Shown here piece by piece: positions 1-39,100 of a stretch of 39,100 bases of DNA; the first letter of the stretch is position 1, and every line of letters begins with the position of its first letter. The notes beneath the pieces were generated by a model. That model saw only the letters and a list, made by a program, of their open reading frames with translations. It had not been told where the DNA came from and did no database searches. The stretch is from Micavibrio sp. TMED27 (GTDB lineage Bacteria; Pseudomonadota; Alphaproteobacteria; Micavibrionales; Micavibrionaceae), in assembly GCA_002167715.1 (NCBI GenBank), contig NHCG01000010.1, positions 405,153-444,252 of the forward strand, given 5' to 3'. The translations under genes were made by a program, and so were the position numbers.

Positions 1-1
1 T

Positions 2-88
2 GCGGGCCATACTATTCTTGATATTTCAACGGATGAGAGTGATTTAGAAGATGTGTTTTTACAGCTTACTCAAGAAAAAGCGGCGTAG
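2..88 (+). CDS. ABC transporter ATP-binding protein, C-terminal end (partial)
   Basis: Only the last 28 codons are in the window; the gene begins upstream of base 1. The translated tail contains a D-L-E-D-V-F-L-Q-L-T stretch ending in a short lysine/alanine tail. An LEDVFLxLT end is characteristic of ATPase subunits of ABC-2 type (drug, polysaccharide or gliding type) exporters, where it closes the nucleotide-binding domain. No Walker motif is visible because the gene is truncated by the window, so the assignment rests on this one tail motif. It lies upstream of the tRNA in the same direction and is part of the chromosomal flank outside the island. Confidence 0.6.
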   Translation, partial: AGHTILDISTDESDLEDVFLQLTQEKAA

Positions 89-187
89 TTTAGATAAAAG
101 TCTTTTTAGCTCTTGATTTTATATTACAGCAACGTTATAAACCACAATCCATTCGTTATGAAGACCTCGTCTTCTTTATTTAATTGT

Positions 188-267
<80 letters not shown>

Positions 268-282
268 TTTTCCAATAAAATC

Positions 283-309
283 AGCACCTTACAAGGTGCT
301 TATTTTTTA
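283..309 (+). terminator. Rho-independent terminator of tRNA-fMet (island copy)
   Basis: AGCACCT and AGGTGCT form a 7-bp stem around a 4-base loop, followed by TATTTTTTAT. It sits 19 bases after the tRNA 3' end, inside the island. The right boundary has its own different terminator, so this one came with the element. Confidence 0.75.
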
Positions 310-323
310 TTAACCCCTCCCAT

Positions 324-341
324 GATACAATAAAATGTATC
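324..341. promoter_or_regulatory. Inverted repeat upstream of the integrase gene
   Basis: GATACA-6-TGTATC is a perfect 6-bp inverted repeat 47 bases before the integrase start. The adjacent bases 341-372 are rich in CACA/TGTG motifs. It could be an operator or an integrase/excisionase binding site; nothing in the sequence decides which. Confidence 0.3.
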
Positions 342-388
342 GCACAACACTCACACAAAACGCACAGTGTGTTTGAGGGGAATCAAAG

Positions 389-1609
389 ATGGAAAGACAC
401 CGCATTCTAGGCGACCAAGTTATCCTTTATCAGCGCAGCGAAGGCGGCGCTTGGCATTGCTCCACATTCCTTAATGGTAAGGAATGGCGCAAAAGCACAA
501 GGCAAAAGAGCCTTGGCCGCGCCAAGGATGAGGCTACGGATTGGTTTAATGAGTTACAGGCGAAAAACCATCTTGGTGAACTAAATACGGGAAAGAATTT
601 TTCCCAAGTCGCCAAGATGTTTGAAAGCGAATATGAGGCTACAACAAGAGGCCACCGCAGCCCGAAATGGGTGCAGGGGCATAAAGACCGCCTAAGGCTT
701 CATCTACTTCCCTTCTTTGGTGATATGCACGTGGGCGATATTACAGCCGGAACGGCTCAACAATATCGAGCGCATCGTTTGACCGAGCCGGAAGATTATA
801 ATGAAGAAGAGGCTGGCAAACCTTGGAAGCCGCCAGCGCGAAAAACCATACATAACGAGATTGTGACGTTAAGCCTTACCCTCAAAACGGCGCATCGTCA
901 CGGCTATATTCAGCAAGTGCCTGATCTATCCGACCCATACAGGCGGCACACAAAGGTAAGCCACCGCCCTTGGTTCACACCGAAGGAGTATAAACAGCTT
1001 TATACAGCCACGCGGAAGAACGCGGCCAATCCTAAAAATCCGCGCTTTAAGTGGTATGCGGAGCAACTCCATGATTTTATCTTGTTCATGGCCAATACGG
1101 GATTGCGGCCAGATGAGGTTAACCAACTTGAGTTTCGTGACGTAGATATTGTCACCGATGAATGGAGTGGCGACAAAATTTTAGAAATTGAAGTGCGCGG
1201 GAAGCGCGGCGTTGGCTACTGTAAATCTATGACGGGGGCAGTCAGGCCGTTCGAGCGTTTGCGCGACCGACCACGGCCAACCGATGAAGGGGAGCGGCCA
1301 GTTAAGCCCACGGATAAACTCTTCCCCAATGAATTTAAAAAAATGTTCAACGGCATTTTGACTGAGAATGACTTGAAGTTCGACCGCGATGGAAAAGCGC
1401 GGACGGCCTATTCCCTTCGCCACAGCTATATTTGTTTTCGTCTGCTAGAGGGTGCAGACATTTACCAGATCGCGAAGAACTGTCGAACGTCAGTCGAGAT
1501 GATCGAAAAGCACTATGCGGCGCATTTGAAGGACATGATTGATACATCGCTTATCAATGTCCGAAAAAGCAAGCAAGCGCCGAGAGTGCTTGGCGTTGAG
1601 GAAGATTAA
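389..1609 (+). CDS. Tyrosine recombinase/phage-type integrase
   Basis: This 406-residue site-specific recombinase would catalyse integration and excision of the island at tRNA-fMet. The C-terminal catalytic domain shows the box I arginine in TGLRPDE (R240), a box II Y-S-L-R-H (R344, H345, with Tyr341 where many relatives have His) and the nucleophile in EKHYA (Tyr376). The N-terminal half (about 60-180) is the core-binding SAM-like region, preceded by a short basic arm-binding part. Start ATG 389 has GAGGGG at 375-380 as ribosome binding site. Its position just inside attL, reading away from the tRNA, is typical of island integrases. Length is usual for the family. Confidence 0.93.
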   Translation: MERHRILGDQVILYQRSEGGAWHCSTFLNGKEWRKSTRQKSLGRAKDEATDWFNELQAKNHLGELNTGKNFSQVAKMFESEYEATTRGHRSPKWVQGHKDRLRLHLLPFFGDMHVGDITAGTAQQYRAHRLTEPEDYNEEEAGKPWKPPARKTIHNEIVTLSLTLKTAHRHGYIQQVPDLSDPYRRHTKVSHRPWFTPKEYKQLYTATRKNAANPKNPRFKWYAEQLHDFILFMANTGLRPDEVNQLEFRDVDIVTDEWSGDKILEIEVRGKRGVGYCKSMTGAVRPFERLRDRPRPTDEGERPVKPTDKLFPNEFKKMFNGILTENDLKFDRDGKARTAYSLRHSYICFRLLEGADIYQIAKNCRTSVEMIEKHYAAHLKDMIDTSLINVRKSKQAPRVLGVEED

Positions 1610-1758
1610 GCTCGCTCAGGCGCGAAAGGCAGCTTGAAGCGCCGATAGGTCTTGCCCGTTGGGTATTAAAAGACCTAGGCGGAACTGAATTGCATTGCAG
1701 TAGTTTCTTACCGGAAGTCGCATAAAAGCGCATTTTTGAGTTTAATGCGTTTTTTGCG

Positions 1759-1787
1759 TTGACAGATGGAGTTTTTGGGCGTAAAAA
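1759..1787 (+). promoter_or_regulatory. Putative sigma-70 promoter of the hsd operon
   Basis: TTGACA at 1759-1764 is a perfect -35 box, followed after 17 bases by TAAAAA at 1782-1787. Transcription would start near 1794, practically at the ATG of the first gene at 1795, which lacks a Shine-Dalgarno sequence. This predicts a leaderless mRNA. Confidence 0.5.
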
Positions 1788-1794
1788 CTGCATT

Positions 1795-2388
1795 ATGAGA
1801 TTTAAAACAATAAATTTAGAAGCTGTTACAGACGTTAAGACGGGCTTCCCGCTGAGAAAAGCTGCAAAGGAAGACTTTTCTGGCGATGCTGTGTTGGTGC
1901 AGATGAAGGATGTTGATCCGCTTGCAGGAGTGAACTGGAGCGATGCTATCAAAATAAATACAAAAGGCAGCCGCAATCCTGATTGGCTTAAAGAGGATGA
2001 CGTACTGTTTGTGGGGCGCGGCAGTCGTTTTTTTGCTGTTCACGTATCCTCTGTGAAAAAACATAGCGTTGCGTCCCCTCATTTCTACGTTTTAAGAAAC
2101 AAGAAGGCAGAAAAAATATTGCCTGAATTTTTAGTCTGGTTTTTAAATAGTACGCCAGCACACAAATTTTACACGTCCAATCAAGAAGGCTCGGCGCTCC
2201 CCTATCTGAGTCGGAAAACATTAGCGGCCTTGCCGATAAAATTACCAGACCTCGAAACACAAAAGAAAATCATAAACATATCTAAATGCTGGAATCATCA
2301 GCGACAATTACTGGAAGAACTTACCGAGCAAAAAGACGCATATATAAATGCGTTGCTCGAACAAACCTTAGAAGGAGAAGCAGCATGA
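1795..2388 (+). CDS. Half-size type I restriction specificity subunit (single-TRD HsdS)
   Basis: This 197-residue protein resembles one half of an HsdS subunit: one target-recognition domain followed by a helical dimerisation segment. The visible HsdS-like features are the stretch with GSALPYLSRKTLAALPIKLP, where such proteins move from TRD to the conserved region, then the L-E-T-Q-K-K-I start of the helix, ending in coiled-coil-like residues. Normal HsdS has two such halves in about 400 residues, as the second copy at 3886 does. I chose ATG 1795 rather than upstream TTG 1759, which is itself the -35 box. The stop overlaps the hsdM start as ATGA. It could act as a homodimer giving a second, palindromic specificity, or be a truncated leftover; it has no internal stops, and its coupling to hsdM favours function. 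Confidence 0.72.
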   Translation: MRFKTINLEAVTDVKTGFPLRKAAKEDFSGDAVLVQMKDVDPLAGVNWSDAIKINTKGSRNPDWLKEDDVLFVGRGSRFFAVHVSSVKKHSVASPHFYVLRNKKAEKILPEFLVWFLNSTPAHKFYTSNQEGSALPYLSRKTLAALPIKLPDLETQKKIINISKCWNHQRQLLEELTEQKDAYINALLEQTLEGEAA

Positions 2389-3896
2389 GCACAGGAAAAA
2401 CAACCCAAGATGAAATTAATGGCGTCCTATGGAAGGCCTGCGACACGTTCCGTGGCGTGATCGATGCCTCTCAATATAAAGATTATATTTTGGTCATGTT
2501 ATTCGTAAAATATATCTCTGACGTATGGGAAGAGCGTTATGACGAGCTTAAGGAGCAATATAAAGGCGATGATGAGCTAATAAAACGTCGCCTGCAGCGT
2601 GACCGCTTCGTCATGCCTGATGGTTGCCATTTTAAAGACCTTTATAACGCTCGCGAAGAGAGTAATATTGGTGAGCGCATCAATAACGCGCTGTCACAAA
2701 TTGAAGATGCCAACCGTGAAAAATTACAAGGCGTATTCCGCAACATTGATTTCAACAGTGAATCCAATTTAGGGCAAACCAAAGACCGTAACGGTCGCCT
2801 AAGGCATTTGCTAAATGACTTCGCCGATCCGCGTCTTGACCTTCGTCCCAGCCGTATCGGCAATCAAGATATTATTGGCGATGCGTACGAATATCTGATT
2901 TCAAAATTTGCTGCGGGAGCAGGTAAAAAAGCGGGTGAGTTTTATACCCCTGCCGAAGTTTCTGAGCTTATCGCTGAGCTTGTAGACCCACAAGCAGGAG
3001 AGCGTATTTGCGACCCGACATGTGGTTCTGGCTCTTTGCTTATCAAGTGCGGAAACCAGCTCAAAAACCGTGGCATTAATGACTTCTCTCTGTATGGGCA
3101 AGAAATTACAGGCTCTACATGGGCGCTGGCGAAAATGAATATGTTTTTGCACGGCATGGATAATGCTCGTGTGGAATGGGGTGACACAATCCGCAGCCCG
3201 AAGCTGCTGGAAAATGACCGCACCATGAAATTTGAAGTGGTTGTCGCTAATCCCCCATTCTCCCTTGATAAATGGGGGCATGAGGATGTGAGTAACGATG
3301 CTTATAACCGTTTTCACAGAGGTTTGCCGCCAAAGTCCAAAGGTGACTATGCCTTTATCTCTCACATGATTGAAACCACAACGGCGAATTCTGGCCGAGT
3401 GGCGGTGGTTGTGCCGCATGGTGTTTTGTTCCGTGGCGCAGCCGAGGGCACAATTCGTCAAAAACTTATTGAAGAAAATTTGCTTGATGCGGTCATCGGC
3501 TTGCCCGCCAACTTATTCTTTGGCACAGGCATTCCAGCGGCGATTGTGGTGCTCAAGCGCAATAAAGCAGACAAGAACGTGATGTTCATTGATGCTAGCA
3601 GCGAATATAACAGCGACAAAACCCAAAACCGCCTGCGCGAAGAAGATATTGCGAAGATTGTTGCAACATATAAAGAGCGTCAAACGATTGATAAATACGC
3701 TTATTTAGCCAGCACCGATGAGATCAAAGAAAACGATTATAACCTCAACATTCCGCGTTACGTCGATACGTTCGAGGAAGAGGAGGAAATTGATATCAAA
3801 GCCGTTCAAAAACGTATTGTCCAGATTGAAACAGAACTCGCAGAAACCGAAGCCGAAATGCAAAAACACCTTAAGGAGCTTGGTTATGCAGCCTGA
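2385..3896 (+). CDS. hsdM: Type I restriction-modification methyltransferase subunit HsdM
   Basis: This 503-residue N6-adenine DNA methyltransferase uses S-adenosylmethionine and works in an M2S complex. An N-terminal helical HsdM domain (about 1-140) precedes the catalytic domain. The G-E-F-Y-T-P motif lies at 184-189, the SAM-binding D-P-T-C-G-S-G at 210-216 and the catalytic N-P-P-F at 289-292. A C-terminal coiled segment rich in Glu contacts HsdS in the family. Start ATG 2385 has GAAGGAG at 2371-2377 and overlaps the preceding stop; an upstream in-frame alternative would run through the hsdS-like gene. The end overlaps the next hsdS by 11 bases. Confidence 0.95.
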   Translation: MSTGKTTQDEINGVLWKACDTFRGVIDASQYKDYILVMLFVKYISDVWEERYDELKEQYKGDDELIKRRLQRDRFVMPDGCHFKDLYNAREESNIGERINNALSQIEDANREKLQGVFRNIDFNSESNLGQTKDRNGRLRHLLNDFADPRLDLRPSRIGNQDIIGDAYEYLISKFAAGAGKKAGEFYTPAEVSELIAELVDPQAGERICDPTCGSGSLLIKCGNQLKNRGINDFSLYGQEITGSTWALAKMNMFLHGMDNARVEWGDTIRSPKLLENDRTMKFEVVVANPPFSLDKWGHEDVSNDAYNRFHRGLPPKSKGDYAFISHMIETTTANSGRVAVVVPHGVLFRGAAEGTIRQKLIEENLLDAVIGLPANLFFGTGIPAAIVVLKRNKADKNVMFIDASSEYNSDKTQNRLREEDIAKIVATYKERQTIDKYAYLASTDEIKENDYNLNIPRYVDTFEEEEEIDIKAVQKRIVQIETELAETEAEMQKHLKELGYAA

Positions 3897-5091
3897 TGGA
3901 TGGGAGACAAAAAATATAGGCGAATTCATGGACTTCAAAAACGGGGTGAATGCTGACAAAGATGCATATGGAGAAGGTGTTAAATTTGTAAATGTCATGG
4001 ATGTTTTTGACCACGATTTTCTATTGCAAACAAATGTTCGCGGTTCAATGACAGCTAATGAAAAACAACAAAAAGAATACTCTGTCTGTCATGGAGATAT
4101 TTTGTTTAATCGTACCTCCGAAACTGAAAATGACATTGGAATGACAGCCGTTTATATGGATGATCAGCCTATTATTTTTGGAGGATTTGTAATTCGCGGA
4201 AGGCAGAAGAACCCAGTTTTATTACCAGAATATGCAGGGTATTGTTTTCGCTCAAGCGCGGCAAGAAGGGAAATAGTTCGACGTGGACAAGGGGCTATTC
4301 GTACGAACATTGGCCAAAAAGATTTGTCTCTTGTACCTATTCTTGTGCCACCCAAGCTCGAGCAACAAGCCATCTCAGATGTTCTTTTAATGTGGGATAA
4401 AACATTAAAATCTACCAATAAATTGATCAAAGAAAAACAAATGCAAAAAAAGGCGTTGATGCAGCGCCTCCTCACGGGCAAACACCGCTTCCCTGAATTT
4501 GAAGGGGAGGAATGGACGACGCTAAAAGCTGATCAAATATTCAAAAGTTTTACAAAAAAGAGAAATGAGAATGAGCCTTTATTAGCAGTCATGCAAGATA
4601 TTGGTGTTGTACCACGCGACAGTCTAGACAGGCGCGTTGCCATGCCGGATGGCAGTACTGACAGTTATAAACTTATCGTTCCGGGTGACTTTGTAATAAG
4701 CTTGCGTTCATTCCAAGGTGGGCTCGAATATTCCAGATACAGGGGCATTGTTAGCCCTGCTTATACGATTTTGAAAAGCATTCGGCCTATCAATGATGAT
4801 TTCTATCGCCATTATTTTAAATCTTATGACTTTATTGGACATTTAGCCGTTGCAGTAATCGGAATTCGTGATGGAAAGCAGATAAGCTATGATGATTTTT
4901 CATTTATGAATATCCCTTGCCCAAGCGTGAAAGAACAACAAAAAATCGCCGCTGTTTTGAATGAAGCCGATAAGGAAATTGACCTTCTGACGCAAAAACT
5001 AGAAGGTTATGAGGAGCAGAAAAAAGGCCTGATGCAACAACTCCTCACAGGCAAAAAACGCGTCAAACTCGACCGTCAGGAGGCCGCATAA
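3886..5091 (+). CDS. hsdS: Type I restriction-modification specificity subunit HsdS (two TRDs)
   Basis: This 401-residue DNA-recognition subunit sets the target of the HsdM methylase and HsdR nuclease. TRD1 spans about residues 1-165 and the central conserved helix about 165-200, ending in A-L-M-Q-R-L-L-T-G-K. TRD2 spans about 205-345, and the distal conserved helix ends in G-L-M-Q-Q-L-L-T-G-K. The central and distal repeats are also alike in DNA (4446-4488 and 5020-5062), the usual substrate for TRD exchange. Start ATG 3886 follows AAGGAG at 3872-3877 and lies inside the end of hsdM. The stop overlaps the next ATG (TAATG). Length is normal. Confidence 0.93.
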   Translation: MQPDGWETKNIGEFMDFKNGVNADKDAYGEGVKFVNVMDVFDHDFLLQTNVRGSMTANEKQQKEYSVCHGDILFNRTSETENDIGMTAVYMDDQPIIFGGFVIRGRQKNPVLLPEYAGYCFRSSAARREIVRRGQGAIRTNIGQKDLSLVPILVPPKLEQQAISDVLLMWDKTLKSTNKLIKEKQMQKKALMQRLLTGKHRFPEFEGEEWTTLKADQIFKSFTKKRNENEPLLAVMQDIGVVPRDSLDRRVAMPDGSTDSYKLIVPGDFVISLRSFQGGLEYSRYRGIVSPAYTILKSIRPINDDFYRHYFKSYDFIGHLAVAVIGIRDGKQISYDDFSFMNIPCPSVKEQQKIAAVLNEADKEIDLLTQKLEGYEEQKKGLMQQLLTGKKRVKLDRQEAA

Positions 5092-5549
5092 TGTTAGTTT
5101 TAGGATTCAGAACCTCACCTACCGAAGTGCGTTATGCTTTGCTTGAGATTGATGGGCAGGATGCAACTTTCACAAACGCAAATGGTGAAAACCGCCTTAA
5201 ATTCCCGAATGGTATGACAACAGCGGATCAAAAACTGCCGTGGCTGCATAGCGAATGTGAGCGTATTTTACGCCAGAATCAAAATATCGAAGGCGTTGTT
5301 ATCAAAACCAGTGAGTACGGCAGAAGAAGTGAAACCGCCAATGTTCGCTTGGCCACATACATGGAAGGCGTACTTATTAATTTAGCGGGACAAAAAAATA
5401 TTCCGTTGTCAGTAAAAACTTATGCCTCATTAGGGACTAGTAGGAGTGCCGTAAAAGCTTTTGCAGCAGCAAAGGCAGGGCAAAGTCAAACAATATGGAA
5501 CGAGCAAATGGCTGATGCTGTCGCGGCGGCTTGGGCTGGGAGGAATTAG
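5091..5549 (+). CDS. Small RNase H/RuvC-fold-like protein of unknown function
   Basis: 152 residues. The pattern of strands and helices resembles the RuvC/RNase H-like fold: an N-terminal strand-turn-strand (M-L-V-L-G-F then R-Y-A-L-L-E-I-D), a central V-V-I-K-T-S strand and a C-terminal helix with D-A-V-A-A-A-W-A-G, as in RuvC-like proteins. Overall shape recalls the DUF3010 family, but I see no DNA-level proof. The first-strand Asp usual in active RNase H enzymes is absent (G-F-R-T), so catalysis is doubtful. It is translationally coupled to hsdS (TAATG), and its last codons hold the kinase ribosome binding site. Context suggests a partner of the kinase or of the restriction complex; this is inference. 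Confidence 0.6.
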   Translation: MLVLGFRTSPTEVRYALLEIDGQDATFTNANGENRLKFPNGMTTADQKLPWLHSECERILRQNQNIEGVVIKTSEYGRRSETANVRLATYMEGVLINLAGQKNIPLSVKTYASLGTSRSAVKAFAAAKAGQSQTIWNEQMADAVAAAWAGRN

Positions 5550-5551
5550 AT

Positions 5552-6625
5552 TTGTATTTTAACCCGCCTCTAACTCCAAATGAGCAGCTTTATAAGTTTA
5601 CCCTGATTAATCGTATAGGCACGGGGAATTTTGGAGAAATATGGCTCGCGCAGGATGAAAGTATTAATCGGCAGGTAGCCGTGAAAATATTAGACGCATC
5701 TCAAGCCGCGATTGATGAACATATTCAAGAGGCGCATCGTGGCAATCTTATGGATCATGCTAATTTAGTAAAAATTCATTATGCAGATGCCACTACCCGC
5801 AAAGGAACGAATTTATTCTTAATCGCTATGGATTATCAACCAAATGGCTCTCTTATTCAAGGTTTGAACGCAGGGAACTTTATGCCAATAAAAACTGTAT
5901 TGCCAATAATATCAGATGTACTGCGCGGCTTAGAATTTCTTCATGAGCAAGATCTTTATCACAATGATATTAAGCCTAAAAATATATTACTTGGAAACAA
6001 CGGAGAAGGTATATTAACGGATTACGGTATTAGCGTAGCTGGAGCAGGACAAGCATATGTTACGCCCACGGGTGCTTATAAGCTGCATACCGCGCCAGAA
6101 TTAATTGCCAATAATCATATTAATGGCCAAACGGATATTTATCAGGTTGGCTTAACGATGTTTAGACTTTTGAACGGCATTGGAAAGCTGCGCGATAAAC
6201 TTAATTCATTAGGTGAAGCCGGATATTACCAAAAAGTAGAAAGCGGCAATCTGATCCAACCTAAAGATTACCTGCCGTTCATTCCTCGTAATTTAAAATC
6301 GATCATTACAAAAGCTACGCATGTTGATCCTACGCAGCGTTTTCAAACACCCTTAGAAATGCGACGAAGACTTGAAGGCCTTAACTATGTCGGTGACTGG
6401 ACGTACACGCCCAACGGTAATTACATGGGGCACTGTGTGGCAAATGAATATCGATTTGAAGAAAGCCGCGTTGGTAATGGTACATATAATTTTACAGCTT
6501 TTAAGAAAAATAAAAGTTCGCAAAATGAGAGGCGTATGGGGGTTCTGTGCAAACAACGAGCAACAAAGCAGGAAGTTGAAAAAGCGAAAAGAGACTTTAT
6601 GCAGAAGATTGTAATGGGGAGTTAA
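5552..6625 (+). CDS. Serine/threonine protein kinase inside the restriction operon
   Basis: A 357-residue Hanks-type kinase. The glycine loop is GTGNFGE at 23-29, the ATP-binding lysine is in VAVK (K45) and the helix C glutamate is about E60. The catalytic loop is HNDIKPKN (D139, K141, N144), non-RD because Asn replaces Arg; DYG at 157-159 replaces DFG, and an A-P-E motif follows. All catalytic residues are present, so it is probably active. After the kinase domain (to about 275) comes an unrecognised 80-residue tail rich in Lys/Arg. There is no ATG before the glycine loop. TTG 5552 follows GGGAGG at 5538-5543 with 8-base spacing; TTG 5531 is the alternative. No membrane or PASTA segments, so it is cytosolic. 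It likely phosphorylates a neighbouring defence protein. Confidence 0.88.
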   Translation: MYFNPPLTPNEQLYKFTLINRIGTGNFGEIWLAQDESINRQVAVKILDASQAAIDEHIQEAHRGNLMDHANLVKIHYADATTRKGTNLFLIAMDYQPNGSLIQGLNAGNFMPIKTVLPIISDVLRGLEFLHEQDLYHNDIKPKNILLGNNGEGILTDYGISVAGAGQAYVTPTGAYKLHTAPELIANNHINGQTDIYQVGLTMFRLLNGIGKLRDKLNSLGEAGYYQKVESGNLIQPKDYLPFIPRNLKSIITKATHVDPTQRFQTPLEMRRRLEGLNYVGDWTYTPNGNYMGHCVANEYRFEESRVGNGTYNFTAFKKNKSSQNERRMGVLCKQRATKQEVEKAKRDFMQKIVMGS

Positions 6626-8035
6626 ATGGCAAGACTTTTTCCAAACGATATTGGCACACGTCCGAGCGGTAAGCTTTTGTTCGAAGAAGTGCACCCAAAC
6701 TATAACGAGGTCTATTATATTCCCCCTGACGTTGCGTTAGCGGAAGCTGGCCTAGACCCTGCAAAAGCAGAAAGTTATAAAAAGGGAATTTTGGATATTA
6801 ACGGCCAAAATGATTACGTCACAATCATTCCCATTAACACATTACCGACACATAAGGATTTTTTACAGGGAAAGTATGCAGACCTCCTGAGTATTACGCT
6901 TGATGGATTTGGATATGGAGGCGCTAAAACTGAAGATGAGGTAATTGACCTATTAGAAAATCTACCGTCTTGTTTTGTTAAAGATTATGATTATGGCCTT
7001 GGTCTTCGAAAGGATTATCGTTTTATCGTCGATATTTTAGAGGATTTAAATATACAAACTCTGGTCATTAGCAAAAAAGACAGCACCTCGATTGATGAAA
7101 AAGGAACTATTTGTACAATAAAGTATTCTGACTTTGAACAAATCCGTAAAACGATTGACCGTATCACGCGGGAAGCGAGGCAAGTCTCAAGTGAAGTTAA
7201 AAAAATATCAGCTCATAATGTGCTGGCATTTTTTCTAGAAGATGAGACAAAATACCCCCATAAGGACATTAGAAAGCAAGATGGTACGCTTGCTCGCCTG
7301 ATTGCAAAGTCATCACCCGTCTTACCTGTCCACTTATCTAAGGTGGAGCAAAGCGCAGCTATTGATCTCGTGAGCAGCAATAAAAGCAAAATGGCAAAAG
7401 ATCAGCCCGAAGCACTCGTAAAACTCCGCAATGATATTGATCTCGTAACATTAGAAAAACTTGTCCAGACCTATGAAGAGATGCTCGCCAAGAAGTTAAG
7501 TGAAGACCGTTGGCAAGCTCTGTTCAATGAAAATCCATTTATCCTCAATATGGCCTTTGGATGCCCCATTATAAAAATTCAGGATCAAGCGTATGTTGGT
7601 GGTAGAAAAATTTCTGGATCAGGGGAAAAGATTGCTGATTTCCTTGTGAAAAATAGCTTGAGCAATAATGCTGCATTAATTGAAATTAAAACACCATCAA
7701 CATCATTGCTAAATAAAACGTCTTATAGAGACGGAGTCTATGTTGCATCAAAAGATTTATCAGGATCGCTGAACCAAGTTTTGGATCAGAGGCTTAAATT
7801 TCAGCAAAATATATTTGCTATTAAGAACAATTCAAAGCTGTATGCCATGGAAACCTACCATGTGCAAGGGTTCTTGATTGTAGGCACAATGCCTACTGAA
7901 GATGATAAGATTAAGTCTTTTGAGCTTTTTAGAGGGAATTCAAAAGATATAACAATTATTACATTTGATGAATTATTAGAAAAGTTGAAACATCTGCATG
8001 CTTTTCTATCGCCTAATTTGATGGAGAAGAATTGA
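6626..8035 (+). CDS. Shedu-like PD-(D/E)XK nuclease (DUF4263)
   Basis: 469 residues. The C-terminal third fits the DUF4263 domain of the Shedu (SduA) anti-phage nuclease. A W-Q-A-L-F-N-E-N-P-F-I-L entry helix is followed by the catalytic A-D-F (D338) and I-E-I-K (E353, K355), the PD-(D/E)XK signature, then strands and a Q-L-D-Q-R-L-K-F-type helix region. The N-terminal 300 residues are not recognised and probably sense or regulate; an R-I-T-R-E-A helical segment links them. ATG 6626 follows the kinase stop directly, with GGGGA at 6616-6620. Its TGA overlaps the hsdR ATG. Placement between kinase and hsdR suggests an additional nuclease effector, perhaps gated by phosphorylation. Confidence 0.8.
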   Translation: MARLFPNDIGTRPSGKLLFEEVHPNYNEVYYIPPDVALAEAGLDPAKAESYKKGILDINGQNDYVTIIPINTLPTHKDFLQGKYADLLSITLDGFGYGGAKTEDEVIDLLENLPSCFVKDYDYGLGLRKDYRFIVDILEDLNIQTLVISKKDSTSIDEKGTICTIKYSDFEQIRKTIDRITREARQVSSEVKKISAHNVLAFFLEDETKYPHKDIRKQDGTLARLIAKSSPVLPVHLSKVEQSAAIDLVSSNKSKMAKDQPEALVKLRNDIDLVTLEKLVQTYEEMLAKKLSEDRWQALFNENPFILNMAFGCPIIKIQDQAYVGGRKISGSGEKIADFLVKNSLSNNAALIEIKTPSTSLLNKTSYRDGVYVASKDLSGSLNQVLDQRLKFQQNIFAIKNNSKLYAMETYHVQGFLIVGTMPTEDDKIKSFELFRGNSKDITIITFDELLEKLKHLHAFLSPNLMEKN

Positions 8036-11000
8036 TGGCCGCCAACGAATATTTAGAAGATTTATCATCACTCTTACCTGCGCTTCAGTTGTTGCAGAAT
8101 TTGGGCTATGAGTATTTAACGCCATCTGAAACGGTAGCACTGCGTGGCGGAAAAAGGTCAGGTTGTGTACTTGAAGAAGTGCTGAGCAAACAGCTTGCCA
8201 AGATCAACGGCATAGAATTTAAGGGCAATAAACACACTTTTTCAGATGCTAATATCAAAAACGCCGTACAATCCATCTCGCACATGCCATTTGATGCACT
8301 GATGACAAACAACGAGGCGATCTATGATCTTCTGACGCTCGGCAAGTCCTTTGAGCAAACAATAGACGGTTATGCGCGCTCTTATTCACTGCAATATATC
8401 GACTGGAAGAACCCAGAGAATAATGTCTTTCATGTAACGGATGAATTTGAGGTTGAACGCCGTAACAGCAAACAAACGCGCCGCCCAGACATTGTTGTTT
8501 TTGTGAATGGCATTCCGTTGGTTGTTATAGAATGCAAGCGCCCCGATTTGAAAGACGCGGTTAAGGAGGCAATTAGCCAACAACTTCGCAATCAAAAATC
8601 AGATGAAATTCCTGAACTATTTACGTTTAGCCAGATATTAATGGCTCTAAGCCAAAATCAGGCGCAGTACGCGACCACCGATACGCCCTTAAAGTTTTGG
8701 TCGGTCTGGAAGGAAGACGAAGAAAGCCATGAAGAGCCTGAGCTTCGCAAGCTTATCAATGCATCGTTGCCCACCAAAGCGCAGGCTAGAATGTACTCGG
8801 AACGCAACGAGCATCAACGCCGCTATATGGAGAATATTGCAAGCTCCGGTGAGCGCCTTGTATCCCCACAAGACTGGGCGATATATAATATGCTGCGCAA
8901 AGAGCGGTTATTAAAGCTCATTTATCAATTCATTGTCTTTGATAATAAGGTAAAAAAGATATGCCGTTATCAACAGTTTTATGCGATTAAGGCGACACTA
9001 GATCGTGTAACCAAACAGCGGGGTGATAGCACCCGCCAAGGTGGTGTTATCTGGCATACTACTGGGTCAGGAAAATCCCTCACAATGGTAATGCTGGCGA
9101 AGGCACTTGCCTTGGAACCTTCCATTGAAAATCCTAAAGTAATATTGGTTACTGATCGTGTAGACCTCGACGATCAAATTTACGACACATTTAAAAACTG
9201 CGGGAAGCAGGTGAAACAGGCTGAGAGTGGTGAGCATTTGATTGAATTAGTTCACTACAATAAAGCCAACATCATCACTACAATCATCGATAAATTTGAA
9301 TCAGCATCAAAGAAAAAGAAAATCCGTGATGAGAGTACTAATATTTTCGTTTTGGTTGATGAAAGCCATCGCTCACAATACGGAATTGCTCACGCTAAAA
9401 TGCATAATGTATTCCCAAATGCCTGCTATATAGGCTTTACAGGAACACCTCTTTTAAAAAAGGAGAAAAGCACGGCAAATAAATTCGGGGGCTTTATTCA
9501 TAAATACACCATGAATCAAGCTGTTAAAGATGGAGCGGTTGCCCCTCTTATTTACGAAGGCCGCATGTCGGAGCTTCATGGAGATAAAGATCAGCTTGAC
9601 CGTTGGTTTGAGCGCATAACTTCTAATCTTACCGATGAGCAAAAACTAGATTTAAAAAAGAAATTTAAACGCGAAGAAGAGCTTAGTAAATCTGATGCTC
9701 GTATAGCTGAAATTGCATACGATATCGCTGAGCATTATAAATCTACGTATCGCGGAACAGGGAAGAAAGGGCAGCTAGCCGTTTCCAGTAAAGAAATGGC
9801 TATTAAATACCTCCGACTTCTCGAAGGTTTTGGAGTAGAAGTATCTGTTATAGTTTCGTCGCCAGATACAAGGGAGGATCATACTTCTACCGATGAGTCT
9901 GAAATCCCTGCTGTCCAACAATTTTGGAAGGCCATGATGGCAAAATATGGCAGCGAAAAAAAATATGCCGATGCCGTTACTGATGCATTCAAATATTCAG
10001 ACACACCGGAAATAATAATCGTGGTTGATAAGCTGCTTACGGGGTTTGATGCTCCGCGCAATAGTGTTCTGTATATTGATAAGCCGCTTAAAGAACATAA
10101 TATTTTGCAGGCTATTGCTAGGGTTAACCGTTTACATGAGGGCAAAGAATACGGCCTCATTGTTGATTATAGGGGTATCTTTGGGGAGTTGAATGAAGCT
10201 ATCGACACTTATCGTGCACTAGAGCGCGAAGGCTTTGATCCTGAGGATATTGAAGGCACTATCACGGATGTTACTGAAGAGATCAAAAAACTTCCGCAAC
10301 GGCATACAGATTTATGGCAGGTATTTAAGGAAGTTGAAAATAAAAACGATATTGAGGCACTTCAAAGGCATTTAGAGCCACTAGATGTTAGAGAGGAGTT
10401 CTATGAACATTTGAAAGAATACGCAAAAACACTACAACTTTCCTTGAGTAACTCCAAATTCCAAGATGAAACGCCTGAAGATAAAAAGAAAAAATATACT
10501 GATGATCTAAAGCGATTTTTAAATCTGCGCGCTGCAGTAAAGCAGCGCTATGCAGAGAGCATAGATTATTCCTCCTACGAACTTCAAATTAGAAATATGG
10601 TGAATAAGTATATTGGTGCAGAACAGGTCAAGCAACTTATTGCCCCTGTCAACGTATTTGACACAGAAAACTTTGAATTAGAACTAGAAAAAATTGAAGG
10701 CGAGGCCGCTAAAGCAGATGCTATAGCATCGCGCATGAAAAAAACCATCACGGAAAAGATGGATGAAGATCCGGCTCTTTACAAAAGATTGTCAGAATTA
10801 ATCGAGGAAGCAATAGCAGACCATCGCGCGCAAAGGCTATCTGATGCCCTATATTTGGAGCGCGTTAAAAACGCTCTTGATGAAATGAAAAAGCAAGGCA
10901 CTTCTTCTTTGCCAGTATCATTGGCTGGATACGAAGATGCCAAAGCATATTATGGTGTTATTCTGGATTATTTGCCATTAAGCAGCCCAACAAAAGCGAA

Positions 11001-11232
11001 AGAGGATATCGCCGCTGATATAGCGATCCGCGTAGAAGAGCTTATAAACACTCACAAGATTAGAGATTGGGTGCATAAGATCGATATTCAAAATGCTATG
11101 ATTAACTCCATAGAAGAGTATCTTTTTAGTATGAAGGGGCGTTATGACTTAAGCTTTAGCTTAGGGGAGCTTGATCAAGCCCTTGAGTTTTTGATCAATA
11201 CAGCGAAAAGGCGCGAGGGCTATGGAAACTAA
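8035..11232 (+). CDS. hsdR: Type I restriction enzyme subunit HsdR
   Basis: This 1065-residue subunit cleaves unmodified DNA after ATP-driven translocation by the HsdR2M2S complex. The N-terminal nuclease domain shows D152 in R-P-D-I and E166-C-K168 in V-I-E-C-K-R-P. The SF2 motor has Walker A H-T-T-G-S-G-K-S (about 341-348), D-E-S-H at 442-445 and T-G-T-P at 469-472. Motifs V/VI follow in L-L-T-G-F-D-A-P and Q-A-I-A-R-V-N-R. A C-terminal helical region of about 300 residues would contact HsdM. I chose ATG 8035 (MAANEYLED), just after TTG 8032, with GGAGAA upstream; it overlaps the preceding stop as TGATG. Full length. Confidence 0.95.
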   Translation: MAANEYLEDLSSLLPALQLLQNLGYEYLTPSETVALRGGKRSGCVLEEVLSKQLAKINGIEFKGNKHTFSDANIKNAVQSISHMPFDALMTNNEAIYDLLTLGKSFEQTIDGYARSYSLQYIDWKNPENNVFHVTDEFEVERRNSKQTRRPDIVVFVNGIPLVVIECKRPDLKDAVKEAISQQLRNQKSDEIPELFTFSQILMALSQNQAQYATTDTPLKFWSVWKEDEESHEEPELRKLINASLPTKAQARMYSERNEHQRRYMENIASSGERLVSPQDWAIYNMLRKERLLKLIYQFIVFDNKVKKICRYQQFYAIKATLDRVTKQRGDSTRQGGVIWHTTGSGKSLTMVMLAKALALEPSIENPKVILVTDRVDLDDQIYDTFKNCGKQVKQAESGEHLIELVHYNKANIITTIIDKFESASKKKKIRDESTNIFVLVDESHRSQYGIAHAKMHNVFPNACYIGFTGTPLLKKEKSTANKFGGFIHKYTMNQAVKDGAVAPLIYEGRMSELHGDKDQLDRWFERITSNLTDEQKLDLKKKFKREEELSKSDARIAEIAYDIAEHYKSTYRGTGKKGQLAVSSKEMAIKYLRLLEGFGVEVSVIVSSPDTREDHTSTDESEIPAVQQFWKAMMAKYGSEKKYADAVTDAFKYSDTPEIIIVVDKLLTGFDAPRNSVLYIDKPLKEHNILQAIARVNRLHEGKEYGLIVDYRGIFGELNEAIDTYRALEREGFDPEDIEGTITDVTEEIKKLPQRHTDLWQVFKEVENKNDIEALQRHLEPLDVREEFYEHLKEYAKTLQLSLSNSKFQDETPEDKKKKYTDDLKRFLNLRAAVKQRYAESIDYSSYELQIRNMVNKYIGAEQVKQLIAPVNVFDTENFELELEKIEGEAAKADAIASRMKKTITEKMDEDPALYKRLSELIEEAIADHRAQRLSDALYLERVKNALDEMKKQGTSSLPVSLAGYEDAKAYYGVILDYLPLSSPTKAKEDIAADIAIRVEELINTHKIRDWVHKIDIQNAMINSIEEYLFSMKGRYDLSFSLGELDQALEFLINTAKRREGYGN

Positions 11233-11950
11233 CCTTCACTCAGTAGAATATGGCAGATCGGAAATTATTTTTCATCTTAATTTCAAAGATCGAAAAACGT
11301 TGGCGATTCATGTTCATCCAAATTGCTCTGTTGTCGTTGATGCGCCGGATAACACGTCTTTAGACAAGATTAAAAATAGAGTTTTCAAGCGGGCTAAATG
11401 GATAAGGAAGCAGCAACGATATTTTGAGCGTTATCCACCTGCCTTGCCTGCTCGAAAATACATCTCTGGCGAGGCTTTTAGATATCTAGGCAGGCAATAT
11501 ACCCTAAAAATAGAACGGAGCATCATTGATGAAGTAAAGATGCTTAGGGGGCAGTTATATGTGTATGCGACATACACTAACTCAAAGCATGTAAAAGAGC
11601 TTGTTGATACATGGTATCGAAATAAAGCAAATAATGTCTTTGAGGAAAGATTTTCAGAATGTTTAAAACACGTGAGCAGAAAAATAGACATTGAGCATGA
11701 TGGAAATTTTTACTTGCGAGCCATGAAAATGAGATGGGGGAGTTGCTCTAAAAGGCACTTGATTACCCTAAATCCAGAATTGATTGGCGCGCCTAAAGAA
11801 TGCATTGACTATGTAATAGTGCATGAGCTTTGTCATTTATCTGAACATAATCACAGTAAGGCGTTTTACAAGTTGTTAGAAAAAGCTATGCCTGACTGGG
11901 AAAAACGTAAAGATAGGCTTGAAACATTGATGGAGCATCGTGCTGTTTAA
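11222..11950 (+). CDS. YgjP/DUF45-type zinc metalloprotein coupled to hsdR
   Basis: 242 residues with the H-E-L-C-H zinc motif followed by S-E-H-N-H, in the arrangement of the YgjP/WLM (M48-like, DUF45) family. Upstream is the family's R-W-G-S-C motif. It is cytosolic, with no signal peptide. It starts 11 bases before the hsdR stop, so it is translated with hsdR, and M48/YgjP-like genes commonly sit next to hsdR in type I loci. Its role there is not established; protease-based control of the restriction subunit is a plausible guess. It closes the defence operon; 195 bases without a gene follow. Confidence 0.85.
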   Translation: METNLHSVEYGRSEIIFHLNFKDRKTLAIHVHPNCSVVVDAPDNTSLDKIKNRVFKRAKWIRKQQRYFERYPPALPARKYISGEAFRYLGRQYTLKIERSIIDEVKMLRGQLYVYATYTNSKHVKELVDTWYRNKANNVFEERFSECLKHVSRKIDIEHDGNFYLRAMKMRWGSCSKRHLITLNPELIGAPKECIDYVIVHELCHLSEHNHSKAFYKLLEKAMPDWEKRKDRLETLMEHRAV

Positions 11951-12087
11951 TGCTTCTTGAAAAATATCTGTACTGACATCAAGAATCTCTATAAATAGTG
12001 GAAAGTCACTGGCCATAAAATATATCAATTTTCCGTAACCAAACCTTAATCCTCCGTTGTTATTCTAAAATAAGAAGAATGTTAATA

Positions 12088-12112
12088 GCGCACTTACGCA
12101 AACTCCGTTTGC
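12088..12112 (-). other. Candidate MOBQ-type origin of transfer (oriT)
   Basis: Read on the minus strand, the hairpin GCAAAC-GGA-GTTTGC is directly followed by GTAAGTGCGC. Inverted repeat plus TAA(A/G)TGCGC is the architecture of RSF1010/R1162-type oriT, nicked right after the final GCGC. It lies 34 bases upstream of a relaxase gene of the matching MobA family. Match judged by eye from the known family pattern. Confidence 0.65.
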
Positions 12113-12145
12113 AGCGCTAAAAACGGCACGGGGGATTACTGCGTA

Positions 12146-14398
12146 ATGGCAATTTATCATTGCTCGTTAAAAGTCTTTTCGAGGAGCGAAGGCCATTCGG
12201 CTGTTGCAGCCGCCGCCTATCGCTCCGGTTCAATCCTCAAGGATGAACGCGCAGGCAGAACCCACCGCTATCACAAACGTACAGGCGTGGCAGATACGTT
12301 TATTCTCGCGCCGCCTTCCGCCCCGAAAACCCTTTTATCCCGTGCCGTTCTATGGAATGCGGCAGAGGCCAGCGAAACCCGAAAAAATTCCCGCGTGGCG
12401 CGTGAGGTTATCTTGGCCTTGCCGCATGAGTTAAGTGATAAAGCCCGCGCGGAACTTACCCGCGATATGGGGCTTTATCTGCTTGAACGCTATCGCGTGG
12501 CTGTGGACGTTGCCATTCACAGCCCTTGCGAGGGTGATGGTCACGACCCTCGCAACCACCACGCCCATCTTTTGTTTACGACCCGCGAGATCACAAAAGA
12601 CGGGCTTGGCGCAAAGACCCGCATTCTCGATGACAAGGTTACTGGCCCCCAAGAAATCGAGGTCATTCGCGAAGTGTGGGAAACACTGGCGAATGATGCG
12701 CTGGAACGCGCAGGCTTCCCAGATGCGAAGATTGACCGGCGCACATTGGAGGCGCAGGGGCTAGACCGCATCCCCCAAACCCATGAGGGCAAGGCATCGA
12801 AGAATGCTAGCGCCTATCAAAGCCTTTTGGCCAAAGACTTCAAAAAGGCCGATAACGGTGATGATGATGAAGACGGTGAAGAAGGCTCAGGTGAAAAAAG
12901 CTCTTCTTCCAGTTCATCATCCGGCGGCGGAAGCGTCCATAATTTGCAAAGCAAAGTACGGGAAGACAGCCAAGGCCGTAAAATTGATTATCCCGCCCTT
13001 GATAAGCAACAAATCCGCAGCGCCTTTAATGCCGAGATCAAAGCCCTGAATGAAAAACGGGCAACGTTTGGCGATAAGCCCTTGAAGGAGCAAATCGCGC
13101 AGCTCGACAGGCTGATGGAACGGCTCGACAAACGGCTTGAAAAGCTTCAGCAGATTGAAACAAAAACCACCCTGAAATCAGTCATAAAGGAAACAATCGC
13201 CAGCGCTGTGAAACTGGCGGCGAATTTTTTAACGTGCCGCGTTGAAGTAAAAGCCAGCCTCAAACTCACCACAGAAGAAAAACACGCCCGCACAGAGCGC
13301 CAGTTTACCCGTTATGGCCGCGACTACCGCGAAGGGCTGCATAATCAGATCAAAGAGATGAAGCAGAATATTGTTCTTGTAGAGGCCAAGAAAGAGGACT
13401 TTCGCCGCTACAAGAGCTTTGTCGATAGGATCGACATGGAAGTGAAGAAACACGCCCCCTCAATTACAGCCCCATTTAAGGAGCAGGCCCCGCCCAAGCA
13501 GGTCACAGACAAAGAAATTAATCTCAAGCTTCACCTGAAAACCGAGATGATACGCGCCCAGATTCCGGCTGAATTTAAGCCACCCACGAAGGCAGCGCGT
13601 CAGACACTAACGGCATCGAGCGCCGTAAATAAAATCCCTCAGGCCAAGGGCGAGCCTATCAAGATTGATAAGACTGCTTTTGCTGCGCCGGAAGTAAAAC
13701 CAATAACGGCAGTTGAAACGCCTCGGGCAAAACCTGAAATAAAATTGCAGCCTTCTAAGGCAGAAGCGCCGCCGATCAAATCTGCCTTCGCAAGCAAAGC
13801 CGAAGTACAGCCAACACCAAAGGCGCAGGCCGAATATAAACAGCTCACGCCAGTCAGGATTAAGGCATTGGAGCAAGCGATAGCCCAGAGGCAAGCCACA
13901 AAGACACAAGCACCAAGGCCAGAAGATCGTAAAAGCTGGTTTACACCCGCAACAGAAAAAACAAAGCCCATGACGGATGCGATTGATCGGGCTATCAGGC
14001 AACAAAGAGCCGCCCAGCCTTCGCCGGAGCGCCCTAGTACCCAGACGCAGGAGAAATTTTCAAAGGCGCAAGAGCGCCCGCAAAGAACAACGACCTATAG
14101 CGAAGTTAAGGAAAAGACATGGGCTGAAGCCGAAACTAAACGCGCTAATGTTCCGCCGCAATATCGGGCAGAACCCTATGTGGCAAAATCCGAAACACCA
14201 AGGCAGGAAAACAGGGCAACGGATGAACCCAAGACTCAAACCCAAAGCGCATTCAGTAGCGCGGCAGAGGCAGAAAACGCCCCTAAAGCCGCAAACCCAC
14301 GAATGAGTGATACATTCAACATGAAATCAGGCTTTAATGCCGCCGCTGATAATGAGCCGGAGCAAAAGCCTGACGATGCGCCAGAGGCGGAGCTTTAA
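12146..14398 (+). CDS. mobA: MobA/MobL (MOBQ) relaxase with long disordered tail
   Basis: This 750-residue conjugative relaxase nicks oriT and pilots the strand. Tyr25 in A-A-Y-R-S-G sits exactly where RSF1010 MobA has its catalytic Tyr25. The metal-binding histidines lie in H-D-P-R-N-H-H-A-H (133-141). The relaxase domain covers about 1-215. After an acidic and poly-Ser stretch (about 230-260) come Lys/Glu-rich helices. The last 300 residues are a Pro/Ala/Lys/Gln-rich, probably disordered tail without a recognisable primase domain. Codon composition is more GC-rich than the neighbouring defence genes, hinting at separate ancestry. No mobB/mobC accessory gene is seen beside it. Confidence 0.9.
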   Translation: MAIYHCSLKVFSRSEGHSAVAAAAYRSGSILKDERAGRTHRYHKRTGVADTFILAPPSAPKTLLSRAVLWNAAEASETRKNSRVAREVILALPHELSDKARAELTRDMGLYLLERYRVAVDVAIHSPCEGDGHDPRNHHAHLLFTTREITKDGLGAKTRILDDKVTGPQEIEVIREVWETLANDALERAGFPDAKIDRRTLEAQGLDRIPQTHEGKASKNASAYQSLLAKDFKKADNGDDDEDGEEGSGEKSSSSSSSSGGGSVHNLQSKVREDSQGRKIDYPALDKQQIRSAFNAEIKALNEKRATFGDKPLKEQIAQLDRLMERLDKRLEKLQQIETKTTLKSVIKETIASAVKLAANFLTCRVEVKASLKLTTEEKHARTERQFTRYGRDYREGLHNQIKEMKQNIVLVEAKKEDFRRYKSFVDRIDMEVKKHAPSITAPFKEQAPPKQVTDKEINLKLHLKTEMIRAQIPAEFKPPTKAARQTLTASSAVNKIPQAKGEPIKIDKTAFAAPEVKPITAVETPRAKPEIKLQPSKAEAPPIKSAFASKAEVQPTPKAQAEYKQLTPVRIKALEQAIAQRQATKTQAPRPEDRKSWFTPATEKTKPMTDAIDRAIRQQRAAQPSPERPSTQTQEKFSKAQERPQRTTTYSEVKEKTWAEAETKRANVPPQYRAEPYVAKSETPRQENRATDEPKTQTQSAFSSAAEAENAPKAANPRMSDTFNMKSGFNAAADNEPEQKPDDAPEAEL

Positions 14399-14420
14399 TC
14401 ACGCCCCTCAAAATGGGTGT

Positions 14421-14486
14421 AATCGGGTGTCTTATTGGCTTGTAAATCGGGTATAATCGGGTATAATCGGGTATGAAATCGGATAT
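14421..14486 (+). promoter_or_regulatory. Decamer repeats forming the fic promoter/operator
   Basis: AATCGGGTAT occurs three times head to tail at 14445-14474, with variant units at 14421-14430 and 14477-14486. Overlap of the units creates two perfect TATAAT boxes. TTGTAA at 14440-14445 lies 16 bases before TATAAT at 14462-14467, a good sigma-70 promoter. A 10-bp period places every unit on the same face of the helix, as expected for cooperative regulator binding. Confidence 0.6.
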
Positions 14487-14497
14487 ATAGGCTCGAT

Positions 14498-15547
14498 ATG
14501 CAAGAACCCAAAATCACCGTTACCCAAGAGATCGTCAAACTCATCGCCGAGATTGACGAGTTCAAGGGCAAGTGGGAAGCCTTAAAAAATATGTCGCCGG
14601 AGCGACTTCGTCAACTTCGTAAAGTCGCAACAATTGAAAGTATTGGCTCATCCACGCGGATTGAGGGCGCGAAGCTAACGGATATGCAGGTTGAAACGCT
14701 GCTATCAAATTTAACCTCCACATCATTCAAGAGCCGTGATGAGCAGGAAGTGGCAGGATATGCCGAGGCTATGGACACAGTTTTTCAAGCCTATGAAGAT
14801 ATGACCATAACGGAAAACCATATCCGGCAACTGCACCAGATCTTATTACGGCATAGTAATAAGGATGAACGCCATCGAGGCGATTATAAAAAGCTTTCCA
14901 ACAATGTTGTGGCCTTCGATGAAAACGGAAAAGAAATCGGCGTTGTTTTTGAAACGGCTACGCCGTTTGATACGCCTCGCGAAATGGAAGAGCTGGTAAG
15001 TTGGGTCAATAAAGCCCTTGCAGAAAATAGCCTTCATCCGCTTCTTGCTATAGCCATTTTCACAGTCGTATTTCTAGCCATACACCCGTTTCAAGATGGA
15101 AATGGCAGGCTATCCCGTATCTTGACCACGCTTATGTTGCTGCGGGCTGGATATAGTTATGTGCCTTATGCTTCGCTTGAAAGTGTGGTCGAAGATAACA
15201 AGGATTTATATTACAAGGCACTGCGCCGCACGCAAACAACCCTCAAAGGCGACAAACCAGATTGGGAGCCGTGGCTTAGGTTTTTCCTGCGCTGCTTGAA
15301 AAAGCAAAAAGCAAACCTTGCAGCAAAAGTAGAGAAAGAAAAGGCATCGGATGATACCGTATTGCCTGCATTATCCGTGCAAATACTGGAACTGTTTAAA
15401 CAGCATGAGCGATTGAGTATTGCCGAGATTGTAGAGCATACCAGAGCGAACCAGAACACTCTGAAAGTGCGCTTGCGTGAGTTGGTCTCTTCTGGCCGCA
15501 TTCAGCGCCACGGTAAAGCGCGCGCGACTTGGTATGCAAAAAATTGA
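14498..15547 (+). CDS. Fic-domain AMPylation-type protein (class II)
   Basis: A 349-residue Fic protein, a family that usually transfers AMP from ATP to target proteins. The core motif H-P-F-Q-D-G-N-G-R is at 196-204, complete with catalytic His196. An N-terminal S-x-x-x-E-G inhibitory motif (S52, E56, G57) makes it a self-inhibited class II Fic. The last 80 residues (about 268-349) look like a winged-helix DNA-binding domain, so it may bind the repeats in its own promoter. A related 3' end survives at 18240-18482. No separate antitoxin is needed or seen. Start ATG 14498 has only a weak ribosome binding site. Confidence 0.92.
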   Translation: MQEPKITVTQEIVKLIAEIDEFKGKWEALKNMSPERLRQLRKVATIESIGSSTRIEGAKLTDMQVETLLSNLTSTSFKSRDEQEVAGYAEAMDTVFQAYEDMTITENHIRQLHQILLRHSNKDERHRGDYKKLSNNVVAFDENGKEIGVVFETATPFDTPREMEELVSWVNKALAENSLHPLLAIAIFTVVFLAIHPFQDGNGRLSRILTTLMLLRAGYSYVPYASLESVVEDNKDLYYKALRRTQTTLKGDKPDWEPWLRFFLRCLKKQKANLAAKVEKEKASDDTVLPALSVQILELFKQHERLSIAEIVEHTRANQNTLKVRLRELVSSGRIQRHGKARATWYAKN

Positions 15548-15614
15548 AGTTTTTACAGTTTTTTGAGGTTAAAAAATTATTTTATATTTAGATATATAAC
15601 TGCTAGTAACGCAT

Positions 15615-16016
15615 TTATTTTACATTCTTGTCGTAACGCTCTTGTGCCTTACTCATGGTGGGGTAATTTTTTTCCGCCCAGTCAGCAAGAGCTTTGACGG
15701 GCTCTATCAGAGTTTTCCCAAAAGGCGTTAAGGCATACTCTACGCTGGGGGGGGTGGTTGGAGTTACCGTGCGTGAGACTAACCCGCTGCGCTCTAGTTC
15801 ACGTAAGGTGCGTGTGAGCATGCGCTGCGAAATTCCATCGATGATTCGGCGCAATTCATTAAAACGTATTGGTGTATTACAAAGTGCACCTACAATCTGC
15901 ATGCTCCATTTATCACCGACAAGGCTTAACACCTCTCGAACACCACTTGGGCAGTTAGAGCCATGTTGAATTTTATCCTGAGTATTGGGGGGAACATCTG
16001 TGTGACCTAATGACAT
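15615..16016 (-). CDS. HxlR-family transcriptional regulator
   Basis: A 133-residue MarR-like winged helix of the HxlR type. The N-terminal Cys in S-N-C-P-S-G is the redox or electrophile-sensing cysteine position of relatives such as YodB and HypR. The helix-turn-helix follows in L-S-L-V-G-D-K-W-S and F-N-E-L-R-R-I-I-D-G-I-S, with the wing near S-V-E-Y-A-L-T. I chose ATG 16016 (M-S-L-G-H), preceded by AAGAAGG, over a GTG 45 bases upstream. It diverges from the azoreductase gene across a 95-base gap and very likely represses it, responding to quinones or similar electrophiles; this last point is inferred from family and context. Confidence 0.9.
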   Translation of the reverse strand: MSLGHTDVPPNTQDKIQHGSNCPSGVREVLSLVGDKWSMQIVGALCNTPIRFNELRRIIDGISQRMLTRTLRELERSGLVSRTVTPTTPPSVEYALTPFGKTLIEPVKALADWAEKNYPTMSKAQERYDKNVK

Positions 16017-16111
16017 TTTTGTGCCTTCTTGTAATTGTTTTTGGTGGTTACTATATTGCACTAAGTACCTATAACTACCTTAACTTAAATATATAGACAA
16101 GAGGCACATTC
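16017..16111. promoter_or_regulatory. Divergent HxlR/azoreductase promoter region
   Basis: The 95-base gap separates two divergent genes. AGTACCTATA and ACTACCTTAA lie head to tail around 16064-16084 with a 10-bp period, a possible HxlR operator. GAGGCAC before 16112 is the azoreductase ribosome binding site. No -35/-10 pair is clear-cut. Confidence 0.3.
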
Positions 16112-16717
16112 ATGACAAATATTCTTCACATTTCATCAAGCAGCGATATACAAAGCTCTGTCACACGTCAGATTGGCGCTGTCACGGTGGCTGATTTAAA
16201 AGCAGCCTCACCCGATGCTAAAATTATTGAGCGTGACTTGGTCAAAAACCCAGTTCCGCATATTAATCCGGAATTTTTGGGCGCGATGTTTTCTGGTCAG
16301 CCTGATGCCCCTGAGTTGAAACTTTCTGACGAGTTGATTGATGAGCTGTTTGCGAGCAATATTATTGTGTTCGAAGCCCCTATGTATAATTTTGGTATCC
16401 CATCTGTGGTTAAGGCATGGGTTGATCATATCGCGCGCGCCGGTAAAACATTCAAGTACGGAGAGAACGGTCCTGAGGGTTTTCTGACAGATAAAAAAGT
16501 CATACTCGTGCTTGGCAGAGGTGGCATCTATACAGAAGGACCAATGAAGGCTATGGAGCATCAAGAAACTTATATGCGCACCATTTTTGGATTTATTGGT
16601 ATCACGGATGTAGAGGTGATTTATATTGAAGGCGTAGCTTTCGGGCCGGAAAAAAAGGCCGAAGCACTTGCTGCAGCAACTGAGCGCGCTCATTCAATCA
16701 CGCAGAAGGCTGCCTAA
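16112..16717 (+). CDS. azoR: FMN-dependent NADH:quinone reductase/azoreductase
   Basis: A 201-residue flavodoxin-fold enzyme of the AzoR family, which reduces quinones and azo compounds by two electrons with NADH. The visible features are the N-terminal phosphate-binding S-S-S-S-D-I-Q-S-S segment for FMN, A-P-M-Y-N-F-G-I-P (about 90-98) and G-R-G-G-I-Y contacting flavin. The family dimer interface is kept, and length is typical. It is cytosolic. First of three co-directional genes with yceI and a LigB-type dioxygenase, divergent from hxlR. Together they look like a quinone/aromatic stress cassette. Confidence 0.92.
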   Translation: MTNILHISSSSDIQSSVTRQIGAVTVADLKAASPDAKIIERDLVKNPVPHINPEFLGAMFSGQPDAPELKLSDELIDELFASNIIVFEAPMYNFGIPSVVKAWVDHIARAGKTFKYGENGPEGFLTDKKVILVLGRGGIYTEGPMKAMEHQETYMRTIFGFIGITDVEVIYIEGVAFGPEKKAEALAAATERAHSITQKAA

Positions 16718-16746
16718 TTTAAAATAAGTTAAAAAGGAACTATCTT

Positions 16747-17331
16747 ATGTTACACACTACAAAAAACACGGCTCGTATTTTATTGGCCTCTGCGGCGCTT
16801 ACGTCATTTGCCTTGCCTGCGTTGGCGGCGGATACTTACACACTTGATCCGATGCATACGGCGGTCACATGGCATCTCAACCATTTCGGCTTTTCCAATC
16901 CGTCTGGTAAATTTATGAATGCGGATGGTGTTGTCGTTTTGGATCAGGAAAATCCCGCAGCGAGTAAAGTGAACATCACTATTCCTGTTGCTGCCATTGA
17001 TAGTGGCGTCCCCAAATTGGACGAACACCTCAAAAGCAAAGATTTCTTTGACGTAGAAGCATTCCCAACCGCTAGCTTTGTCAGTACCAAAGTTGAGGTT
17101 ACTGGTGAAAATACCGCTATTGTGCATGGGAATTTGACGCTGCATGGCGTGACCAAGCCAGTTGATTTGGATGTTAAACTTAATAAGCTTGGCGAGAACA
17201 TGATGAACAAAGAAACAGCCGGATTTAGCGCTACAGCTATGATTAAGCGCTCTGACTTTGGTATTGTGATGTACTTGCCAGCCTTGAGTGATGACGTGCG
17301 GCTTGATATTGAAGTTGAAGCGAATAAGTAG
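16747..17331 (+). CDS. yceI: YceI-family periplasmic lipocalin-like protein
   Basis: 194 residues with a clear signal peptide (cut about after A-L-A-A, residue 27). The YceI fold follows: Y-T-L-D-P-M-H-T-A-V-T-W, F-D-V-E-A-F-P-T-A-S-F and G-N-L-T-L-H-G-V-T-K-P are family landmarks. Members bind isoprenoid quinones or other amphiphiles in a beta barrel and are often induced by stress. AAAAAGGA precedes the ATG. The gene follows azoR by 29 bases and precedes the dioxygenase by 10, so they are probably cotranscribed. Confidence 0.92.
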   Translation: MLHTTKNTARILLASAALTSFALPALAADTYTLDPMHTAVTWHLNHFGFSNPSGKFMNADGVVVLDQENPAASKVNITIPVAAIDSGVPKLDEHLKSKDFFDVEAFPTASFVSTKVEVTGENTAIVHGNLTLHGVTKPVDLDVKLNKLGENMMNKETAGFSATAMIKRSDFGIVMYLPALSDDVRLDIEVEANK

Positions 17332-17341
17332 GAGCATTTTT

Positions 17342-18157
17342 ATGCATGCAAGACTCCCGACTTATTTCATCAGCCATGGCGGCGGGCCATGGCCATACAT
17401 GACTGGCAAGTTCCGCCATACGTTCGATGTGCTGGAAAAATCACTCGTCGATATGCGCGCTGAACTCCACGATAAGCCAAAAGCGATTCTGATCGTTTCT
17501 GGACACTGGGAAGAAAAAGGTTTTGTAATTTCGTCTGGCGCAAAACCAAGTATGGTCTATGACTATCACGGCTTCCCGGAATATCTCTATCATATTACCT
17601 ATAATGCTCCCGGCTCGCCAGAATTGGCGAACCATGTGCAACAGTTGCTCCAAGAAAAAGGAATAGAGGCGTCGCTTGATCCTGAACGTGGTTACGATCA
17701 CGGTACCTTCAGCATAATGAAGCCGCTTTATCCAGATGAGGATATTCCCGTGGTCCAGATTTCGTTAGATGCTAGCTATGATCCTGATCTGCATCTTAAT
17801 CTCGGCCGGGCGCTCGCCCCATTACGTGACGAAGGTATTTTAATTATCGGCAGTGGCCTTAGCTACCATAATTTGCCAGCCATGCGGGGCACTAGCGGTT
17901 ACGAGCCCTCACGTCATTTCGACGCATGGCTACAGGAGACTCTGGTTCATTCGCCATCAGATAAGCGCACAGCACGTTTGATCTCATGGGAGTTGGCCCC
18001 CGCCGCGCGTGAGGCCCATCCAACTGAAGATCACCTCATTCCGCTATTGGTGGTGGTTGGTGCTGCGGAAAATGAGCCGGGTGCCACGACCTATCATCAG
18101 AAAGATTTCGCAGGCGGACTTACGGCATCGAGTTTTCGCTTCGGACACGCCCCTTAA
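17342..18157 (+). CDS. Class III extradiol (LigB/4,5-DOPA-type) dioxygenase, island copy
   Basis: A 271-residue LigB-superfamily enzyme that would open catechol-type rings with a metal ion. Metal/active-site motifs visible are I-S-H-G-G-G near the N-terminus, S-G-H-W-E-E, Y-D-H-G-T-F and G-S-G-L-S-Y-H-N. Start ATG 17342 follows TAGGAG; an in-frame ATG 54 bases upstream lies inside yceI and is unlikely. A second, more distant member is at 25646. Catechols are products of quinone reduction, so coupling with azoR makes biochemical sense, though the substrate is unknown. Confidence 0.88.
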   Translation: MHARLPTYFISHGGGPWPYMTGKFRHTFDVLEKSLVDMRAELHDKPKAILIVSGHWEEKGFVISSGAKPSMVYDYHGFPEYLYHITYNAPGSPELANHVQQLLQEKGIEASLDPERGYDHGTFSIMKPLYPDEDIPVVQISLDASYDPDLHLNLGRALAPLRDEGILIIGSGLSYHNLPAMRGTSGYEPSRHFDAWLQETLVHSPSDKRTARLISWELAPAAREAHPTEDHLIPLLVVVGAAENEPGATTYHQKDFAGGLTASSFRFGHAP

Positions 18158-18239
18158 ATCCCCAATCACCCAGAGATCTACTAGAACAATAATACGTTCA
18201 AGACGATCATCCATCTGAAGAAAAACTGTTCATTCTGCT

Positions 18240-18482
18240 TTAGGGTGCGTAAAAAGAAGAAAGCATGCAGCAAAAGTAGAGAAAGAAAAGGCGTCTGATG
18301 ATGCGGTCTTGCCTGCATTATTTGTGCAGACACTAGAACTACTTAAACAGCATGGTCTGCTGAGAATTTCAGATATTCTTGAACATACTGAAGCGAACCC
18401 GAACACGCTTAAAGTGCGCTTGCGTGAGCTTGTATCCCCTCGCCACGGCAAAGCTCGTGCGACATGGTATTTTTTAGTTTAA
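18240..18482 (+). pseudogene. Remnant of a second fic gene (3' end only)
   Basis: Translation in one open frame gives the last 80 or so residues of a Fic protein very like 15290-15547: A-A-K-V-E-K-E-K-A-S-D-D and N-T-L-K-V-R-L-R-E-L-V-S are identical. About four in five aligned residues match by eye, with a four-codon deletion. The Fic catalytic part, start codon and promoter are missing, so it cannot make a Fic enzyme. Homology begins near 18240, directly after the redox cassette. The cassette is thus flanked by two diverged fic 3' ends. Confidence 0.78.
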
Positions 18483-18796
18483 GGAAAAAATCCTAGCCTA
18501 GTTTTTTAACGGTACAAAACTCGGCACAAAACTTTTGTGTGGCTTTTGTGCGAGTGATTTTTACATCTTATAAAAGAAACCTGATTTCGATATTTTGAAG
18601 ATAATTGCTTGGTTAGAGAGCGGTTCACAAAAAACCTGAAGAGCATGGCTTTTTTATAAAAGTCGTGTCATTCTTGCGTAAGTGTTTGTCCCTATTGCCG
18701 AAATGGGTGCGAATCAGCCGCACAAATACTCGCACATTGTTATGGCAATAGTTAAATTATCGTTTAAAATCAATATCTTATTAAATAGCCTTTTAA
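18483..18796. other. Non-coding right end of the island
   Basis: No gene is visible. It contains CACAAAA-C-TTTTGTG at 18525-18539 with a further TTTTGTGC at 18544-18551, and GCACAAATACTCGCACA at 18720-18736, resembling 342-357 beside the integrase. These could be integrase arm-type sites; the evidence is motif resemblance only. Confidence 0.35.
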
Positions 18797-18845
18797 GCTC
18801 ATAACCTGAAGGTCGCAGGTTCAAATCCTGCTCCCGCAACCAATT
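18797..18845 (+). repeat. attR: orphan 3' half of tRNA-fMet
   Basis: This is the 49-bp partner of 219-267. It starts in the anticodon loop and ends past CCA but lacks the whole 5' half, so it is not a working tRNA. Its T stem reads GCAGG/CCTGC. It is probably the original chromosomal 3' end displaced by integration. Confidence 0.88.
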
Positions 18846-18858
18846 AAAACAATAAGTT

Positions 18859-18884
18859 AGCCGCTTTTGAGCGGCTTTTCTTTT
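18859..18884 (+). terminator. Original chromosomal tRNA-fMet terminator
   Basis: AGCCGCT-TTTG-AGCGGCT forms a perfect 7-bp stem with TTTCTTTT after it. It lies 17 bases after the orphan CCA, at the same spacing class as the terminator at 283, and marks the chromosomal side of the right junction. Confidence 0.75.
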
Positions 18885-18964
18885 GGGTTGGTGCTAGTTA
18901 AGCTGTCGAAAGTGGTGGGTAGCAGGGGCGCTGTTAGTGTTGGCCCCTAGCTATATCGTATGTT

Positions 18965-19777
18965 TTAGTTTGTGGGCTTAATAAACTTTAGTGTCATACG
19001 GTCTGATTCACCAATGGCTAGGTATTTTTCATCATCTTTTTCTTTGGCACGAAGTGATGGGGGAAGTGACCATACGCCATCTTTATAATTTGCTGTATCT
19101 TTAGGGTTTGCGTTTATTTCTGATTTTTCTACCAGTTTAAAGCCAGCTTTTTCTGCGAGTTTGATCACATAATCTTCACGAACATAACCACTGAGTGCTC
19201 TTGGGGCTTGTTCTTTATCTGTTTTTGCACGATGTTCGACGACGCCAAGTATGCCGCCTGGTTTTAAGGCTTTGTAAAAGCTAGTAAAGGCGGCTTCACC
19301 GGAGTTGTCCGCCATCCAGTTATGAACATTACGGAATGTTAAGACGCGGTCTGCGCTACCATCTGGTGCGACTGGACCTACATGAGTTGGTGTATCCATG
19401 ACGGTGTAATGCACTTCACCATATAATTCTTTATTAGCGGTCATGGTCTTACTTTTCGCGTTGAGCCGTGGTGCATAAGAGCGTGCTGATTCATCTGAAA
19501 AAATTGCAAGGTATAGTGTGCCGGACTCTTTTAAATAAGGTCCAAGAATTTCAGTATACCAGCCGCCTCCAGGGTTTATTTCAACAACGGTATGCTCTGG
19601 TTTAATATCAAAAAATTTTAGTGTTTCGATGGGGTGGCGGAATGCATCTCTGGTTTTGTTTTCGCTAGATCTGTGGTCGCTGTTTACTATTGTTTGAAGT
19701 TTGCTTTCTGCATGTGATATGCCGGAAAAGGCAATTAAGCTTATGCATGCAGCTAATCCGATAAATTTACGCTTCAT
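18965..19777 (-). CDS. Exported SAM-methyltransferase-like protein (COG4798 type)
   Basis: 270 residues. An N-terminal signal peptide (M-K-R-K then a hydrophobic stretch to S-H-A, residue 23) is followed by a class I methyltransferase fold. The SAM-binding loop appears as V-V-E-I-N-P-G-G-G-W-Y, and L-K-P-G-G-I-L-G-V-V-E-H matches the motif after strand 4. Export of a SAM-dependent enzyme is odd, since SAM is cytoplasmic, yet this signal-bearing family is widespread in proteobacteria. Activity is unproven. It stands alone on the minus strand, divergent from the dehydrogenase operon; no good terminator is seen. Confidence 0.85.
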   Translation of the reverse strand: MKRKFIGLAACISLIAFSGISHAESKLQTIVNSDHRSSENKTRDAFRHPIETLKFFDIKPEHTVVEINPGGGWYTEILGPYLKESGTLYLAIFSDESARSYAPRLNAKSKTMTANKELYGEVHYTVMDTPTHVGPVAPDGSADRVLTFRNVHNWMADNSGEAAFTSFYKALKPGGILGVVEHRAKTDKEQAPRALSGYVREDYVIKLAEKAGFKLVEKSEINANPKDTANYKDGVWSLPPSLRAKEKDDEKYLAIGESDRMTLKFIKPTN

Positions 19778-19883
19778 ATGATTTTCTTTCTTTAAGGTGT
19801 TGTAATGAATTGGAAAATTTTATTTTTAAGCTACCACTGTGTGCAAAATTGATAAATAGAATGAACTTATTTACAGAGAATTA

Positions 19884-19931
19884 GGCAGGATATTAGGAGG
19901 ATTGGGCAGGATAAAGCATACTGGGCATACT
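19884..19931 (+). promoter_or_regulatory. Direct repeats upstream of the dehydrogenase operon
   Basis: GGCAGGATA occurs at 19884-19892 and 19905-19913, 21 bases apart, or two helical turns. GCATACT occurs at 19916-19922 and 19925-19931. Two half-sites 21 bp apart are the typical layout of AraC-family binding, and an AraC gene ends this gene cluster. A TATATT at 19931-19936 could be the -10 box. Confidence 0.4.
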
Positions 19932-20008
19932 ATATTACATTAGTAATTATATATAACAGTCGGGCGCGAAGAAAAGGCGCATAACTTTTTAAACATATGG
20001 AGATTAAA

Positions 20009-21064
20009 ATGAAAACTATTGGATACGCGGCTCATTCATCGGATGCACATATGGTTCCATATCATTTTGAACGCAGGGATCTGCGCAGAAATGATGTTGC
20101 GATTGAGATACTCTATAGCGGTGTTTGCCATTCTGATCTTCACACTGTTAATGGTGATTGGGGGCCTCAGCCATATCCGCTCGTGCCGGGGCATGAAATT
20201 GTAGGTCGTGTGATTGAGGTTGGTTCTGATGTTGAAAATTACAATGTGGGCGATAATGTTGCTGTTGGCTGTATGGTTGATAGCTGTCAGGACTGTGATC
20301 AGTGTCATAGCCATGAAGAGCAGTTTTGCCGTAATGGTATGACGCCAACATATGGTGCGCCAGACCGTATTTCAGGTGAAACGACACAAGGTGGATATTC
20401 TAAGCATATTATTGTGCGTGAAGAATTCGTGTTGAGCGTGCCAGATGCGCTTGATATTTCAAAGGCAGCGCCGATTTTATGTGCGGGCATTACTACATAT
20501 TCACCGCTTCGTTCTTGGAATGTGACAAAGGGAAGTCGTGTTGGTGTTATTGGTCTAGGCGGCCTAGGACATATGGCGGTTAAGCTTGCTGTCGCAATGG
20601 GGGCAGAGGTTACAGTTATTAGTCGTTCGAGTAATAAAGAAGAAGAGGCTAAGGCTATTGGTGCGAAAGGTATTCTTGTTTCTAAGGATGAGGATGCTAT
20701 GGACGCAGCGGCATCTTCGTTTGACTTTATTCTTGATACAGTGCCCGTGAAGCATGATGTCAGCGTTTATACGCCGTTACTGGATGTTGATGGTACATTA
20801 ACAATCGTAGGTCAAGTTGGTCCTATGGACGAATTTATGAGCTGGCCGCTTATTGGTGGGCGCCGCCGTGTTGCAGGCTCTTTGATTGGTGGCATTAAAG
20901 AAACTCAAGAGGTTTTGGATTTTTGTGCGGAACATAATATCCATCCCGAGTGTAAGATTATTAAACCTTCGGAAATTAATGATGCATTTGAGCATCTATC
21001 AAAAGGTGATGTCGCATACCGCTTTGTTATGGACATGTCTCAGTTAGCAGAAGACGCAGCATAA
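20009..21064 (+). CDS. Zinc-dependent NAD(P)H alcohol/aldehyde oxidoreductase (YahK/CAD type)
   Basis: A 351-residue medium-chain dehydrogenase of the cinnamyl-alcohol/YahK group, reducing aldehydes with NADPH. Catalytic zinc ligands: C40, H62 and E63 (in P-G-H-E). Structural zinc cysteines follow in C-x5-C-x2-C with E-E-Q-F-C. The nucleotide loop is G-L-G-G-L-G. I start at ATG 20009 because GGAG at 19999-20002 precedes it at good spacing; ATG 19997 would consume that ribosome binding site. First gene of a long same-strand series; its neighbour is a paralogue. Cytosolic. Confidence 0.9.
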   Translation: MKTIGYAAHSSDAHMVPYHFERRDLRRNDVAIEILYSGVCHSDLHTVNGDWGPQPYPLVPGHEIVGRVIEVGSDVENYNVGDNVAVGCMVDSCQDCDQCHSHEEQFCRNGMTPTYGAPDRISGETTQGGYSKHIIVREEFVLSVPDALDISKAAPILCAGITTYSPLRSWNVTKGSRVGVIGLGGLGHMAVKLAVAMGAEVTVISRSSNKEEEAKAIGAKGILVSKDEDAMDAAASSFDFILDTVPVKHDVSVYTPLLDVDGTLTIVGQVGPMDEFMSWPLIGGRRRVAGSLIGGIKETQEVLDFCAEHNIHPECKIIKPSEINDAFEHLSKGDVAYRFVMDMSQLAEDAA

Positions 21065-21080
21065 ACGAAAGGAAATCATC

Positions 21081-22292
21081 ATGTGTAGTAATTGTAATGA
21101 CCCAAGCCACAAGCCCGAGATAAAAGGTCTCGATCGTCGTAAATTCTTGGTTAACGGGGCAGGGATTGCCGCAGCCGCTGCTGCTACACCTATCTTGGGC
21201 GCGATGGCGCAAGGCACTGAGGCTCCATTTAATTCAGAGGATTTGAACGAAGTCACGGCGTATGGCGTGAGAAGTGCAACTGGTGCGTTTGAAAAAATGA
21301 CAATCAAGCGTCGTCAGCCACGTCCTGACGATGTCGTGATTGATATTCATTACGCTAGTATATGTCATTCTGATATTCATACAGTACGTGGTGATTGGGG
21401 GCCGGTTAAATATCCGATGGCGCCTGGCCATGAAATGACAGGCCGCGTTGTTGCGGTTGGTAGTAAGGTTACTAAGTTTAAAGTTGGTGATTTTGCAGGC
21501 GTTGGTTGCATGGTGAATTCATGTATGGAATGTGAAAACTGCCTGGATGATCGTGAGCAAAATTGCCTGAATGGTACAACGTTTACCTATGGCAGTGATG
21601 CGCCAGATGAGACAGCAGGCCAAACACAAGGCGGTTATTCTCAGAAGATTGTTGTACCTCAGCACTTTGCTGTGCGTATTCCACCGGGCGTAGATCTTGC
21701 TGCGACAACGCCGCTTCTATGTGCAGGGATTACAACATTCTCGCCGCTTCAACATTGGGACATTAAGCGTGGTCAGACGATTGGTGTTGTTGGTCTTGGT
21801 GGATTAGGGCACATGGCTTTGAAGCTTGGTGTGTCTAAGAAAGCCGATGTGGTCGTCTTTACGACTACTAAAAACAAGATTGCCGATGCTAAGAATATGG
21901 GCGCTAAGGATGCTGTACTTTGGAGTGATGAGGCAGGGATGCGCAAATATGTAGGCGCGTTGGATTGGATTATTTCTACTGTGCCTGTTGCCTATAACAT
22001 GGGGCCGTTTGTGAACCTTCTTAAGCTTGATAAAACGCTCGTGAATGTGGGAGCGATGGGCCCGATTGAAGGTGTTAGTGGTAATGCGTTGGTCTTTGGT
22101 CGCAAGAATATTTCAGGCTCATTGATTGGCGGCATGGCTGAGACACAAGAGGTCGTGGATTACTGCGCATCGCGTAACATTAAATCTGAAATTGAGATGA
22201 TCACACCTGATCAAATTACGGCGGCTTATGACCGTGTGGTTGGTAAGGATGTGCGTTACCGCTTTGTGATCGATATGAAAAAATCAGCATAA
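21081..22292 (+). CDS. Tat-exported zinc alcohol dehydrogenase paralogue
   Basis: 403 residues. The enzyme core (from about residue 55) closely resembles the gene before it, with C-H-S-D-I-H, G-H-E, four structural cysteines and G-L-G-G-L-G. It carries a 45-residue N-terminal extension with D-R-R-K-F-L-V and a following Ala-rich hydrophobic stretch, a twin-arginine signal cut near A-M-A-Q. An initial C-S-N-C precedes it. Tat export of a zinc and nucleotide dehydrogenase would place it folded in the periplasm, where free NAD(P)H is not expected, so it may be loaded before export or use another donor. It follows the first dehydrogenase by 16 bases with GAAAGGA upstream. Confidence 0.88.
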   Translation: MCSNCNDPSHKPEIKGLDRRKFLVNGAGIAAAAAATPILGAMAQGTEAPFNSEDLNEVTAYGVRSATGAFEKMTIKRRQPRPDDVVIDIHYASICHSDIHTVRGDWGPVKYPMAPGHEMTGRVVAVGSKVTKFKVGDFAGVGCMVNSCMECENCLDDREQNCLNGTTFTYGSDAPDETAGQTQGGYSQKIVVPQHFAVRIPPGVDLAATTPLLCAGITTFSPLQHWDIKRGQTIGVVGLGGLGHMALKLGVSKKADVVVFTTTKNKIADAKNMGAKDAVLWSDEAGMRKYVGALDWIISTVPVAYNMGPFVNLLKLDKTLVNVGAMGPIEGVSGNALVFGRKNISGSLIGGMAETQEVVDYCASRNIKSEIEMITPDQITAAYDRVVGKDVRYRFVIDMKKSA

Positions 22293-22307
22293 GATAAGGT
22301 ATTGATA

Positions 22308-23030
22308 ATGAAACCACTTAGATTTTTTACGCTCACACTACTAACGGGAGCTATAACTATGACATCGAATATACAAGCAAAAGCGCAAGAGGCTGAACGC
22401 TTAACGGTAGAGCAGCAGCATATTATCAGTGTGGCGGCTTATACCGCTAATGGCGATATTGACGCACTTAAGGCGGAGTTTTCAGAGGCATTGGGAGCTG
22501 GGCTCACCGTCAACGAGATCAAAGAAGTTTTGATCCAGATGTATGCTTACGCTGGCTTTCCGCGTAGCCTTAACGGTATTAACGCGTTTTTAGCGGTGCT
22601 GGACGACCGCAAAGAGCAAGGCATTGAAGATGTAATCGGTGATGATGCAACGCCCGTTCCTGCGGGTACGGATATGACGGCCTATGGTAATACTGTTCGT
22701 AATCAGCTTGCGAATGCTGATATGAGCGATAACCAAGCGGCCTTTGCGCAATTTGCGCCTGTGATTGATGAGTATCTAAAAAAGCACCTATTTGGTGAGA
22801 TTTTCTCTCGCGATGTATTGGACATCCAGCAGCGTGAGCTTGCCACACTGGGCGCGCTGGCCTCTATGGACGGTACGGCTGCTCAGCTTGGTGCGCATAT
22901 AAATTTTTCTTTGAATGTCGGAATTACGCAAGAGCAATTGAACGATTTCATTAAAGTTATCGAGCAAGAGCTTGGCGCTGAGAAAGCTGCAGAAGCCAAA
23001 GCGGTGCTAGACAAGATTACGGCTGAGTAA
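22308..23030 (+). CDS. Exported carboxymuconolactone decarboxylase-family protein (tandem CMD)
   Basis: 240 residues. After a signal peptide (to about Q-A-K-A, residue 26) there are two CMD-like helical repeats. The first has E-I-K-E-V-L-I-Q-M-Y-A-Y-A-G-F-P; the second has R-E-L-A-T-L-G-A-L-A-S-M-D-G. The C-x-x-C of the AhpD-type peroxidase subfamily is absent, so a peroxidase role is unlikely and the reaction is unknown. ATG 22308 is chosen over TTG 22302. It sits 15 bases after the Tat dehydrogenase and 11 before the cupin gene. Confidence 0.87.
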   Translation: MKPLRFFTLTLLTGAITMTSNIQAKAQEAERLTVEQQHIISVAAYTANGDIDALKAEFSEALGAGLTVNEIKEVLIQMYAYAGFPRSLNGINAFLAVLDDRKEQGIEDVIGDDATPVPAGTDMTAYGNTVRNQLANADMSDNQAAFAQFAPVIDEYLKKHLFGEIFSRDVLDIQQRELATLGALASMDGTAAQLGAHINFSLNVGITQEQLNDFIKVIEQELGAEKAAEAKAVLDKITAE

Positions 23031-23041
23031 AGGAGCATAAA

Positions 23042-23548
23042 ATGAAAAAACTATTTTTACTAACCACAGCAATACTTGCCCTAGGTGTACAAGGTGCCTA
23101 TGCGCAGGATGCTGAACAAGCGAAGGAGGAGAAAGCAATGGAACTTCGTAAATTTGATGAAGCTAAGGGCTTTGTTGGCCCTGAAGATTACTTCACCGGT
23201 GAAGTGAAAGTGGATGAGCCATTTTCATCAGGCGATGAATTTAAAGACTATCAAGGTGCGATGGTGCACTTTGAAGCAGGTGCCCGCACAGCGTGGCATA
23301 CGCACCCAAAGGGCCAGACGATTTATATCGTGTCTGGCGAAGGGCGCGCGCAAAGTGAAGGCGAGCCTGTACGTAAACTTTTGCCGGGCGATGTTGTGTG
23401 GTTCCCAGCGGATGAAAAGCATTGGCATGGCGCAGCACCGGGTAGTGCAATGTCCCATCTTGCGATCCAATCCGCGAATGAGGCGGGTGATGTCGTGACT
23501 TGGTTAGAGCAAGTTAGTGATGAAGACTACACACAAGAACCACAATAA
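23042..23548 (+). CDS. Exported small cupin, hydroxynitrile-lyase-like metal site
   Basis: 168 residues. A signal peptide (cut about A-Y-A-Q, residue 21) precedes a single cupin domain. Metal ligands seen are H86, H88, Q92 (W-H-T-H-P-K-G-Q) and H127 (K-H-W-H). Gln in place of the usual Glu matches bacterial manganese cupins of the GtHNL type, described as hydroxynitrile lyases, although natural function in such operons is unsettled. The pairing with a CMD-family protein and dehydrogenases recurs in proteobacteria as I recall. A good ribosome binding site, AAAGGAG, precedes the ATG. Confidence 0.87.
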   Translation: MKKLFLLTTAILALGVQGAYAQDAEQAKEEKAMELRKFDEAKGFVGPEDYFTGEVKVDEPFSSGDEFKDYQGAMVHFEAGARTAWHTHPKGQTIYIVSGEGRAQSEGEPVRKLLPGDVVWFPADEKHWHGAAPGSAMSHLAIQSANEAGDVVTWLEQVSDEDYTQEPQ

Positions 23549-23570
23549 AACTAAAATATAAGGATTTAAA

Positions 23571-24338
23571 ATGAAGTACGACTTTACTGGTAAAGTGGCG
23601 CTGGTTACTGGCGGCGCCGCAGGGATGGGCTTGGCCGCATCAAAGGCATATGCAGACGCAGGCGCGGCTGTAGCCGTGGCTGATATCAATCTTGAGGAAG
23701 CGCAGAAACTCGTCGATGAAATCACGGCTGATGGTGGAAAGGCCATTGCGATTAAATGTGATGTGGCTGATGAAGCGCAGGTCAAAGCGATGGTTGATCA
23801 AGTGATTGCTGAGTTCGGTCAGCTAGACATGGCCTTTAACAATGCGGGCATTCAAGCGCCAGGCGGCGCGACAGATGTGTCACACACCACAAAAGATATG
23901 TACGACCTTGTTGAAGGTATCAACCTGCGCGGTATCTGGAACTGCATGAAGTATGAGCTCATGCACATGCGTGAGCGCGGTACTGGTGCGATCGTGAATA
24001 ACTCCTCGGTTGGCGGCATTGTCGGTCTTCCAGGCCGTGCAATTTACCACGCGACTAAGCATGGCGTTATCGGCATGACTAAAAGTGCGGCGCTAGAGGT
24101 CGCGCAAGAAGGCATCCGCATTAATGCTATTTGTCCGGGCACGATTGAAACACCAATGGTGAAAGAGATGCTGGATAAAGAGCCGGAATTGATGAAGGAA
24201 CTTGCGAAGGTTCAGGTGATTGGCCGCCTTGGTCAGCCAGAAGAGATTGCCGCGGCGGTTATGTGGCTCAGCAGTGATGAGGCTAGCTTTGTCATTGGGC
24301 ATTCACTTGTTCTGGATGGCGGGTTTACGGTGCACTAA
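23571..24338 (+). CDS. Short-chain dehydrogenase/reductase (glucose-dehydrogenase-like)
   Basis: A 255-residue classical SDR. The cofactor loop is T-G-G-A-A-G-M-G (residues 14-21), followed by D-I-N at the end of strand 2, suggesting NAD(H) preference. The structural N-N-A-G, catalytic Ser in N-N-S-S-V and Y-H-A-T-K (Tyr, Lys) are all present, with P-G-x-I-x-T-P near the C-terminus. No signal peptide, so cytosolic, unlike the three genes before it. It is 22 bases after the cupin. Substrate cannot be told from sequence. Confidence 0.9.
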   Translation: MKYDFTGKVALVTGGAAGMGLAASKAYADAGAAVAVADINLEEAQKLVDEITADGGKAIAIKCDVADEAQVKAMVDQVIAEFGQLDMAFNNAGIQAPGGATDVSHTTKDMYDLVEGINLRGIWNCMKYELMHMRERGTGAIVNNSSVGGIVGLPGRAIYHATKHGVIGMTKSAALEVAQEGIRINAICPGTIETPMVKEMLDKEPELMKELAKVQVIGRLGQPEEIAAAVMWLSSDEASFVIGHSLVLDGGFTVH

Positions 24339-24394
24339 ACGTAAACCTAGCGCTTGATACTACCGCGATACGCTTTAGGTAAGTGTTAGTATCA
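24322..24394 (+). other. Two consecutive stem-loops between the SDR genes
   Basis: GGTTTACG/CGTAAACC (24322-24329 and 24340-24347) spans the stop codon of the first SDR. TGATACTA/TAGTATCA (24355-24362 and 24387-24394) follows. Neither has a U-tract, so they are not ordinary terminators. They could process the mRNA or set expression steps between the two SDR genes. Confidence 0.35.
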
Positions 24395-24413
24395 TTAACA
24401 AAAGGATAGAAGA

Positions 24414-25175
24414 ATGGCTGAACAAAAAGTAGTAATTGTAACAGGTGCAGGATCGGGCATGGGCGCAGCTACGGCAAAGCGCTTTGCAAAAGACGGGTAT
24501 AAAGTCGTTATAAATGGACGCACACAATCCAAGCTGCAGAAGGTGGCGGATGAGATCGGCGGTGATGAAGTGCTTATCGTGGCTGGTGATATTTCAAACC
24601 CTGAGGATGCGGCCAATATTGTTCAGCAAACGATCGACAGCTTTGGCCGTTTGGATGTGCTTGTGAATAATGCGGCGATTGCCATCTTTAGTGCGATCGA
24701 AGACCTCTCTCTTGAGGATTGGAATAAGCAATTATCGATCAATACAACTGGCCCATTTTTGATGATTAAAAATGCCATTTCGCATCTGGAAAAAAGCAAA
24801 GGCTCGATTGTAAATGTTTCCTCGGTCTCTGGTCTTGGTGGGGATTGGAACGGGTTTGCGTACGATGCAACCAAGGGGGCTGTCAATATAATGACACAAG
24901 CTTTGGCACTTGATTTTGCCGCAAAAGGCGTTCGAGTAAATGCTGTCGCACCCAGCTTGACGGACACTGATATGGCAGCAATGGTCACACAGGATCCGGA
25001 AACGCTGGAAAAGTTTAAAACACGTATCGCCATGAAGCGTGTAGGTCAACCAGAAGAGGTTGCTGACGTGATCGCGTTTTTGGCGAGTCATGATGCGCGA
25101 TTTGTTACAGGTACAATTTTACCCGTTGATGGTGGATTAAGTGCTTCAAACGGTCAGCCGAACATGAGTGAGTAA
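24414..25175 (+). CDS. Short-chain dehydrogenase/reductase
   Basis: A 253-residue classical SDR with T-G-A-G-S-G-M-G (cofactor loop), N-N-A-A, the catalytic Ser in V-S-S-V-S and Y-D-A-T-K. An N-G-R-T at the end of strand 2 suggests NADPH preference, in contrast to its neighbour. AAAGGATAG precedes ATG 24414. The stop overlaps the next gene by 8 bases. Only moderately similar to the preceding SDR, so not a recent duplicate. Cytosolic; substrate unknown, presumably a carbonyl compound handled by the operon. Confidence 0.9.
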   Translation: MAEQKVVIVTGAGSGMGAATAKRFAKDGYKVVINGRTQSKLQKVADEIGGDEVLIVAGDISNPEDAANIVQQTIDSFGRLDVLVNNAAIAIFSAIEDLSLEDWNKQLSINTTGPFLMIKNAISHLEKSKGSIVNVSSVSGLGGDWNGFAYDATKGAVNIMTQALALDFAAKGVRVNAVAPSLTDTDMAAMVTQDPETLEKFKTRIAMKRVGQPEEVADVIAFLASHDARFVTGTILPVDGGLSASNGQPNMSE

Positions 25176-25623
25176 AGCCGTGGTTAAATTAGCGCTGCCA
25201 GCTTTTTGTTTCGTCTTAATAAGCGTTATAGCTTTGAGCTGGCAGGCATTGGCAAATGAGGATGTCATGAAAATAAAAATAAGCATTGAAGGTGGTGATG
25301 TGTTAACGGCGACTATGGAAGATAATTCAGCCGCACGTGACTTTGTGTCATTGCTACCAATTACCTTAGAGATGAATGATTTTGCGGGAACAGAAAAAGC
25401 GGCGGGTAGTTTACCAAAAAATCTAAGTACAGAGGATGCACCTCAAGGACATAAGCCTGAAGCTGGTGATTTGGCTCATTATGCACCGTGGAATAATTTG
25501 GCAGCCTTTTATAAAGCAGATAAGTATGCGGGCGGTCTTGTCCTGCTTGGCAGAATTGATGGCGACCCGTCCGCCTTGGACATTGCATATTCCATTACAG
25601 TGACAATTGAGCAGTTAAATTAA
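25168..25623 (+). CDS. Exported cyclophilin-like fold protein
   Basis: 151 residues. A hydrophobic N-terminus ending in A-L-A-N (about residue 30) acts as signal peptide or anchor. The rest fits the cyclophilin-like family (COG2164): I-K-I-S-I-E-G-G, A-R-D-F-V-S-L-L-P-I-T-L-E-M-N-D-F, then G-D-L-A-H-Y-A-P-W-N-N-L-A-F-type and L-G-R-I-D-G. The peptidyl-prolyl isomerase active site is not conserved in such proteins. GTG 25168 overlaps the SDR stop; GTG 25180 is an alternative. Members often sit beside redox and dehydrogenase genes, function unknown. Confidence 0.8.
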   Translation: MSKAVVKLALPAFCFVLISVIALSWQALANEDVMKIKISIEGGDVLTATMEDNSAARDFVSLLPITLEMNDFAGTEKAAGSLPKNLSTEDAPQGHKPEAGDLAHYAPWNNLAAFYKADKYAGGLVLLGRIDGDPSALDIAYSITVTIEQLN

Positions 25624-25645
25624 CGAGAGTCAGGAATACACAGAA

Positions 25646-26524
25646 ATGTCAGCAGTACAACAACCAGTTTCAAGTTCTAAATTACCAGCATTTTTCTTTG
25701 GGCACGGAAGCCCGATGAATGCTCTAGAGGATAATGACTATACGCGTGCATGGCAGGCTATTGGTAAGGCATTGCCACGACCACGTGCTGTTTTGGTGAT
25801 TTCTGCGCATTGGTATGTTGGAGCGACGGCTGTTACCGCGATGGCACAGCCCCGAACAATTCACGATTTTTACGGTTTTCCGCAAGAGCTTTTCGATGTT
25901 GAATATCCGGCTCCGGGGCTTCCTGAGCTAGCTGGAGAGATATCCGAGTTGGTGAAGCCGACATGGGTCGGTGCGGATGTAGACCAATGGGGCATTGACC
26001 ACGGGACATGGAGTGTGCTTACGCATCTTTTTCCTGATGCTGATGTGCCTGTTGTTCAGCTTTCTATTAATGCGCTAAAGCCATTAGAATACCATGTTGA
26101 GTTAGCACAGAAATTATCGACGTTACGAGATAAAGGTATCTTAATTTTAGCGAGTGGGAACGTTGTTCATAATTTAAAGTTGGTTGACTGGAAGGCGCAG
26201 AATAGCGGAACAGATTGGACACAACGATTTGATGAAGCGGCCATTCGGCAGATGGCTGAGAACCCGAGTGATATTCTTAAATTGCTTGAACATCCTGATT
26301 ACAATTTGGCTGTTCCTACGCCGGATCATTTTATTCCACTTCTTTATACGGCAGGGCTTGCTAGTGTGGAAGAAGGAAAGGCTAAAGCCATCATTGAAGG
26401 GTATTCTTTAGGCTCTTTATCGATGACTTGTTTTGGTGTCGGTACTGATGATTTTTCATGTGTAAAAGGCATGAATTGCGCAACTCTGCCAAGAGATGTT
26501 CCTAGCGACAAGACGAATACTTAG
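25646..26524 (+). CDS. ygiD: 4,5-DOPA-type extradiol dioxygenase (YgiD-like), chromosomal copy
   Basis: 292 residues of the class III LigB superfamily. Metal/active-site residues are visible in F-G-H-G-S-P, S-A-H-W-Y, I-D-H-G-T-W and A-S-G-N-V-V-H-N. It is closer to the E. coli YgiD type than the island copy at 17342, and the two share only motifs and layout. The C-terminus has two extra cysteines (S-C-V-K-G-M-N-C). AGGA lies 11 bases before ATG 25646. It is followed by a transporter after 10 bases. Substrate presumed to be a catechol. Confidence 0.88.
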   Translation: MSAVQQPVSSSKLPAFFFGHGSPMNALEDNDYTRAWQAIGKALPRPRAVLVISAHWYVGATAVTAMAQPRTIHDFYGFPQELFDVEYPAPGLPELAGEISELVKPTWVGADVDQWGIDHGTWSVLTHLFPDADVPVVQLSINALKPLEYHVELAQKLSTLRDKGILILASGNVVHNLKLVDWKAQNSGTDWTQRFDEAAIRQMAENPSDILKLLEHPDYNLAVPTPDHFIPLLYTAGLASVEEGKAKAIIEGYSLGSLSMTCFGVGTDDFSCVKGMNCATLPRDVPSDKTNT

Positions 26525-26534
26525 ATGAAAAACA

Positions 26535-27728
26535 ATGTCAAAGAGTAATATTAAATTTGGTTTTGTTGCCGCGACGTTATCTTTATGGATGGCGTATGCG
26601 GCTTCAGCTGCGCCCATTCCTTTATATGATTTATATCACCGTGAAAATGATGTGAGCTTAAATGATCTTGCGTTGACATCAGTGTTCTATTTTGCTGGTG
26701 CTGTGTTTGCGTTGTTGATATTTGGCCGTATATCAAACCATATCGGGCGCAAGCCATCGGCCCTGTTGGTGTTGGGCTTGGCTGCACTTTCGACGGTGAT
26801 GTTTTTAGAAGTGGATAGTGCGCTGCCTCTTATTGCAGGGCGCTTCTTCTTAGGGGTGGCTTGTGGATTAGCTTCTAGTGCGTTAACGGCTTATGTCGCA
26901 GATACTGCGCCGGAAGAGCCCGCGTGGCTCTCACCGACTATCATCAGTAATGCTCCCTTTATTGGTCTTACAGTTGGTGCCCTTATGTCAGGTGCGCTCG
27001 TTGAATATGGGCCGAATGCCCGTCATCTATGTTATTTTGTAATATTAAGTGGTTTAGTAATTTGCTCGGTTTTAATTGCACTTAGTAAGGACACCGTAGA
27101 ACGCATGCCCGGCCTTGTTAAATCATTACGTCCGTGCATGGTGTTGCCACAGAAAGATCGCCGGTTATATCCTGTGGCGGCGGCTACCTTTGTTGCGACA
27201 TGGGCGATGGGTGGTTTTTATCAAGCATATGGTCCATCAATAGCTGCGCAAGAGCTTGGCACACTCAATACTTTTATGGCGGCGCTTGTGTTCTCGGCCT
27301 ATTTGCTTCCAGGGACTGTTGGTAGTGCTGTCACTGCGAGGCTTACACCTACGCAAACTCAGCGGCGGGGTATGGTTGTTTTTACTCTAAGTGTCGCTGT
27401 GTTAATTTACATGATGCATCTAAATCACATTCTAGGTTTTTTGATTTTTAGTTCTATTGCTGGTGCGGCTCAAGGGGCTGTGGTAACGGGGAGTGTACGG
27501 TCATTAATGGTTGGTGTTGAGAAAAAAGAGCGTGCAGGTGTTTTGTCGGTAATCTTCGCGACCTCTTATGCTGGTGCAGCTGTACCGACATTGATAGCGG
27601 GACGGCTCAGTAATTATCTTGATCTGTTTGAATTAACGCTATGCTACGGCGCGTTAGCCTTAATAGTTTGCGTGATAACATTGCTCTTTGCACATGAGCC
27701 ACAATATAATGAAGTGAGTGAGGTTTAA
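26535..27728 (+). CDS. MFS transporter
   Basis: 397 residues with twelve predicted hydrophobic spans and the motif A-like loop G-R-I-S-N-H-I-G-R-K-P between helices 2 and 3, as in drug:H+ antiporter-type carriers. The central cytoplasmic loop (about 190-205) splits two six-helix bundles. Its position between the dioxygenase and the AraC regulator suggests export of a toxic aromatic or aldehyde product. There is no strong ribosome binding site, so coupling to the gene before may help translation. Direction and substrate cannot be read from sequence. Confidence 0.9.
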   Translation: MSKSNIKFGFVAATLSLWMAYAASAAPIPLYDLYHRENDVSLNDLALTSVFYFAGAVFALLIFGRISNHIGRKPSALLVLGLAALSTVMFLEVDSALPLIAGRFFLGVACGLASSALTAYVADTAPEEPAWLSPTIISNAPFIGLTVGALMSGALVEYGPNARHLCYFVILSGLVICSVLIALSKDTVERMPGLVKSLRPCMVLPQKDRRLYPVAAATFVATWAMGGFYQAYGPSIAAQELGTLNTFMAALVFSAYLLPGTVGSAVTARLTPTQTQRRGMVVFTLSVAVLIYMMHLNHILGFLIFSSIAGAAQGAVVTGSVRSLMVGVEKKERAGVLSVIFATSYAGAAVPTLIAGRLSNYLDLFELTLCYGALALIVCVITLLFAHEPQYNEVSEV

Positions 27729-27731
27729 GTT

Positions 27732-28673
27732 ATGAGAACAATATCAAATATTGCACAATTTCATGCACTGGATGAAGCTGTGCAGGTTCCTGAGCCTGCA
27801 GACCTAAAGGAGTTGACCCGTTTGTTAGGGAAGTATGCGCCGCATGATGATGGATTTGAGTTGATTAAGGATGGCGTTCAGGTTTACCGCGAGTCTAAGC
27901 TAAATACAGAGCGTTCGTACATGTTATCACGTCCTAGTGTGTGTATTGTACCGCAAGGTGCAAAAGCGGTGAGTTTATCTACTAACGGGTTTGAGTATGA
28001 CAATTCGAAGATGGTGGTTTACGCTGCTGAAGTGCCAATGAATGTGCGTATTACGAAGGCCTCAAAAGAGGAACCGTATTATTGCATGGTTATTCCTATT
28101 GACCCTGCTAAGCTGCAGGAGCTCAATATAAAGGTTTTTCCAAATGGAGTTCCAAAAGCCCATAAAACGAGCGCTGTATACGTTGGTAATAGCAATCCTA
28201 AAATTGTAAAATCGGCTATTCGTTTGATGGAGACAATAGAGCAGCAAGAAGACGTTGACTTGCTTGCTCCACTTATCGTGGATGAGATCCTTATTCGGCT
28301 TTTAAGAAGTTCTGCAGGTGCGCAAATAGCACAGATTGGTGTTACGGACTCTCATGCTGAAAAAGTAAACAAGGCTATTGCTTGGCTAAAAAGTAATTTT
28401 TCTGCCCCGATTAAAATTGAAGACTTAGCAAAAGCTGCAGGTATGAGTGTTTCCTCTTTCCATACGCATTTTAAGTCTATTACAGATATGAGTCCTTTAC
28501 AGTTTCAGAAAACATTACGCTTACAAGAAGCTAGAAACTTAATTAGGACCAAGATGAAAGACGTTGGCAGTGCGGCACTTGAGGTTGGTTATACGAGTAC
28601 TACTCAATTTAGCCGAGAATATTCTAGAGAGTTTGGTGTGTCTCCATCCAAAGATAAAATGAGCATATCATAA
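27732..28673 (+). CDS. AraC-family regulator with AraC_N domain (YqhC-like)
   Basis: 313 residues. The N-terminal ligand domain (about 25-190) matches the AraC_N type found in YqhC, with S-V-C-I-V-P-Q-G-A-K and E-V-P-M-N. The C-terminal double helix-turn-helix (about 215-310) has I-E-D-L-A-K-A-A-G-M-S-V-S-S-F-H and the A-L-E-V-G-Y-T-S-T-T-Q-F-S-R-E-Y core. YqhC activates the aldehyde reductase gene yqhD in E. coli upon aldehyde stress, which fits this operon. It begins three bases after the transporter stop and would act at the repeats near 19884. Confidence 0.9.
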   Translation: MRTISNIAQFHALDEAVQVPEPADLKELTRLLGKYAPHDDGFELIKDGVQVYRESKLNTERSYMLSRPSVCIVPQGAKAVSLSTNGFEYDNSKMVVYAAEVPMNVRITKASKEEPYYCMVIPIDPAKLQELNIKVFPNGVPKAHKTSAVYVGNSNPKIVKSAIRLMETIEQQEDVDLLAPLIVDEILIRLLRSSAGAQIAQIGVTDSHAEKVNKAIAWLKSNFSAPIKIEDLAKAAGMSVSSFHTHFKSITDMSPLQFQKTLRLQEARNLIRTKMKDVGSAALEVGYTSTTQFSREYSREFGVSPSKDKMSIS

Positions 28674-28791
28674 ATTATCTTATGCTATCTATTTTATGGT
28701 GTTACCCCATGCCGTGTAACTATTAGCGGTGCCTTTGGTATATTCTAATTGAAGCGATAGATTTTTATAAAAAATTCTATATATTCGATTT

Positions 28792-29769
28792 ATGGCGAAT
28801 TTATGGATTAATATTGTGAAGCCTAAGGGCATTCATGCAAAGTGGCTTATCTTTTTAACACTTACATTGTTATTAGCGTTCGGCGCTTTAGGGCATTTTG
28901 ATATTGTTCGTGAATATTTAGATACTGAAGCGCTTACGTTTAAAGCCGGCGCTTTCGAGATTAGTGCTTATAGGGCGCTTAAATCTATACTTATTGTTGT
29001 TTTGATTTTTTGGCTAGCGGCTATTGTTTCAGACTTTGCTGAAAAACGTATTGGTGAGTTCAAAAAAATCAGAGCAGCCAATCGCGCTCTTATTCTTAAG
29101 ATTGTTCATATTGGCATTTATATTATTGCAGCACTGTTTGCACTAGATATTGTGGGCATAGACCTTACAACATTGACTGTTTTTAGTGGTGCACTTGGTA
29201 TTGGTCTTGGCTTTGGTTTACAAAAAATTGCTTCAAATTTTATTAGCGGCCTTATTCTGTTGTTTGAGAAATCTGTAGAGCAAGATGACTTGATCGAGTT
29301 ATCGGATGGTACATTTGGTTTTGTTCGTAAGGCGAATGCTAGATATACATTAATTGAAACATTTGATAGCCGTGAAATACTGGTGCCGAATGAAGATTTG
29401 ATTACAAATCGTGTTGTGAATTGGACGCTTACCAATACTAAAGGCAGAATTGAAATTGCCATTGGTGTTTCTTATGATTCTGATATTGAGAAAGCTTTAG
29501 AATTGATTTTAGAATCTGCTAAAGAGCATCCAAGATGTATTAATGACCCAGAGCCAAAGTGTTACCTGCGTAACTTTGGTGAGAGTTCTGTAGATATGAT
29601 TTTACATTTTTGGGTGGCTGATGTGGCTGAGGGGCGCTGGGTACCGCATAGTGAGGTTATGCTCTCTATATGGAGGAAGTTCCATGAGCATAAAATCCAA
29701 ATTCCATATCCGCAGAGAGATTTGCATATAAAAAGCTCGGAAATAATTAAGGTGAATAATCATGCATAA
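28792..29769 (+). CDS. MscS-family mechanosensitive channel
   Basis: 325 residues. Three or four N-terminal membrane spans lead to the pore helix region G-A-L-G-I-G-L-G-F-G-L-Q-K-I-A-S-N-F, the signature of MscS TM3. The cytoplasmic beta and alpha/beta vestibule follows, with V-P-N-E-D-L-I-T-N-R-V-V-N-W-T. It opens under membrane tension to release solutes on hypo-osmotic shock. The stop overlaps the next ATG by 8 bases, so the two genes are cotranscribed. It is separated from araC by 118 bases without a clear terminator. Confidence 0.93.
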   Translation: MANLWINIVKPKGIHAKWLIFLTLTLLLAFGALGHFDIVREYLDTEALTFKAGAFEISAYRALKSILIVVLIFWLAAIVSDFAEKRIGEFKKIRAANRALILKIVHIGIYIIAALFALDIVGIDLTTLTVFSGALGIGLGFGLQKIASNFISGLILLFEKSVEQDDLIELSDGTFGFVRKANARYTLIETFDSREILVPNEDLITNRVVNWTLTNTKGRIEIAIGVSYDSDIEKALELILESAKEHPRCINDPEPKCYLRNFGESSVDMILHFWVADVAEGRWVPHSEVMLSIWRKFHEHKIQIPYPQRDLHIKSSEIIKVNNHA

Positions 29770-30739
29770 TGAAAAAGGTATAACGCATGCTGTCACGATT
29801 GAAGGTGACGGTCATGGAAAACCGCTTGTAGGCGAAGCTATTTCTCAGACAATTAAGGACGACGCCTTAGCGTGGGTTCATCTGGATGCTAATGAACCGA
29901 GTAGCCGAGAATGGTTGCAGCGTGAACTGACTTACCTTGATAATATTATTATTGATGCTCTTCTTGCGGAAGAAACTCGGCCACGTATTCTTGAATTTGA
30001 GAGTGGAGCCTTGATGATTTTGCGGGGTGTTAACCTGAATGAAGACTCCGAACCTGAGGATATGATCTCGATTAGATTATGGGTTGATGCGCACCGCATT
30101 ATTAGTGTTCACAGGCGTCCTTTAAAGACCGTGCAGGATATACAAAAGCGGTTGAGTGAAGGTCGGGGGCCAAAGAATTCTGGTGATTTTGTTGTCCAAT
30201 TGGTCGGCCGATTATTTGAGCGTATGGAGCCTGTATTCTCTGGCATGGATGAACGTCTTGATGATATCGAGGAATTAGTAATGGACGCTCCAGAAGCTAA
30301 GGAAAGACAGGTAATTACTGAGATACGTAAGCAAGCTATCGTTTTTCGTCGCTATATTGCGCCTCAGAGGGATATGATCTCACACTTGCGTACATCTGAA
30401 CAGCCGTGGCTTGATCAAACTCATAGGCGCCGTCTACAGGAGGCTATGGATAGGGTTATTCGGTATATAGAAGATTTAGATACTATTCGTGAGAGGGCTC
30501 AGATTGTTAAAGATGAGCTATCTAATACCCTTGCGGATAGAATGAATAAAAATATGTATGTGTTGTCAGTTATAGCCGCTATCTTTTTACCTCTAGGCTT
30601 CTTAACAGGTTTGCTTGGTATAAATGTGGGAGGAATCCCTGGTTCTGATAACGGTGATGCCTTTTATGTTTTCTGTGGCATATTGATGTTAGTCGTAGCT
30701 TTACAAGTTTTACTATTCAAAAAGATGCGCTGGTTCTAG
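29762..30739 (+). CDS. zntB: ZntB/CorA-family zinc/metal transporter
   Basis: 325 residues. A long cytoplasmic domain with extended helices precedes two C-terminal transmembrane helices (about 262-282 and 297-317). The conserved pore signature G-I-N-V-G-G-I-P-G replaces the CorA G-M-N, as in ZntB. A basic K-K-M-R-W-F end follows. ZntB transports Zn2+ in enterobacteria; direction and metal here are inferred. ATG 29762 overlaps the MscS stop. Pairing of a mechanosensitive channel and a CorA-type transporter suggests membrane ion homeostasis. Confidence 0.9.
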   Translation: MHNEKGITHAVTIEGDGHGKPLVGEAISQTIKDDALAWVHLDANEPSSREWLQRELTYLDNIIIDALLAEETRPRILEFESGALMILRGVNLNEDSEPEDMISIRLWVDAHRIISVHRRPLKTVQDIQKRLSEGRGPKNSGDFVVQLVGRLFERMEPVFSGMDERLDDIEELVMDAPEAKERQVITEIRKQAIVFRRYIAPQRDMISHLRTSEQPWLDQTHRRRLQEAMDRVIRYIEDLDTIRERAQIVKDELSNTLADRMNKNMYVLSVIAAIFLPLGFLTGLLGINVGGIPGSDNGDAFYVFCGILMLVVALQVLLFKKMRWF

Positions 30740-30910
30740 ATTTTTTCTATTAAGTTGTTGTTTTTATTCGAACTTACTTCTTGTTGCTTTTAGTGAGTTG
30801 TGTTTATTTAACTATTTTTTGTAGTTTTTAGGCTACAATGTTATTTATTCATGCCCTCATTTTATGTGCGAATTTATATTTTTTCACCTAATTTCTATGT
30901 CTCGTTATTG

Positions 30911-30943
30911 TACATTTACGACCTGTATCGTAAATGTATTTTA
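30911..30943 (+). terminator. Palindromic stem-loop, possible terminator of zntB
   Basis: TACATTTACGA-6-TCGTAAATGTA is a perfect 11-bp inverted repeat followed by TTTTATG. The U-tract is short and the stem AT-rich, 170 bases past zntB. A terminator is the likeliest role, a protein-binding palindrome the alternative. Confidence 0.45.
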
Positions 30944-31408
30944 TGTCAACACATTCTTCTCAAAAGACGTACGAAAATCAGTTTTTTGTAATAAAATGTT
31001 ATTTAAATGCTACTTTAATAAGCTAATTAGTTTAAATGTCACTATAAGAAACTTTTTATATAAGGGGTTGAATTATTTTTTTACATTAGTTTCTACTTAT
31101 ATTTTGGTGAGGAGGTGAAAAAGAGTTGAAATATTAACGATTATCTTTATATGGACTTAAAAAAATATAAATTATTTAGTATGTGTATGTGTGAATAATT
31201 TTACATTTTCTAGAGAATGTACTGAGTGCTTTTAAATTTAAGACCGTAAGATAATGCGCTCTATTTTTACATGCTAAGAGCTTGTTAGAATATTATTGAG
31301 CAAATTTATATTTATTTTTATTAGTGATATTTAGATTCTGATTAGGAAGGTATCAACGAAATTATACTTTTGTTTGAGGTTGCGTATAAATTTTTTGACG
31401 ATGAAATT

Positions 31409-31439
31409 CATGTAAATTATTTTGAAAAGAATTTACATG
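31409..31439. repeat. Inverted repeat with 10-bp arms
   Basis: CATGTAAATT-11-AATTTACATG is perfect and lies 53 bases past the 3' end of the lpxR-like gene. There is no U-tract on either strand. It shares the GTAAAT/ATTTAC core with the palindrome at 30911. Confidence 0.5.
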
Positions 31440-31491
31440 TTTAAAATATGTTATTTAGTTAAAATAACACTGCATTCAATACATATCGTAT

Positions 31492-32556
31492 TTAAAATCT
31501 TCTTCCTATTGATATCGCGCCAAAAATGGACGGATCTTTCTGGTTGTCAAATTCTTTTGATCTCCATGTTACTGTGTATGATAGCTGTGTTCGGCCGTAG
31601 GTATAGCTTACACCAGCATTAATATCATTGACGATGTGTTTTTTATTTACGGATGGGCTTTCCGTGAAAGTGTTTCCGTCGAGGAAGATGTTTCGTGCAA
31701 TTGCTCTCGTTTCTACACTTGTGAAGAGTGACCACGAGTGTTGATTTTCTGGTACCAAAAAATACCCATTTCCTGGCATGGCAGGACGTACACGTGGTGG
31801 GGGGGATTGCCATTTATGCTTCGTTGGTGTGATGCTTAATGTCATACCGGCTGAGCCATAAGTGTAAATGTTACCGGCAGAAAACCCAGTGAAAGGATCT
31901 GCGCTGAAAGTTAGGTCGCTAAACTCTTTGCTATATGCACCTGGCCAGACTCTTTCCCATGATAAGATAACGCCAGGTTCATTCTTTAATTGGTGATCCC
32001 AGCCGGCAGGGTTATCTGCATCAATGGTATTATGTACGAATTTTTGCACCTCTTTACCTAAAGCTGCGGGACCTATTACGCCAAGGGTCATTTCTAATTG
32101 GTCGATGTGATTGTCTTTGAGTGTGGTGAAGCTGGCTGAGCCGTATAAAAATGCGGCATAAGGCCTATCGCTTGGATCGGGTGTTTTTGTTGTAATATTT
32201 TCAGGTGTGTAGAGGTTTTGTCCTATAGAATATGTAGTAGAGCTGGTTTCATTAATGCTTATCAGAGGTAAGTAGTTTGTAATGAAATAAGCGGTGTCAG
32301 GTGGTGTTGAAGCAACATCAAAATATGTGAGGCGTGCTCCATTCGTATAATTTTGGTCTGTTCCCGAGCCAAACAGGTCATTTTCAATTGTAAAAGTTAA
32401 GAATTGATCTTTGTTGTTTACAACTTCGTTAGGTAGACGGTCTTGTAATGTTTTTGAATTTTCAGCTAATGCGCCATTTGAGGGTAAGCTTAATGCTATT
32501 ATGGTAGTTAAAAGCATTGTTGTGCGTATTTTATAGGTTTTTAAAGGGCTGTGCAT
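31492..32556 (-). CDS. lpxR: Lipid A deacylase LpxR-family outer-membrane protein
   Basis: 354 residues with a signal peptide (cut about A-L-A-E, residue 31). It shows the LpxR/DUF2219 landmarks E-N-D-L-F-G-S-G-x-D-Q-N-Y-T-N-G-A-R and S-D-R-P-Y-A-A-F-L-Y-G, plus a C-terminal aromatic residue (Phe) typical of outer-membrane barrels. LpxR removes the 3'-acyloxyacyl chain of lipid A in Salmonella; activity here depends on catalytic residues I cannot all align. It is on the minus strand, 83 bases after the unknown gene upstream. Confidence 0.87.
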   Translation of the reverse strand: MHSPLKTYKIRTTMLLTTIIALSLPSNGALAENSKTLQDRLPNEVVNNKDQFLTFTIENDLFGSGTDQNYTNGARLTYFDVASTPPDTAYFITNYLPLISINETSSTTYSIGQNLYTPENITTKTPDPSDRPYAAFLYGSASFTTLKDNHIDQLEMTLGVIGPAALGKEVQKFVHNTIDADNPAGWDHQLKNEPGVILSWERVWPGAYSKEFSDLTFSADPFTGFSAGNIYTYGSAGMTLSITPTKHKWQSPPPRVRPAMPGNGYFLVPENQHSWSLFTSVETRAIARNIFLDGNTFTESPSVNKKHIVNDINAGVSYTYGRTQLSYTVTWRSKEFDNQKDPSIFGAISIGRRF

Positions 32557-32639
32557 ACTAGCGCTGCTATATTTGTATGGTTTTGTTGAATTTGGCGTAG
32601 AATAGTGAAGTTTAGTACTGTGTCAATATGCTAGGCTAG

Positions 32640-33515
32640 CTAATGGGCTGGCGTTGTAATTGTGTTTTCAAACTCTGTATCTGTATTTTGATAAGATCTA
32701 TCATTTCCAGCCTCTTTGTATAGTACATTTATATCGTCCGAAAAGGTTTTATTAAAATCATGCTTAACTGGCACTTCTAGAGATTTTTGAAACCCTTTTG
32801 AAAATGAACGCATATATTCAATCGAAGTTCCCTGCACTAAGTCTTTATCTATGATTTGGTATAATTCCGGCCCTTTGTAACCTGCGTTTTCTAGTGCGGT
32901 TTTATAATCAAGGAAAAGTTCAAATGGTTTACCATTCATCGTTTCTAACTTTTGATACGCTAGAAGTACTGGTAGTTCACTTTTTACAAAGACACGTTCT
33001 GGATCTGAGTTTGGGGTGACGGTTACGGCGTGGCCTGTTGCGTTAGCGGCATATTGTGCAGAGTAGTGGTCCCAAATACCAAGCGCACGTGATTGGTCTG
33101 ACTGTATATAGCCGTGCATAATATCGCTTTCTGTAAAGGGGCTGTTTTCGGCATCTAGGGAGCGTGCTAGGTGAGCGATAAAGGTGCCTTCTTCGATAAA
33201 TTGCGTTGCTTGAGTATCAGCAATACTTGCCAGTTGTAATGAGCTTTGTGTTAGTTCAGCCGTGTAGCTTTGATATCCAATGTTTTTAAGACGGTTAACT
33301 TTGCCGCTAGCGAAAATATAGCCTTTAATATGGTCTTTTTTGCTTGGATGTACTGTCGCGCTCATGCTTTTAGCTGACTGAATAAGGTTTTCTGAAGGGA
33401 TATATTGTCCTTGTTCAACAGCTTTAAGAACGCCCAGTGTCATTGCTATACTGCCGTGCGCTTTTTCAAGTTGTTCTATGTATTTATCTGAAACTTTATT
33501 CATGACCAGTGCCAT
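32640..33515 (-). CDS. Unrecognised protein, 291 residues
   Basis: I do not recognise a family. The protein is soluble and mostly helical by composition, with no signal peptide or membrane span. Notable parts are an alanine-rich N-terminus, D-I-M-H-G-Y-I-Q-S-D-Q-S-R-A-L-G-I-W and Y-K-G-P-E-L-Y-Q-I-I-D. It starts inside the end of the next gene upstream (33500-33886, 16-base overlap), so both are cotranscribed. A second in-frame ATG at 33503 is possible. Codon use looks like the neighbours, and the long frame and overlap support a real gene. Confidence 0.65.
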   Translation of the reverse strand: MALVMNKVSDKYIEQLEKAHGSIAMTLGVLKAVEQGQYIPSENLIQSAKSMSATVHPSKKDHIKGYIFASGKVNRLKNIGYQSYTAELTQSSLQLASIADTQATQFIEEGTFIAHLARSLDAENSPFTESDIMHGYIQSDQSRALGIWDHYSAQYAANATGHAVTVTPNSDPERVFVKSELPVLLAYQKLETMNGKPFELFLDYKTALENAGYKGPELYQIIDKDLVQGTSIEYMRSFSKGFQKSLEVPVKHDFNKTFSDDINVLYKEAGNDRSYQNTDTEFENTITTPAH

Positions 33516-33886
33516 TTATTTTGTCTTGCATGAGGATGTATTTTTACCACAATGTCGCCGATACGACTCGTATTGTGCTTCTCTCCAAAGGCAGTGAGTG
33601 CTTCACTTATATGGTTTTCTATATCGTTGTCGTTCACGTTTTTTAAAGGAGGGTGGTTTATTGTATTTACTTCCCATTTAATATTAAAACGCCACTGACC
33701 GTCCTGATCTTGAAAGCGGTCTAATATAGTTTTTTCACATGCAAACTTTATCTCTGTTCCGTCTAAATCAAGTATGAAAGGATAAATTCCATCTGGTCCA
33801 GCAGGAATGTCGTTTAACGTGTAGTTACGTTCACGATCTATTGTGAACGGACGATATATTTCAGTGTGATCGTTTTCGTAGGGCAT
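33500..33886 (-). CDS. Unrecognised small protein, 128 residues
   Basis: No family recognised. It has no signal peptide, a mixed beta composition with F-I-L-D-L-D-G-T-E-I-K-F and many charged residues, and ends in W-H-W-S. It overlaps the start of the 291-residue gene by 16 bases and is the first gene of the pair; a 565-base AT-rich gap lies before it. A two-gene unit of a small and a larger soluble protein is all that can be said. Confidence 0.6.
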   Translation of the reverse strand: MPYENDHTEIYRPFTIDRERNYTLNDIPAGPDGIYPFILDLDGTEIKFACEKTILDRFQDQDGQWRFNIKWEVNTINHPPLKNVNDNDIENHISEALTAFGEKHNTSRIGDIVVKIHPHARQNKWHWS

Positions 33887-34400
33887 TTTATAATTCTTTT
33901 ACTATACATAAGACTATATCCATGATTGGAGTAATAGGCTAGAAAAAAAGATCATTTTTTAGTGTTTGTTAAGTCTATTTGCTTTTCTTTTTATTTTTTA
34001 TATTAGGACGAGAAGATTATTTTTTGAGTTATTTTCATTTAAATTACACTGACGTACATATTATGTAATCTAATAGCGTTTTTTCTTATATATAAAACTA
34101 TCCGTGTTGAATATTGATTTTTGCACTTTATTTATGTGGCTTTTAGCTAATATGTAGAATAAAATTGCAACTTAAGTAATTGTTTTTATTTAATAAATAA
34201 ATTTCAAATTTATTTTGCTCTGTATGTGTGGCTCAATATAATGTGATTTTTAGGCTTTTATGCCTAATTTTTGGGTTGTTCAGGTATTGATATTTGTATA
34301 TTTCCTGCTTTTTTGTTTGATTATGCAGAAGTTGTTATGTGCTTACAGTATATGGGGTTCTAAGCATTTAGAATTTAATTGTTCATGCTATTTTCAAGTT
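33887..34400. other. AT-rich intergenic region
   Basis: About 510 bases with no credible gene, very rich in T runs. It should contain the promoter of the minus-strand pair at 33886, but no box stands out. Nothing else is seen. Confidence 0.5.
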
Positions 34401-34431
34401 AATAAAAAACCCGGCTGAAATAGCCGGGTTT
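34401..34431 (-). terminator. Rho-independent terminator of ompW
   Basis: On the minus strand AACCCGGCT-ATTTC-AGCCGGGTT gives a 9-bp GC-rich stem followed by TTTTTATT. It lies 21 bases after the ompW stop. Confidence 0.9.
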
Positions 34432-34451
34432 CTTAGTGAATTTATATTAGA

Positions 34452-35102
34452 TTAGAAGCGGTATGAAACACCGACACCAACAATCCATGGGTCTAGCTCA
34501 ACTTCACCAGTAATAGTGTTGTTTACTGTTGCATCCACATCAAGCCATACTTTTTTAACGTCAAAGTTTAAGCCCCAGTTATCATTTAGCCAATAATCAG
34601 CACCAGCTTGAAGTGCGAAGCCAAAGCTTCCGTCTGCATCGAGTGATGTAACTACACCGCCTGCGGCATCTTCAGAATATGGAAGTGTGTAGTTAATACC
34701 GGCACCTACATATGGGCTGAATTTAGCTTCACGGTCTAGGTGATATTGCAATGTTAGGGTAGGTGGTAAGATCCAAGTATCACCTAGATCTAGGTCTCCG
34801 AGTACACTGTTTTTAAGTTTAAGATCGTGCGGTGAAGTTGCAGCGATAAGTTCAAGTGCCCAGTTGTTTGTCATGAAATATGTAACATCAACTTCTGGTA
34901 CAAATGCATTGTCAGCATCAGGCTTACCGCCAATTGTAGTGTGACCGCCATCATCTGGAATAACACCAATTGCACGTGCACGAATTTGGAAACGCTCTTT
35001 AGCTAGAAGATCAGTACCTGTAACATCTCCAGCATGGACAGGATTTGCGAAAGTCACTGCTGCAGTTGTAGCGAGCAACGCTAGTTTAGATAGGGTTTTC
35101 AT
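34452..35102 (-). CDS. ompW: OmpW-family outer-membrane protein
   Basis: 216 residues: a signal peptide (cut after H-A, residue 24), then an eight-stranded barrel. Family features are the I-R-A-R-A-I-G-V-I-P-D-D opening, W-A-L-E-L-I-A-A, L-P-P-T-L-T-L-Q-Y-H, F-S-P-Y-V-G-A-G-I-N-Y-T and the terminal V-G-V-S-Y-R-F. OmpW forms a narrow hydrophobic channel and in E. coli is induced when oxygen is low. AAGGAA precedes the start at usable spacing. The FNR-type box upstream points to anaerobic control here as well. Length is typical. Confidence 0.94.
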   Translation of the reverse strand: MKTLSKLALLATTAAVTFANPVHAGDVTGTDLLAKERFQIRARAIGVIPDDGGHTTIGGKPDADNAFVPEVDVTYFMTNNWALELIAATSPHDLKLKNSVLGDLDLGDTWILPPTLTLQYHLDREAKFSPYVGAGINYTLPYSEDAAGGVVTSLDADGSFGFALQAGADYWLNDNWGLNFDVKKVWLDVDATVNNTITGEVELDPWIVGVGVSYRF

Positions 35103-35158
35103 TGTCTTAATTCCTTGTAGTTCAACAATTTGAATGGATTATTGCATATTTGAAATGG

Positions 35159-35200
35159 AGTATGAAGACGCAGACGATAGTATTAATTGATTATGATCAA
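35159..35200 (-). promoter_or_regulatory. FNR/FixK box and -10 element of the ompW promoter
   Basis: TTGAT-TATG-ATCAA at 35187-35200 is a perfect FNR/FixK/Anr consensus. On the minus strand CATACT at 35159-35164 is placed so that the box centre lies about 41.5 bases before the expected transcription start, the class II activator geometry. The start would be near 35152, giving a 50-base leader. Confidence 0.72.
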
Positions 35201-35218
35201 TTAATTGCAAATAAATGC

Positions 35219-35410
35219 TTATTTACTGTCTCTATTTTGTGTTTCATCTGGGCTTGTGTGCTGTATTTGCTCTTCTTCATCTATGAGGATGCGCATAGCT
35301 GCTCCGTCCATATCGTCATATTGCCCAGACTTTAGGCTCCATATGAAGGCTACTAGGCCTGCAAAACCTAAAAATACAGCAAGGGGTATTAGGAAGAAGA
35401 AAACGCTCAT
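35219..35410 (-). CDS. ccoS: Cytochrome cbb3 oxidase assembly protein CcoS
   Basis: A 63-residue single-span membrane protein with the FixS/CcoS signature F-L-I-P-L-A-V-F-L-G-F-A-G-L and W-S-L-K-S-G-Q-Y-D-D-M-D-G. It is needed for insertion of cofactors (haem and copper) into cbb3 oxidase in relatives. Last gene of the ccoGHIS series, starting within the ccoI stop (4-base overlap). Length is normal. Confidence 0.95.
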   Translation of the reverse strand: MSVFFFLIPLAVFLGFAGLVAFIWSLKSGQYDDMDGAAMRILIDEEEQIQHTSPDETQNRDSK

Positions 35411-37674
35411 AACTTAAAGTTTACCCTGTAAGAGTTGCATATTACAATAATGGATGAGCCTGACATAGCAATTGCTGCGATTAAAGGTGTAGCGTAGCCC
35501 ATAAATGCAATAGGTATCGCTATGACGTTATAGATGATTGCGAGTGCAATATTTTGTTTGATTAGGCTGAGTGAAGTTTTAGAAGCTATATAAGTGTCGT
35601 AAATAGGACTAGTTTTGTTGCTCATGTACACAATATCTGAATGCCTCTGAGCTAGTTCAAGGGCCGTTCCTGGCGCTATTGAGGCATCTGCTAGCGCTAA
35701 TGATGGTGTGTCATTAAGTCCATCGCCTACCATAAGGACTTTTTCACCGTTTTCTTTAAGGTTTTTAATGAAATTATATTTCTCTGTCGGTAGCTGTTCT
35801 CCACGGTGTTCTTCTATGTTCAAAGCCTTTGCTACCTTTGCTGTCACTGTTTTTGTATCTCCTGATAGGAGGGCCACATTTTTACATTTTTTTTGAAATT
35901 TTTGTACTGTTTCGTAAGCGTCGTCTTTAATTTTATCCTCAAAATAAAGTGGTGTACGTTTTCCGTACTCATCTTGAAGCCATAGCTCAGTATTAGGTGT
36001 TTTAGGTGCATTTTTATCACCGCAATAACGTCTATTACCAATCTTTATAGTACAATTTTTATATTTTGCTTCAATGCCTTGACCCTTCACTTCCTTTACT
36101 TCCGATATGTCTCGTATTTTATACTGATTTTGCTGTATCGAAAAGTGGTTTTGTGCATATTTTCCTAGGGATTTGCAGAGTGGGTGGTTGGAATTGCTTG
36201 CGAGTGCAGCTGATAGTTGAATGTCTTGATCATTGTACACGCCTATCAGCTCAAGTTGCCCTTTTGTTAATGTACCTGTTTTATCGAAAATTACCGTTGT
36301 TATGGAGGCTAATTTCTCTAAAGCATCACCTGATTTGAGGATAATACCATTTTTAAGGAGTTTTGATGTTGTTAAAACTTGGACAACAGGGACAGCTAAG
36401 CCGAGTGCACAGGGGCAGGTAATGATTAAAACTGTCACGGATATCATGAGAGCGTCCTGCCAGCTAACATGTACGTATAATGACCAATATAAAAACGCGG
36501 CTATTGCAATTAGATGTACAATTGGGGTGTAATATGAAGCGGTTTTATCAGCTATTCTAGTGTAATGTGATTGATATTGTTGGGCTTTTTCTGTTAAGTC
36601 TATGATATCAGATAGCAGTGTTTGTTTCGCTTCTTTACGTACCGTAATTTTTATTGGTGCGGCTATATTTAAGGTTCCAGCATAAACAAAATCATCTTTT
36701 TTTACATTTTGTGGGAGTGTTTCTCCTGTTACCAATGAGGTGTCTATTTCACTTTCACCTTCTAATATGACGCCATCGACAGGTAATTTTTCTCCTGCTG
36801 ATAACAAAATGATCATATTTTCTTTTAATTCGCTTATAGGCATACGCTTTATGTCATTATCTATTATGACATTTGCGAATCCTGTTAGTGATGATAGAAG
36901 TTCTGTGGCAGTGCTCGTTGCGTGTTTTTTGGCTCTAAAGTCTAAATAACGTCCAATAAGTAAGAAAAAGAGCAGCATTACACTAGAATCGAAATAGACA
37001 TGCTCTGCGCTATTAATAACTTCGTATAAGCTGATAGAGCTTGCAAGGAACAGTGCTACAGTTATGGGCACATCCATATTGGTATGACCTTTGTGTAGTA
37101 CGGAAAATGCTGAGCGGTAAAATGGACGGCCAGCGTAGAGAAGTGTAGGGATCGCAATAATTGCAGATACCCAGTGCAGAAAATCTCTCATAGCCGGACC
37201 CATAGTCTCAGCATCGGTCATCCAGAGGCTTACAGATAGGAGCATAATGTTTCCCATTGCGAAGCCTGATACACCTAGGCATAAGAGTAGGAAACGCTCC
37301 TGTTTTCGTACTTCACTCTGTTGAGTTTCTAAATTATAGGGAGCTGGCTGGTAGCCAAGGTTTTCAATCTTTTTGACAAAATTATTTGCCTCTTCAGGTT
37401 TTCCTGTCCATTTGATTAATAATTTTTTAGTTGAGAAGTTTAATCGCACATAAGTAACATTCTTTTCTTTCCTTATCGTGCTTTCAATCTTTTGTATGCA
37501 GGCGGCGCAATATATGCCGTTTGCTAATAGGTTTATACTTAGCTCACCCTCATTTTCTGTGGGGGTTGCAAGTGTATCGTAGCTGGCTTCAATTGCTGTG
37601 TTTACTTCAGTATGAACAAATGGTTCTTTTTGAATGTTCTGTTTTTCCATGTCGCATTTAGTTGAGCCTTCCAT
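35407..37674 (-). CDS. ccoI: Copper-translocating P-type ATPase CcoI
   Basis: This 755-residue P1B ATPase supplies copper for assembly of cbb3 oxidase. The N-terminal metal-binding domain has C56-A-A-C59. Eight membrane spans include C-P-C-A-L-G-L-A in the sixth. The phosphorylation site is D-K-T-G-T-L-T-K-G, and the hinge motif G-D-G-L-N-D-T-P. An actuator V-T-G-E-T-L-P is present. The end overlaps ccoS. ATG 37674 with AAAGGA is used, giving a 73-base overlap with ccoH; ATG 37650 is the alternative. An FixI-type protein, unlike CopA by its N-terminal extension and neighbours. Confidence 0.94.
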   Translation of the reverse strand: MEGSTKCDMEKQNIQKEPFVHTEVNTAIEASYDTLATPTENEGELSINLLANGIYCAACIQKIESTIRKEKNVTYVRLNFSTKKLLIKWTGKPEEANNFVKKIENLGYQPAPYNLETQQSEVRKQERFLLLCLGVSGFAMGNIMLLSVSLWMTDAETMGPAMRDFLHWVSAIIAIPTLLYAGRPFYRSAFSVLHKGHTNMDVPITVALFLASSISLYEVINSAEHVYFDSSVMLLFFLLIGRYLDFRAKKHATSTATELLSSLTGFANVIIDNDIKRMPISELKENMIILLSAGEKLPVDGVILEGESEIDTSLVTGETLPQNVKKDDFVYAGTLNIAAPIKITVRKEAKQTLLSDIIDLTEKAQQYQSHYTRIADKTASYYTPIVHLIAIAAFLYWSLYVHVSWQDALMISVTVLIITCPCALGLAVPVVQVLTTSKLLKNGIILKSGDALEKLASITTVIFDKTGTLTKGQLELIGVYNDQDIQLSAALASNSNHPLCKSLGKYAQNHFSIQQNQYKIRDISEVKEVKGQGIEAKYKNCTIKIGNRRYCGDKNAPKTPNTELWLQDEYGKRTPLYFEDKIKDDAYETVQKFQKKCKNVALLSGDTKTVTAKVAKALNIEEHRGEQLPTEKYNFIKNLKENGEKVLMVGDGLNDTPSLALADASIAPGTALELAQRHSDIVYMSNKTSPIYDTYIASKTSLSLIKQNIALAIIYNVIAIPIAFMGYATPLIAAIAMSGSSIIVICNSYRVNFKL

Positions 37675-38078
37675 TGTCCTTTGTAAGGAAGTTGCTCTAG
37701 GTCTGTTACATAGAGGCCATTACCTAATGCGTCAAGTGACGAAAAAATATCGGCTTTATCGTTTACAAGGCGTTTGAAGGCTACTTTAATTTCTGCCCCC
37801 TCAATGGGAGTGCCAAATTCATCGTTAAGTTGCCAGTAAAATTTATTATTTTTTACAGTGATCTTATTTTTGTAGTTTGGCTGGTTCCTTGAATATTCAA
37901 GGGTTTCGTTATAATTAATGCCTTTTTTATAAGCGTCTTCAATAACAAGGCCAGGTTTTGAATCCAAGGCCACTGTAATAAATATAGTGTTTACAGCAAA
38001 TACGAGAGCGAAGAATGCTATAAACATCCATAGAACGTGAATACCTTTCAGTTGCTTTTGCTGGGAAGTATTGTCCAT
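37602..38078 (-). CDS. ccoH: Cytochrome cbb3 oxidase assembly protein CcoH (FixH)
   Basis: A 158-residue FixH-family protein. One N-terminal membrane span (about 13-36, after G-I-H-V-L-W-M) anchors a periplasmic beta domain with F-Y-W-Q-L-N-D, G-T-P-I-E-G-A-E-I and W-K-A-Q-L-N. It stabilises the cbb3 oxidase complex in relatives. It starts two bases after the ccoG stop and overlaps ccoI. Length matches the family. Confidence 0.92.
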   Translation of the reverse strand: MDNTSQQKQLKGIHVLWMFIAFFALVFAVNTIFITVALDSKPGLVIEDAYKKGINYNETLEYSRNQPNYKNKITVKNNKFYWQLNDEFGTPIEGAEIKVAFKRLVNDKADIFSSLDALGNGLYVTDLEQLPYKGQWKAQLNATWKNRTFKKNHLFILK

Positions 38079-38080
38079 CT

Positions 38081-39100
38081 TTAGTCTCGTCTAGTGATGA
38101 ATACGCTATTATATTCTGCAGTCTCAAGAGTTTCTTTATCTTTAACTATGAACTTTATATCTAATGCTTTTTGAGGCTCTATAGGAGCTTTTATATACAC
38201 TCGGAATGAGCCAACGCTATCTGCTGGAACAAAGAGATCGTTTTCACTCGCGTCGCCTGCAGCTTTGATATCAATTTGGGAGTTTTCTATGCCATCAACA
38301 TGAAGTGTAAAATGCTTATGCTCATGTGTTTTATTTAGAATCTTTAGGACATAGCCATTTCGAATATCGCCATTTGAAAGCTGTACAAATACGGGAGCGC
38401 GGTCGCGAAGTATGTGTAGCTCAAGTGGGGATCTAAATATCAGTGCATATAGCATTATGCAGCCGACAAGTGTCATGATTCCACCATAATAGAATGTGCG
38501 TGGACGGAAAAATTTAAATGTAGAAGCGTGGTGTGTTTTGTGCGCTCCTTCTTCGCCGGCTTCTTTTCTTAAGCGTGCGCTTTCTTCCATTCCTGCAGGG
38601 GTGTCATAGCGGATTAGTCCTTTTTCTAGCCCTATTTTTTCCATTACGCCATCGCATGCATCAATGCATAGGCCGCAGGCAATACATTCCATTTGGAGGC
38701 CATCGCGAATATCAATACCCATAGGGCAGACCTGAACACAAGCTGTACAATCAATGCAGTGCCCTCGGCCATCCCAAGTCTCACCTTTTTTATGCTTTCC
38801 ACGCTTTTCACCGCGTGCTTCATCGTACCCAATGATGAGTGTATCTTTATCGAACATCGCAGATTGGAAACGTGCGTAAGGGCACATATATGTACAGACC
38901 TGTTCGCGTGCATATCCAGCCATGATATATGTGCTTAATGTTAAGCCAGCAATGAATGATAGGGGGACAGGGGATGCCTCTAGATTAATGATATCTTGGA
39001 TGAGGGTGGGGGCGTCATTAAAATATAAAACAAACGCGCCGCCCGTGAACATGCCAATTACAATCCAGATGGAGTGTGTTAGAGTTAGCTTCCATATTTT
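38081..39100 (-). CDS. ccoG: Cytochrome cbb3 oxidase accessory protein CcoG (partial, 5' end outside)
   Basis: A polyferredoxin membrane protein, seen from its C-terminus; the frame stays open to the window end, so the N-terminal part lies outside. Within the visible 339 residues are membrane helices, C-T-Y-M-C-P-Y-A-R-F-Q, then two [4Fe-4S] clusters in C-I-D-C-T-A-C-V-Q-V-C-P and C-I-A-C-G-L-C-I-D-A-C, followed by a periplasmic Ig-like C-terminal domain. In relatives CcoG reduces Cu(II) to Cu(I) for oxidase assembly. First gene of the ccoGHIS operon, 2 bases before ccoH. Confidence 0.94.
   Translation of the reverse strand, partial: KIWKLTLTHSIWIVIGMFTGGAFVLYFNDAPTLIQDIINLEASPVPLSFIAGLTLSTYIMAGYAREQVCTYMCPYARFQSAMFDKDTLIIGYDEARGEKRGKHKKGETWDGRGHCIDCTACVQVCPMGIDIRDGLQMECIACGLCIDACDGVMEKIGLEKGLIRYDTPAGMEESARLRKEAGEEGAHKTHHASTFKFFRPRTFYYGGIMTLVGCIMLYALIFRSPLELHILRDRAPVFVQLSNGDIRNGYVLKILNKTHEHKHFTLHVDGIENSQIDIKAAGDASENDLFVPADSVGSFRVYIKAPIEPQKALDIKFIVKDKETLETAEYNSVFITRRD

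Follow-up and report, generated by a model that had tools for sequence, protein, structure and literature searches.

A putative MOBQ transfer origin beside its relaxase on a tRNA-Met-integrated defence island of Micavibrio sp. TMED27

The RSF1010 relaxase MobA cleaves in vitro a substrate made up of a hairpin and, after it, GGTAAGTGCG/CCCTCCC; shortening the natural 10-bp stem to 6 bp leaves cleavage equally good (PMC4814116). As for integrative mobilisable elements (IMEs), Proteobacteria were, according to a 2017 review, still without a described canonical case (PMC5704250). The Mesorhizobium IMEs were reported after that review and include a traACD type as well as a MOBQ-carrying IME of WSM1284 (PMC8627217). 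In Micavibrio aeruginosavorus ARL-13, nine islands termed ICEs were reported, some of which have a tRNA, an integrase and mobA/L, and the authors state that a type IV secretion system is not in evidence in this strain (PMC3189940).

The window analysed here is a stretch of 39.1 kb of Micavibrio sp. TMED27 (assembly GCA_002167715.1, contig NHCG01000010.1, positions 405,153-444,252 of the forward strand). It contains a hairpin plus nic-site sequence that almost certainly serves as the transfer origin (oriT) of an integrated element. Our preferred reading, to which we assign a probability of about 0.9, is a canonical IME of ~18.6 kb that sits in the 3' end of a tRNA-Met gene and has this site as its oriT. 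Such a mechanism is already known; what is new is the element family, the accessory-free relaxase module, the cargo slot and the presence among relatives of a predatory bacterium. A testable transfer origin is now defined in a lineage of bacterial predators, and to the alphaproteobacterial IMEs the family adds cases in which the oriT is defined and defence genes occupy a cargo slot.

The hairpin, the nic core and the relaxase

On the minus strand of the window, a hairpin with the arms GCAAAC and GTTTGC around the loop GGA (12098..12112; GCAAACGGAGTTTGC when read from 12112 to 12098) runs with zero gap into GTAAGTGCGC (12097-12088), i.e. an inverted repeat lies directly 5' of the nic core, as expected of a MOBQ oriT. 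The core GTAAGTGCG/C (12088..12097, minus strand) matches the RSF1010 substrate given in PMC4814116, with TAAGTGCG/C being an exact match. Because the window site shares the plan of the RSF1010 substrate, the nick is predicted to fall between 12089 (G) and 12088 (C); the transferred strand would exit toward lower coordinates and the relaxase gene would enter last. The relaxase start codon, an ATG at 12146, lies 33 bases past the base of the hairpin and 57 bases from the predicted nick. A preliminary description of this DNA had placed a 6-bp minus-strand hairpin directly before a nic sequence and 34 bases from a relaxase with Tyr25; its letters, coordinates and tyrosine proved correct.

The sequence GTAAGTGCGC was found once in the 39.1-kb window, as compared to 0.06 occurrences expected from dinucleotide shuffles. 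Matches with one mismatch were at chance level (3 found, 2.14 expected), and those at 15463 and 18114 were therefore discarded. Under a first-order Markov model, a 6-bp hairpin with a loop of 3-5 nt ending at a given site has a p of ~0.0009. The fold energy of the hairpin alone is unremarkable (z -1.88; 8/200 shuffles were equally good) and was dropped as weak evidence for an oriT. Because the hairpin alone is energetically not remarkable, the case for an oriT is built on the combination of hairpin and nic sequence together with their conservation. In viral contigs, the exact oriT pattern had 0 matches.

The gene at 12146..14398 (plus strand) encodes a relaxase of 750 aa that scored 221.7 bits with the NCBIfam model MobQ (NF041496; cut-off 200), which places it in MOBQ, and matched Pfam MobA_MobL (PF03389) with an E-value of 3.5e-54. 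Among solved structures, it matched NES (PDB 4ht4, E 1.8e-19) and RSF1010 MobA (PDB 2ns6, E 1.5e-7). The HxH motif, H139-A-H141, aligns to NES and MobA and Tyr25 is present, so that the catalytic residues are in place. With TIGR02768, which represents Ti-type TraA (MOBQ2), the score was 207.6 bits, far short of the cut-off of 590.45 bits, and the match covered residues 1-221 only; the relaxase was not assigned to this type. In the remaining 530 residues, no Pfam family and no helicase or primase domain was recognised.

The oriT of RSF1010/R1162 and its relaxase MobA (MOBQ1) resemble the window locus in that a hairpin stands directly before GTAAGTGCG/C, and in that the relaxases have aligned HxH motifs and a tyrosine. 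By contrast, the stem in the window is of 6 bp and has a different sequence; the bases after the nick read CTATTAA in the window and CCCTCCC in RSF1010; and the window locus is chromosomal and integrase-bearing, with no replication family found on the island and no accessory ORF seen. The shared nic core and relaxase class are what would be expected of an integrated plasmid derived from IncQ/RSF1010. However, no replication family was matched among the 17 island ORFs scanned, the match to MobA is weaker than that to NES, and a tRNA, an integrase and att repeats are present. Since an IncQ replication gene was absent among the scanned ORFs, the IncQ plasmid reading was rejected and is, in our view, barely credible.

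A related relaxase was found by tblastn in 4,966 plasmid records, always at <60% identity. We fetched ten of the 40 matches listed (e.g. NC_021978, NZ_CP094850 and NC_014832), which are MOBQ plasmids of Alphaproteobacteria and others with a relaxase domain 50-56% identical to that of the window. As in the window, AAGTGCGCCC was present upstream of the relaxase in 10/10 plasmids, and a hairpin was present beside it in 8/10. The same core in all ten argues for placing the window site in the MOBQ class as a whole; the term RSF1010-like, used in the preliminary description, is thus apt for the MOBQ class in general and does not extend to IncQ plasmids, of which no trait was found. The bases after the nick differ, reading CCCTT in the MOBQ plasmids and mostly CT(A/G/C)TTAA in the element family.

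Unlike the window, the plasmids have a small upstream ORF pointing away from the relaxase (10/10), and some of these ORFs are annotated as a mobilisation protein or TraD. In RSF1010, MobB and MobC are the accessory proteins. In the window, no ORF of at least 60 aa directed away from the relaxase was found within 700 bases upstream, and such an ORF was absent in 7/11 related loci tested. From these loci, the element family seems to be without the upstream accessory gene of MOBQ plasmids.

Conservation of the site among related relaxases

We compared the relaxase N-domain across the collected loci and merged the genes by their start, which gave 53 distinct starts; L035, which is the L010 gene truncated at the locus end, was left out of the counts. 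Upstream of each gene, 600 nt were scanned on the strand opposite the relaxase. Among the 33 distinct relaxases with at least 60% N-domain identity, AAGTGCG was present upstream in 32, and in 28 it is preceded, at a distance of exactly 2 nt, by a perfect hairpin with a stem of 5 bp or more. The loops of these 28 hairpins are 3-5 nt long and differ in sequence, and the nick lies 56-202 nt from the start codon. The five relaxases without a full hairpin are those of L037, L049, L050, L028 (4 bp) and L027 (one G-T pair in the stem); the lone exception to AAGTGCG is L037, in which the nic reads TAAGTGCAC. Among the 19 relaxases with <60% identity, AAGTGCG was found in 15 and a hairpin in 11. In several distant MOBQ genes, the stem sequence changes and the pairing is kept, e.g. 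ACAAAC/GTTTGT (L056), GCATTA/TAATGC (L111), ACAATC/GATTGT (L058) and CCAAAC/GTTTGG.

In 651,074 strand-bases from 20 loci, AAGTGCG occurred 52 times; thus, the chance of finding it in any one upstream stretch is <5%. At 16 of these 52 sites a hairpin of at least 5 bp ended 0-2 nt before the motif, and 15 of the 16 are just upstream of MOBQ relaxases, the other being an AT-rich chance match. We also aligned 29 sites chosen by a motif that fixes the hairpin arms and the nic core, which makes them informative for the flanks and the post-nick bases only: conservation of the flanks drops to 30-60% a few bases out, and the post-nick bases are mostly CT(A/G/C)TTAA. A homologous oriT, which the preliminary description had proposed to seek in other islands, is therefore present beside most of the close relaxases, and its reading of the site as an RSF1010-type oriT beside a MOBQ relaxase is upheld by this conservation.

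The site is intergenic, where hairpins are common, and could in principle serve the relaxase gene or the operon upstream as a transcription terminator or regulatory hairpin. However, no terminator-like site was detected at 11900-12300 on either strand, the hairpin and AAGTGCG stay together although their distance from the gene varies, and the core is also present at the ten plasmid MOBQ relaxases. For these reasons, the terminator reading was rejected, and we give it next to no weight.

Two of the collected loci are unusual. L037 contains at 1246-2856 a single ORF in which the N terminus of HsdM is joined to the C terminus of HsdR, a natural HsdM-HsdR fusion on a possibly decayed element. L058 contains two MOBQ relaxases (7965-9518 and 11806-13416) as well as one resolvase-like and one VirD4-like ORF recognised by eye, and a hairpin plus GTAAGTGCGCCC is found upstream of the first relaxase; this contig is filed under an archaeal MAG (Ca. 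Bathycorpusculum), in which it may be misbinned.

The island, its cargo and its probable movement

The island is bounded by tRNA-Met repeats. The integration target is a tRNA-Met (CAT) gene (188..264, plus strand) detected by ARAGORN and Rfam. attL (219..267, plus strand) comprises the last 46 bases of the tRNA and 3 further bases, and this 49-bp repeat is identical at 47/49 positions to attR (18797..18845, plus strand). Next to attL, the gene at 389..1609 (plus strand) encodes an integrase of the tyrosine recombinase type with 406 aa. Its scores are just below the cut-offs for PF00589 (24 bits; cut-off 27.1) and PF14659 (21.1 bits; cut-off 22.6), and two other genomes have homologues 95-98% identical to it next to tRNA-Met. 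Box II of this integrase reads YSLRH; in tyrosine recombinases, this box usually begins with His.

Between the integrase gene and the oriT, all genes described are on the plus strand. Type I restriction genes (1759..5091; Pfam, PADLOC) comprise a half-length HsdS (1759-2388), HsdM (2286-3896) and HsdS (3718-5091). They are followed by a small ORF of 152 aa without a match in Pfam, PADLOC or NCBIfam (5091..5549), a Ser/Thr protein kinase resembling PD-T4-6 (5531..6625; PF00069; PADLOC PD-T4-6, E 1.9e-39), the Shedu nuclease SduA (6626..8035; PF14082; PADLOC SduA, E 1.1e-161), HsdR, the motor/nuclease subunit of type I restriction (8032..11232; TIGR00348, PADLOC REase_I), and a YgjP-like metallopeptidase (11222..11950; PF01863, E 2.2e-58). 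The half-length HsdS, which lies between the integrase and HsdM and is present besides the full HsdS, could be a donor for specificity change.

Downstream of the relaxase, a Fic/DOC protein with a winged-helix C terminus is encoded at 14498..15547 (plus strand; PF02661, E 2e-18, and PF13412), followed at 15615..18157 by metabolic cargo (Pfam), i.e. an HxlR regulator on the minus strand and a Flavodoxin_2 protein, YceI and a LigB-type dioxygenase on the plus strand. A remnant of a second Fic gene (18251..18470, plus strand) is 75.5% identical in nucleotide sequence to 15299-15535 by self-BLAST; it resembles the 3' part of the Fic gene and sits just inside attR. Thus, the right end may have been assembled from two Fic-bearing elements. 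Just ahead of the Fic start codon, at 14420-14480, short direct repeats of ATCGGGTATA units were seen by eye and are possibly an operator.

Of the 25 ORFs on the island that reach 100 aa, we scanned 17; the remaining eight overlap larger scanned ORFs. No gene for a coupling protein, a mating pore, secretion or plasmid replication was found among the 17. The element thus has the make-up of a canonical IME: an integrase and att repeats that bound it, its own relaxase and oriT, and no coupling or mating-pore genes among the scanned ORFs. It does not have that of an ICE, as no complete type IV secretion system was found on the element and the VirB genes of this genome lie on another contig. The statement in the preliminary description that type IV secretion genes are missing therefore holds for the island ORFs scanned and not for the genome. 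The Mesorhizobium IMEs are likewise alphaproteobacterial, lie next to tRNA genes (some at tRNA-Met) and mostly have tyrosine recombinases; they differ in size, and the traACD type has the accessory proteins TraC and TraD (PMC8627217).

From this arrangement, we propose that the integrase would recombine the tRNA repeats to give an excised circle. The MOBQ relaxase would bind the hairpin and nick the minus strand at GTAAGTGCG/C (12089/12088) by means of Tyr25, and the single strand, with the relaxase on its 5' end, would be passed on through a coupling protein and a secretion channel that another element provides. In the recipient, the strand would be recircularised and reintegrated at tRNA-Met. 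The interval from integrase to oriT would serve as a cargo slot in which defence systems are swapped.

A locus filed as Kordiimonas sp. MAG NAT158 (L036/L103) holds the same element, with an integrase 98% identical in amino acid sequence and a relaxase 87% identical in nucleotide sequence. Over 4,436 bp, L103 is 97.3% identical in nucleotide sequence to the right end of the window's island (14412-18845), and this homology, which includes the metabolic cargo at 15615..18157, stops exactly at the end of attR (18845). By comparison, nucleotide identity between the two genomes is 70.5-72.2% at their rpoB loci, and the 10.1 kb of chromosome to the right of the window's island has only five fragments of 65-72% in the L103 genome. 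Moreover, the slot between integrase and oriT in L036 contains a type IIG restriction enzyme, an Argonaute and SIR2, which are unrelated to the cargo in the window, and a PDC-M65 pair follows the relaxase. We take the near-identical right end in a distant host together with the replaced defence cargo as evidence of horizontal movement and cargo swapping; such a near-copy suggests excision and transfer in trans. The near-copy in L103 lies on a 21-kb MAG contig for which wrong binning is possible; its flanks differ from those of the window beyond the tRNA, which argues against contamination from a close relative without proving the host.

Other loci vary in the same interval. In L053, the slot contains an AAA/LmuB-like gene and a DUF4143 protein, and the integrase and the relaxase are 89% and 82% identical to those of the window, with rpoB at 75-77%. 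L045 has an MmeI-like enzyme as cargo, and the 1,073-aa cargo ORF of L057 matched no family. In G047, the relaxase (75%) and rpoB (75-76%) diverge alike and, therefore, movement is not shown there. In both L053 and G047, the divergence is thus closer to that of rpoB than in the near-copy. The right-flank gene was found in 2/57 genomes, namely the window's own and one in which it is at a contig start, and no empty site was demonstrable among them. In total, the att repeats, the near-copy in a distant host and the swapped cargo back the earlier proposal that the integrated island with its defence cargo is an IME.

An alternative is that a true oriT and relaxase are located on an immobile island, i.e. 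a vertically inherited fossil of past mobilisation. Decay is indeed seen around this family, as in the relaxase relic elsewhere in the window's genome (C9/C21), the Fic remnant by attR, and L037 with its nic TAAGTGCAC and HsdM-HsdR fusion ORF; moreover, many hosts are without a VirB4 match and G047 gives no sign of recent transfer. However, the ORFs of the relaxase (750 aa) and the integrase (406 aa) are uninterrupted, the att repeats are near-identical and the right end is 97% identical in a distant host. We consider the fossil unlikely and favour a mobilisable IME.

Repeats of tRNA ends were also observed at other relaxase loci. In L070, a 58-base repeat of a tRNA-Leu end is 95% identical, and the locus showed no homologue of the integrase found in the window; in L079, a 32-base repeat of a tRNA-Ser end is 91% identical, and the integrase is on the 5' side of the tRNA. 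At the tRNA-Ser loci L054, L078 and L118, the first 35-43 bases of the tRNA are repeated beyond the integrase, i.e. the integrase (L054:3144-4736, L078:7158-8713 and L118:12414-14081) is located between a repeat of the tRNA 5' end and the complete tRNA, which is the reverse of the layout at tRNA-Met.

Candidate helpers and Micavibrio hosts

In the genome of the window (2.50 Mb, 22 contigs), contig C7 carries genes for VirB9, VirB8, VirB6, VirB5 and VirB4, with an AcrB-type efflux pump not far from them, and contig C10 carries genes for a VirD4-type ATPase (coupling protein) and a PF03432 relaxase. These genes make a local helper possible, and the VirB region of C7 is a candidate helper element. 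The 20-kb contig itself (L062:1-20000) carries the VirB genes, an AcrB-family efflux cluster and, by eye, transposase-like ORFs. The island probably hitchhikes on the conjugation machinery of other elements; nothing in this analysis favours an IncP helper in particular.

Among 94 genomes including the window's, 17 have the relaxase, 13 have VirB4 and 7 have both. VirB4 was found in 7/17 relaxase-bearing genomes versus 6/77 others (Fisher p 0.0017). The excess persisted without the window's genome (6/16 versus 6/77, p 0.005), after removal of four distant relaxases (5/13 versus 8/81, p 0.016) and within the same family (5/12 versus 6/48, p 0.033). Because the genomes are related and a single VirB4 model was used, the co-occurrence is exploratory and suggestive only. 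With this model, VirB4 had no match in 10/17 relaxase-bearing genomes.

These observations bear on the idea that mobilisation depends on a VirB-type conjugative element residing in the same genome, not on visiting plasmids such as IncP. The parts on C7 and C10 and the co-occurrence above expectation speak for a resident mobiliser; however, the parts are split between two contigs and could stem from separate elements, more than half of the relaxase-bearing genomes are without a VirB4 match, and the test is exploratory. Altogether, we hold the resident mobiliser as a tentative possibility that falls somewhat short of an even chance.

The 24 named loci comprise 6 filed under Micavibrio, 9 under entries named Alphaproteobacteria bacterium and 3 under Pseudomonadota; the others are filed under Kordiimonas, Jannaschia, a Bacteroidia MAG, Peribacillus, an archaeal MAG and Rhodoferax. 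One genome of the same family as that of the window consists of a single contig of 2,481,983 bases (G056) and is presumed to be M. aeruginosavorus ARL-13. It has two relaxases of the window's family, each with a full oriT, and no match to the one VirB4 model used. According to the partial text of PMC3189940, the ARL-13 islands resemble the window's element in that some are flanked by tRNA and have integrases and mobA/L; they differ in that they were published as ICEs, with no oriT described there. Two oriT-relaxase modules and no reported type IV secretion system suggest that the name IME fits better. Any ARL-13 islands that carry this module would, therefore, be better termed IMEs. This reading offers an answer to a published oddity, i.e. 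ICEs in a genome for which no sign of type IV secretion was reported (PMC3189940). Among the titles and abstracts shown in a search of the open-access literature, no publication was found that names Micavibrio elements as IMEs with an oriT.

Taken more broadly, the loci may represent an IME family of Micavibrio relatives, published so far only as ICEs in M. aeruginosavorus, with an accessory-free relaxase, one oriT at different tRNAs and an exchange slot for defence systems, by which predators would trade immunity cassettes between distant hosts via borrowed VirB machinery. For this wider picture, we regard the odds as evenly balanced.

Finally, the window's genome contains a decayed relaxase relic on contigs C9 (L003/L006) and C21 (L004/L007). 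The two further relaxase-like matches in this genome were rejected as separate genes; the ends of C9 and C21 share 1,791 identical bases and hence overlap, so that one relic was read twice at overlapping contig ends.
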